Positions 1-44,315 of a DNA stretch of 44,315 nt are shown one piece after another. The notes beneath the pieces are model-generated. The model did not search any database. It had not been told where the DNA came from and worked only from the letters and a program-made list of their open reading frames with translations. Location of the stretch: NCBI GenBank assembly GCA_903921825.1, contig CAIXRF010000038.1, positions 1 to 44,315 of the forward strand. The letters are read 5' to 3'. How positions within the stretch are numbered: position 1 is the stretch's first letter; every line of letters starts with the position of its first letter. A program made the translations under genes and the position numbers. This DNA comes from an uncultured Microcaldota archaeon. GTDB taxonomy: Archaea > Micrarchaeota > Micrarchaeia > Burarchaeales > Fermentimicrarchaeaceae.

Positions 1-135
1 GAGAGTTAGCGTGAGCGGCCTGCCCTGGCGGAAGTCCATGTAGCTGTCCGGGCATGAGAGCCTCAGGTCATTCCAGCCCGCGAAAGCGGATGATGCGAGC
101 AGCAAAAGCGCTGCCGCAAGCGCCAGTTTTCTCAT
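1..135 (-). CDS. N-terminal fragment of a secreted protein (runs off window)
   Basis: Minus strand from ATG at 135 reads MRKLALAAALLLLASSAFAGWNDLRLSCPDSYMDFRQGRPLTLTL, a classic signal peptide; open to window edge. Confidence 0.6.
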   Translation of the reverse strand, partial: MRKLALAAALLLLASSAFAGWNDLRLSCPDSYMDFRQGRPLTLTL

Positions 136-182
136 CGTAGGAATTTCCCCGGCGGCTTATTAATAGCTTGCCGTCAAAATAA

Positions 183-1118
183 ATGACGATGGCGGTTCTC
201 GAATTCGGAAAGGACGGGAAGAAGAACAGTAGGTATGTTGCCGAGCTTTTCGTGCTCTACTCAGCGATGGTGCTCGCGCTCTACGTATTCCTCTCCATGT
301 TCTCCGCGCTCTTCATACAGAGCGACAACCAGTTCATCATGGGCGTTGGGGCGGCGACGTACATCGCGAACATCTACATGTGCCACCAGCTCCCCGAGCG
401 CACGCTCACGCTTTTCGGCCAGCACATGGGCCTGTGCGAGCGCTGCATGGCAATCATGGTAGGCGCGCTCCTCGCTTATCCTGCCGCTTTCTGGAGGAGG
501 AGATTTCCGGCGTTCATGCTCTCGAAGTGGTTCGTCCTTCTCGCGCTCATCCCCATAGGGGTGGATGGAGTAGGGCAGTTCCTCGGGATGTGGGAGAGCA
601 CCGCGGCCGTGCGCGTAGCAACGGGCTTCCTCTCCGCATTTGCCATCCTGTATTTCCTGGTTGCGGAGATTCTGGAGAGGTTCAGCATAGGAAAGGGGTT
701 CCTGCGCCGCGGAGTCGTAATCCCCGCGCTCATCCCCTTCGCGGCGCTGGTGGTCGTGGTCGCGGCCATCTCGCTCTTCGTCGGCTCCCAATACCACAGC
801 GAGGGGGAGTTCATCCAGAAGGCGATGGATGCGGACAGGAACGCGAGTTTTTATGAGGCTCATTACATCGCGCCGCATGCATTCTCGCTTTCGATAAGGA
901 GCGACCCCTTCCTCGCAACCTACAACGACCCGGTGCTCATGGACGTTTCCAGCCTTGGGACGAGCAGCCATGAATTTGGCGGATGGGCAGTGCTTGCCCT
1001 TGACGAGCCGTCAAAGCACGTGGGAAAATATGCCTTCGTTTCCGGCGGGAAGGGAATCTATTACTACTCAGATGCGTGGAGCGGGCAGCTCGTTGGCGCG
1101 AGAAGCCACGGCTCCTAG
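183..1118 (+). CDS. DUF2085-like multi-pass membrane protein
   Basis: CHQLPERTLTLFGQHMGLCERCMAIMVGALLAYP motif, several TM helices. Confidence 0.7.
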   Translation: MTMAVLEFGKDGKKNSRYVAELFVLYSAMVLALYVFLSMFSALFIQSDNQFIMGVGAATYIANIYMCHQLPERTLTLFGQHMGLCERCMAIMVGALLAYPAAFWRRRFPAFMLSKWFVLLALIPIGVDGVGQFLGMWESTAAVRVATGFLSAFAILYFLVAEILERFSIGKGFLRRGVVIPALIPFAALVVVVAAISLFVGSQYHSEGEFIQKAMDADRNASFYEAHYIAPHAFSLSIRSDPFLATYNDPVLMDVSSLGTSSHEFGGWAVLALDEPSKHVGKYAFVSGGKGIYYYSDAWSGQLVGARSHGS

Positions 1119-2305
1119 GAGACGACGCTCTCCACTTCGAACTTTCCGCCCGATTTTTTGCCAAGAAGGAAGAATTCCTTCCCGATTAAGGAGTCATGCT
1201 TCAGCTTCAGGACAGTTGCAAATTCGATGTCATCCGCAAGGTTCTTGATGCCGGCGAGCCGTGAGGCAGCCCTGCCGGAAAGCTCGGCATCAATCTTCCC
1301 GCTCCCGTCTTCGAAGCGGCAGAGGAGGTAGAAGCGCTCCTGCGGGTTTGGCGGGGTGTGCGAAAGAATCTCCGCGAGGGTGGCGCGCACCTCGCACTTG
1401 TCCCCGTCCTTCAAATCCGAGATCTTCACGAGCGGGACCTTCAGTATCTCCTCTCTGCCGGCGACCTTGGCGTCCCTTGGGCCTATGACGAGCCGCCCGG
1501 CCCAGTTGACGTGCAGCTCCGGCGCGCCATTCTGCGAATTGCGCACGTAGCCGTTCTCGACCTTCACGATGTCGTTCACCTTCAGCCGCTCGAGCGCGAG
1601 CGAGTTCGCATCCCAGAGCGCGAGGCGCATCGTCGCAGTGTCGTCGCCTACGAGGCAGGAGGAAACGCTCCCCATCTTCCCGTTGCGCTCGAACTCGGTC
1701 CGCTTTCCCAGCTCGAGAACGCGGGCGACGACCTCCACGTCCTGCGCACCATCGGAGAGGTCCTTCAATTTCAGGAGCTTGGCCTCCTTCTTCTCGTGCG
1801 CCGCGCTCCTGCGGATGCTTCCGGAGAGGCCGAGATGGAGCTCAATCCCTCCGACAAGCGAGGGCTTGACGTATGCGTTCCGTATATCGACAGTATCGCC
1901 CTTCTCTATGTTACCTTTTTCAACGCTCTCGGCGTCGCGGTTCCAAAGCACGAGCCGCATCATGCCGGAGTCGTCCTCCACAACCATGTTCACGACGCTG
2001 CCCTTTTTCCCGTTGCGCTCGAACGTGCGGAGGGCGTATGCGCGCTTCACCGTGCACAGGAGATTCACGTTCCTGCTCTTCTCGTTGAGCTGGAGGATTT
2101 TAGTCAGTTGCAGCGGCTGCGGGGCGACCTCGACGTCCAGCCCGTGCTCCTTCGCAATCGCATAGACGGCGGCCTGCTCATTGAGAAGGCCCGCGAACTC
2201 CTCCTGTTTCTGCGCGACCATCTGCGCGAGGCGCTGCGGGGTTATGCCCCTTTCGCGCTGGAGCCTCTCCCTAAGGGGGCCGGTCTCCTGCAAGAATTCG
2301 AGCAT
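1115..2305 (-). CDS. RPA/replication factor A-like OB-fold ssDNA-binding protein
   Basis: Repeated OB-fold motifs (F.RNGKKGSV.N.VVEDDSG.MRLVLW; FERNGKMGSVSSCLVGDDTATMRLALWD) and N-terminal helical domain. Confidence 0.8.
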   Translation of the reverse strand: MLEFLQETGPLRERLQRERGITPQRLAQMVAQKQEEFAGLLNEQAAVYAIAKEHGLDVEVAPQPLQLTKILQLNEKSRNVNLLCTVKRAYALRTFERNGKKGSVVNMVVEDDSGMMRLVLWNRDAESVEKGNIEKGDTVDIRNAYVKPSLVGGIELHLGLSGSIRRSAAHEKKEAKLLKLKDLSDGAQDVEVVARVLELGKRTEFERNGKMGSVSSCLVGDDTATMRLALWDANSLALERLKVNDIVKVENGYVRNSQNGAPELHVNWAGRLVIGPRDAKVAGREEILKVPLVKISDLKDGDKCEVRATLAEILSHTPPNPQERFYLLCRFEDGSGKIDAELSGRAASRLAGIKNLADDIEFATVLKLKHDSLIGKEFFLLGKKSGGKFEVESVVS

Positions 2306-2390
2306 GCGTTTCTATTGCCCGGGGAGGTTAAAATAATGCGCGGTGGGCGCTGGTATTTATTTGTGGAAGGGCAGAATTTATGCCGTGGGC

Positions 2391-2984
2391 ATGCAGAAGA
2401 CTATTGAAAAGAATTATACCGAGCCTTCGATATGGCAGCACCTGCAGTTGCTGAAGACCGGGAAGGGCTTGCGAAAGCTTGCGCTCAGCACGGACGACGT
2501 GAAGCTGAGGTGGCACGCACTTGACAAGCTCCTGGAGAGGGAAAACTGGCCCGAGCTCTGGGAAGTGGTGTTCCGCTCAAAGGAAAGGCCCTGGGTGCGG
2601 GAAGAGGTTAGGGAGAGGCTTTTCTCCCGCCGCGTAGAGGAGAAAGACGCGAAGGAAGTTGGGGACAAGCTGAAGGAGAGGGTGTGCTTCTCTACACATA
2701 AGGGGAACAGGGGGCGGAAGCCGGAGATAGACGCGGAGGCGGCAGGGCTGCTCAGCGACTGGCTGGCCTGGAACCGGATGTGGGCGCCGCTCGGGAGCAT
2801 CTCGCTGTTTGCTTGCAGTGCTGCCAATAAGGCGGCAGAAGCGCGGCTTAAGAGGCTGACGAAGGAGGAGGCTGCGCATGTTCGTGCGTCCAATCCGGAT
2901 AAGGCACATGAACTAGTGCACGAGAATGATGCTATCAAGGACCCCGAGGTTAGGAAGCGCCTTGGGGAGAAGAAGGAAAGCTAA
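2391..2984 (+). CDS. hypothetical protein, helical
   Basis: ORF with internal ATG at 2391 (MQKTIEKNYTEPSIWQHLQLLKTGKG...); no recognised family. Confidence 0.5.
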   Translation: MQKTIEKNYTEPSIWQHLQLLKTGKGLRKLALSTDDVKLRWHALDKLLERENWPELWEVVFRSKERPWVREEVRERLFSRRVEEKDAKEVGDKLKERVCFSTHKGNRGRKPEIDAEAAGLLSDWLAWNRMWAPLGSISLFACSAANKAAEARLKRLTKEEAAHVRASNPDKAHELVHENDAIKDPEVRKRLGEKKES

Positions 2985-2998
2985 GGGAGTGGCGCGCC

Positions 2999-3571
2999 AT
3001 GGACGATTTCGAGAAAATCAGCGAAGGCGTTTTCGTTGCCTACGGGCAAGATTTCTGCTCGAATGTCTACCTGCTGGCGGATGGCAGGCGCATGCTGCTC
3101 ATGGACTCCGGGAGTGGCATCTCGATGCCGCTGCTTGATGAAGTGCTCACGCATTACAAGGTGGAGCGCGTGCTCCTCACGCATGGGCATGCGGACCACA
3201 TAGGCGGCATGGTTTACATAAGCGCTGACGGATACCTGCACAAGGCGGACTTTGGGATGCTGCGAGAGCTGAACTCCTTCATGCCAAATTACAAGCCGCC
3301 GAACAATATTGATAAGATGGATTTCAGCTCGCTGAAGTTTGGGAAGTTTGAGCTGGAAGTAATTCACACGCCGGGGCATACGCCGGGTTCGGTGTGCTTC
3401 TATGAGAGGAAGGAGAGACTGCTCTTCTCAGGTGATACGCTCTTCGCTGGCGGGGACGTGGGGCGCACGGACTTGCCGGGCGGGGACGAGGGGGAGCTCC
3501 GGGAGTCGCTGGAAAAGCTGGAGAAGGTAAAGCGCGCGAGGCTGTGCCCCGGGCACGGGCCGCTGGAGTGA
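2999..3571 (+). CDS. metallo-beta-lactamase fold hydrolase (glyoxalase II-like)
   Basis: LTHGHADHIGG, HTPGHTPGSVCFY, LFSGDTLFAGGDVGRTDLPGG motifs. Confidence 0.9.
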   Translation: MDDFEKISEGVFVAYGQDFCSNVYLLADGRRMLLMDSGSGISMPLLDEVLTHYKVERVLLTHGHADHIGGMVYISADGYLHKADFGMLRELNSFMPNYKPPNNIDKMDFSSLKFGKFELEVIHTPGHTPGSVCFYERKERLLFSGDTLFAGGDVGRTDLPGGDEGELRESLEKLEKVKRARLCPGHGPLE

Positions 3572-3602
3572 ATTTAAATACCTCGCAGGCGAATTTTAGG
3601 CG

Positions 3603-4697
3603 ATGGCAAACAGCAAGAAGGGGAGTGGCAAAAAGGGCCTTGCCGAGGCCGCGAAGAAGATGCAGTTCCGCGTCTCCACCAGGAAGGCGCTCGAGGAGGC
3701 CGAGGAGAAAAAGGAGGCCCCGCTTAGCCTAGTGACCGGGGCGAGCGGAAGGCTCGGCAGCTACCTTGTGAAGGCACTGCTGGAGAAGGGCGAGAGGGTC
3801 CGCGTGCTCCACAGGCAAGGAAGCAGTGCGGAATACCCGGAAGGGGTGGAGGTTGCGGAAGGCGACCTCGCGGACAAGGAGTCCCTTCTGAGGGCGGTGG
3901 ACGGCACGGAATATGTCTACCACCTTGCGGCGCTCGTGAGCTACACTGCGCCGCTTGAGGAGCTGCTTGACGTTAACTATAGGGGAACGAGGAACCTGCT
4001 CGAGGCGTGCAGGAGCAGGGCATACAGGCTGAAGAGATTTGTTTTCGTGAGCTCAATCTCGGTTTATGGGAAAGAGATAGACAGCCTGCCGGCGAACGAG
4101 GGCACGGAGATGCAGCCCACTGACAATTATGGCGTGTCGAAGATGATGGCGGAGCAGGTGGTCGCACAGTACGGCGGGAAGGTGCCGGCGGCGATACTCA
4201 GGCCCGCAGTGATCTATGGCGAGGGGTTTGACGAGGCCTACGTCCCGGTGCTGAAGGCGCTCGAGGGCGGCAAGATGCAGCTCATAGACGGCGGGAAGAA
4301 CGTGATTCCTTTCGTGCACGTGCTCGATGTGGTGCAGGCGATGCTCCTCGCGGCGAAGGCAGATAGGGCCGGCGGCAACACCTACGTGATAGCCGGGGAC
4401 GAAAGGCTCACGCAGAAGCAGGTCTTCGAGATTGCGTGCAAATACCTTGGCGTGCAGCCTCCTGCGTCGGGAACATCGAGCGGAATGCTGAAGTTCAAGC
4501 TGGGAATCGCGAAGTTCTTCGGAAAGCTTTCAGGAAGCGAACCGCAGATGATTGGCGACTACATAGATGTGCTTGCGGCGGACAGGCAGTTCGACATCGC
4601 GAAGGCGAAGGCGGAGCTGGGCTATGCCCCCCGCGTGAAGCTCGAGGACGGGATAAGGGAGATGGTGGAATATTATAGGCGGAAGAAGGTGGTTTGA
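3603..4697 (+). CDS. NAD-dependent epimerase/dehydratase (extended SDR)
   Basis: VTGASGRLGSYLVKALL Rossmann motif, YGVSKMMAEQ active site; ~40 aa K-rich N-terminal extension. Confidence 0.85.
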   Translation: MANSKKGSGKKGLAEAAKKMQFRVSTRKALEEAEEKKEAPLSLVTGASGRLGSYLVKALLEKGERVRVLHRQGSSAEYPEGVEVAEGDLADKESLLRAVDGTEYVYHLAALVSYTAPLEELLDVNYRGTRNLLEACRSRAYRLKRFVFVSSISVYGKEIDSLPANEGTEMQPTDNYGVSKMMAEQVVAQYGGKVPAAILRPAVIYGEGFDEAYVPVLKALEGGKMQLIDGGKNVIPFVHVLDVVQAMLLAAKADRAGGNTYVIAGDERLTQKQVFEIACKYLGVQPPASGTSSGMLKFKLGIAKFFGKLSGSEPQMIGDYIDVLAADRQFDIAKAKAELGYAPRVKLEDGIREMVEYYRRKKVV

Positions 4698-5473
4698 TGA
4701 TTGCGATGGGCAAGACCGAGAAATACATAAACGAGCGGATAGGGAAGCACGGCGCAATCCTCTCCGTAATCATAGACCCCGTGGACTGGCCGTCGCCCGA
4801 TGATGCGGTGAAGGCTGGCGTGGCCGCGAGCGAGGCCGGTGCGGACCTCGTTGCGGTAGGGGGAAGCATGGGCGCACAGGGCGAGCTGCTGGACGTGGTC
4901 ACGAAGGACATTAAGGCGAAGGCGCACGTGCCCGTTGTGCTGTTCCCGGGGAATATTGCAACTCTGACGAGATATGCGGATGCGGTGTATTTCATGAGCC
5001 TGCTCAACTCCCGCAACCCCTACTGGATATCGCAGGCGCAGACGCTCGCCGCGCCCATCGTGAAAAGGATGGGCATAGAGCCGCTGCCCGTCGGATACAT
5101 TGTTGTCGAGCCGGGCGGGACGGTGGGCTGGGTCGGCGACGCGAACCTCGTGCCGAGGAGCAAGCCCGCAATCGCAGCGGCGCTCGCGCTCGCCGGGCAG
5201 TATGGCGGGTGCAGGATCATCTTCACGGACGCGGGCTCCGCGTCGCAGCTGGGCCCGGTCCCAGTTGAGATGGTTTCGGCCGTTGCAAGGGTGGTGGACG
5301 TCCCCTATCTGGTCGCGGGAGGGATAAGGACGCCGCAGCAGGCTGCCGACATAATAAAGGCTGGCGCGGACTGGGTGCAGATAGGGACGGCGGTCGAGAA
5401 GTCGAAGGACGCGGGCAAGTCCATCGCGGAGTTCGCAAAGGCAGTGAGGGGAGCGGGGGCTGAAAAGCGATGA
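4694..5473 (+). CDS. geranylgeranylglyceryl phosphate synthase
   Basis: IDPVDWPSPDDAVKAG, VLFPGN, YIVVEPGGTVGWVGDAN, VAGGIRTPQQAADIIKAGADWVQIGTAVE; ATGA overlap with previous gene. Confidence 0.9.
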   Translation: MMIAMGKTEKYINERIGKHGAILSVIIDPVDWPSPDDAVKAGVAASEAGADLVAVGGSMGAQGELLDVVTKDIKAKAHVPVVLFPGNIATLTRYADAVYFMSLLNSRNPYWISQAQTLAAPIVKRMGIEPLPVGYIVVEPGGTVGWVGDANLVPRSKPAIAAALALAGQYGGCRIIFTDAGSASQLGPVPVEMVSAVARVVDVPYLVAGGIRTPQQAADIIKAGADWVQIGTAVEKSKDAGKSIAEFAKAVRGAGAEKR

Positions 5474-6729
5474 GCGCAGAGATTGAGTTCCTTCAGCGCA
5501 TCCTCCTCTCAATGGCTGCGGGCGCGCTGATAGGGATAGAGCGGGAATACACGAAGCACCAGCAGACAGTGGGTGCGCGCTCGTTCGCACTCGTTTCGCT
5601 CCTCGGCTGCCTGAGCGTAATCCTCTCGCAGCCCGTGCTCTTCGCGCTCCCCATCGAGCTGCCCTTCCTCCCTTACATCGGCCTCGTGGCCGTGATAGGC
5701 TACGCATTCCTCATTTACTACTTCCTGGCGAAGAAGGAGTTCTTCGGGATTACGACTACACTCGCGCTCCCCCTTGCGTACACTTTCGGCATGTTTATAG
5801 GCTACGGCTTCTTCGTCGTCGCAATAATCGGCGCGGTTGTGACTACATTGCTTCTCTATTCGAGAAGGTATTCGCACCTGTTCGTCCAGCAGCTTACCGA
5901 GGTTGAGGTCGCGGACGCGCTGCAGTTCGCCATAGTGCTGTTCATAGCCTACCCTCTGCTAAGCGACTCGCCCCTTCTCTTCTTCGGGCTCGCGCTTCCG
6001 CTCAAGAAGTTTGTCGAGATAATCATCATCCTCTCGCTCATATCATTCCTCGGCTTCCTGGTGGTGAGGTTCATCGGCCAGCGGGCCATCCCGCTCACTG
6101 GCTTCTTTGCGGGTTTCGTGAGCGCGCTCGCGGTCACGGCATCGCTTTCCGAGCGCTCCAGGCAGGCGAGGGTGGACCAGTGGGTCCTCTGCGCGGGGAT
6201 AGCAGCGGCGAACATTGCCAGCCTGCTCGGCGACGTGCTCGTCCTGCTATACATCAGCGTCCCGCTGCTCTCCACGCTCTACCCGACGTATGCGGTAATG
6301 GTGCTCGCCCTTCTCCTTGCGTCGCTTCCTTTCTTCAAGCACCAGCCGAACAAGGCATTTACGATAAAGCTCGACCAGCCGTTTTCGGTGATATCGGGGC
6401 TGAAATTCGCCCTCGTTATCTTCGTCATAATGGTAGTGACGCAGTACATCTCGGCGATGGGCTCAAGCGCGCTCTACGTGGCGTCGTTCTTCGCCGGAAT
6501 CGTGAGCATAACCTCCGTCGTCGTTTCGCTCTCGCTGCAGGCGTCGCTGGGAAGCCTCTCCCTTAGCGAGGCCGCGCGCGGCATCTTCCTTGCGATTGCA
6601 GGCGGCTGGCTGATGAAGGCAGGAACAGTTGCGGTTGGCGCATCTCCGGAGCTCAGGAAGCGCATCTTCCCGGTGCTCGTGCTCGCGCTAGGAGCGGGAA
6701 TAGCGGCGCTTCTGCTCACTGTTCATTAG
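5470..6729 (+). CDS. MgtC/SapB-DUF4010 family membrane protein
   Basis: N-terminal AAGALIGIEREYTKHQQTVGARSFALVSLLGCL (MgtC-like) followed by DUF4010-like TM region. Confidence 0.85.
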   Translation: MSAEIEFLQRILLSMAAGALIGIEREYTKHQQTVGARSFALVSLLGCLSVILSQPVLFALPIELPFLPYIGLVAVIGYAFLIYYFLAKKEFFGITTTLALPLAYTFGMFIGYGFFVVAIIGAVVTTLLLYSRRYSHLFVQQLTEVEVADALQFAIVLFIAYPLLSDSPLLFFGLALPLKKFVEIIIILSLISFLGFLVVRFIGQRAIPLTGFFAGFVSALAVTASLSERSRQARVDQWVLCAGIAAANIASLLGDVLVLLYISVPLLSTLYPTYAVMVLALLLASLPFFKHQPNKAFTIKLDQPFSVISGLKFALVIFVIMVVTQYISAMGSSALYVASFFAGIVSITSVVVSLSLQASLGSLSLSEAARGIFLAIAGGWLMKAGTVAVGASPELRKRIFPVLVLALGAGIAALLLTVH

Positions 6730-6752
6730 CAATAACGCTGAAAGAGTGCAAA

Positions 6753-7016
6753 TCAGTCCTTCTCCTTGGATAGCGCCTTCTTCACGTTCCGGTCCAGCTG
6801 CAGGACCTCGCGCACGGTCAGCTTCGCGCCGATGAGGCTCTTCAAAATCGCGTTCTTCTTCCCCATGCGCCGCCTGAGCGCCTCGCGCGTAATGCTGCTC
6901 CAGTTGAGCTCCGGGCGGCGCTCTATCATTTCCTGCATTCTCCGGGTGTGGCCGATGGGCATGGGAGAAGAATCCGAACCGCCGCTTATTAACCTACCTT
7001 TCCACCACGCTTTCAT
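6753..7016 (-). CDS. VapB-like ribbon-helix-helix protein
   Basis: MQEMIERRPELNWSSITREALRRRM resembles archaeal VapB-type RHH; start assigned at ATG 7016. Confidence 0.55.
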   Translation of the reverse strand: MKAWWKGRLISGGSDSSPMPIGHTRRMQEMIERRPELNWSSITREALRRRMGKKNAILKSLIGAKLTVREVLQLDRNVKKALSKEKD

Positions 7017-7018
7017 AG

Positions 7019-8266
7019 TTACTTTCCGAGCGCGGCTTCGGAGAGCTTGTAGGCGCAGTATTCTCCGCACATGGAGCACGCCTCGCTCCGGCTTTTCCTC
7101 CGTTTCCTGTATTCCTTCGCCTTTCCGTTCTCCAGCGCGAGCTCGAACTGCCTCTTCCAGTCCAGCTTCCACCTCGCCCTGCTCATCTCGAGGTCGCGCT
7201 TGGAGTCCATCCGCTTTATTATGTCCGCGGAGTGGGCGGCGATGCGCGCAGCTATGACCCCTTCGCGCACGTCGGCCAGGTCGGGGAGCGCGACGTGCTC
7301 GCTGGGCGTGACTACGCACAGGAAGTCCGCGCCCGCGGCGGCCGCAACAGTGCCTCCGATTGCCGCGCTTATGTGGTCGTAGCCAACGGCCACGTCGGTG
7401 ACGAGCGGGCCGAGCACGTAGTAAGGAACGCCAGCGCAGAGCCGTTTCTGCATGCGGACGTTCGCCTCTATCTTGCTCAGCGGCATGTGCCCCGGCCCCT
7501 CGCAGATGACCTGCACCCCTGCCTTCAGCGCGCGCTTCACGAGCTTTCCCTGCACGATGAGCTCGAGCATCTGCGCGCTGTCGCCCGCATCCGCGATGCA
7601 TCCTGGCCTGAGCGCGTCGCCAAGCGAAAGCACGACGTCGCGCTCCTTCAGGATTTCGAGGACGGCATCAAAATTCTCTAGGTAAGGATTCTCTTTCCTG
7701 TTCGCGGCCATCCACGCGGCGAGGAAGCACCCGCCGCGGCTGACCACCTTGAGCTCCCGTTTCTTCGCGAGCTCCGCACCCCTCGTCGTAATTGCGGCAT
7801 GGACTGTGACGAAGTCGGAGAGCTTGGCGTGCCTCTCGAGCGCGCGCAGGAAGTCTTCCTCATCCAGGTCCGCTATCCCCTTCCGCTTCTTCTTTCCATC
7901 GAGCATTGCAGAGTATATCGGAACGCTGCCCACTGGGATTCGTGAGGCGCGCGCAATCCTGCGGAGCAGGCCGTCCGCGTCGCCGGCTATGCTAAGGTCC
8001 ATCACCGTGTCCGCGCCCGCATCCTCCGCGGCCCTGGCCTTCGCGAGTTCCTCCCGCGGGCTGGCGCGGTCTGGCGACATGCCGACGTTCGCGTTCGTCT
8101 TCGTCCTCAGCCCTTCGCCGATGCCGACGGCATTTCCCCTCCGCATCAGGACGATCCTGCCCGCGGCGGCCTTCCGCCTGACGAAGTCCGCACTGAGCCC
8201 CTCGGCCTTCGCGACTTCCTTGGCCTCGGGCGTGAGAATACCTTTGCGGGCATCGAGAATCTGCAT
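7019..8266 (-). CDS. thiC: phosphomethylpyrimidine synthase ThiC
   Basis: TKTNANVGMSPD, SLGDALRPGCIADAGD, CEGPGHMPL, C-terminal CSMCGEYCA Fe-S motif. Confidence 0.95.
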   Translation of the reverse strand: MQILDARKGILTPEAKEVAKAEGLSADFVRRKAAAGRIVLMRRGNAVGIGEGLRTKTNANVGMSPDRASPREELAKARAAEDAGADTVMDLSIAGDADGLLRRIARASRIPVGSVPIYSAMLDGKKKRKGIADLDEEDFLRALERHAKLSDFVTVHAAITTRGAELAKKRELKVVSRGGCFLAAWMAANRKENPYLENFDAVLEILKERDVVLSLGDALRPGCIADAGDSAQMLELIVQGKLVKRALKAGVQVICEGPGHMPLSKIEANVRMQKRLCAGVPYYVLGPLVTDVAVGYDHISAAIGGTVAAAAGADFLCVVTPSEHVALPDLADVREGVIAARIAAHSADIIKRMDSKRDLEMSRARWKLDWKRQFELALENGKAKEYRKRRKSRSEACSMCGEYCAYKLSEAALGK

Positions 8267-8325
8267 AAACGGACACCTTGCGCAGGAGTTTTTATTACCC
8301 AGCAGTTAAATGGCTTTTGATTCGC

Positions 8326-9489
8326 ATGAACTGGGAACTGAAGCTCCTGTCGAAGCTGGTGGCGCTCGACACGGACTCGACGAAGAGGTCGAACTACTCG
8401 GAGTGCGCCGAACTCATAAAGGATGAGGCGGAAGGCTGTGGGTTTGCCGCGCGGATATGCGACGCGAAGAGGCTTGCGGAGGATGGGAAGCCGCGGCCGA
8501 ACGTAGTGGTTGATTTGGAGGCGGGGGCGAGGCAGACGCTCATCATCGCCACGCACTACGATGTCGTCCCCGCTGGGGGAGGGTGGAGGCGCCAGCCGTT
8601 CAAGCTGACCGTGGAGGGGGAGCGCGCATACGGGAGGGGCGCGAACGACGACAAGTCTGGGATAGTCGCAGCGCTCTCTGCGATGCGCGACCTGAGGAGG
8701 CTCGCGGAGTCGAAGGTGAACGTCCGGCTGCTCGCGACGTGCGACGAGGAGACGGGAGGGAAGCTCGGCGCGGGCTATCTCGCTGAGAGGGAGAAAATCC
8801 GGGGCAATGCGGTGCTCGTTGTGGATGCATCGCGCGATCTCATAGTGGGCGCGAGCGGGATAGTGTTCGGAAAAATTATTGTGAAGGGAAAGCAGGGGCA
8901 CGCAGGCTACCCGCACCGCGCGAAGAACGCGATAACGTATGCGCTGCCGTTCCTGCAGGACATGGAGAAGTTCGCGAGAATCCGCGAAAAGCACCTTTCC
9001 TTCCTAAAGGCGCCGAGGGGCGAGCCGAAGGAGCACCTGTGGGGCCGCTTCTCCATCACCATGCTGCGTGCCGGCGAAAAGGAGAACATAATTCCCGGAG
9101 AGGTGGAGGCGCGCTTTGACATGCGCCTCGTCCCCGAGGAGGGAACGAGGGGCGCGATAGACGAGCTGAAGGATTACTTCGGCAGGGCGAAGATAAGGAA
9201 CCAGGTTGATGCGCGGCTGCTGATTACTACGAAGCAGCCCGGCTACTACACGCGGCCTGACCACAAGTTCGTGGGCAATTTCCAGAAGGTCTTCCCGGAG
9301 GAGCCGAGCGCGATGCTCGGAGGGAACGACGGACGCTTCTTCACCGCGCGCGGAATACCCGCAATCTCGTTCGGGACGGGGAGGAAGGAATGCAACGTGC
9401 ACGGGAAGGACGAGTTCGTCTACCTGGATGACATCGAGCTCGTGAAGCACACGATATACAACCTGTGCGCGAACTGGGAGGATGTCTGA
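8326..9489 (+). CDS. M20 family peptidase (ArgE/DapE-like)
   Basis: TLIIATHYDVVPAG, YGRGANDDKSG, CDEETGG, HAGYPHRAKNAI motifs. Confidence 0.85.
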   Translation: MNWELKLLSKLVALDTDSTKRSNYSECAELIKDEAEGCGFAARICDAKRLAEDGKPRPNVVVDLEAGARQTLIIATHYDVVPAGGGWRRQPFKLTVEGERAYGRGANDDKSGIVAALSAMRDLRRLAESKVNVRLLATCDEETGGKLGAGYLAEREKIRGNAVLVVDASRDLIVGASGIVFGKIIVKGKQGHAGYPHRAKNAITYALPFLQDMEKFARIREKHLSFLKAPRGEPKEHLWGRFSITMLRAGEKENIIPGEVEARFDMRLVPEEGTRGAIDELKDYFGRAKIRNQVDARLLITTKQPGYYTRPDHKFVGNFQKVFPEEPSAMLGGNDGRFFTARGIPAISFGTGRKECNVHGKDEFVYLDDIELVKHTIYNLCANWEDV

Positions 9490-10589
9490 TGCGCGAGATG
9501 TCGAACCTCGAGCTCCAGTGCGTCGTGCGCGAACTGGCGAAGGAGCTCGTGGGAGCGCGCATGCAGAAGTTCTACGAGCTTGGGGACGGCGAGTTCAGGC
9601 TCGAGCTCCACACGAAGGTTAGGGGAAGGCTGGACCTCGTGGTGGAGCTGAAGAAGAGAATCGGCCTCACAAGATTCATCAAGCCCGCGCCGAAGGAGCC
9701 CACGCAGTTCGCGATGCAGATGAGGAAGTGGCTGGAAGGCGCGGTTATAAGGAAGGTAGAGCAGTATGGGATGGACCGCGTCGCATATTTCGACCTCGAG
9801 AGGGGCGGGGAGAAGATGCGCCTTCTCTTCGAGATGTTCTCGGACGGGAACCTCATCCTCGCGCACGAAGACGATAAGATAATCGCCGCTTACAGGCATG
9901 AAGAGTGGAAGGACAGGGTGATAAGGCCCCGCAGCACATACATTTTTCCCTCGACAGGGAAGGTGAACCCCTTCGACCTCAGCGAGGCGAAGCTGCGCGA
10001 CGTCATGAATGAGAAGAAGCTCGCCGCATGCCTTGCGCAGCGCGTGAACCTCGGCTCGCAATACATTGAGGAGGTAATACGGAGGGCGAAGCTGCGGCCG
10101 GAGAAGCAGGCGGATACGCTTACGAACAAGGAGCTGTGGGAGCTGATGAACGGCTTCGTGGAAGTCTTCTGGGGGATAAACCGGCCCGAGCCGCAGGTCT
10201 ATTACAAGGACGGGAAGCCGTTCGACTATGCCCCTTTCCCGCTTGTGAGATACGAGGGGATTGAGAGCCGGGGATTCGCAACGATGTCCGAGGCGCTCGA
10301 TGAGTTCTGCGCGTCCGCTCCGCCTGCGCAGGCCGCAGAGACTGAGCTTGAGAAGAAAAGGAAGAAGCTGGAGTTCGCTCTGGGCGGGCAGCGGGAGGCG
10401 GTGAAGCAGCTGCGCGTGAGGGCTGAGGAGGCGAAGCTTGCGGGCGATAAAATATATGAAAGATACCAGGAAGTGGAGGCGCTGCTTGAACTGGTGCGCG
10501 GCAGGAAAGACTGGAGCGGAATAGAGCGCGAGCTCGGCGGGAAAGTGAAGATGGACCGCGCGAAGGGGAAGCTGGAGGTCGAGCTGTGA
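9489..10589 (+). CDS. NFACT-N domain protein (RqcH/Rqc2-like), short form
   Basis: MSNLELQCVVRELAKELVGARMQKFYELGDGEFRLELH typical NFACT-N start plus coiled coil; ends before any NFACT-R/DUF814-like domain. Confidence 0.75.
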   Translation: MREMSNLELQCVVRELAKELVGARMQKFYELGDGEFRLELHTKVRGRLDLVVELKKRIGLTRFIKPAPKEPTQFAMQMRKWLEGAVIRKVEQYGMDRVAYFDLERGGEKMRLLFEMFSDGNLILAHEDDKIIAAYRHEEWKDRVIRPRSTYIFPSTGKVNPFDLSEAKLRDVMNEKKLAACLAQRVNLGSQYIEEVIRRAKLRPEKQADTLTNKELWELMNGFVEVFWGINRPEPQVYYKDGKPFDYAPFPLVRYEGIESRGFATMSEALDEFCASAPPAQAAETELEKKRKKLEFALGGQREAVKQLRVRAEEAKLAGDKIYERYQEVEALLELVRGRKDWSGIERELGGKVKMDRAKGKLEVEL

Positions 10590-11818
10590 ACCTGCCCTAT
10601 CTCTCGCAAACGCCGGGAATCGGAGGCAGGCTGAAGGAGTTCGCAGAGGACTTCGTTGTGGAAGAGATAACCCTCCAGGGGAAGGTCCTGCGCGTTGGGA
10701 AGAAGGTGCGCATGGAGTCGGAGAAGGGCGAGTTCGCGCACTTCGTCCTCCAGAAGAGGAACTGGAACACGCTTCAGGCGCTGAAGGAGATATCGTGGAA
10801 GCTTGGTGTGAGCCAGAAAAGGTTCGGCTATGCCGGAACGAAGGACAGGGTCGCGCTGACCACGCAGCTCTGCTCCGCGTGGGGCGTGGAGCCGAAGCAG
10901 TTCCGCGGCCTCAGCCTGAAGGACATCGGGATAAACGGGGCGTGGAGCGCGGCCGGGCCGGTGAAGATGGGCGACCTGCTTGGGAACCACTTCACCATCG
11001 CGGTGCGTGGGATTGTGAAGGGAGCGAAGAGGAAGGTTGCGAAAATCAGGAAGGAGCTTGGGGGGCTCGTGCCGAACTATTTCGGCGAGCAGAGGTTCGG
11101 CAGCGTAAGGGCGAACACGCACATCGTCGGCAAGCTGATAGTTTCGGGCAACTTCGAGTCCGCGGTGATGACCTATCTCTGCTCAAGCGAAGGGGAGGGA
11201 AAGAAGGAGGCGCGCGACGCGAGGGAAAGGCTGGCATCCGAGATGGATTTCCAGTCCGCGCTGCGCTATTTTCCCGCGCACCTGAAATATGAGCGCACGC
11301 TCATCGCGCACCTCGCCGAGCACAAGAACGACCACGTGGGCGCGCTGAGGAGGCTGCCCCGCGGCCTTTCCCTGATGTTCGTGCATGCATACCAGTCATA
11401 CCTGTTCAATAGGATGCTTGCGAAGCGCGTTTCCGAGGGCCGGCTTTTGCCGGAGAAGGGCGCGCTCGCATGCCCTGCCGGCCCCTACGGGTTCCCGGAG
11501 GTCGGGAAGGCGTCGCCGTTCTCCGTAAAAAAGGCGAAGGGGAGGTTTGCAGTGGGGAGGATAATCGGCTATGAAAGCGGGAAGCTGAGCGCGGAGGAGG
11601 GCGAGGCCCTCGCATCGGAAGGGATAGCGCCGGAGGCTTTCTTCATAAAATCCTTCCCGGAGATAAGCGCGAAGGGCGCTCTCCGCCCGCTGTTCGTGCC
11701 GCTCAAGGATTTCAGGTTCAAGGAGGAGAAGGAGATGGGCAGGTTTTCCTTCGCGCTTCCGGCAGGCTCGTATGCAACGGTTGCGATGCGCGAGTTCATT
11801 GATGGGAAAGTGGTTTGA
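10586..11818 (+). CDS. truD: tRNA pseudouridine synthase D
   Basis: KEFAEDFVVEEI, KRFGYAGTKDRVALTTQ, NYFGEQRFGSVR, hallmark TruD motifs; GTG start overlaps previous gene. Confidence 0.93.
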   Translation: MNLPYLSQTPGIGGRLKEFAEDFVVEEITLQGKVLRVGKKVRMESEKGEFAHFVLQKRNWNTLQALKEISWKLGVSQKRFGYAGTKDRVALTTQLCSAWGVEPKQFRGLSLKDIGINGAWSAAGPVKMGDLLGNHFTIAVRGIVKGAKRKVAKIRKELGGLVPNYFGEQRFGSVRANTHIVGKLIVSGNFESAVMTYLCSSEGEGKKEARDARERLASEMDFQSALRYFPAHLKYERTLIAHLAEHKNDHVGALRRLPRGLSLMFVHAYQSYLFNRMLAKRVSEGRLLPEKGALACPAGPYGFPEVGKASPFSVKKAKGRFAVGRIIGYESGKLSAEEGEALASEGIAPEAFFIKSFPEISAKGALRPLFVPLKDFRFKEEKEMGRFSFALPAGSYATVAMREFIDGKVV

Positions 11819-13998
11819 TGAAAGCCGGGGGAAAGATTCTTGCGCTCATCTTCTTCGTCTTCCTAGCCTACCTCATCATCCATCTCGCGCAGATGAGGGA
11901 GATTGGGTTCAATTGGCTTTCGCCTCCGCAATCGCGCGAGATATTCCTCATGGACTACCCGAAGGAGGTCTATGGCGGAGGCGCATTCCTCGTCGGCTCG
12001 AACTTCCGGGCGGATTGCACGCTCTGCAATGCCACGCAAGTCGCGCTTGCGGACGGAGCGAACCGCGTAGATTTCACGGCATCGCTTTGCCCGGGGGAGG
12101 TTGTCCTTGCCTGCGGGGAGCGCAGCGTCTCCTTCAATTATTCGCTGCTCGCTGCGCGCAGCCAGGAATCCCTCAGCGCGTCGGCTGAGACGGAGGTCGC
12201 GAACAGGACGCTGCTTGTGAGGGTGCATGGTGAGGGGAAATCCAGCGGTTACCATCCGCTTCTCATTTTAATTGACGGAAAGGTTGCGGAAGCGCCGCTC
12301 TACAGGCTGGACGGCGCGTTTTCCGTCGAAGAGCGCATACCGGTGGAAAGCGGGGAGCACACGGTCGAGGTTTCATACAACGGCCAGAACATATACTCTG
12401 GCGGATTTTCAGTCCCGTCTACTTTCTCCCTTTCCGCGCTGGCGGCCGTGCTTGCGTCACTGCTCGCCGCATTCCTCGTCCGCGAAAGGCCGGTTGCCAA
12501 GGTCGCAATCGCAGGCGTCCTCCTTGCCGCATCTCTTGTCGTCGGCTTCGAGCTCTCAAAGTTCGGGCTTGATTTCCTCGTGCCGCTCGCCCTTGCCGGT
12601 GCGGCGGGCTATCTTTACTCAAGGCGGGGGAAGAGGAAGGAAACGAGGGGCAAGGCATCTGCCGAAGAAGGCCTCCTGCTCGATGCGGCGCGCGTAGGGG
12701 TTGCGTTTGCGTTCTTCATCCTGCTGATGAACATGTTCATTTCCACATACGACATCTGGGGCGCGTATTACTTCAGGCAGGCGGAGGAAACGCTCGCGCA
12801 CGGGACGACCGCCTACTTCGATGAGCTCAGCTACCTCGGCAGGCCCTTCACGTATCCACCGGTCTTCTTCGAGTTCGGCGCGCAGCTTGCCAGGGCAGCG
12901 GGCAGCGGCTTCGAAGGGATACGCGTGCCGCTTGACATGCTGCTCGCATTCAGCTTCGCCTCCAGCTCATTCCTGCTGTTCAGGAATTACGGGCGTGCGG
13001 AGAGGCTGCTGGCGGCGTTCCTGTTCATCTCGCAGTGGGCGTTCCTCCTCACGGCAAGCGGCATAGGGCTGCACATGCTCGCCTTCACGCTCCTCAACCT
13101 CTCGCTGCTTCTGGTCGAGGCCAGCCCTATCGCGAGCATAGCCTCGCTCGGGCTGGCGTTCGCCTGCCATCCAATAGCGCTCGTGTTCTTCCCGTTCTAT
13201 CTTTACGCGGTGAATGGCTTCCGTTTGGATTTGAGGCGCATGGTCGCGTGGCCCGCGCTCGCAGCCGTGCTCTCGCTCCCGTTCTACATCCCGATATTCA
13301 TGCGCGCTGGGCTGCCCTATGAGATTGTGCCGGGGCAGTGGGGATTCCTGCTGAGCTATGGCATAAGCGGGATGATGTTCGACTTCCAGTTCCTCCTTCC
13401 GCTTTTCGCCGCAACCGCGCTCTTCGGCCTTGCGACGCCGAAGTACCGCTTCCCCTCGCTCCTGCTCCTCGGCCTGCTGTTGTTCAACGCATTCGTTTCC
13501 CTCCGCAGCGATCTCATCGTCGCGATGCTCGGCGCCGCGCTCTTCCCCGCGGTCTTCGGGAAATGGCTGAAGGACTGGAGGGTTGTTGCCGCGCTTTTCG
13601 CGCTCTACATCCTGCCGAACTTCATCCTCGGCGCAGTCGTGCTTTCGGGCACTGGCTATTACTGCTCGTGGGGCCTTGCAAACGAGATGTGCGCCTCGCC
13701 CATGGAATACATCTCGCTCTACTCTCCCGGCAGCTCAAGGGTTGCGGTGGACCCGGTCTATGGCCACGTAGAGGCATGGATAGGGAGGCGGGCAGTGCTG
13801 GCGGACCTGTATGTGGAGTATGCGGACTTGGATAAATTCAAAGCGGAGAACGACTTCTACAGCAAGGGTGACGAGTCCGCATTCGCACATTACGGAATAG
13901 ATTACGCGGTAGTCGACGCGACCATGCGCCATTCCGCGTCCGGCGACCGCGTTTATGACAATGCCTACATCCAGGTGTTCAGGCGCAATGGCGGCTGA
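11815..13998 (+). CDS. large multi-pass membrane protein, glycosyltransferase-like (GT-C type)
   Basis: Extracytoplasmic N-terminal region, many TM helices, TYDIWGAYYFRQAEETLAHGTTAYFDELSYLGRPFTYPPVFFEFGA resembles GT-C first loop. Confidence 0.55.
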   Translation: MMKAGGKILALIFFVFLAYLIIHLAQMREIGFNWLSPPQSREIFLMDYPKEVYGGGAFLVGSNFRADCTLCNATQVALADGANRVDFTASLCPGEVVLACGERSVSFNYSLLAARSQESLSASAETEVANRTLLVRVHGEGKSSGYHPLLILIDGKVAEAPLYRLDGAFSVEERIPVESGEHTVEVSYNGQNIYSGGFSVPSTFSLSALAAVLASLLAAFLVRERPVAKVAIAGVLLAASLVVGFELSKFGLDFLVPLALAGAAGYLYSRRGKRKETRGKASAEEGLLLDAARVGVAFAFFILLMNMFISTYDIWGAYYFRQAEETLAHGTTAYFDELSYLGRPFTYPPVFFEFGAQLARAAGSGFEGIRVPLDMLLAFSFASSSFLLFRNYGRAERLLAAFLFISQWAFLLTASGIGLHMLAFTLLNLSLLLVEASPIASIASLGLAFACHPIALVFFPFYLYAVNGFRLDLRRMVAWPALAAVLSLPFYIPIFMRAGLPYEIVPGQWGFLLSYGISGMMFDFQFLLPLFAATALFGLATPKYRFPSLLLLGLLLFNAFVSLRSDLIVAMLGAALFPAVFGKWLKDWRVVAALFALYILPNFILGAVVLSGTGYYCSWGLANEMCASPMEYISLYSPGSSRVAVDPVYGHVEAWIGRRAVLADLYVEYADLDKFKAENDFYSKGDESAFAHYGIDYAVVDATMRHSASGDRVYDNAYIQVFRRNGG

Positions 13999-14010
13999 GC
14001 TGCAGGCAGA

Positions 14011-15519
14011 TTAGCCCGTGAAATAGGCAAAGAATAGTGGGGAGGAGAAGAGCAGACCGTACCACGAAATCCAGAAGGCGCTTGAGATGTCGGAATTGAC
14101 GAAAAGCACCGCAGCGGCGGCCAGGAGCAGGACGGCGAACGTGGTCTCTACTGCACTGAGCCGCAGGGCCTTTAGGAAAGGCATTCCCCTGGTGCCATTT
14201 CTCTTTATCACTAGGAAATCCGCGCGCGAATTCAGCAGCGCCGCAACCGCCGCTTTCGCCCTCACGAATGCGACGCCGAAGTTGAGGAAGTAGGCTATGA
14301 ATCCTATCGTGAATGAGTTGAAATATACCTTCGCAATTATCAGCGCCGCAAGCAGCATCGTCACTATGGACAGGGCGCTTAGTATCTCGAGCTGGAACTT
14401 AATCGAAAGCGGGACGAGGAGCTTCTCCACCATCATCTGCGCTGTTGAGACGTCCGCAAATGCCATGAGCACGGTCAGCAACGCGAATATTATGAACACC
14501 GCCGAGAGGTAGTGGAGCCCGAATATGAGCGTTATGTAATCCATGTGCTTGCGCGCGGGAAGCTTCGTGAAGTTCGCGAGGTATTTCCCTATGAGCTGCG
14601 TGTTCCCGAAGTTGTATCTCCACTGCTGGGCCGCGAACCCGGTGAAGTTCTCTATCGGCGCACCGAGCGCGTAGACCTTTGGGATGTAGACCCCGCGGTA
14701 GCCGCTGATGTCCGCCTTGAGCGAGAATGCCGCGTCTTCGACAACGCAGTCGTCGAACCCTCCCAGCTTCTTCACTATGCTCGTGCGCAAAACTCCGCAG
14801 GAGCCTGCGAACAGGGCGTTCTCCTGGTGCGCCCTGGAAGGCTGCACGAAGTTCGAGAAGAATGCGTGCGTCGAGTCCACGGTGTTTGCGAACAGCGAGC
14901 CCCTCGCATATCTCTTCGAGGTCTGGACGTAGGCGATGTCGCCCTCGCGGAACTGGCACAGCGTCTCCCTCAGGAACGAGGGCTCCGCCAGCATCTCGTC
15001 TGCGTCGAAAATCGCGATGAACTCCTCCTTCGCGCCTTTCAGGAATTCGTTCAGCGCTCCGCCCTTGAACCCGCGCCTGTTGTCCCTGTGCTGCAGGGCC
15101 ACGCCCTCCTTCTTGCAGAATGCGGAAAGCTCGCGCACTATCTCCGGCTTCGTGGAATCGTCAAGCAGGTAATAGCTGATTTTCTCTCGCGGATAATCGA
15201 GCGCCTTGAGCGAGTTGATGGTCTGTTCGACCGTCTCCGGCTCCTCGTTGTAGCTGGCGACCACCACCGCAACGCTCGGGAACCGCTCCAGCGGAGTTAT
15301 CTTGTAGTTCCGGTAGAGGTAGGATTTGTAGAAGTATATGCTGCCCATCGTGTTGAAGAAGAACGCTATCACCGCCAGCAGGAGGAACAGGGCGGACAGC
15401 AGCTTGAGGTAAAGCGTGGGCGTGAAAAGCAGCAGGTATACTCCGAAAAGTATCGCAATCAGCGAAAAGAAGACTACGAAGCCTATCAGGAAGTACCTCT
15501 TCGCAAGTTCGATGTCCAT
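14011..15519 (-). CDS. membrane glycosyltransferase family 2 (cellulose synthase-like)
   Basis: VAVVVASYNEEPETVEQTINSLKALDYP, IFDADEML, QQWRYNFGNTQLIGKY and C-terminal TM helices. Confidence 0.88.
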   Translation of the reverse strand: MDIELAKRYFLIGFVVFFSLIAILFGVYLLLFTPTLYLKLLSALFLLLAVIAFFFNTMGSIYFYKSYLYRNYKITPLERFPSVAVVVASYNEEPETVEQTINSLKALDYPREKISYYLLDDSTKPEIVRELSAFCKKEGVALQHRDNRRGFKGGALNEFLKGAKEEFIAIFDADEMLAEPSFLRETLCQFREGDIAYVQTSKRYARGSLFANTVDSTHAFFSNFVQPSRAHQENALFAGSCGVLRTSIVKKLGGFDDCVVEDAAFSLKADISGYRGVYIPKVYALGAPIENFTGFAAQQWRYNFGNTQLIGKYLANFTKLPARKHMDYITLIFGLHYLSAVFIIFALLTVLMAFADVSTAQMMVEKLLVPLSIKFQLEILSALSIVTMLLAALIIAKVYFNSFTIGFIAYFLNFGVAFVRAKAAVAALLNSRADFLVIKRNGTRGMPFLKALRLSAVETTFAVLLLAAAAVLFVNSDISSAFWISWYGLLFSSPLFFAYFTG

Positions 15520-15615
15520 TTTCCGGTCCTCTGGGGATAGGTTTTCCCTCGCTCCATTTATATATTATGCCCGTGAAAGGCGGAAAAGCGCCCGGCGGCC
15601 GGCCGGTCGCGCGAG

Positions 15616-15927
15616 GTGTGCGCGGTGTACCTGAAGCTCCACGAGAATGATGCGGGAAAGAGCGTCATTGCCGCACTCTGCGACAAGGAACTGCTCGGGA
15701 AGGTGTATCGCGAGAAAGAGCTAGTTCTCGACCTGGAACGCTACGCCGCGTTCTACAAGGGGGAGATTACCGGCGAGGAGGAGGCTGCGCGGGCGCTTAA
15801 GAAGGCCGTATCCATGAACCTGGTCGGCAGGCGCTCCGTCGGGCTCGCGCTGAAGCTCGGGCTCGCCGGGAAGGGCGAGGTTAGGAAAATAAGCGGCATT
15901 CCGCATTTGCAGATATACCGCATCTAA
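15616..15927 (+). CDS. DUF424 family protein
   Basis: VYLKLHENDAGKSVIAALCDKELLGKVYREKELVLDL...NLVGRRSVGLALKLG...GIPHLQIYRI. Confidence 0.8.
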   Translation: MCAVYLKLHENDAGKSVIAALCDKELLGKVYREKELVLDLERYAAFYKGEITGEEEAARALKKAVSMNLVGRRSVGLALKLGLAGKGEVRKISGIPHLQIYRI

Positions 15928-15928
15928 A

Positions 15929-17263
15929 TTAGCCGAGCTGCCCGCAGGTTCCGTCGGACTGGCACCCATAGCCGCTCGGGCAGCCGCATACCGTGCACAG
16001 CGAGGTCATGGTGCCGTTTCCGCTGCAGAAGAGCGGCTTGTTCGTCGCGGAGCAGCGGTTGGGGAGCGTGCCGTCGCTGCACTGCTGGAACTCATATACA
16101 ATGCAGAGCTCGCTCGTGGAGTTGCATGTCTGGTCCGCCGGGCAGCCGCACGCATCGCAGTTCGCGATGAATTGGCCTATGTCCCCGCAGTAGTATGGCT
16201 TGTTCACGGTGGAGCAGCTGTTGAGTGGAGTTCCGTCAAAGCAGGCATTCTCGACGCCCGCCGGCACCCCCCCGCAGAATGCGGCGCAGGCGGCGTGGCA
16301 TACCGCGGAAGTCGTTTCCGGGCATCCCGCGGTGCAGTTCTCCATGCACGTCTGGGCAATTCCCCCCATTACCGCATAGGCGGAGGTTCCGGTGGCGTTT
16401 ATTGAAACGCCCTCGCGCAGCACAGTTGCCGCGTCCTGCACCTCCGCACCTCCATCATCCCTTACCAGGTAGTCCACTCCGGACATGCTGGTTATCTCGG
16501 CCTGCGGAGTGAACAGTATTGTGGAGGGGTTCGCGAGCGTGAGCGTGCTGCCCAGGTCGAATATGAGTTCCACGCCTGAATTCCCGCTCTGCGTGACCGG
16601 AACCAGGTCCACGAACACGTATCTCGGCCTCGAGGCGTTGACCGGATGGATTGTGTCGTTGTATGTGACCGTGATGTTCCTCAGCTCTATGAGCAGGCGC
16701 GTGTGGGTCCCGATGCCTATCCTCCCGCGCCCCATGATGACCGTCTTGCCGTCGAGTTCCTTTAGCGAGTAGTTCTTCACCCCGCCAGTGAGAAGCTCCC
16801 AGCCGCCTCCGGCCCCTGAGCGGTAGGTTGCGAGCTGCCCTACGGAGATTACAACCGAGTCGTATGGGCTTGCGTTCGCATTCCGCACGCCAAGGAAAAT
16901 GATGAGCATTCCTTGCATTTCTGTAGGCTGCGCCGGGCCGCCGCTAAGGAGCACATCCTCGCCGCTGCCTATGTTGCTGAAGACGCCAGTTCCGCCGGTT
17001 CCACCCGTGCCGCCCGTTCCACCGGTTCCACCTGTCCCACCAGTGCCGCCGGTTCCACCTGTCCCGCCGCCCACGGAGCCTCCGCCGCTCGGCGTGTATT
17101 CGGCACCGCTGCACCTGCACTCAGGATAGTTGGTTTGCGTCTGTCCAGGAGAGCAGAGGTTGCGGCAGACGTTTGGCGTCTGCATGCCTCCCGAAGAGCA
17201 CCCGAAAAGCAGCAGGGCTGCGACGATTATTGAAACTGTGACGGCTGCGTGGAACTGCCTCAT
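15929..17263 (-). CDS. secreted Cys-rich protein with GGT repeat linker and possible DUF4382 domain
   Basis: Hydrophobic N-terminus with LFGCSSGG, (GGT)n linker, DUF4382-like beta domain, two C-terminal ~45 aa Cys-rich repeats (C.DGT..N.CS..NKP..C...CGCP....C). Confidence 0.6.
   Translation of the reverse strand: MRQFHAAVTVSIIVAALLLFGCSSGGMQTPNVCRNLCSPGQTQTNYPECRCSGAEYTPSGGGSVGGGTGGTGGTGGTGGTGGTGGTGGTGGTGVFSNIGSGEDVLLSGGPAQPTEMQGMLIIFLGVRNANASPYDSVVISVGQLATYRSGAGGGWELLTGGVKNYSLKELDGKTVIMGRGRIGIGTHTRLLIELRNITVTYNDTIHPVNASRPRYVFVDLVPVTQSGNSGVELIFDLGSTLTLANPSTILFTPQAEITSMSGVDYLVRDDGGAEVQDAATVLREGVSINATGTSAYAVMGGIAQTCMENCTAGCPETTSAVCHAACAAFCGGVPAGVENACFDGTPLNSCSTVNKPYYCGDIGQFIANCDACGCPADQTCNSTSELCIVYEFQQCSDGTLPNRCSATNKPLFCSGNGTMTSLCTVCGCPSGYGCQSDGTCGQLG
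16985..17080 (-). repeat. (Gly-Gly-Thr)n coding repeat
   Basis: GGTGGTGGTGGTGGTGGTGGTGGTG in the 444-aa secreted protein. Confidence 0.85.
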
Positions 17264-17304
17264 CCGTAATCACCGATACTTTTTGCGTGTTCGGCAATAA
17301 AAAG

Positions 17305-17496
17305 TCATCTGCCGCCTGAGCTGAACGGCACCCCGGAGCACCCGCAATTCGGATACGGCGCCTGCGACTGCCCTGGCGAGCATAGGCTGTGGCAGACCTT
17401 CGGCGCGGTCATGCCGCTTGCGGTGCAGCCGAAAATCACCAGGGCCGCGACTACTATGCACGCGAGCAACACTGCATGGACTAGCTTCATCCACAT
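17305..17496 (-). CDS. small secreted/lipoprotein-like Cys-rich protein, short paralogue of upstream gene
   Basis: MWMKLVHAVLLACIVVAALVIFGCTASGMTAPKVCHSLCSPGQSQAPYPNCGCSGVPFSSGGR aligns to N-terminus of 15929-17263 product. Confidence 0.6.
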   Translation of the reverse strand: MWMKLVHAVLLACIVVAALVIFGCTASGMTAPKVCHSLCSPGQSQAPYPNCGCSGVPFSSGGR

Positions 17497-17530
17497 CACC
17501 GCTGATTTTTCGCTGCCCTGCAATAAAAGG

Positions 17531-18814
17531 CTATTCCAGAATCTGGCGCAGGACGATGTCGGGATCGAACGGGAGCAAATCTTCGTATCTCTGGCCGACG
17601 CCGAAGAAGAGCACGGGTACGCCGCTCGCCCGCGCCACGGAAAGCGCCGTTCCACCCTTCGCGTCGCAGTCCAGCTTCGTGAGGATTACGCCATCGAGCC
17701 CTATCGCCTCCTTGAACGAACGCACCTGCTCGACGAGGGCGTTTCCCGCGATGCTCTCGCCAACGAAGATTTTGAGGTCGGGCTTCGCGACGCGCGCTAT
17801 CTTCTTCAGCTCGTCTATGAGGTTGCGGTTCGTCTCCTGCCTTCCCGCGGTGTCCATGAGCACGACGTCGATTTTGTGCGCCTTCGCGTAATTGACCGCG
17901 TCGAAGCACACCGCGGCGGGATCCGAGCCATAGCCGTGCTTTATCGCCTTTATGCCGAGCCTGTTCGCGTGCTCCTCCGTCTGCTCTATCGCAGCTGCGC
18001 GGTAGGAGTCGCTCGCAGAGAAGATGACCGACTTGCCTGCGCGCATGAACATCTCCGCAATCTTCGCCATCGTTGTGGTCTTGCCCGCGCCATTCGGCCC
18101 CACGAAGAGCAGCTTCAGCGGCTCGCCCGTCCTGTTCTTCTCTTCCGCGGCTTTCAGCAAATCGGGCCCGCGCAGATCCAGCGTGTCCCGGAGCGCGGAT
18201 GCGACCGCGCCCCTTATCGCCTTCTGCACCTCGCCGCGCTTCACCTTCTTCCCCACGAGCTTTTGCTTCAGGTCCTCCGCGAGCGACTGCGAAACTTCGA
18301 ACGCGACGTCTGCCTCGAGGAGGGACATCTTGAGCGCCTCCAGGAGGTCGTCTATGTCCTTCTCCTTCACTTCCACTTCGCCCAGGATGATGCCCTTCAC
18401 CTTGCTCTCCAGCGAAAGGCTAACTTTCATCTTCTTCGGCTCCTCCGCTGGCCTCGCTTGGGCAACTGCTGCGGGTTTCCTCACTTCTGGGATGAACGTT
18501 GGCTTTTTTGCTTCAGGAACAGGCGCATGCGGAACTGGAGCTGGCACCTGCCTCCTCACTTCAGGAACAGGCATAGGCTTTTTTGCTTCAGGAATAAGCA
18601 CGGTCGGAACGGGAGCTGGCGCCTGTCTTTTCACTTCAGGAACGGGCGCGGGTTTTCTAGCTTCTGGACTAGGTTTGGGTGTTATCACTTCAGGAACAGG
18701 TGCGGCCTTCTCCACCTCGGCGGCCGCAGGAGACGCCTCGCCTATCTTCTGCTCCTCCCGTTTGGTGAGCGAGTCTATGAACGAGGAAATCTTGTTCTTG
18801 AGCAGCCCGAACAA
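17531..18814 (-). CDS. ftsY: signal recognition particle receptor FtsY
   Basis: GPNGAGKTTTMAKIAEMF, DTAGRQETNRNLIDELKK, TKLDCDAKGGTALS; Pro-rich repetitive N-terminal extension. Confidence 0.94.
   Translation of the reverse strand: MFGLLKNKISSFIDSLTKREEQKIGEASPAAAEVEKAAPVPEVITPKPSPEARKPAPVPEVKRQAPAPVPTVLIPEAKKPMPVPEVRRQVPAPVPHAPVPEAKKPTFIPEVRKPAAVAQARPAEEPKKMKVSLSLESKVKGIILGEVEVKEKDIDDLLEALKMSLLEADVAFEVSQSLAEDLKQKLVGKKVKRGEVQKAIRGAVASALRDTLDLRGPDLLKAAEEKNRTGEPLKLLFVGPNGAGKTTTMAKIAEMFMRAGKSVIFSASDSYRAAAIEQTEEHANRLGIKAIKHGYGSDPAAVCFDAVNYAKAHKIDVVLMDTAGRQETNRNLIDELKKIARVAKPDLKIFVGESIAGNALVEQVRSFKEAIGLDGVILTKLDCDAKGGTALSVARASGVPVLFFGVGQRYEDLLPFDPDIVLRQILE
18500..18700 (-). repeat. Pro-rich ~21-aa repeats in FtsY N-terminal extension
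   Basis: PEARKPAPVPEVKRQAPAPVPTVLI / PEAKKPMPVPEVRRQVPAPVPHAPV / PEAKKPTFIPEVRKPA. Confidence 0.8.
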
Positions 18815-18818
18815 CTGC

Positions 18819-19262
18819 TCATCCCTCCCTTACTTCAGGGGAGACGTTCATCTTTCTCATCAGGCCGCGTGCCTGCGAGTCTATGACCTGCAGCCTCTGT
18901 GCAGCCCTGCCGGCATCCTTCTCTGCGGATGCGAGCAGCGACTCTATACTCTTGAAGCGGGCCTCGAGCACCGCGACCGCTTCCTCGGGCTTCATCTCCA
19001 CTGCGGTGTTGGCGCCAAGGTCCATGAGGACCGTTCCTCCCTCAAGTTTCGCTGGCACGAGCGCGCCGCCCCCGACGGGCACGAAAGACTTTGCGGCGCC
19101 CTTCTTGATGTTCCTCAGCGCTTCCATCGCCATGTTCAGCTGCATCATGCTCTCCTGCATCTGCCCCATGCGCTGGCTTATCATCTGCCCCTGCTGCTGC
19201 AGCAGCTGCGCCTCGTAAGCGAGCTTCTGAAGCTCCACCTCGTCCTTGCTTTCGTCTGCCAT
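18819..19262 (-). CDS. prefoldin alpha subunit
   Basis: Coiled-coil ends around PVGGGALVPAKLEGGTVLMDLGANTAVEMKPEEA; sits between LX and ftsY as in other archaea. Confidence 0.88.
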   Translation of the reverse strand: MADESKDEVELQKLAYEAQLLQQQGQMISQRMGQMQESMMQLNMAMEALRNIKKGAAKSFVPVGGGALVPAKLEGGTVLMDLGANTAVEMKPEEAVAVLEARFKSIESLLASAEKDAGRAAQRLQVIDSQARGLMRKMNVSPEVREG

Positions 19263-19441
19263 CAGCTCTCCACCTTCGCCACGCTTTTTATCACAATCCT
19301 CGTCCTCTTGGCACCGTGCGCGCTGCCGAGAAGCTTGAACGCGATCTCCTTCGCGACGCGTTCGTTCGGCGCATCGACCTCCTTCACGAACTTCCTCTTC
19401 TCAGTTCCGAGGTCGATTACGCCCTGCACCGCAAACTTCAT
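19262..19441 (-). CDS. ribosomal protein LX (L18a/L20a)
   Basis: Manually translated (absent from ORF track): MKFAVQGVIDLGTEKRKFVKEVDAPNERVAKEIAFKLLGSAHGAKRTRIVIKSVAKVES*. Confidence 0.85.
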   Translation of the reverse strand: MKFAVQGVIDLGTEKRKFVKEVDAPNERVAKEIAFKLLGSAHGAKRTRIVIKSVAKVES

Positions 19442-19450
19442 GCCTTCACC

Positions 19451-19951
19451 TCACTCCTGGTACGCCATCACTCCGAGCGACAGCGCGTACAGCTTCCTTT
19501 CCATGTAATTGTTGAGCGCCTTCAGCCGCGAGGCGATTACCCGCTCCTGGGAGATCTCGTCCTCCATCCCCTCCAGCACTTTCCTGTCGTTTCCCGCGGC
19601 AACGAGCATTGTGCGCGGAATCACCTTCGCGCCCATGCCAGCAAGCCCGTCGATGTACAACGCCATCAGCACCTCGTGCGCAGGAAGCATTGCCTTCAGG
19701 TCGGACAGGCCAATTGCCTCGGCCGCAGACCAGTCCAGCAGTGCATCTCCGATGAGCACGGGCCTAAACGGGTCGCGCGAGCCTGGCGGGCTTGCCTTCT
19801 CCTGGAGCTTCTGCATCTCCGCCTGCGCGAGCGGCTGCACGCCGTCCTCGCCCAGAGTTGCTATGACAATCTCGCAGCGTCTCACTTGCATGCTCCCGAC
19901 AGCCACTGCCTCCCCGTCTACTTGGGGAGGAAGCATATTCTCTTGTCTCAA
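19451..19951 (-). CDS. hypothetical protein inside translation cluster
   Basis: Intact ORF MRQENMLPPQVDGEAVAVGSMQVRRCEIVIATLGEDG...; no recognised family. Confidence 0.6.
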   Translation of the reverse strand: MRQENMLPPQVDGEAVAVGSMQVRRCEIVIATLGEDGVQPLAQAEMQKLQEKASPPGSRDPFRPVLIGDALLDWSAAEAIGLSDLKAMLPAHEVLMALYIDGLAGMGAKVIPRTMLVAAGNDRKVLEGMEDEISQERVIASRLKALNNYMERKLYALSLGVMAYQE

Positions 19952-19963
19952 GAGAACACCTCC

Positions 19964-20287
19964 TTACCTGACTAATGCTCCCACCGGAGCCTCGCCGTCT
20001 GTCGTCAGCAGGACTGCCTTCCCTTCGACTTCGGCAGCCAGCAGCATACCCTTCGATTCAACACCCCTTATCATCCTCGGCTTGAGGTTGGTTAGCACGA
20101 TTATATTTTTGCCCGTGAGCGATTCCGGCGCATACCGGTCCGCGATTCCTGCGACAAGCTGGCGCCTGTCCGCGCCGGTGTCCACAACGAGCTTCAGCAG
20201 CTTGTCCGAGCCCGCGACCTTTTCGGCGGACTCTATTTTTGCGACGCGCATCTCCAATTTCGTGAAGTCGTCGTATGAAATCTCCAT
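19964..20287 (-). CDS. stand-alone EMAP/MetRS C-terminal-type tRNA-binding OB-fold protein
   Basis: FTKLEMRVAKIESAEKVAGSDKLLKLVVDTGADRRQLVAGIADRYAPESLTGKNIIVLTNLKPRMIRGVESKGMLLAA. Confidence 0.88.
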   Translation of the reverse strand: MEISYDDFTKLEMRVAKIESAEKVAGSDKLLKLVVDTGADRRQLVAGIADRYAPESLTGKNIIVLTNLKPRMIRGVESKGMLLAAEVEGKAVLLTTDGEAPVGALVR

Positions 20288-20290
20288 TCC

Positions 20291-20968
20291 TTAACCCCTT
20301 TCCACGAACCCGAGCGCCTCGTCTATGCGCGCGAGCTCGAATCCGGACGTCGCCTCGCCGGTCACATAGCCGTGCGAGTTCGCCGCCAGGCAAACGCCAA
20401 TGAACGGAACGCCCATGTTCGCCGTCCCGATGCTCCCCTTCACCCCGAATATGCTACAGAGCTCCCCCAGCTCTTCGTCACCCACGCTGGTGTGGAGCAG
20501 GAGGCCGCGGTTGGTCACGACTGCAGCGCTTCCCACGGTGCGGAAGGCGCCTATGCTGCGCTTAACAACTTCAACTCCGAGCGTATCCTTGAGCACGCGT
20601 ATGTCCGCGGCAGACATCTGCGGGTTGGCTATGGCAGCCTTGTCATTCACGAGCACGTTGTTGCCGATTGCGGTGTGCCTGCCTTTCACGATGGCCACTT
20701 CAATCCCCAGCGCCTTTTTCAGATGTCCCGCCTCTTCCCTATACGACATTCCTGTGAGCACGATTCCGTGCGAGTTCGCGGCGCTAAAAAGCCCCACGAG
20801 GTTCGAGCCCGCGATTGCGACGCGCACCGGCTCGACCTTCAGCGCAGCCCTGCATTTCGCGACCAGCTTCTCCGGCGCGTCAACGGGCACGAGCGCTGCC
20901 CTGTCGCTGCACTTGATGAACATCCCCACGAAGGGGTTGCCGCCGACCGTTGCTCTTTCTGCGTGCAA
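20291..20968 (-). CDS. eif6: translation initiation factor aIF6
   Basis: NPFVGMFIKCSD, GSNLVGLFSAANSHGIVL, NDKAAIANPQMS, GTANMGVPFIGVCLAANSHGYVTGEATSGFELARIDEALG. Confidence 0.95.
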   Translation of the reverse strand: MHAERATVGGNPFVGMFIKCSDRAALVPVDAPEKLVAKCRAALKVEPVRVAIAGSNLVGLFSAANSHGIVLTGMSYREEAGHLKKALGIEVAIVKGRHTAIGNNVLVNDKAAIANPQMSAADIRVLKDTLGVEVVKRSIGAFRTVGSAAVVTNRGLLLHTSVGDEELGELCSIFGVKGSIGTANMGVPFIGVCLAANSHGYVTGEATSGFELARIDEALGFVERG

Positions 20969-21002
20969 TCGCTCACTCCCGTGTATATTTGCCTTAACTT
21001 GT

Positions 21003-21374
21003 TTAACTACCTTTCTTCGCCGTTTCCTTCTTTTCCTCTTTCTTCGGCGCTTCCTTTTTCTCCCCGCTTTTCTCCGCTTTCTTCTTCTCTTCCTTCTTCA
21101 GCGGTTCCTTTTTCTCCTCGAGGAGGTCCGCGCGCACGATGCCGTCTGCGCCCTTGCTCGCCTTAAGCCGCACCTTTCGCGGAGGCGTCTGCATCCCGTG
21201 CGTCCACATGAAATGGTTCAGCTCCTCGCTGAGCTTCACGTTCTCAGGCTCGGCCTTCATGTGCCTCGCGAGAAACGCGCGGAGCATGTGCACTGCACGC
21301 CTTGCCCTGAACCTCCTGTTGTGCTTGTACGCGCCCGAAAGCGGGACATTGTATATCCTTTCCAAATCCGCCAT
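21003..21374 (-). CDS. ribosomal protein L31e with long Lys/Glu-rich C-terminal tail
   Basis: MADLERIYNVPLSGAYKHNRRFRARRAVHMLRAFLARHMKAEPENVKLSEELNHFMWTHGMQTPPRKVRLKA core. Confidence 0.92.
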   Translation of the reverse strand: MADLERIYNVPLSGAYKHNRRFRARRAVHMLRAFLARHMKAEPENVKLSEELNHFMWTHGMQTPPRKVRLKASKGADGIVRADLLEEKKEPLKKEEKKKAEKSGEKKEAPKKEEKKETAKKGS

Positions 21375-21383
21375 CAAAACCAC

Positions 21384-21548
21384 CTAGTCAATTTTCAGGT
21401 CCAGCTTGTCCTTTCGCCAGTTCCGCTGGAGCCGGTTCTGCGTTATCTTCCTTTTAGTCTTCGCCGCAACGAAGATGGGAATCCTCCTGTTCTGCCTTGC
21501 GGCCTTCCCGAGCTTCTTTTTCCTTTCAGCGCTCTTTACCCTTGACAT
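21384..21548 (-). CDS. ribosomal protein L39e
   Basis: Manually translated (absent from ORF track): MSRVKSAERKKKLGKAARQNRRIPIFVAAKTKRKITQNRLQRNWRKDKLDLKID*. Confidence 0.88.
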   Translation of the reverse strand: MSRVKSAERKKKLGKAARQNRRIPIFVAAKTKRKITQNRLQRNWRKDKLDLKID

Positions 21549-21558
21549 CATCGCCACC

Positions 21559-21867
21559 TCACTTCTTCCTGCTCACCGTTATCGTGGGCTCCCTCGCCTC
21601 ACCCTTCAGCCTTGCGAGCAGCTGGAGCACCTGCGCTTCCGTGATTTTTCCGTTCACGCGCCCTGCCTTGTAGAGCTGCGCGAGGACGGCCACGAGCTGG
21701 TCGTAGAGCTCCGGGTTCGCGAGCCTCACGTTCATCAGCCGCTCGTATGCAGCAGGCTCAACGAGGTTCTTTAGAAGGTATTTCTTCTGCACCTCCATTG
21801 CCTGCGCCTGCTGCATCTCCGCGAGCCTCTTCCTCTTCAGCTCCTCCAGCTCCTCAGCGTCCAACAA
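21559..21867 (-). CDS. PDCD5-family DNA-binding protein
   Basis: Acidic/basic N-terminus ELEELKRKRLAEMQQ..., ITEAQVLQLLARL...REPTITVSRKK. Confidence 0.88.
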   Translation of the reverse strand: MLDAEELEELKRKRLAEMQQAQAMEVQKKYLLKNLVEPAAYERLMNVRLANPELYDQLVAVLAQLYKAGRVNGKITEAQVLQLLARLKGEAREPTITVSRKK

Positions 21868-22296
21868 TCACACCCTTATCTTCGCCGCAACTCCGTCGAG
21901 AAGGGCCTTTCCCTTCCCGCTCACTACGCGGCCAATCACTTTTCCTGCGACGCTCTTCTTCTCGATAAGGCCTGCCTTCTCGAGCTGCTGGAGCGCCTTG
22001 CGGATGACGCTGCCTCCGGCCTTCTTTTTGTGCGCGCGCTTCACAGTGTGCTGCTTCGCACCGCCGTAATGCCTGCGGAACTCGCCAACGCCGACCGGGC
22101 CGTTCATGTAGACCTGCCTGAGCAGGCTGCCGCAGCGTATGTACCAGAAATCGGGCTGCTCCGGTGCGCGCTCCTTGTGCGCACCGGTCTTCGCATATCC
22201 CATCCACGCCGGCGGCGTTATCTCCGGCATGTCCTTCAGCTTCTCCGCAGCGCCGGCAATGAGCCTGTCTGCGGGGACATCGAATATCGTCTTCAT
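21868..22296 (-). CDS. ribosomal protein S19e
   Basis: WYIRCGSLLRQVYMNGPVGVGEFRRHYGGAKQHTVKRAHKKKAGGSVIRKALQQLEKAGLIEK. Confidence 0.95.
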   Translation of the reverse strand: MKTIFDVPADRLIAGAAEKLKDMPEITPPAWMGYAKTGAHKERAPEQPDFWYIRCGSLLRQVYMNGPVGVGEFRRHYGGAKQHTVKRAHKKKAGGSVIRKALQQLEKAGLIEKKSVAGKVIGRVVSGKGKALLDGVAAKIRV

Positions 22297-22409
22297 GAAA
22301 CCCCTCCGCCTGCATGTTACAGGCTCCTCCTTCCGGAGGATTATCGCGGTTCCTTCCAGTTCACAGAACGAGAAAGAACGTAGTTATTCCGGCGGCAAGG
22401 TATATATTG

Positions 22410-22718
22410 CTACGCCTGCCGCCCCGCGCCTTTGTAGATGAGGTAGGCCTTGCTTCCGCATTCGCACTCGTAGAGGACCTTCCCCTTGCGCGGGACGAGC
22501 CGCACCTTCACGTTGAATCCCGGCACCCAGAAGCGGTTGCATTTCCTGCAGAACTTCCTTTTCAGCTTGCCAAGCCGGATGCGGTATCTCATCGCAAGCT
22601 TCCTTGCGAGCTCGACGTAGCGCATGCTCCTTTTGGGATGGCCCTTCGCATTCTTCTCGGCCAGCCCCAGCAGTATCGCAATCCGCTCATTCACAATCTG
22701 GTGCACGGATTCGGGCAT
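22410..22718 (-). CDS. RNase P protein Rpp21/Rpr2 (RNP4)
   Basis: ARKLAMRYRIRLGKLKRKFCRKCNRFWVPGFNVKVRL...CECGSKAYLIYKG zinc-ribbon. Confidence 0.88.
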   Translation of the reverse strand: MPESVHQIVNERIAILLGLAEKNAKGHPKRSMRYVELARKLAMRYRIRLGKLKRKFCRKCNRFWVPGFNVKVRLVPRKGKVLYECECGSKAYLIYKGAGRQA

Positions 22719-22753
22719 GGTGAGGTAATCCCGAATGGAGTTAAAAAAGAAGA

Positions 22754-22879
22754 TGGGCCCGTGGAGATTTGAACTCCAGACCTACGGCTCTCCCAGAGCG
22801 CCTAAACCGTGCGGATTCCGTCTTGTCCCGCACGGCGTCGTATAAGACCGCCGCTCTGACCAGGCTGAGCTACGGGCCC
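22754..22879 (-). tRNA. tRNA-Ile(UAU) with 51-nt intron (intron 22790-22840) after position 37
   Basis: Cloverleaf folded by hand: acceptor GGGCCCG/CGGGCCC, D arm GCTC-AGCCTGGTCA-GAGC, anticodon loop CUUAUA|A, T arm TGGAG-TTCAAAT-CTCCA; exon sum 75 nt; intron contains CCGTGCGG/CCGCACGG hairpin. Confidence 0.88.
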
Positions 22880-22942
22880 GTGAGGGTAGATTTCTCATGC
22901 GGTATTTTTAAGAACTGCGATGAAATTTCAGTTGGTGATGGA

Positions 22943-23593
22943 TTGAGGACGTTTGCTGTTCTTATCACGCTGCTGCTCGCCGCGGCTTCCGCTTACGCCT
23001 GCGTCGTATATGGCGGGGGCGCAGTCTACCTCAACAAGCCCAACGTCACGGTGAATCTTTCTGCCATACTGGAAAGCAACGCGACTAGGGGGGCGAACTA
23101 CACGACGTCGAATGGCTCCGTCTTCTACCGCAGCCATTACAACGAAACGCTCCTCGTCTCGCTTGGGCAGGATGAGTATGGATGGCTGCTGAGGGTCGGG
23201 CTGCCGAACGCCTCGGAGATGGGACAGCCGAGGGAAATCAATTGGAGCGAGGCGGTCTGGACTGAGCTTGACTGGCTCTGGAGCCACAAGGTGATAAACG
23301 GCACAAATCCAGGCGACGTTTCGCAAATCGTGAATCTCCTCGCAAACAACTCCAATTCCTACGCTTACTGGAAGGATGGGAACTGGACTGCAATCCCGAA
23401 CAACTGCTTCCCAAATGGCAACTGCGTGCGCTGCGGCCCTGCGGGCGCGGAGCTGAATGCAACTTTGCCGCCAAATGGACTTGAGATTCCTGAGAAGACG
23501 GATGATGAGAAGGTGGGGGCATGCCTTTCCGGATTTGCCCTGCTCTTCCTCTCAGTCCCGCTCCTACTCCTTTCCCATCGCGTAGGTAGCTAG
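22943..23593 (+). CDS. secreted, sequon-rich protein with C-terminal TM anchor
   Basis: TTG start then signal peptide LRTFAVLITLLLAAASAYA, many N-X-S/T sequons, C-terminal LSGFALLFLSVPLLLLSHRVGS. Confidence 0.6.
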   Translation: MRTFAVLITLLLAAASAYACVVYGGGAVYLNKPNVTVNLSAILESNATRGANYTTSNGSVFYRSHYNETLLVSLGQDEYGWLLRVGLPNASEMGQPREINWSEAVWTELDWLWSHKVINGTNPGDVSQIVNLLANNSNSYAYWKDGNWTAIPNNCFPNGNCVRCGPAGAELNATLPPNGLEIPEKTDDEKVGACLSGFALLFLSVPLLLLSHRVGS

Positions 23594-26041
23594 GCGCATA
23601 TGCGCTCCTGCAGCGCTATATGCAAGCTTAGTATTCACATCACCGTTCATTTCGTCAATCAGCGCGAGCGCGAGCGGAATCTCCTTGCCTGTGAGAATCG
23701 GCAGCCTCTCTGCGAGGGTGATGTAGGCTGAAACTTTCCGTTCCAGCTGGAGTTTGCCGAACCTGCGCAGGAGCTCACGTATCTCCTTCTCATCCGGGAT
23801 GGCTCCGTGGTCAGGTGCTGTTCCGGACTCCAGCGCCGTTATATAGTCCCCGATTTTGTCTTTCACCGCTTCTTTCCGAACCGTTTTGTGCGGCGTATTT
23901 ACCTGCGGTTCCGGCTTGGCCAGCTCAAGCGGCGCAGGAAGTGGAAGCACGCCTAATACCGCATGGCCGTACTTCTCCTCGGGAACCTCGAATCCGAGCC
24001 CCGCCTCCCCGGCCTCCGCCCTCTGCGTCAGCTCCTTTGCAATTATCCCTTCAAGTACACGGAGATAGCCTACCAGCAGTTTTGCGCGCGGCCTTTCCAT
24101 GTCAATCATGATGCCGGGGAGCCTCTTCCATGCAAGGTCGCTCCTGCCCAATGCCTCGGTTGCACGCCATATTTCGTGGTAATTAACCTTCGTTTTCCTC
24201 ATGATTGCTCTGGGATGGAATATGCCATTCGCGATGCACCAGGCAATTGCCAGCCGCTGCGGGTTTGTTATTACGCGGCGCGCGGCCAGCGACACGTTGT
24301 ATTCCTCAAGCAGCCCGTACACCTCAGCTCTGTCCTTGCTGCTGCAATGCTGCTTGAACGGGACCGTCTCCATGATTTTTTCAAACGGTATTTTTGCCAC
24401 TGCTTTGAGCTGGTGGCTGCAGTTGTAAGAGCGGAATACTGGCCACTGCGCCTGCTCCCTTTTGACGACTCCCATGCGCGTCAGCCTGCACAGCGCGTCC
24501 GCTTGAGGAGCATACAGCTCCGCATCTCTCGCAGTACCATACGTTATCCAAGGCGGGTTCCTCTCTTTCTGGATTGACTCCTGCAGCTCGGCAAGGTTCA
24601 GAAGCTGCGGGCAGAGTCGGTCCCCTCCGCTTCTAAAAAGGGCATCGAGATTCAGGTGATTGCTTTTGCGGAGCTGGAAGGCCTTTGCCGCAGTGAGAAC
24701 TTCGCTGCCGCGCCCGGTAATCTTCAGCCCCTTCCCGTCATTCCAGACGAGCCCCGCCGTCTCAAGCCATTGAAGGCCTTCGGCTACGCGCCTTTTTTTT
24801 GCCTTGAGGGTGCGTGAGATATTAGCGGCATCATCTTCCCCTTCCGCCACGCAGTTAAGGATGCGCAGGCGGCGTTCGGTGGTCACGAGCCCGGAAACCA
24901 TCATTCTTGCAGCAAGCACATACTGGTCGCCGCTGATAACCGCCCTCCTGGCCGATATGCTTGGCTTTCTCTCCGGCGCGAACGTCCCGCTGCTCTCCAT
25001 TTTCGCGAGATACACGCTGAGGTCATACTCGGAGAGCTTAGTCATTTTCAAAAGCACGTAGCGGTGCGGGATTTTCCCGCCGCGCTTCAGTATGGCGTCG
25101 GCAACCGCATCAGATTTTTCTGCCACGCTCTCCCGGCCTGCGCTCATCCCGAGCCGCTGTTTCACCAATTCCACGCGCTGCTTGCTCCATCCTGTTCCCG
25201 CAATAAGTTCATCCATCGTTGGCTTGCAGTAGGGCCTTTCCAGCATCCTGTATGCCCTGCGGAAGTAGGCGTTGTCGTTGTCCTCCCGTTCCTTCCAACT
25301 CAGCGGGGTCGCCGCGTTCTTGGGTGCCACCCAGTTGCTCTTCCGCATGTCTTCAAGCACATTCCTGTCTAGGTGCCTCAAATGGCCCTTTGCAACGCAT
25401 CTCGAAATCATCAGCTTATCGCATATGGCCCTTCTTTTCTTCGGAAGCACCCCTCCATTTTCCGCAGCCGCGGCAACTGCAGCATCAAGAACCTCTGCCC
25501 TCCTTTCCGGGCAGGTCTTCAAGCCCAGCTTTCTAATTATGAGATTTACAGTAATGGGGCCAATGCTCCTCGCATCGGCAAGTTCCCAGCGCGTCGGCTT
25601 GCGATATGGCCTTTCAAGCGCTTTGTATGTTTCCAAGAGTGCCGCTATTTCCCTCTGGAGCAATGTTTCCAGCTTTGCCAGGCATTCCCCAACCGCTGCA
25701 GTCCCAACTGGCCCTTCCTTCCCGTCGTCCTCCGCTTTCCTCTGCATCGCGGAATACGCTTTCCATTCACCGTTGGATAATTGGATTGAATTCGCAAGGT
25801 CTTTCTTGAGGATGTTAATCGCCCTAAGCGAAAGGTTTTCCCAAAAATACAATATCCTCTCCTTTTCCTCGTCAGGCCTCGCCCTCAGCCATGAAATCCC
25901 GTTCTTTTCTATCCCCCGCGATGCCGCTGCAAAATCCACCCCATTCCCGCCGTTGCTTATCTGCCTGCGCGCAAAATCAGCGACTAGACTATGGACCTGC
26001 TTCTGGACGGAAACAGCTGGAAAGGTAGTGGTCCCAGACAT
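23564..26041 (-). CDS. 825-aa multi-HTH modular protein (paralogue of the giant protein)
   Basis: Contains W-module GISWLRARP, duplicated ERPYxKPTxxEL HTH, GGKIP module, wHTH-like region and C-terminal AHMRLATYA module shared with 26109-31625 product. Confidence 0.8.
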   Translation of the reverse strand: MSGTTTFPAVSVQKQVHSLVADFARRQISNGGNGVDFAAASRGIEKNGISWLRARPDEEKERILYFWENLSLRAINILKKDLANSIQLSNGEWKAYSAMQRKAEDDGKEGPVGTAAVGECLAKLETLLQREIAALLETYKALERPYRKPTRWELADARSIGPITVNLIIRKLGLKTCPERRAEVLDAAVAAAAENGGVLPKKRRAICDKLMISRCVAKGHLRHLDRNVLEDMRKSNWVAPKNAATPLSWKEREDNDNAYFRRAYRMLERPYCKPTMDELIAGTGWSKQRVELVKQRLGMSAGRESVAEKSDAVADAILKRGGKIPHRYVLLKMTKLSEYDLSVYLAKMESSGTFAPERKPSISARRAVISGDQYVLAARMMVSGLVTTERRLRILNCVAEGEDDAANISRTLKAKKRRVAEGLQWLETAGLVWNDGKGLKITGRGSEVLTAAKAFQLRKSNHLNLDALFRSGGDRLCPQLLNLAELQESIQKERNPPWITYGTARDAELYAPQADALCRLTRMGVVKREQAQWPVFRSYNCSHQLKAVAKIPFEKIMETVPFKQHCSSKDRAEVYGLLEEYNVSLAARRVITNPQRLAIAWCIANGIFHPRAIMRKTKVNYHEIWRATEALGRSDLAWKRLPGIMIDMERPRAKLLVGYLRVLEGIIAKELTQRAEAGEAGLGFEVPEEKYGHAVLGVLPLPAPLELAKPEPQVNTPHKTVRKEAVKDKIGDYITALESGTAPDHGAIPDEKEIRELLRRFGKLQLERKVSAYITLAERLPILTGKEIPLALALIDEMNGDVNTKLAYSAAGAHMRLATYAMGKE

Positions 26042-26045
26042 CCTT

Positions 26046-26073
26046 CTAGAACGCGAGGTTTAGGTATATGAAT
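26046..26073 (-). promoter_or_regulatory. conserved TATA/dyad element upstream of 825-aa gene
   Basis: ctagaacgcgaggtttaggtatatgaat; 27/28 identical to 31628-31655; contains CATATACC (minus strand) 21 nt before ATG. Confidence 0.7.
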
Positions 26074-26108
26074 CCTGCGCTGCTTTTCTCGCCGTGGGCG
26101 CGCCCGGG

Positions 26109-29100
26109 CTATTGGTTATGCCTCTTCCAGTTGCGGAATTCCTCGACAAGGCTTCTGTAGTTCTGCCTGAAGACGAGAAGGGCCTGCGCAATGAGCCGCC
26201 CATCCTCGGGCCGCTCCTTCTCGAGGAAACGGAAATTGCTTCCGTCGAATATGAAGTCTGACTCCTCCAGCGCGCCCATGTACTTGAAGAGCGTTTCCTT
26301 TTCCCGTTCTCCGGCTTTGAGCATATTCCGTGCTGCTTCCCTGGCAGTTTCAAACCGCTCCTTCTTCTTTCCTTCCCAGTTCTCCGCATACACGATAAGT
26401 TGCATGTGCGCACGCACTGCCTGACGGGCAAGTGCATCGTTCGTATCATTATCCATTTTCTTTATCTTCCTGATTGCCTCTTCCCTCTCCTCATCAAGGA
26501 GCGCCAGCGCGCCCACCGTATCCTTATCCGTCTTCTTGCTTTGGATGAGCGCCGTCCTCTCCCTGTCAATTTCCCCGAGCCGCCCAGCAAGTGCCTTGAA
26601 GTCATCAACTTTCTCCTGGGTTTTCGCACTAACGTTTCTGGTCAACGCGGAGGGAATCTCAACTGGAACGGGTTGGGGTGGAGGCGGAGGCGGGGGTGCG
26701 AACTTCCTCACGCTGGGCGTAAGCAGGATGAGCCGCGTGTATAAGTCGGGTGCCTTCAGCACCAGCTCACGCGCTGTTTTTTCGTCCATCCCGGCGATGA
26801 GCGCGAGTGCCTCTTCCCTCTCCGGCTTGGTAAGCTGCGTCACTTCCATCTTTTTCACGAGCTTGATGAAGAAATCGACTTCGTTCTCTGCATCATCCTG
26901 GAGCGTTGCGATGAGAAGAGTATGGGGTGACTGGGCCTGTTCTCCGCCGACACCTTCGCCGGGCATTCCGTCCGGCTGCTCGTCGAGCTCCTCGTCCGCT
27001 GCTCCCCCCAGCTCCTTCAGTGGCGGTTTATTCGGCAATCTCCCAGCCGCACTGCCCCGTTCCTTCACCGGGGGCTTTCCTGGCTCCCCACCAAGTTCGC
27101 TCCCCCGTTCCCCAACTGGCGGTTTTTTCGGCTTCCTGCCAACTGCCTCTTTTCTCCCGGTGGCTCTTTCGCCCGCCCCAGTGCGTGGCTTGCCCCGCCC
27201 AACTGCCCGTGGGACCTTCAGGTCCGAGGCTTCTATCGGGAGTGGAAGCGGGATGGGGGTTGTCTTCAGCGCCTTGCCCCAGAGCTTCGCCGGGAGTTTT
27301 GCCTTGAACCCGTTCTCCTTGAGCTCGTCCGCGACTATGCGTTCCAGTTCGCGGAGGTAGTTGGTTATTATAACCGCGCGAGGCTCCTCCATGTTTATCC
27401 TGATGCCATGCTGCCTCTGCTGAATGCTTCCGTTTAACCTGAAATATCTTTCGATGCTCAGGGCGGTGTTCATCGAGAGCCCGGTCCGTTCTCCTATCGC
27501 TTGGCAGTTGAAAATCTTGTTCGCGATGCACCAGGCGACCCTTAGCCGCGAGGGGCAGTCAATGCCTGCATCGCCCCCGGGCGGGATATTGTGCTCCGCG
27601 AGGAATGCAGCGACCTCCGCCTTCTCCCTTTTGGAATACTTGAGCTTGAGGGTGCCCACCTTCGCAATCTCCTTGAACGGGATTTCTCCGATTTTTTTGA
27701 ATGCGGCGCTGAACTCGTAAGCACGGTAGAGGGCTTCCGCCCGCTCGGTCTCGATGACGTTCATCTCCATGAACCTTTGGAACGTCTTGATGAGGACGGG
27801 CAGCTCAATCTTTCCCCCCGCACCGAACGATATCCATTCCCGCTCTCCCTTCACCGAATCCTGCATGTCCGCCAGGTGGAGGAATGCCGCGCAGGATTCC
27901 GCATGCCTGGTCCATCCGAAAACATCCGTGAGATCCCATTTCCGCTTCCTGTTGAAGGAGGCGGGCGGCTTTCCCTCGAAGAAAATCGCGTCCGTAGCAT
28001 TCAGAACTTTTCTTCCCCTTTTCGTTGCAAAATACCCGCCATCGCGCATTGCGACCAAGCCCGCATTCTTCAGGTGCCGCAGGCCCTCGTAAAAATCGCC
28101 TGCCGAGCCGCTTATTTCTGATATTATTTTTGAGGGCGTGCTTTCGCCGGATATTATTGCCCTAAGGAGGAAATAGCGGTAATCAGCGGGGATGAGATAG
28201 GAGACCATCCTCCTTGCGGCAAGCCTGTATGCGTCATTCACGACTTCCGCATTCTTCCATCCGAGCTTCCGCACTTCGAGTTCCTCCGGCTCGGGCACAT
28301 TGACGTACTGCTTGAGCCTGAACTTGCTGAGGCCGGTCTTTTTCTCTAAGACGTAGTAAGGAGGGACTACTCCGCCGTTCTCATCGGTTGCCTTTTGGAT
28401 TTTATCCATTGTCTCGGCAATTCGTGGGTCGCAGAACTCCAGGTTCGTTCCTTTCTTTGCGGCGCGGACATTTTCTACGCTCCAGCCGAGCTCTTTGGCG
28501 AGCTCGTCTGCCGTGGGGTTGCGGCGTGGCGTTTTTAGTTTCTCGTAGGCCTTTTTGAGGCGGTCCGGGTTCGTTTCCTTTCGCTTCTGCGCCCGCTTTC
28601 CTCTGGATGTTCCGCTTTTCTCCTCTGCCTCTATCGGCGGTGGAAGCGGGAGGGACACAAACTTGTCGCGCATTCCAGTTTCGGGAACTTTCACTTTGAT
28701 CCTTCTCTCCTTCAGCTCGCCAGCGGCAATCCCTTCGAGCCGGCGCAAATAATCAAGCAGCATCCTTGCGCGCTTTTCCTCCACATTTATTCTGATTCCC
28801 GGCAGTCTCTTGCGCACATGCCCCGCGTCCTCGAACATCCCGGCAACCATCGTCACGTCCGTCCGCCTCATCCCCGTTTTTCTCGCAATTGCGTTGTGCG
28901 TGAACATCCCGCTTGCAATGCACCAGCTGACCAGCAGCTTGGACGGGCTGTCAACGGTTTCGCGCACGGAAAGCGGGATGCCATGTTTTTGGAGCAGCTT
29001 ATCCGCTGCCTGCCTGTCTTCCGATGAGTAGTGCTGTTTGAACGGGCATTTCCGCGCAATCTCGCCGAAAGGAATCCGTTTCAGCTTTGCAAAATCTTCT

Positions 29101-31625
29101 CCGAAGCTGTAAGCGAAGCGCCCTGACTTTCCGACATCCTCTTCCCAGACGAGTCCCATCTTTGCCAGCTTGTAGAACGACGCGCTGTCGTGCAGGTAAA
29201 GCTCTGCCTCCCCGCTCTGCCCGTGGGTCACCCATCCCCTTTCAGGAACTGACTCCTGCATGTCCGCGAGGTCCAGGAATGCGGCACAGATGCCGCTGTG
29301 CGCAGCATTGCTGAATATTTTTGTGAGGCTCCAGTCCTTCTTCTTGCCCAACTTTGAAGGCGGGTGGCCCTGGAAGAAAATCTTCTCTGTCGCCTTTAGC
29401 ACCTTCTTTCCACGCTTGGTGACTGCATAACGTTCACCATCCTGCAGGACAAGCCCCGTATCCATGAGATGTTTCTGTTCGAGGTGCAACGACCCGGAAG
29501 ATGCGCCCGTCGTTTTCGCGATTTCATATGCACTCTTCCCGTCCTCTGCCAGGTGCTTGAGAAGGAAGTAACGGCAGCCGGTGGGAGCGAGCTGCGATAT
29601 CATTAACCTCGCAGCCAGTTTGTAGGGATCATCGGTAATCGTCGCCTTCTCCAACTCGAACGTTGCGGCTTTGGCTTCCGGGAACACGCCCGCTTTCATC
29701 AAGTGTGGCAGCTGCCCGTCTACCTGGAACCGCGAAAGGCCAGTCAGCTTCTTCAGCATTACTTTGTTCGGAACCTTCCCGCCATTCTTCCCAACCGCCT
29801 CCACTATCCTGTCGCGCGCCTTCGCTGTGCGGAGGTCGCAAGTTTCCAGGCCGAGAGCGCCCTTGATTGCGAGGACTTTTTTCCTCTTCCATCCTGTTTC
29901 ATCCACGAGCTCATCAATCGTCGGTTTGCGGTATGGCTTCTCCAGTGCTTTATGCGCTTCCTTCAGCATTTTTCCATCCGAAATTGACACTTGCCCGGCA
30001 ACCGGCTTACGCAATTTCTCTGCGTCCACATTTTCAGTAACTCCCGCAGGGCGTAGCTTCCCTTCGCCGGCAAGTTTCAGCGCAAGCTTTCCCAGCTCAA
30101 TCTCGTTCAGCTTGAGTTCGGCGGAAATCTCCGCGACGCTCTTCCTTCCGGCAATCATCTCAAGAAAGAGTTTCTCTCGGTCCACGGACGCGGCGACAGA
30201 GGGTTTTGGAGTGCCTGTCTGCGCCGTTCGCCCCACGGGGATATCGGGCGTTGGCACTGCATTTCCCCTCTTCTCTGCGGCGTCCTCCTTTTTCTTCAGC
30301 TCCAGCAGCTTTGGGTAAATCGCCCACTCTTCCTCGGTAATGCGGTGGCGCGTCCAGTTTTTAGTATAGTTCTCGTTCTTCTCCTTCTCGAAGCGCTCGA
30401 GAATCCTGTTCCTCGCGCTCTTCGAGAGTTTCTCGCAGTTGCCCAGTATTTTCATGCGGAGTATCATGGGCCGCCGCCTGAACCAGTCGAACCCGTAGAT
30501 GACAATGTTGTTGGAAACCCGCTCAAAATCAACTTCCATCGTTTCCGCGTCTTGCCTGATTTTCGCCTTCATCTCGCTGAAAACCTGCTTTTCGAACGCA
30601 TCGAGCGCTTTGGTGGATTCGAAATCCTTCAGCAGGCGGCTTGCTGCCCTGTGCGAAAGCTTGCCCCAATTGGAATAGATGGCCTTCTTGGAATTCGGCG
30701 CCTGCTCCCGGAGCCATTCAAGCCCGCCCTTTCTTATCTGCCGCGAGGCGGATTCGAGGAACTGTTCCCACAAAGTCGCCGAAACGGCGGGCGCCTCCGG
30801 CTGCGGCACGCCAGCCTTCGGCTGCTCAGTCCGTGACGCAATATCTTGTTTCGTTTCCGCTTTTGGCTGAGGTTCCAGTGTCGCCTTTTCCCTTGGCGTT
30901 TCAGGTTGCTTTGTCTCCATTTTTGGCGGGGCGCCTGGCGGTTTCGTTTCTTTCGGTGCTTCAGGTTGCTTCGCGGCTACCTTGTGCGGAACTTCTGGTG
31001 CTTTCGTTTCCCGTGGTGGTTCGGGTGGCTTTGCTTCTACCTTGTGCGGAACCTCCGGTTGCGGCATTCCCCGCAATCCTTCGGCCCGCCTCGCCGCTGC
31101 CTTCCGCTTCCTTTCATTCCTTATTTGGCAATAAGTTTGCCATTCGACATCAGGAAGGCGCTCGCGCTTCTGGACTTTTTCTTTCAAGAATGCGAAGAGG
31201 ACACCCGCTGCCTGCTCCGTGAGGCCACGCCAGCCATCCAATATCTGGGCGCGCCTGTCCCTCGGCTGTCCGGCGAACCAGTCAAAGCCGAACTCGCTTA
31301 GCATTGTTGAAACGGAGGCCAGCTGCACGGGCACGGCGACGTGAGGAAGCGGGCTGCCGCCAACCCAGGCAACGAACTGCTTGCCAAAATCATCTTCCGA
31401 AAAACCGGGCGGAATCTTCATGCCGTGCTTTTGCGGGTTGAGCCAGACCTCCCTTACTTGTGCCGGGTATTTCTCAGCGCGGGTGACCAGCGCCCGCTTC
31501 ACCATCTCCTTGTCGGATGTGACGCTGAAATCCATGTATCTCTTGGCAAGCATTAAAGTCCCGAGAACTTCTGGGTGGGGCTTCTCCTTCTTCTCGGGCG
31601 GCTGCAGTTCAGCAATAGAACTCAC
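26109..31625 (-). CDS. giant (~1838 aa) modular multi-HTH protein with Pro-rich linkers
   Basis: Open ORF 26109-31685; GTG at 31625 preferred because a TATA-like element lies just upstream inside the longer ORF; two tandem ~460 aa HTH units, three W-modules, repetitive linkers. Confidence 0.8.
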   Translation of the reverse strand: MSSIAELQPPEKKEKPHPEVLGTLMLAKRYMDFSVTSDKEMVKRALVTRAEKYPAQVREVWLNPQKHGMKIPPGFSEDDFGKQFVAWVGGSPLPHVAVPVQLASVSTMLSEFGFDWFAGQPRDRRAQILDGWRGLTEQAAGVLFAFLKEKVQKRERLPDVEWQTYCQIRNERKRKAAARRAEGLRGMPQPEVPHKVEAKPPEPPRETKAPEVPHKVAAKQPEAPKETKPPGAPPKMETKQPETPREKATLEPQPKAETKQDIASRTEQPKAGVPQPEAPAVSATLWEQFLESASRQIRKGGLEWLREQAPNSKKAIYSNWGKLSHRAASRLLKDFESTKALDAFEKQVFSEMKAKIRQDAETMEVDFERVSNNIVIYGFDWFRRRPMILRMKILGNCEKLSKSARNRILERFEKEKNENYTKNWTRHRITEEEWAIYPKLLELKKKEDAAEKRGNAVPTPDIPVGRTAQTGTPKPSVAASVDREKLFLEMIAGRKSVAEISAELKLNEIELGKLALKLAGEGKLRPAGVTENVDAEKLRKPVAGQVSISDGKMLKEAHKALEKPYRKPTIDELVDETGWKRKKVLAIKGALGLETCDLRTAKARDRIVEAVGKNGGKVPNKVMLKKLTGLSRFQVDGQLPHLMKAGVFPEAKAATFELEKATITDDPYKLAARLMISQLAPTGCRYFLLKHLAEDGKSAYEIAKTTGASSGSLHLEQKHLMDTGLVLQDGERYAVTKRGKKVLKATEKIFFQGHPPSKLGKKKDWSLTKIFSNAAHSGICAAFLDLADMQESVPERGWVTHGQSGEAELYLHDSASFYKLAKMGLVWEEDVGKSGRFAYSFGEDFAKLKRIPFGEIARKCPFKQHYSSEDRQAADKLLQKHGIPLSVRETVDSPSKLLVSWCIASGMFTHNAIARKTGMRRTDVTMVAGMFEDAGHVRKRLPGIRINVEEKRARMLLDYLRRLEGIAAGELKERRIKVKVPETGMRDKFVSLPLPPPIEAEEKSGTSRGKRAQKRKETNPDRLKKAYEKLKTPRRNPTADELAKELGWSVENVRAAKKGTNLEFCDPRIAETMDKIQKATDENGGVVPPYYVLEKKTGLSKFRLKQYVNVPEPEELEVRKLGWKNAEVVNDAYRLAARRMVSYLIPADYRYFLLRAIISGESTPSKIISEISGSAGDFYEGLRHLKNAGLVAMRDGGYFATKRGRKVLNATDAIFFEGKPPASFNRKRKWDLTDVFGWTRHAESCAAFLHLADMQDSVKGEREWISFGAGGKIELPVLIKTFQRFMEMNVIETERAEALYRAYEFSAAFKKIGEIPFKEIAKVGTLKLKYSKREKAEVAAFLAEHNIPPGGDAGIDCPSRLRVAWCIANKIFNCQAIGERTGLSMNTALSIERYFRLNGSIQQRQHGIRINMEEPRAVIITNYLRELERIVADELKENGFKAKLPAKLWGKALKTTPIPLPLPIEASDLKVPRAVGRGKPRTGAGERATGRKEAVGRKPKKPPVGERGSELGGEPGKPPVKERGSAAGRLPNKPPLKELGGAADEELDEQPDGMPGEGVGGEQAQSPHTLLIATLQDDAENEVDFFIKLVKKMEVTQLTKPEREEALALIAGMDEKTARELVLKAPDLYTRLILLTPSVRKFAPPPPPPPQPVPVEIPSALTRNVSAKTQEKVDDFKALAGRLGEIDRERTALIQSKKTDKDTVGALALLDEEREEAIRKIKKMDNDTNDALARQAVRAHMQLIVYAENWEGKKKERFETAREAARNMLKAGEREKETLFKYMGALEESDFIFDGSNFRFLEKERPEDGRLIAQALLVFRQNYRSLVEEFRNWKRHNQ
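27000..27145 (-). repeat. in-frame tandem repeat in giant protein linker (KPPxxERG unit)
   Basis: KPPVGERGSELGGEPG / KPPVKERGSAAGRLPN / KPPLKELGGAADEE, three ~16-17 aa copies. Confidence 0.75.
30860..31075 (-). repeat. in-frame Pro/Lys-rich tandem repeat in giant protein
   Basis: PEVPHKVEAKPPEPPRETKA / PEVPHKVAAKQPEAPKETKP / PGAPPKMETKQPETPREKAT, ~20 aa period. Confidence 0.8.
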
Positions 31626-31627
31626 CC

Positions 31628-31655
31628 CTAGAACGCGAGGTTCAGGTATATGAAT
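31628..31655 (-). promoter_or_regulatory. conserved TATA/dyad element upstream of giant gene
   Basis: ctagaacgcgaggttcaggtatatgaat; GAAC-n5-GTTC dyad adjacent to CATATACC TATA-like box. Confidence 0.7.
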
Positions 31656-31662
31656 ATTAGAG

Positions 31663-32784
31663 TTACTGGGATTCCGCTTCCTCACTTTCGGCGCCTGGCT
31701 TCGCCTTTGCTGCTTCCGCCCGCTTGCCTGCCTTCCCGATCATTAGCAGGCGTTCCAGGGCGTCCGGTCGAATGCTTTCCAGCTCGTGCCTTGCCGCATG
31801 GCCCATTCCCCGTATAAGGGCCAGTTCAGCCTTTGAAACCCTGCCGCTTCCCTCAGCGATATAGAGGAAGAGCTTGACCCTGCAGCCCAGCGGAAGCTTG
31901 TTGAACTCCTCCACAAGCGCATCCATGTCCCTGATGTCGCGGAGAAGAACATCGGTTGGAAGCATCCCCAGCCTGAGCAGCTTTACGCACGCCAGGGCTG
32001 CGCCATCATCAGTGCGCGCCGCTGCTGCCCCCGGCTTCCAGTCCCACTGGAATGCGCCGCAATCCTTCAGCCTTTCCAGGCACCTCTTAACCCTCTCCCT
32101 GGAGAACCTGGTTTCCCTTATGAGAGCGGAGGGCCTGGGGACCTTGCCGCCCCGCTTCGCCACAAGCCCGGCTATTGTGTCGAGCGCATGCGCAATGTTC
32201 GCGAAACATGTCTCAAGCCCGAGCCTCTCCGCGCGCTTGTATACCTTGTGCGCGCTCAGGCCCGTTTCATCCACAAGCTCAGCAATCGTAGGCCCGCGGT
32301 AGGGCTTCGCCAGGGAGCGGTGTGCGGCACGGAATTCCTCGTCCTCGCGCTTCTGCCGCGCGCTCGCCTCTTCTGCGTATCTTTCCCAGAGGGCCTTCCT
32401 TTCCTTTGTCGCCTTCCTCCCGACATTTGCGCGCCACTCCGCAACGGCCGCCCTGAACTCATCAACCCGCTCCACCAGCTCCGGGTCGCGCCCCTTCTGC
32501 TTCTGGTAGATGTTGCGGTGGAGGATTCCGAGCGCCCTCTTTTCCGCCAGCCCCGTCCCCTTCCGCGCCATATCGGCATACCAGGGGAGCTGGTAGCCCC
32601 TGTTCCCTTCATCTTTCCAAATCTCCTCAAGGTTTGAGACAAACTTTTTGACTGCGAAGTTCCGAATCCTTGCCCTCAGCTTCTTCGGCTCCTCGTCCGC
32701 CATCTTCGCATACCTGTTGAACTCGGAAGACGGCACCTTCTTTTGGAGCGTCTCTGTATTTGGCGCATGGGCAACGATAGTCAT
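31663..32784 (-). CDS. 373-aa modular HTH protein (third cluster member)
   Basis: SLAKPYRGPTIAELVDETGLSAHKVYKRAERLGLETC and RGGKVPRPSALIRETRFSRERVKRCLERL modules shared with giant; start at ATG 32784 (MTIVAHAPN). Confidence 0.72.
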   Translation of the reverse strand: MTIVAHAPNTETLQKKVPSSEFNRYAKMADEEPKKLRARIRNFAVKKFVSNLEEIWKDEGNRGYQLPWYADMARKGTGLAEKRALGILHRNIYQKQKGRDPELVERVDEFRAAVAEWRANVGRKATKERKALWERYAEEASARQKREDEEFRAAHRSLAKPYRGPTIAELVDETGLSAHKVYKRAERLGLETCFANIAHALDTIAGLVAKRGGKVPRPSALIRETRFSRERVKRCLERLKDCGAFQWDWKPGAAAARTDDGAALACVKLLRLGMLPTDVLLRDIRDMDALVEEFNKLPLGCRVKLFLYIAEGSGRVSKAELALIRGMGHAARHELESIRPDALERLLMIGKAGKRAEAAKAKPGAESEEAESQ

Positions 32785-32816
32785 CGCATCAGCCGCGCTT
32801 TCCGTCTCTAAAAAGC

Positions 32817-33116
32817 TTACTCCCTCCGCGGGAGCTCCCCTTTCCCGTGGGCCCAAGCGTCGAATGCTTTGCCAAACGCTGTCTTGAGGAAGTCTGGGGG
32901 AACCTTCTGCCCGTATTCTATTGGGTTGCACCAGACGTTCTTCACGTAATCCCCTAGCTTCTCCGCCCTTTCAATCAGGTCGTCCATCGCCTTCTTCCTC
33001 TCCTCGCCCTTTGAGTGCGCGCACTTTTCCGCAAGGTCGAAGATGCTTTCCTTGCGCACTTCCACAGCATGTAGGAGGAACGGAGAGATTGGTTTGAATT
33101 TCCTAACTGGACTCAT
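32817..33116 (-). CDS. 99-aa single-module protein homologous to giant N-terminus
   Basis: RAEKLGDYVKNVWCNPIEYGQKVPPDFLKTAFGKAFDAW aligns to RAEKYPAQVREVWLNPQKHGMKIPPGFSEDDFGKQFVAW of giant; ATGA overlap with upstream gene. Confidence 0.72.
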   Translation of the reverse strand: MSPVRKFKPISPFLLHAVEVRKESIFDLAEKCAHSKGEERKKAMDDLIERAEKLGDYVKNVWCNPIEYGQKVPPDFLKTAFGKAFDAWAHGKGELPRRE

Positions 33117-34105
33117 CTGCCCCGCCTCATGTATTCCCGGACGAGCTCCGCGTATGGCGTGTCGGTTCCCTTCGCCCTGTTTATAACATCCCACTCGTTG
33201 TAGCAGACTGCCATGAAGCGCTTCTCGTTCTTTTCCGTGGGCATGAAGGAGAAACCTGTGGTAAGCTCAACAAGGCCCATGTATTCGAGGAGCAGGTCTC
33301 TCTGCGGATTCTTCACTGTTTCCAGCTTCGTCTCAAGCTCTACCTTCCGCGCCTCAGCCGCTTTGCGGTCCTTGGTGTAATTGGCTGCGGGGCGCACCTT
33401 TCCATTCACAGTGGCGGGAGTGGCGGTTGACGCAGCGAGCAGCTTTTCCGCATCGCTTGCGGTAAGCGTTGCGCCGTAATACAGGTCGCGCTCCTTCTTT
33501 GGGGGAGGCCCCTCCAGCGAGTAGTGTCTTGGAGTGTAGGATTCCTTATCTTCTTTCCTAAGCGCTTTTACTTCGTCCTTTACCGTGCTCGGTTTTCCGT
33601 ACTCTGCCTCCATCTTGTGGAGGAGAACCCGGTCGCCGTTATTCGCGGCGTGTTCCCTCAAATCCCAAAGCAGCCGCTTCTGAGCATCAGTGGAGAGCAG
33701 CTTCCACTTTTTCGAGACAAACTTGTGGAATTCCTGCGGCCGGGCCAAAAGCCAGCCATAGCCGCCGACCGCGATTCCCACGCTCGCAAGCCCGATTACC
33801 TGCGTTTCTATGCCATTCAGCTCTTCCTTTCCAATGCCCTTTCCGGTTATGAAACCGTAAATTTCATCAACCGCTTCCCCGGCGACTTTCGCCTTTTCGT
33901 TCCAGAGCTTGGTTCTCGCCTCGGAATCGCAAGCTGGGCTGGAGCGTTCGGTCTCGAGGTCGGAAATTTTGCCCATCGCGGTCGTGGCGAGCGCGATGGC
34001 GTCGACCACAATTCGTGCTCTTTCCGCCTTAACAGCCGCGTCGGCCATGAATTTAGTATTCGTGAAGGCCGAAGCCGGCTTCTCCTGCAGGACAGTACCA
34101 CTCAT
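33113..34105 (-). CDS. 330-aa modular protein with W-module and C-terminal YMG module
   Basis: GYGWLLARPQEFHKFVSKKWKLLS and RDLLLEYMGLVELTTGFSF shared with giant; MSGT start (34105) matches N-terminus of 825-aa paralogue. Confidence 0.72.
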   Translation of the reverse strand: MSGTVLQEKPASAFTNTKFMADAAVKAERARIVVDAIALATTAMGKISDLETERSSPACDSEARTKLWNEKAKVAGEAVDEIYGFITGKGIGKEELNGIETQVIGLASVGIAVGGYGWLLARPQEFHKFVSKKWKLLSTDAQKRLLWDLREHAANNGDRVLLHKMEAEYGKPSTVKDEVKALRKEDKESYTPRHYSLEGPPPKKERDLYYGATLTASDAEKLLAASTATPATVNGKVRPAANYTKDRKAAEARKVELETKLETVKNPQRDLLLEYMGLVELTTGFSFMPTEKNEKRFMAVCYNEWDVINRAKGTDTPYAELVREYMRRGR

Positions 34106-34133
34106 CGCAACACCTACCATATTGCGCCGTTCT

Positions 34134-34143
34134 GGTATATGAA
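34134..34143 (-). promoter_or_regulatory. TATA-like core GGTATATGAA shared with the two conserved elements
   Basis: Same 10-mer as at 26063-26072 and 31645-31654; lies 28 nt from proposed start 34105. Confidence 0.5.
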
Positions 34144-34181
34144 GCTTGCCTCCCGCCGGGCGCGGAGTTTATTAATCATGG

Positions 34182-35525
34182 ATGAGAAATTTCCCCGTGG
34201 ATTTGGGAGCAGGCCTGAGGAAAGCGCTCGCGAAGCTGACGGGCGCCGCGATAATTGACGAGAACGCAGTACGGGAGTTCACGAAGGAGCTCCAGCGCAT
34301 CCTCATCTCCAACGACGTGAACGTGAAGCTGGTTTTCGAGCTGTCGAAGCGCATAGAGGAGAAGGCGCTGAAGGAGAAGCCGCTTCCCGGCGTCTCTCCG
34401 AAGGAGCACGCCGTGCGCGTCGTATATGAGGAGCTTTCGAAGATGATGGGCGAGAGGCACGAGCCGAAGCTGGGAAAGCAGAAAATTCTGATGCTCGGCC
34501 TGTTCGGCAGCGGGAAGACCACGTCTACGGTGAAGGTGGCGAAGTTCTACCAGACCCGCGGCCTGAAGAGCGGGGTAATCTGCTGCGACACGTTCAGGCC
34601 CGCCGCATATGAGCAGCTGCAGCAGCTTGCGGAGAGGAGCGGGGTCCCGTTCTACGGCGAGAAGGGCGAGAAGAGCGTGGAGAGGATAATCCGGAACGGG
34701 CTGGTGAAGCTGCAGGAGAACGACGTAATCATACTTGATTCTTCCGGGAGGAGCGCGTTCGATTTGGATTTGCAGCGCGAGCTGAAGCTCATCTCGCAGC
34801 ACTTTGAGCCGAACGAGCGCTACCTGGTGATTTCTGCGGACATAGGGCAGGTTGCCGGGAAGCAGGCAGCGGAGTTCAACGCCTCCGTCCCGCTGACCGG
34901 GGTGTTCATTACGAAGATGGATGGGAGCGGAAAGGGAGGGGGCGCGCTATCCGCGGTGGCGGCGACAGGGGCGAAGGTGGCGTTCATAGGCGTCGGGGAG
35001 AAGACCCAGGATTTGGAGGTGTTCGACTCGAAGAAATATGTGGGAAGGCTGCTGGGCTTCCCGGATTTGGAAACGCTAATCAGCAAGATGGAGACGATTG
35101 CGAAAGAGGAGAACATCAAGCCGGAGCAGTTGCTCGAGGAGAAATTCACGATAAAGGCATTCTACGAGCAGCTGAGGGCGACGAAGAAGATGGGCCCGCT
35201 CAAGTCCGTTTTCGGCATGCTCGGGATGGCAGACCTGCCGAAGGAAATGGTGGAGCAGAGCGAGGAGAAGCTGAAGAAATACGAGGTAATCATCAACTCC
35301 ATGACTCCTGCGGAGAGGGACGACGCGTCCCTACTGAAGAAAAGCCGCTCAAGGCAGGAGAGGATAGCGAAGGGCGCGGGCGTGAAGGTGGAGGACGTGC
35401 GCCGCCTGCTTACCGAATTCGAGAAGATGGAGAAGATGATGGTGATGTTCAAGAAGAACCGCGGGTTCAGGAAGCAGATGGAGAAGATGATGAAGGGCGG
35501 GTTCAAGATGCCCGGAGGAGGGTGA
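34182..35525 (+). CDS. srp54: signal recognition particle SRP54
   Basis: [55 protein letters not shown]-terminal Met-rich M domain. Confidence 0.95.
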
Positions 35526-35911
35526 TTGTTGTGGCGGATCCAAGAAAGATTGTGGCGGCGAATGCGCCGAAGGCAGTTGGCCCATACTCGCATGCGATAG
35601 TTTCAAACGGCTTCGTTTTCACCAGCGGGCAGATAGGCGTCGACCCGAAAACGGGCAGCATTGTCGAAGGTGGAGTGCGCGAGCAGACCAGAAGGGCGCT
35701 CGAGAACCTGAAGGTGGTCGTGGAGGCAGCCGGCTCCTCGATGGCTAGGATTGTGAAAACCACCGTTTACCTGAAGAGCATGGATGATTTCAAGGCAATG
35801 AACGAAGTCTACGCGGAATTTCTTGGGGAAGCGCTGCCCGCGAGGGCGACGGTCGAGGTTGTGCTCCCGAAGGGCGCACTGGTGGAGATAGACGCCATAG
35901 CTGCCTGTTGA
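35522..35911 (+). CDS. RidA (YjgF/YER057c/UK114) family protein
   Basis: [51 protein letters not shown]. Confidence 0.92.
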
Positions 35912-35933
35912 ATGGCCATTGCTCTGTGATGAC

Positions 35934-36788
35934 ATGAAGCTTTTTGAGACGCGCATGGGCAAGCAGGGCATTCCGCACGATTTCGAGACTTTCGAGGACG
36001 AGGAGTTCGCAATCAGGAGGCAGACGGGCAATCTTCTCGAGCTTGCCGGAGTGAGGGGTGCGAAGCAATTCCAGGTGACCTACAGGGACTTCATATTCCA
36101 GATAACGAAGGTCGAGGATGCTGAGGGGAAGGGGATTGGGCCGGTCGAACTCTGCAGGCTCTACTACGAAGGTGTGAAGAAGGCGGCGGAGGTCAAGGGC
36201 GAGCCTGCGCTGGGCACCTGCCATGCAGGAAACAGGATGTGGTTCGAGATGGACTTCGTCTCAAAGGCGAAGGGGAAGACGCTAGGAAACGCAATTTTCG
36301 CTACGAACCTGCTAACCGCACAGGGAAACAAGCTCGTCGCAGTGATGCTCAATTGGGACATGGATGCGTTCGTAGTGGGAAAGGAGTATGTGGATGAGGT
36401 CCTTGGCAGCTTCTCACCGCACATAAGAAAGAAGGATTTACAGGATGGGGAGGCGGCCATCATCGGCGCAGTTTCCGTTGAGCAGCCCCCGAAATCAAGC
36501 TCGATAGGCAGGGTGCTCCTTGATGCAGCGAATGCCGGCGAAAAAAAGATTGAGCTGCGGTTCTCCATTGCACTCCTGCTTGACGGCGCTTCCGTCTTCA
36601 CCGCGAAGGATCTTGAGGGCGAACCGGCGGGGCCGCTCGCACCTGGAGAAGTCAGGGCAGTACAGCTGAAAATTGGCTCCCCGGAGTTTCCTGACGGAGA
36701 TTATGAGCTCGTCCTGTCGGCAGGTTTAAAGGGCGGAAAATCGCTGGTTGAAAGCAGGATTCCCATCTCGTTCCGCAAGCCCTCGTAG
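35934..36788 (+). CDS. hypothetical protein
   Basis: Intact ORF MKLFETRMGKQGIPHDFETFEDEEFAIRR...; C-terminal beta-rich segment; stop codon lies inside tRNA-Arg. Confidence 0.65.
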   Translation: MKLFETRMGKQGIPHDFETFEDEEFAIRRQTGNLLELAGVRGAKQFQVTYRDFIFQITKVEDAEGKGIGPVELCRLYYEGVKKAAEVKGEPALGTCHAGNRMWFEMDFVSKAKGKTLGNAIFATNLLTAQGNKLVAVMLNWDMDAFVVGKEYVDEVLGSFSPHIRKKDLQDGEAAIIGAVSVEQPPKSSSIGRVLLDAANAGEKKIELRFSIALLLDGASVFTAKDLEGEPAGPLAPGEVRAVQLKIGSPEFPDGDYELVLSAGLKGGKSLVESRIPISFRKPS

Positions 36789-36850
36789 TCTAATGGATAG
36801 GACGCTGGCCTCCGAAGCCGGTAATCCGAGTTCGAATCTCGGCGAGGGCG
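36779..36850 (+). tRNA. tRNA-Arg(CCG)
   Basis: GCCCTCG/CGAGGGC acceptor, anticodon stem CTGGC-CTCCGAA-GCCGG, T arm CCGAG-TTCGAAT-CTCGG, discriminator G. Confidence 0.93.
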
Positions 36851-36870
36851 TTTCTTCTGTGGGAAGCGGG

Positions 36871-37371
36871 CTACCCGGGCGTCGGGCTCACTGGGACTTC
36901 TACTCTGTATGCTATGTCCCCCTTCACAAGGTGCATTAGCCCGGTCTCCTCGTCCCTGTATTCAATGTAGATTGTGCCGGTGTAATACTGGCCAGCAGAG
37001 GGTGTTGAAACGTCGTCGGATTTCCTGCAGGTGATAAGGTTTGAGAGGTCGGCATGTCTGCCGCTCCCCACAGTAACGGGCGGAGACAAGGTGGTGAGCG
37101 AAGGCGTTCCGCTCTCGCTGCAGCCAAGCCGGGTTATGGTCATGTCGTTGCCGGTGCTTTGGGAAACCTGAAGCGTGAGGTCGCCACCATCGCTTATCTT
37201 GTATCCGTAGCATGAGAGGCCGGAAGGCAGGACGCAGGAGTTGGGCGCGAGGCCCATGGGGCTGAAAACGCCGATGATGAACAGGATGGCGACGACTGCG
37301 AGTATTATCATCACTGCCCAGCCGTAGGTCATCAGGAATTCAATTGCAGATTGCGCCTTTCGTCTCGCCAT
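36871..37371 (-). CDS. type IV pilin-like (class III signal peptide) secreted protein
   Basis: MARRKAQSAIEFLMTYGWAVMIILAVVAILFIIGVFSP, class III signal and hydrophobic helix. Confidence 0.75.
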   Translation of the reverse strand: MARRKAQSAIEFLMTYGWAVMIILAVVAILFIIGVFSPMGLAPNSCVLPSGLSCYGYKISDGGDLTLQVSQSTGNDMTITRLGCSESGTPSLTTLSPPVTVGSGRHADLSNLITCRKSDDVSTPSAGQYYTGTIYIEYRDEETGLMHLVKGDIAYRVEVPVSPTPG

Positions 37372-37412
37372 GGGCTCACCGCAGGAAGAGTAGTTGCGCC
37401 GCATATTTAACC

Positions 37413-37790
37413 CTAGCGCTTATGCCGTTCCAAGTAGTCCGTGATGGCCGCGTGGAGCGCGTCGGCCGCCAGGTTTGAGCAGTGCATCTTTATCGGGGGC
37501 AGGCCTCCGAGCTGCTCGGCGACATCTGTGCGCGTGAGCTTCAGCGCCTCTTCCAGCGTCTTTCCCTTCGCGAGCTCGGTAATCATCGAGCTTGTCGCAA
37601 TCGCGGCGGCGCAGCCGAACGTCTGGAACTTTATGTCCGCAATCCTGCCGTCCTTCACCTTAATCATCATGGACATGACGTCGCCGCAAGCCGGGTTCCC
37701 CACCTCGCCCACGCCGTCCGGCTCCTTCAGCTCGCCCATGTTGCGGGGATTCCTGAAATGCTCCATCACCTTGTCTGTGTAGCCTGCCAT
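37413..37790 (-). CDS. iscU: Fe-S cluster scaffold IscU/NifU
   Basis: NPACGDVMSMMIKV, FGCAAAIATSSMITELAKGKTLEEA, KMHCSNLAADAL with three conserved Cys. Confidence 0.93.
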   Translation of the reverse strand: MAGYTDKVMEHFRNPRNMGELKEPDGVGEVGNPACGDVMSMMIKVKDGRIADIKFQTFGCAAAIATSSMITELAKGKTLEEALKLTRTDVAEQLGGLPPIKMHCSNLAADALHAAITDYLERHKR

Positions 37791-37797
37791 GAAACCA

Positions 37798-39012
37798 CTA
37801 GCCCATATGTGCGTGCCCCTTCTCTTTCACGTGCCCTATCTTTTCTCCTGCCTTCAGCTTCTTCCACACCGGGGACATGGCGCGGAGCCTGGCAACAGCG
37901 GGAGGAATCTCAGCGAGGGCGCGGTCTATCTCCTCCGCGGTGGTATACTTTGATAGCGTAAGCCTGAGCGAGCCGTGCGTCTGCCATTCGGGCAGGCCGA
38001 GCGCGAGCAGGACGTGCGACGCCTGCAGCTTCTTGGACGAGCATGCGGAGCCGGTTGACGCGGCTATTCCCTTCTCGCCGAGCAACAGGACCAGCGCCTC
38101 GCCCTCAATTCCGAGGAAGCGGATGTTCGCGTTGTTCGGAAGGCGTCTCTCCCTGCTGCCGTTCAAGTGTGCCTCGTCGAGTGTGAGCAGGCCGCCGATG
38201 AGCCGGTCGCGCAGCTTCAGCATGTGTGCAGCATTCGCCACCAGGTCCCTCTTCGCAACTTCGCACGCCTTTCCCGTCCCCACGATTCCGGGGATGTTCT
38301 CTGTGCCGGAGCGCAGCCCATTCTCGTGGCCGCCGCCGTGGAGCAGGGGCTCGAGCGGCGTCCCCTCCCGCACGTAGAGGATGCCGGCGCCCTTCGGCCC
38401 GTGCAGCTTGTGCGCGGAGATGGAAAGGAGGGAAACGCCGAGCTTTTCCACGTCCACCGGGATTTTCCCGGCCGTCTGCACGGCATCGGTGTGGAACGTG
38501 ATGCCGCGCTCCCTCGCAATCTTCCCTATTTCCTCGACCGGCTGTATCGTGCCTATCTCGTTGTTCGCGTGCATCACCGAGATGAGAATTGTTTTGTCCG
38601 TTATCGCCTTCGCCACTTCGTTTGCGTCCACTATCCCGTCACTGCCGACCCTCGCATACGTTACCTTGTAGCCGAGCCGCTCGAGGTAGCGGCAGGGCTC
38701 GAGGACCGCGGGGTGCTCGATGTTGGTCGTTATTATGTGGTCGCCTTTTCCGCATTTTGCGGCTGCGATGCCCTTTATTGCGAGGTTGTCGCTCTCCGTG
38801 CCCCCAGACGTGAATATTATCTCCTCGGGCTTCGCGTTGATGAGGGCTGCGGCCTGTGTGCGCGCCGCCTCCATCGCATCCTTCGCCTCCGCGCCGAACA
38901 TGTGCAGCGATGATGCGTTCCCGTACTTCGCCGTGAAGTAGGGAAGCATCGCCTCCAGGACCCCTGCATCTACGCGCGAGGCAGCGCTGTTATCCAGGTA
39001 GATTCGTTCCAT
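37798..39012 (-). CDS. iscS: cysteine desulfurase IscS/NifS
   Basis: IYLDNSAASRV, SAHKLHGPKGAGILYVREG, GSGTENIPGIVG-like RSGTENIPG, STGSACSSKKLQASHVLLALG. Confidence 0.94.
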   Translation of the reverse strand: MERIYLDNSAASRVDAGVLEAMLPYFTAKYGNASSLHMFGAEAKDAMEAARTQAAALINAKPEEIIFTSGGTESDNLAIKGIAAAKCGKGDHIITTNIEHPAVLEPCRYLERLGYKVTYARVGSDGIVDANEVAKAITDKTILISVMHANNEIGTIQPVEEIGKIARERGITFHTDAVQTAGKIPVDVEKLGVSLLSISAHKLHGPKGAGILYVREGTPLEPLLHGGGHENGLRSGTENIPGIVGTGKACEVAKRDLVANAAHMLKLRDRLIGGLLTLDEAHLNGSRERRLPNNANIRFLGIEGEALVLLLGEKGIAASTGSACSSKKLQASHVLLALGLPEWQTHGSLRLTLSKYTTAEEIDRALAEIPPAVARLRAMSPVWKKLKAGEKIGHVKEKGHAHMG

Positions 39013-39013
39013 G

Positions 39014-39382
39014 CTAGCGGCACCTCATCTTGCCGTCCGCGCATGCTGCGCACGAGCCGGCCCTCGCGTGGTGGGCGCAAAGGACGCGCTCGCCCCATGC
39101 AATCCTGCAAATCCCGCAGACTGCCAAAAGCATCTTCGCATCATCCGCCTTCCCTTCCCGCACCTCTCCCGCAAGCCGCCTCACTTCGGCGAGCGACTTT
39201 TTGCCGAGCTTCACTTCCGAGCCGCGCGAGCCCTTCAAGTAGTGCGAAACTGCGGCGGGCGTCACTCCCAGCCGCTTCGCTATCTCCTTCTGGGGCATGC
39301 CGCTGGCGCTCAGCTCGCGCGCGAGCTCCGCGCCGACCGCGGGAAGCAGGTACCACACTACTGTCTGGCAGGGTGCTTTCAT
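39014..39382 (-). CDS. HTH (XRE-like) transcriptional regulator with C-terminal Cys cluster
   Basis: MPQKEIAKRLGVTPAAVSHYLKGSRGSEV HTH; CGIC..C..C..C..C C-terminus; immediately upstream of iscS-iscU. Confidence 0.82.
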   Translation of the reverse strand: MKAPCQTVVWYLLPAVGAELARELSASGMPQKEIAKRLGVTPAAVSHYLKGSRGSEVKLGKKSLAEVRRLAGEVREGKADDAKMLLAVCGICRIAWGERVLCAHHARAGSCAACADGKMRCR

Positions 39383-39388
39383 CCTATC

Positions 39389-39406
39389 AATTAACAATTG
39401 TTAATT
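39389..39406. promoter_or_regulatory. 18-bp perfect palindrome, probable operator of HTH-iscS-iscU operon
   Basis: AATTAACAATTGTTAATT, located between TATA-like TTTAAATA and the ATG at 39382. Confidence 0.75.
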
Positions 39407-39493
39407 TGGTTATTTAAACCCGCGCCCTCCCTGTGGGAAAACTTTTAATAAGGGTGCGTTGAATATGCTGGCATCGGAGTTGCAGGAGGTGTT

Positions 39494-39844
39494 ATGATGG
39501 CAAAAGAGAAGAGGGAGGCGAAAGGGGACAACAAGCTGATGTCGTTGATAGCGTACATACTGCCACTCGGATGGAGCTGGCTGTCTGGCCTGCTAGTATA
39601 CTTCACCGTAGGCAAGGAGGATGACGAGGTTAGATTCCACGCCGTGCAGGCAATCATCCTAGGGGTCGTGATAGCGGTTTTGGAGATAATTGGTGTCATC
39701 ACCATCATCGGCTGGCTGATCACACTCCCGCTCGGCCTTTTGCTCTGGCTCTACGGCCTTTACGTGGGCTACAAAGCTTACCAGGGCGAGAGGATGCTGA
39801 TGCCCGTCATCGGCGAGTATGCGGTGAAATACTCCGAGAAGTAG
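39494..39844 (+). CDS. DUF4870/Tic20-like small membrane protein
   Basis: LMSLIAYILPLGWSWLSGLLVYFTVGKEDDEVRFHAVQAIILG; preceded by strong GGAGGTG. Confidence 0.75.
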   Translation: MMAKEKREAKGDNKLMSLIAYILPLGWSWLSGLLVYFTVGKEDDEVRFHAVQAIILGVVIAVLEIIGVITIIGWLITLPLGLLLWLYGLYVGYKAYQGERMLMPVIGEYAVKYSEK

Positions 39845-39862
39845 GCGTTTCTTTTTTCCCTT

Positions 39863-40966
39863 TTATTCCTTTTCCGCCAGCCTTATCACTCGCGAGTTGC
39901 CGGGCTGCTCTTTCGTCTTTGGCCTGTCCTCGACTGAAACGAGGCCCAGGCTCTCCAGCTTCTCGAGATAGTTGCGGACCGTCCTGTCCGTTTCCTTGAA
40001 CTCGGTGGAGAGGAGCTCGTAAAGCTCCCCGCTCTGCACCCCTCCCTTTTCTCCGGCAATCTCGAGGATTCGCTTCTCAACTTGGTTCAGCCCAGCGAGC
40101 CTTTCGCCCTGCACCTCCGCTGCAGCGGATGAGAACGCCTGCCTGCAGTGCGATTCGGAGACCTTCTTCGCACCGGCCTTTTCCGCAATCTTCCCCGCCT
40201 TCCAGATGAGCGCGATGGCAAGCCTCGCGTCCCCGCCGTTCTTCGCGGCGTGCGCAGCGCAAAGCGGGAGCGCGTCCTCTGAAAGAACGCCGTCGAAGAA
40301 CGCGAGCTTCGCCCTCTCCCTGAGAATGTCCTTCAGCTCCGGCGGGGAGTAGCGGGGGAAGACTATCTCGCGCGGAGCGAGAGAGGAGCGTATCCTGCTG
40401 TCGAGGCGCGCCATGAAGTCCTCGCTGTTCGTTATCCCTACGACGCCGAAACTAACCCCGTAGTTCTCTGCGGCACGGAGCAGGTCGTAGAGCACCTTGT
40501 CACCCTCCGCCTTCCCGGCAAGGAGCCGGTCTATCTCATCAAGCACGACGACGGCAGTCTTCTTCCCCTTCCTCAGCGACTCGGAGATGCGCGCGAATAT
40601 CTCGTCTGCGGCAATTCCCCTGCGGGGAAGGATTTCGCCGAGCGCTTCCGCAATCCTGCTGAGGACGGCGTGCCTTGTCGAGTGCTCCCAGCAGTTGATG
40701 TAGATGGGCGCCACCCTCTGCGAATATTCCGAGAGCTGCTTGAGCACGTAGCGCGCGGTCGCGGTCTTCCCCGTTCCCGACTTGCCGGTGATTACGACGT
40801 TCTCGGGCCGCCTTCCCTCGCCCGCGTTCTTCAGCGCGTAGGCTATGTCCTTCACCTGTCGCTCCCGGTGGGGGAGGATTTCCGGGAGGTAGTCGGCCAT
40901 GAGCACGCGCTCGTCCCTGAAGAGCCCTTCCTCCGTGCCCATCTGCCTGAAGATGTTGGATGCCAC
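39863..40966 (-). CDS. cdc6: Cdc6/Orc1 replication initiator AAA+ ATPase
   Basis: VVITGKSGTGKTATARYVL, VVVLDEIDRLL, GITNSEDFMARLDSRIRSSL, C-terminal winged helix. Confidence 0.94.
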   Translation of the reverse strand: MASNIFRQMGTEEGLFRDERVLMADYLPEILPHRERQVKDIAYALKNAGEGRRPENVVITGKSGTGKTATARYVLKQLSEYSQRVAPIYINCWEHSTRHAVLSRIAEALGEILPRRGIAADEIFARISESLRKGKKTAVVVLDEIDRLLAGKAEGDKVLYDLLRAAENYGVSFGVVGITNSEDFMARLDSRIRSSLAPREIVFPRYSPPELKDILRERAKLAFFDGVLSEDALPLCAAHAAKNGGDARLAIALIWKAGKIAEKAGAKKVSESHCRQAFSSAAAEVQGERLAGLNQVEKRILEIAGEKGGVQSGELYELLSTEFKETDRTVRNYLEKLESLGLVSVEDRPKTKEQPGNSRVIRLAEKE

Positions 40967-41012
40967 GCAGGGGGTTTGGCATGCATTCCTAATAAGGTTT
41001 TCCAGTGCCAGG

Positions 41013-41561
41013 TCAATGAAGGTGGAGGACGTTTACGACTGCCAGAAAGATGGCCATCAACGCAAGTGCGGCGAGCGCAAGTACGCGCACCCAGACGAGC
41101 CATGAGCCCTCCTTGAAAGAGACGAGGCCGAGCGCCGCGTATATGCCCGCTGCTGCCCCGGCGTACTGCATGCCCCTGCCCGCGGCCTTGTTTCCTGTCG
41201 CCTCTACTACGGCACCAGCAGTGCCGACCGCGCCTGCGCTCTTCATCATCGCAACAGCCTGGTCGTATTCGATTGTCATGTCATCGAGCGGAGTAAAGAA
41301 CGTTACCACAAAGGCCGCGACGAGGAACCCCCAGCAGACGGCCATCAGGAATGCGTCCTTCGCCATGAGCGGCAGGGCGATGAGCAGCAGCATCGTTGCA
41401 ACGCCTATGAGCAGCCAGGGGCCGCCTTTCAGGCCCGAAAAACGCTTGGAGGCGATTGCCTTGGAGAGCAGAAGGGCCTCCAGGGTGAAATATGCTGCGA
41501 CAAGGGGAAAGCCTATTTTCACGAAAGTGCTGCCGATTGCATCGATGATACCGGCTGCCAT
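41013..41561 (-). CDS. hypothetical multi-pass membrane protein
   Basis: Several TM helices from ATG 41561 (MAAGIIDAIGSTFVKIGFPLVAAYFTLEALLL). Confidence 0.6.
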   Translation of the reverse strand: MAAGIIDAIGSTFVKIGFPLVAAYFTLEALLLSKAIASKRFSGLKGGPWLLIGVATMLLLIALPLMAKDAFLMAVCWGFLVAAFVVTFFTPLDDMTIEYDQAVAMMKSAGAVGTAGAVVEATGNKAAGRGMQYAGAAAGIYAALGLVSFKEGSWLVWVRVLALAALALMAIFLAVVNVLHLH

Positions 41562-41611
41562 GGCGGGTTTTCTGCGCACTGAATATTAAAACCAGCGCGC
41601 AAAATCTCCCC

Positions 41612-42874
41612 ATGCGCCTCATCGCCGATTTGCACATCCACTCGCACTTCTCCAGGGCTACGAGCGAGCACATGGATTTGGAGCACCTTGCGGAGAGCGC
41701 GAAGAGAAAGGGCATCGGCCTTCTCGGGACGGGCGACTTCACGCATCCCGGCTGGTTCGCCGAGCTTAAGCAGAGGCTTAAGCCGAGGGGCGATGGCCTT
41801 TTTGAGTTCGGCGGCGTCCTCTTCATGCTGACCTCCGAGATAAGCAACATCTTTTCCTCCGGGGGAAAGCTGCGCAGGGTGCACACGTGCATTTGCGCTC
41901 CGTCGTTCGAAGCTGTGGGGCAAATCAACGAAAGGCTGGGGAAGAAGGGGAACCTCTCTGCTGACGGGAGGCCGATGCTCGGGATAAGCGCGGCTGAGCT
42001 CGTGGAGATAGCGATGTCCGCTGACCGGAACTGCTTCCCCTACCCTGCGCACGTCTGGACGCCGTGGTATTCCGTGTTCGGCTCGGAGAGCGGGTTTGAT
42101 TCGATGGAGGAATGCTACGGGGACCAGGCGAAGCATATTCATGCGCTGGAGACTGGGCTGAGCAGCGACCCGCCCATGAATTGGCGCCTGAGCAAGCTGG
42201 ACAAGTATTGCCTGCTCTCGAATTCTGATTCGCATTCGCCGCAGAAAATCGGGAGGGAGGCGAACGTATTCGAGTTTGAGGGAAAAGAAGTCGCCTACAA
42301 CTCCATCATCAATGCCATCAAGCAGAAAGACAAGTCAAGATTCAAATTTACCGTAGAATTCTTCCCAGAGGAGGGGAAATACCACTGGGACGGGCACCGC
42401 GCCTGCGGCATCCACATCCCACCTAAGGAGGCGAAGAAGTTTGGCAACGTGTGCCCTGTCTGCCGCAGGCCGCTCACGATAGGCGTGCTCCACCGCGTGG
42501 AGGAGCTCGCGGACAGGCCCGAAGGGTTTACGCCGCCCGGCGCAATACCTTACATCCATCTCGTCCCGCTTTCCGAGGTGGTTGCGGATGCGCTGGGCGT
42601 TGGCGAGCCCACGAAGGCGGTGCGCGAGCAGTATGATGCGCTCATTGCGAAATTCGGGACGGAATTCGACATCCTCACCGCGGTGAAGCCGGATGAGCTG
42701 CGGGAGGCGGCGGATGAGCGGGTTGCGGAGGGAATATTGCGCGTGCGCGAGGGCAAGGTGTTCGTGGAGCCGGGCTACGACGGAGTGTATGGGAAGGTAA
42801 GCCTCTTCGGCGGGGAGAAGAAGAGGGAAGCCGCGATGAGCTCAGGGCAGAAGGGGCTTTCGGAGTTCGTCTAA
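41612..42874 (+). CDS. endonuclease Q (PHP-type phosphoesterase)
   Basis: MRLIADLHIHSHFSRATSEHM, LLGTGDFTHPGW, LSNSDSHSP, zinc finger CGIHIPP...CPVCRRPLTIGVLHRVEELADR. Confidence 0.9.
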   Translation: MRLIADLHIHSHFSRATSEHMDLEHLAESAKRKGIGLLGTGDFTHPGWFAELKQRLKPRGDGLFEFGGVLFMLTSEISNIFSSGGKLRRVHTCICAPSFEAVGQINERLGKKGNLSADGRPMLGISAAELVEIAMSADRNCFPYPAHVWTPWYSVFGSESGFDSMEECYGDQAKHIHALETGLSSDPPMNWRLSKLDKYCLLSNSDSHSPQKIGREANVFEFEGKEVAYNSIINAIKQKDKSRFKFTVEFFPEEGKYHWDGHRACGIHIPPKEAKKFGNVCPVCRRPLTIGVLHRVEELADRPEGFTPPGAIPYIHLVPLSEVVADALGVGEPTKAVREQYDALIAKFGTEFDILTAVKPDELREAADERVAEGILRVREGKVFVEPGYDGVYGKVSLFGGEKKREAAMSSGQKGLSEFV

Positions 42875-44148
42875 ATCTTGTACTTGAAGAACTTGTCCGA
42901 CCAGTCGACAGCAGCAACGGTCTTGCGCGCGGCGAGTCTTGCTTCTGCCTCCGCTTCCCCCTCCTTGTCGCCGAGAGCTTTGTAGCAGCGGACGATGAGG
43001 CGCAGCATGCTGAGGTTGTAGCGCTCCCGCTCCAGTTGGAGCTCCGCCTCCTCCATCGCCTTGCCATATCCCCCAAGCTTCTCGTGTATGAGCGCCAGGT
43101 TGGAGTGCGCATCAGGGTGCGTATGGTAGAAGCTGCTCCAAAATTCCCGCAGGTGCTCGAGCTCTTTTTCACTGGAAACGGTAGCTATATCTGTGTTCCC
43201 CTCTTTCGTCCCGGCGACGACCTTTTTGGCCAGTCCCTCAAGGTCTGCGGTTATTTTCGTCACCTTCTCCTCAAGCTCCTTGGCGTCTAATCGCTGGGGC
43301 TCGAGGTCCGCTTTTGGCGTGTACTCCACACCGGCTTCGCTGGCGCGCTTCTCAATCTCCGCAAGTTTCGCCTTGCTCGCCTCCATTTTCGCGGACGCTT
43401 CCCGGAGCTCCCGTATGAATCCCTTCAGCCCCGCGGACGCCAGAGATACATTCAGGTGCAGGTTCCTCCCCCAGTCGGATTCGGTACCCGCTGGTATATA
43501 GTCGACGAGCGCCTTGACTGCAGTGTAAAGCCCCTGCGGGTCCTTCTTGCTCGTGCCATTAAATTTTTGGAAGACGGCGTCGCCCTCCCCACGCGCAGAA
43601 GCATAACCCTTCAATAGCACGAGCATCATGGCCATGGGCTTTTTATCCAGGTTAAGAATGAACTGCCAGTCAGTGACCTCAGACTTCCTGTACTGTTCGA
43701 GCAGCGGGCTCAACTGCGAGTCAACCCCGGTGATTTGGTCCTTCAGCAGTTTTCCGAACGACTTGAGCGTGCGCTTTGGCAGCTGAATGTCCGCTATCTT
43801 CTCGATGCTGGAGAGCGGGACGTCCGAATTCGCCGGAACAAGCTTGTTAAACCTGTCCTGCGTCTTTTTGTCGCCGAAAATACGCTGGATTTGCGCGACC
43901 ATAATGACTGCCTGGTTTATGTTTTTGGATAGGCCGTCGGCCTCCTGCTTGAGCTCCATCACTTCAAGATGGGCGTTCGCGAGTTCGCAGGTGAGGCGGG
44001 CGCGGGGCACTTCCATGTCCAGCTTCAGTATCTGCTCCTGCTGCTCCTTTGTTCCCGCCGGCAGAATGGGTTGCAGGCTTACGTTTGCCAAGGGCGCGAC
44101 CGGCACTTCGGGCGGCGGCTTCTGGTGTTTCTGCTGTTGCTGCATCAT
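42871..44148 (-). CDS. hypothetical coiled-coil/TPR-like protein
   Basis: Intact 425 aa ORF; ADLEGLAKKV coiled coil; HPDAHSNLALIHEKLGGYGKAMEEAELQLERERYNLSMLRLIVRCYKALGDKEGEAEAEARL TPR-like. Confidence 0.6.
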   Translation of the reverse strand: MMQQQQKHQKPPPEVPVAPLANVSLQPILPAGTKEQQEQILKLDMEVPRARLTCELANAHLEVMELKQEADGLSKNINQAVIMVAQIQRIFGDKKTQDRFNKLVPANSDVPLSSIEKIADIQLPKRTLKSFGKLLKDQITGVDSQLSPLLEQYRKSEVTDWQFILNLDKKPMAMMLVLLKGYASARGEGDAVFQKFNGTSKKDPQGLYTAVKALVDYIPAGTESDWGRNLHLNVSLASAGLKGFIRELREASAKMEASKAKLAEIEKRASEAGVEYTPKADLEPQRLDAKELEEKVTKITADLEGLAKKVVAGTKEGNTDIATVSSEKELEHLREFWSSFYHTHPDAHSNLALIHEKLGGYGKAMEEAELQLERERYNLSMLRLIVRCYKALGDKEGEAEAEARLAARKTVAAVDWSDKFFKYKI

Positions 44149-44210
44149 GGCTGAATTTCCCCACCCTAACTATAAATATCCTGCCGGCAAATACGGTTTG
44201 GGTGGTGCCC

Positions 44211-44315
44211 ATGGACAAGAAAGCGAAAGCAATTCTCCTGCCCGTCGTCTGCATCGGAATTTGCCTTGCTTTGGGGATAGTTGGCGGCCTTTTCACGGCT
44301 CCGGCAATCACCACA
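44211..44315 (+). CDS. TspO/MBR-like membrane protein, N-terminal fragment
   Basis: MDKKAKAILLPVVCIGICLALGIVGGLFTAPAITT; G..FTAPAI motif of TspO; truncated by window end. Confidence 0.5.
   Translation, partial: MDKKAKAILLPVVCIGICLALGIVGGLFTAPAITT

Follow-up and report, generated by a model that had tools for sequence, protein, structure and literature searches.

Positions 23564–34120 of the window, the 44,315-nucleotide stretch of DNA that was analysed, are occupied by five co-oriented minus-strand ORFs, all of which are open, encoding proteins of 825, 1838, 373, 99 and 335 amino acids (Table 1). The original prediction had described five consecutive minus-strand ORFs here, and the sizes that it gave hold for the giant protein, P0001, P0003 and P0004, the exception being P0005, which comprises 335 rather than 330 residues. 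The intergenic spacing, taken in order from P0005 to P0001, is −4, +32, +37 and +67 bases, which is operon-like. The longest possible ORF for the giant protein encodes 1858 aa; the GTG listed in Table 1 is most likely its start, since the orthologue in a second genome (G001, see below) begins at the matching place. Predicted pI values of the cluster proteins are basic, at 8.9–9.7, but lend weak support to DNA binding because many of the neighbouring proteins are basic too. GC3 lies between 0.65 and 0.73 in the cluster, compared with mostly 0.77–0.83 in its neighbours in the window.

Table 1. Features of the five-gene cluster and its boundaries (window positions).
Feature	Position	Strand	Remarks
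P0005	33113–34120	−	335 aa; opens the operon-like block; one W-module at 33593–33793
P0004	32817–33116	−	99 aa from ATG; overlaps P0005 by 4 bases; N-module about 32835–33062
P0003	31663–32784	−	373 aa; one tandem-HTH pair about 32053–32349; orthologue P0007 in G001, 83% identical
Giant protein	26109–31625	−	1838 aa from GTG at 31625
Giant N-module	31341–31568	−	
Giant W-module 1	31101–31328	−	
Giant W-module 2	30549–30761	−	
Giant W-module 3	30285–30533	−	
Giant unit 1	28707–29981	−	Order HTHa-HTHb-wHTH1-module C-wHTH2; modelled
Giant unit 2	27315–28574	−	Absent in the G001 giant; five ~54-aa repeats there instead
Giant C-terminal helical region	26112–26858	−	Weakly common with P0001 C-terminus (E 6e-4)
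P0001	23564–26041	−	825 aa; contains a W-module, a tandem-HTH pair, one full unit and a helical tail; missing from G001
P0001 W-module	25724–25933	−	Predicted five-helix bundle, pLDDT about 90
P0001 extra tandem-HTH pair	25409–25651	−	
P0001 full unit	24023–25279	−	
SRP54	34182–35525	+	Boundary; divergently oriented relative to P0005; conserved edge of the site
Secreted/membrane protein gene	22931–23593	+	Boundary; converging; also in G001 and G007; four-fold divergence 0.54
Intron-containing tRNA	22754–22879	−	Boundary; cluster lies on the tRNA 5′ side

ARAGORN calls the boundary tRNA as Ser-TGA, with an uncertain anticodon. The ORF at 22314–22772 (+) and the start of the ORF at 22769–23593 (+) were rejected as genes, being shadows of Rpr2 and the tRNA. 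Large flanking ORFs at 11815–13998 (+), 15929–17263 (−) and 41612–42874 (+) are without any Pfam match, as is a further one at either 17411–18886 or 18024–19508 (+).

Shared modules and their folds

BLASTP comparison among the five proteins revealed that P0001 matches the giant protein at 34% over 461 aa (E 1e-73), with P0003 and P0004 matching it at E 1e-18 and 1e-11, respectively, and P0005 reaching just E 0.003. The sharing of modules among the proteins is far above chance. A unit of ~460 aa, comprising a tandem HTH, a wHTH, a linker and a second wHTH, is present in three copies, and profiles cut from the aligned units were used as HMMs for the individual modules. A search of the five proteins gave three copies each of wHTH1, module C and wHTH2, and exactly five copies of the tandem-HTH pair (HTHa-HTHb) in three proteins, namely two in the giant, two in P0001 and one in P0003, the same count that had been predicted for an HTH motif. 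The wHTH1 and wHTH2 profiles give weak matches to one another, as expected of old duplicates. Since each unit contains four HTH-type domains, the giant would have about eight of them in all, compared with about six in P0001. The helical W-module occurs five times (three in the giant, one each in P0001 and P0005) and the N-module twice (P0004 and the giant). A W-module HMM built without P0005 still finds that protein at E 9e-10, the best score among 200 shuffled P0005 sequences being 4e-3. HTH domains were detected in neither P0004 nor P0005, so that the predicted sharing of modules across all five proteins stands by BLASTP and HMM, but extends to these two through the N- and W-modules only. 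Together, the BLASTP comparison, the leave-one-out test and the unit HMMs bear out the proposed origin by duplication and module shuffling.

Pfam scores and predicted folds likewise agree with the HTH and wHTH nature originally assigned to the modules. The giant wHTH1 scores above the cut-offs of PF25213 (40.8 bits versus 35) and PF14947 (33.6 versus 25.5), and P0001 falls below both. This likeness to ArsR/HVO_A0261/HTH_45-type wHTH proteins is at the domain level only, as those are single-wHTH families, whereas the wHTH here shares a repeated unit with three other HTH-type domains. One HTHa copy exceeds the cut-off for Pfam sigma-70 region 3 (30.5 versus 25.3 bits). No reliable family match was obtained for the W-module, the N-module or the rest of the unit outside the wHTH, and W-module matches to nanobodies in the PDB were dismissed as spurious. 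As the original prediction had it, the five proteins belong to no recognised family at full length in Pfam, PADLOC, PHROGs or NCBIfam.

An AlphaFold2 model of unit 1, built from four sequences (mean pLDDT 71, pTM 0.51), contains three-helix HTHs in succession, together with two winged HTHs. The model of P0001 has a mean pLDDT of 63, with a well predicted W-module and an uncertain domain arrangement elsewhere. Foldseek gave no significant match to the whole unit 1 model, and a search of viral structures gave none either. Local matches to the unit 1 wHTH include AspA (5k5q, TM to target 0.66, rmsd 2.2) and Sso10a (1r7j, TM to target 0.68, rmsd 1.9); their E-values of 0.22 and 0.44, and the best overall of 0.038, are not significant because the matches are local. 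AspA, from the AspA-ParB-ParA partition system of pNOB8, also shows a weak sequence match (E 0.01), but it is small, with a single domain (PDB chains of 84–98 residues), and is encoded with ParB and ParA. Genes for neither partner were found among the scanned neighbours of the cluster, and the AspA-ParB-ParA arrangement is therefore not that seen here. The likeness to Sso10a extends to a weak match of unit 2 to NCBIfam NF053610, at 23.1 bits, short of the 60 bits set as the family cut-off; Sso10a itself is a 10-kDa dimer formed via an antiparallel coiled coil, whereas the wHTHs described here lie within chains of 825 and 1838 aa.

SelB winged helices and RPC3/RPC6-type subunits were among the weak, non-significant fold matches. 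The latter, with the tandem winged helices and the HTHa copy that resembles sigma-70 region 3, would suit a large transcription-regulatory scaffold acting on a set of promoters, similar in layout, as opposed to homology, to the tandem-winged-helix parts of eukaryotic Pol III factors. Such a role is improbable, given that the fold matches lack significance, that a single HTHa copy matches sigma region 3 with all other sigma regions (2 and 4 included) absent, and that a general factor would be expected in more than two of 301 genomes.

Distribution and divergence at a variable site

The sample examined comprised 301 Micrarchaeota genomes. The full unit was found in two of these, the source genome (G000) and AlinenSediments_bin-3476 (G001), which is of the same family but another genus, and the W-module is distributed likewise. 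In both carriers the cluster occupies the same site, between SRP54 and a tRNA-RNase P Rpr2-S19e stretch, and since both hold it inside contigs with conserved flanks an assembly artefact is disfavoured. The order in G001 is SRP54, P0006, the P0003 orthologue, a 1632-aa giant, the membrane protein, a tRNA-like stretch, Rpr2 and S19e; this genome lacks P0001, P0004 and P0005. Repeats unrelated to unit 2 take its place in the G001 giant, the rest of the protein being kept. The five genes are accordingly not conserved as a set, only P0003 and a rebuilt giant being retained in one other genome, and the original picture of a set that acts and moves as one is not borne out.

The replacement repeats (L012, about 13590–14515; residues 942–1249 of the G001 giant, P0008) share a conserved H.(R/K)EWG.K.WKDA-like pattern. 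They have no significant family match, and HNH_repeat, at E 1.5, was not accepted as their identity. The G001 copy of the tRNA (L012, about 16340–16640) was found by neither Rfam nor ARAGORN, and its T-arm region appears to carry an extra insertion of ~44 bases, which might be a second intron of a non-canonical type.

In sister genera, the content between the same markers is different. SRP54 directly follows the tRNA in G005, which represents an empty site. Proteins of 451 aa (G003; L068 3731–5086, +) and 564 aa (G004; L067 4075–5769, −) with several AbrB/MazE-like repeats (PF04014) are encoded between SRP54 and the tRNA in two further genomes. They resemble the multi-HTH proteins in their site and in having tandem DNA-binding-type repeats in one long protein, but differ in fold and share no sequence similarity. 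G007, from a third genus, carries the membrane protein and, upstream of SRP54, two small genes (L047 8398–9432 and 9457–9969, −) that are related to one another and show a weak relationship to P0006 of G001 (E 3e-4); the pair are possible older residents of the variable site.

The A1 profile matches 107–109 genomes at E≤0.01. A wider family was nevertheless rejected, as nearly all matches outside the two carriers cover the generic wHTH stretch only (profile positions ~135–205). One of them, in an ~800-aa ORF of G006, belongs to a von Willebrand-type protein whose tail is a wHTH, and a match of G266 to P0003 was set aside as chance, the frame containing a stop. Use of the giant as query in the genome-contig scan gave no match, and literature searches found no description of such a system.

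Divergence between G000 and G001 was compared at four-fold degenerate sites in the cluster and in nine flanking genes. Values in the cluster are 0.23 for P0003 (95% interval 0.17–0.30), 0.23 for giant unit 1 (0.18–0.30) and 0.32 for the giant C-terminus (0.24–0.41), compared with 0.53–0.67 in eight of the nine flanking genes, the membrane protein included, and 0.44 in Rpr2, for which there are 25 sites only. The converging membrane-protein gene is therefore old and lies outside the young tract. The N-terminal 105 aligned residues of the giant give 0.48, from 21 sites only, and modules in this region seem to have been rearranged. Values of dS are 0.37–0.49 in the cluster versus 0.88–1.8 in the flanks, and dN/dS of the cluster is 0.24–0.40. 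On these comparisons, the simplest reading would be exchange or acquisition of the cluster after the two genera had split, with purifying selection acting upon it, although the low divergence may have other causes, such as gene conversion at this site or synonymous positions that are under unusual constraint. Since its core is present in two of 301 genomes and is younger than the surrounding genes, the cluster has the look of horizontal exchange, and is probably a functional, fast-reshuffling island.

The low four-fold divergence, the reduced GC3, the adjacent tRNA and the AspA-like wHTH fold would also be expected of cargo or a remnant of a mobile element, in which plasmid or virus DNA-binding proteins with a role in partition (centromere binding) or replication control have become chromosomal. 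This origin is quite unlikely. Genes for an integrase, ParA, ParB or a replication initiator are absent inside and directly beside the cluster, the queries tried have no relatives in IMG/VR, phages or plasmids, and there is no flanking direct repeat above chance. Integration at a tRNA usually uses the 3′ end, and the island is at the 5′ end; tRNA-borne integration was ruled out by this orientation together with the missing integrase and repeats.

The variability of the site, the horizontal exchange, the rapid change in architecture and the sporadic distribution could also be features of genetic conflict (defence or counter-defence), with HTH arrays that recognise invading nucleic acid or a partner promoter and module swapping that reflects an arms race. 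PADLOC matches point the same way in so far as they show weak similarity to the CRISPR-associated Csa3/CasR regulators, but they are confined to the generic wHTH, with no match to effector genes of known anti-phage systems. Moreover, searches of all five proteins against Pfam, PADLOC, PHROGs and NCBIfam revealed no effector domain, such as a nuclease, NTPase or toxin, and a conflict role is considered unlikely.

A tentative role in coating or bridging DNA

The reading that we prefer, with a probability of roughly 0.4, is that the horizontally exchanged island encodes tandem-HTH proteins that coat or bridge DNA multivalently, with W- and N-modules joining the proteins together. Multivalent DNA binding is the most economical activity to propose because there are about six to eight HTH-type domains and no other recognisable activity. 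Judging from the number of HTHs and the predicted fold, the giant and P0001 would bind DNA at many points at once, and the W- and N-modules, being present also in P0004 and P0005, would most likely join proteins to one another. DNA would in this way be coated or bridged by a lineage-specific architectural or silencing complex, situated atop the ordinary histones. The nearest folds favour this proposal, since AspA and Sso10a are both proteins that spread over DNA, bridge it or assemble into filaments along it (PMC5120986, PMC4941522). Further support comes from the multi-copy AbrB/MazE-like protein that G003 and G004 carry at this site, the swap of an array in the G001 giant, the dN/dS values and the restriction of the full unit to two genomes.

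Several points count against DNA coating. There are only two carrier genomes. Two histone-fold genes are present in each of them, so that there is no gap in chromatin proteins to be filled, and replacement of histones was ruled out. HTH arrays can alternatively bind RNA, SelB winged helices being among the fold matches, or act as protein contacts, and either could apply here.

A broader possibility, though a rather doubtful one, is a new modular system for DNA organisation or conflict, in the form of an exchangeable cassette, placed at a variable chromosomal site of Micrarchaeota, that pairs a lineage-specific giant protein, assembled from swappable modules with many DNA-binding domains, with small partners bearing W- or N-modules. 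Just as doubtfully, the giant in such a cassette might come in multi-HTH, HTH plus other repeat array, or multi-AbrB versions.

What the analysis adds is the variability of the site, the probable recent exchange and the replacement of entire DNA-binding-type arrays in the giant. It is unusual for very large proteins to consist almost entirely of HTH modules, and as Micrarchaeota genomes are small, 11 kb is a costly outlay for one sporadic island. The site between SRP54 and the tRNA provides a defined place in which to look for further versions. Should the proteins be part of a conflict system, they would represent a type of defence without a known effector; if they coat or silence DNA, they would give archaeal chromatin a layer that is specific to the lineage and moves horizontally.

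Follow-up and report, generated by a model that had tools for sequence, protein, structure and literature searches.

Repeated helical modules and predicted helix-turn-helix arrays in a mosaic-like gene cluster next to SRP54 of a Micrarchaeota archaeon

The gene cluster beside SRP54

A cluster of genes for five proteins adjoins SRP54 in the genome of an uncultured Micrarchaeota archaeon. It spans ~10.5 kb and lies within the stretch of DNA that was analysed (the window, 44,315 nucleotides), to which all coordinates refer; every feature located here is on the minus strand. The gene divergent from SRP54 (33113..34120) encodes a protein of 335 aa, given as 330 aa in a preliminary description of this DNA, and carries one copy of a module that we call GxxW, or B, at aa 108-184 (profile match at aa 109-179). 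The following gene (32817..33116) has an ATG that overlaps the preceding stop codon, and its 99-aa product is essentially a lone copy of another module, A. It scores 133.5 bits against profile A, having itself belonged to the training set. The third gene (31663..32784, in an ORF of 422 aa) encodes a 373-aa protein, its start set from the ortholog in AlinenSediments_bin-3476 (hereafter G003), where a 370-aa protein is 82% identical. The fourth encodes a giant protein of ~1,838 aa (26109..31625, in an ORF of 1,858 aa), which domain matches resolve into the order A-B-(Pro-rich linker)-B-B-[H-W-X]-[H-W-X]-C; its start, a GTG at 31625, was set by the start in G003 and the position of the promoter. 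The last is an 825-aa protein (23564..26041) with the order B-H-[H-W-X]-C-like tail, which is missing from G003. The C-terminus of the 335-aa protein was compared with that of the giant, and the resemblance is unconvincing (its score was reached by 42 of 1,000 shuffles).

A promoter-like 28-mer (TTCATATACCTGAACCTCGCG...) precedes the giant gene (31628..31655). Sequence comparison found a 96% copy 5' of the 825-aa gene (26046..26073) and a looser copy (68%) immediately 5' of the 335-aa gene (34117..34144), and the giant of G003 is preceded by the 21-base promoter pattern with 2 mismatches. Similar 21-mers with at most 3 mismatches occur at 16 other places genome-wide, compared with 1 in a reversed control, so the promoter is partly general, and the view that it is a private operator of the cluster is weakened.

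About 16 helix-turn-helix (HTH) domains are predicted in the cluster, 8 of them in the giant. The first H-W-X block of the giant (28614..29981) contains four predicted HTH or winged-HTH domains, is 76% identical in G003 and is under purifying selection (Ka/Ks 0.18-0.36). The second lies at 27204..28589. Profiles place a further H-W-X block (23912..25279) and an additional H module (25292..25654) in the 825-aa protein, and one H module, with two predicted HTHs, in the 373-aa protein (31987..32349). Three Pfam families match the giant above their cut-offs: HVO_A0261_N (2.1e-10, first block), HTH_45 (4e-8) and Sigma70_r3 (3.8e-7, second block). Against the 35-bit cut-off of HVO_A0261_N, the giant scores 40.8 bits and its G003 counterpart 38.1, with the 825-aa protein under it at 21. 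A model of W from the G003 ortholog superposes on MarR-type winged HTHs at Z about 9-10.5, including 3nrv_A (Z 10.2, 1.5 A over 69 residues) and 2qww_C (Z 10.5, 2.6 A over 77 residues), and hhalign places another W-like winged HTH in X, with a probability of 77%. The HTH modules are basic, with net charges of +6 to +9 each, and the whole giant carries +70.

By profile and by fold, W thus resembles regulators of the HVO_A0261/MarR/ArsR type. The PDB matches of that type are mostly small single-domain regulators, whereas the cluster chains several HTHs in proteins of 825 and ~1,838 aa and adds the orphan modules A and B. NCBIfam also gives a weak match (5.8e-5) of one winged HTH in the giant to Sso10a, under the family cut-off at 23.1 versus 60 bits. 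Sso10a has a size of 10 kDa, in contrast to the multi-HTH chain of the giant; Sso10a1 is described as bending and bridging DNA (PMC4941522), and bridging is the kind of action that we propose below for the cluster. The likeness to sigma-70 factors concerns region 3, with PF04539 matching the H module at its first HTH. The Pfam scan of the giant shows neither region 2 nor region 4, and the host of the cluster is an archaeon, which is a further difference.

The GxxW module and module A

The preliminary description reported a GxxW module of ~50-60 aa repeated in three proteins of the cluster, and all five copies were confirmed by sequence and profiles. Three are in the giant: copy 1 at ORF aa 121-197 (31095..31325; 35-residue core 31185-31289), copy 2 at aa 309-385 (30531..30761; core 30621-30725) and copy 3 at aa 386-470 (30276..30530; core 30390-30494), with a Pro-rich linker (ORF aa ~205-305; 30771..31073) separating copies 1 and 2. 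Copy 4 is at aa 36-112 of the 825-aa protein (25706..25936; core 25796-25900) and copy 5 at aa 108-184 of the 335-aa protein (33569..33799; core 33659-33763). Copy 5 is the weakest and most divergent, and its first helix is unusually hydrophobic. The span originally assigned to the repeats, 30468-33770, holds only in part, as it leaves out the copy in the 825-aa protein and most of the third copy in the giant.

The copies are mutually similar, as had been claimed. Leave-one-out profiles built from the window's five copies gave 27.6-47.5 bits for the omitted copy, while the top scores among 2,000 shuffled versions of every copy were 8.4-12.5 bits. A relaxed form of the motif first proposed matches exactly five places in window ORFs of at least 70 aa, all of them true copies (mean of 0.005 matches in 200 shuffles), and a stricter form matches four of the five. 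The unit is nonetheless longer than first described, about 70-85 residues, of which the earlier reading had caught only 35; it had also overlooked module A, the HTH blocks, which account for a large share of the proteins, and the apparent mosaic exchange discussed below. The full pattern is FAxxSxxIxxxG-xxWL...QP...IL..W..LS..A..LL..F-(variable loop)-EWxxYxxM. Across seven copies, from both genomes that carry the module, the S, G, W, L and A are unchanged and the copies are 23-40% identical to each other. B is a genuine repeated module in three proteins.

The suggestion that B is not a recognised HTH is borne out by database searches and by its predicted structure. Four Pfam families matched the seven copies, one copy each (best 0.0023, Nup54_57_C), as did five PHROGs families, again one copy each (best 0.012), and none of these is credible. 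The sequence matches of B in the PDB are mostly nanobodies, apparently through a GWFRQ-like motif, and are spurious. An AlphaFold2 model of A plus B is all-helical, with a mean pLDDT of 85.8 from an alignment of only 8 rows. The best Foldseek match for B in the PDB has an E of 1.5, with nothing at E <= 0.001 in the PDB and BFVD; the best VIA-align match in the PDB has a Z of 4.9 (4.9 A over 86 residues). On the PDB sequence, Foldseek and VIA-align results (Z < 5), B is unlikely to be a known domain, and profile comparison finds it unrelated to A, H, W, X and C (probability <= 0.3%).

Module A is a second orphan helical module, found by profile in the giant (31344..31586) and in the 99-aa protein (32832..33074); the G003 giant also has two copies. 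It sits ahead of B at three places and has a net charge of -1 to +2. Profile comparison of A and B with the same-site genes of two relatives (G001 and G002) and with a 224-aa gene of G003 found them unrelated.

Distribution and history of the locus

True B copies were found in two of 301 genomes of the phylum, the host, with five copies, and G003, with two. The GxxW profile matched 6 of these 301 genomes at E <= 0.01 and 9 of 196 genomes of the class at E <= 0.05; matches outside the two carriers are partial, have per-genome E values of 0.0015 or worse and are about as numerous as chance predicts. A search of 60 genomes for the giant found it in 2, and the H profile, which matched 8 of 196 class genomes at E <= 0.01, had the same two as its true carriers. 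The HTH-block profile matched 69 of 301 genomes, with a full-block match in the two carriers only. Its other matches are confined to profile positions 80-221, on or around a generic winged HTH; two that were inspected are a winged HTH ending a membrane-protein-like ORF and a short ArsR-like protein. Of two peptide-pattern scans of genome contigs, one was empty and the other gave only bin-3476; further relatives may exist, as these scans used few short patterns. Literature searches found no paper on this cluster. With only 2 carriers among 301 genomes, a core role in the chromosome is less likely, and the cluster is ruled out as a sole chromatin system by histone and Alba homologs encoded in both carriers.

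Divergence between the two carriers is uneven along the locus. In the giant's first H-W-X block, in its C-terminus and in the 373-aa gene, 23-32% of fourfold sites differ, compared with 60% in 27 flanking genes and 62% in the N-terminus of the giant, which holds the B modules. Positional counterparts of B in the two genomes are 24-32% identical. The second H-W-X block of the giant is replaced in G003 by five unrelated repeats of ~62 aa, and the swaps of modules show sharp boundaries. In relatives the SRP54-adjacent site is occupied by other lineage-specific genes, and in G005 it is almost empty. Codon bias does not explain the low silent divergence, since third-position GC of cluster genes in the window (0.65-0.71) is at or below that of their neighbours (0.68-0.84), and antisense coding was rejected as its cause because no long ORF of the window matches the core on the antisense strand. 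To judge from the sequences, the locus resembles a mosaic shaped by lateral exchange, and parts of it appear to have passed between lineages after the genomes had already diverged.

Possible functions of the cluster

We propose, with a probability of roughly 0.45, that the cluster encodes multivalent DNA-binding proteins in which B modules serve for docking, forming a DNA-bridging or a silencing or regulatory assembly. The HTH and winged-HTH arrays formed by H, W and X would touch DNA at many points. The helical B modules, set apart in the giant by the Pro-rich linker and with A ahead at three places, would serve as docking sites, letting the giant and the proteins of 825 and 335 aa hold each other or a common partner, and the resulting assembly would bridge DNA, or silence or regulate it. 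A tethering, protein-protein role for B fits a separate helical module, Pro-rich linkers and copies spread over adjacent genes. We counted as support the module homology, the confident helical model of A plus B, the lack of an HTH family match for B, the HTH matches, the basic HTH parts, the near-identical 28-mers 5' of the giant and 825-aa genes, and the purifying selection. Counted against it were histone and Alba in both carriers, the mildly basic character of B, the low pLDDT of the HTH-block model (65.8) and the presence in so few genomes.

The charge of B raises the alternative that it is a nucleic-acid-binding helical domain, which would contribute further contacts to DNA or RNA instead of holding proteins together. 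Six of the seven copies are mildly basic (+2 to +6), several end in basic residues, and the module is fused to HTH arrays. The 825-aa copy is neutral, however, the seven copies have no credible match to an HTH or DNA-binding family (RnlA-toxin_DBD is matched by one copy, at 0.1), and Foldseek found nothing below E = 1 in the PDB; we consider this alternative rather unlikely. If B had no particular interaction role, it might be a fast-drifting spacer beside the DNA-binding blocks of a lineage-specific structural family, as its low identity among copies and between positional counterparts and the change from five copies to two would allow. A conserved core, with S, G, W, L and A invariant, and a confident fold point instead to a maintained domain, making the spacer explanation very doubtful.

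The history of the locus would also be compatible with a horizontally exchanged genetic-conflict locus (defence, foreign-DNA silencing or addiction-type), in which variable A and B modules would set partner or target specificity. Such a locus would accord with silent-site divergence in the core and the 373-aa gene far below that of the flanking genes, with the sharp module boundaries and with the variability of the SRP54-adjacent site. Against this, nuclease, toxin, ATPase and defence-specific domains were not found in the cluster, and PADLOC matches are weak, mostly to generic winged HTHs of CARF/Csa3/CasR-type regulators, with one to Csm2 at 0.03. Searches gave no phage match and no credible plasmid match, and two scans of viral contigs were empty. 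We regard a conflict locus as unlikely. Still less probable, in our estimate, is a polymorphic, laterally exchanged locus whose conserved DNA-binding core moves between lineages as orphan A/B modules and entire HTH blocks are exchanged. It would be akin to other polymorphic systems for specificity or self/non-self recognition, with the difference that its components, giant multi-HTH proteins, would act on DNA.

For the small genome of such an archaeon, 1.25 Mb in this case, a cluster of this size and a chain of ~1,838 aa with about eight predicted DNA-binding domains represent a heavy investment. If the tethering proposal is true, the cluster would be a lineage-specific means of bridging or silencing DNA beside histone and Alba; if the mosaic is true, it would be a clear example of lateral module exchange in Micrarchaeota. 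Under both readings, A and B are a testable pair of orphan domains.

The gene cluster and the GxxW module

The window (contig C38) belongs to a genome of 138 contigs totalling 1.25 Mb, with a completeness of 88.75%. Its minus strand carries a five-gene cluster that is divergently oriented relative to SRP54 (34182-35525) and encodes proteins of 335, 99, 373 (ORF 422), about 1,838 (the "giant"; ORF 1,858, whose residue numbering is used here) and 825 amino acids. The cluster is followed by a row of genes conserved in archaea, which we take to comprise an Rpp21-like gene, S19e, PDCD5, L31e, eIF6, L18a, prefoldin and FtsY, names given mostly by recognition of the translations.

The preliminary description had claimed five copies of a repeat, the GxxW module, in these proteins, and the copies proved to be real and mutually homologous. 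Leave-one-out profiles, built from the window's copies only, scored the omitted copies at 35.9, 46.3, 36.2, 47.5 and 27.6 bits, well above the top scores of 9.8, 8.7, 12.5, 11.3 and 8.4 bits for their shuffled counterparts (2,000 shuffles each). A relaxed form of the proposed motif likewise matched at these five positions and nowhere else in the window's ORFs of at least 70 aa. The unit spans about 70-85 residues; pairwise identity is 23-40%, and S, G, W, L and A are each invariant in all seven copies known from the window (five) and its relative G003 (two). The module is a real, so far unclassified component of an unusual protein family. In the copy of the 335-aa protein, the first helix (33700-33810) is so hydrophobic that it looks like a membrane segment.

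A second helical module of about 80 aa, module A, precedes the GxxW module (B) once in the window's giant and twice in that of G003, and is solitary in the 99-aa protein. An AlphaFold2 model of a G003 A-B unit, from an alignment of 8 rows, is all helices with a disordered linker (mean pLDDT 85.8, pTM 0.50); neither Foldseek nor VIA-align found a convincing structural match for it. The remaining recurrent parts are of helix-turn-helix (HTH) type: H comprises two predicted HTHs, W is a winged HTH, the best supported fold of the set, and X contains another winged HTH. The giant has two H/W/X blocks, the 825-aa protein has one plus an additional H, and the 373-aa protein has one H, for a count by analogy of about 16 predicted HTHs. 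The model of a whole block reached a pLDDT of just 65.8.

The cluster site in related genomes

True GxxW copies were found in 2 of 301 genomes in a phylum search, the sole other carrier found being G003 (CAISET010000002.1, Ca. Micrarchaeota isolate AlinenSediments_bin-3476), which belongs to the same family as the window genome and to a different genus; the assignment of the window genome to the phylum Micrarchaeota is inferred through this relative. At the cluster site, G003 has genes for a 224-aa protein, for a 370-aa ortholog of the 373-aa protein and for a giant of 1,632 aa in which two A-B pairs occur; separate counterparts of the 335-, 99- and 825-aa genes were not found there. The place of the second HTH block is taken by five repeats of about 62 aa ending in WG..WK.A(V/L) (L017:9561-10514; giant residues ~931-1252), which gave a single weak match, to HNOB, in a Pfam scan (E <= 1) and may resemble homing-endonuclease-associated repeats. 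A promoter-like 28-mer with a TATA-like start directly precedes the window's giant and 825-aa genes in copies 96% identical, with a looser version before the 335-aa gene; it also precedes the G003 giant, and in part it reflects a promoter pattern general to the window genome.

A 274-aa ORF with the look of a secreted or membrane protein (22769-23593), lacking a Pfam match at E <= 1, is conserved next to the cluster site in G003 and G002; tblastn found no match to it in the examined stretches of G005, G006 and G007. In the window it is convergent with the 825-aa gene, the two overlapping by 30 bases (23564-23593), and in G003 the giant's stop is only 2 bases from the end of the 274-aa ORF's ortholog.

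The spot beside SRP54 varies among relatives (G004, with SRP54 at a contig end, was left out of the comparison). It amounts to about 280 bp in G005 and holds genes of 344 and 170 aa in G002 and 171 aa in G001, a 564-aa protein in G007 (L057:2575-4269) and a 451-aa protein in G006 (L078:5231-6586). The last two have similar N-termini and look related. Because two stretches of the G007 protein match the MazE/AbrB-type domain, the site hosts other repeat-built, DNA-binding-like proteins.

Mosaic divergence from G003

Of all the results, the apparent mosaic exchange at this locus is the most interesting. At fourfold sites, flanking genes of the window genome and G003 diverge by 0.40-0.67 (27 pairs; pooled 1471/2470 = 0.60). 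The corresponding values, with Fisher p-values that assume independent sites, are 35/151 (0.23, p = 2e-18) for the 373-aa gene, 42/182 (0.23, p = 7e-22) for giant residues 569-1020 and 41/127 (0.32, p = 2e-9) for residues 1493-1857. The module-bearing N-terminus of the giant (residues 21-494) is background-like, at 35/56 (0.62). The DNA identity of 85-96% over the 373-aa gene gives way to 60-71% no more than about 100 bases from the giant's start; it is 62-74% at residues ~500-570, then 72-91% across the first HTH block. No close counterpart of the second block was found in G003.

The simplest reading is that, once the genera had split, core segments were exchanged laterally or underwent gene conversion, and that the modules around them turned over independently. 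Codon bias does not account for the dip in silent divergence; strong silent constraint of another kind is a possible alternative to exchange.

A possible role

The HTH arrays may make many DNA contacts, and the A and B modules may connect the cluster proteins, in the giant via a flexible proline-rich linker; tethering is the likeliest candidate role for the GxxW module. The outcome could be DNA bridging or silencing, reasonable by analogy with Sso10a1, a winged-HTH protein reported to bridge DNA (PMC4941522). Both carrier genomes encode histone and Alba homologs, and the cluster would therefore act beside them.
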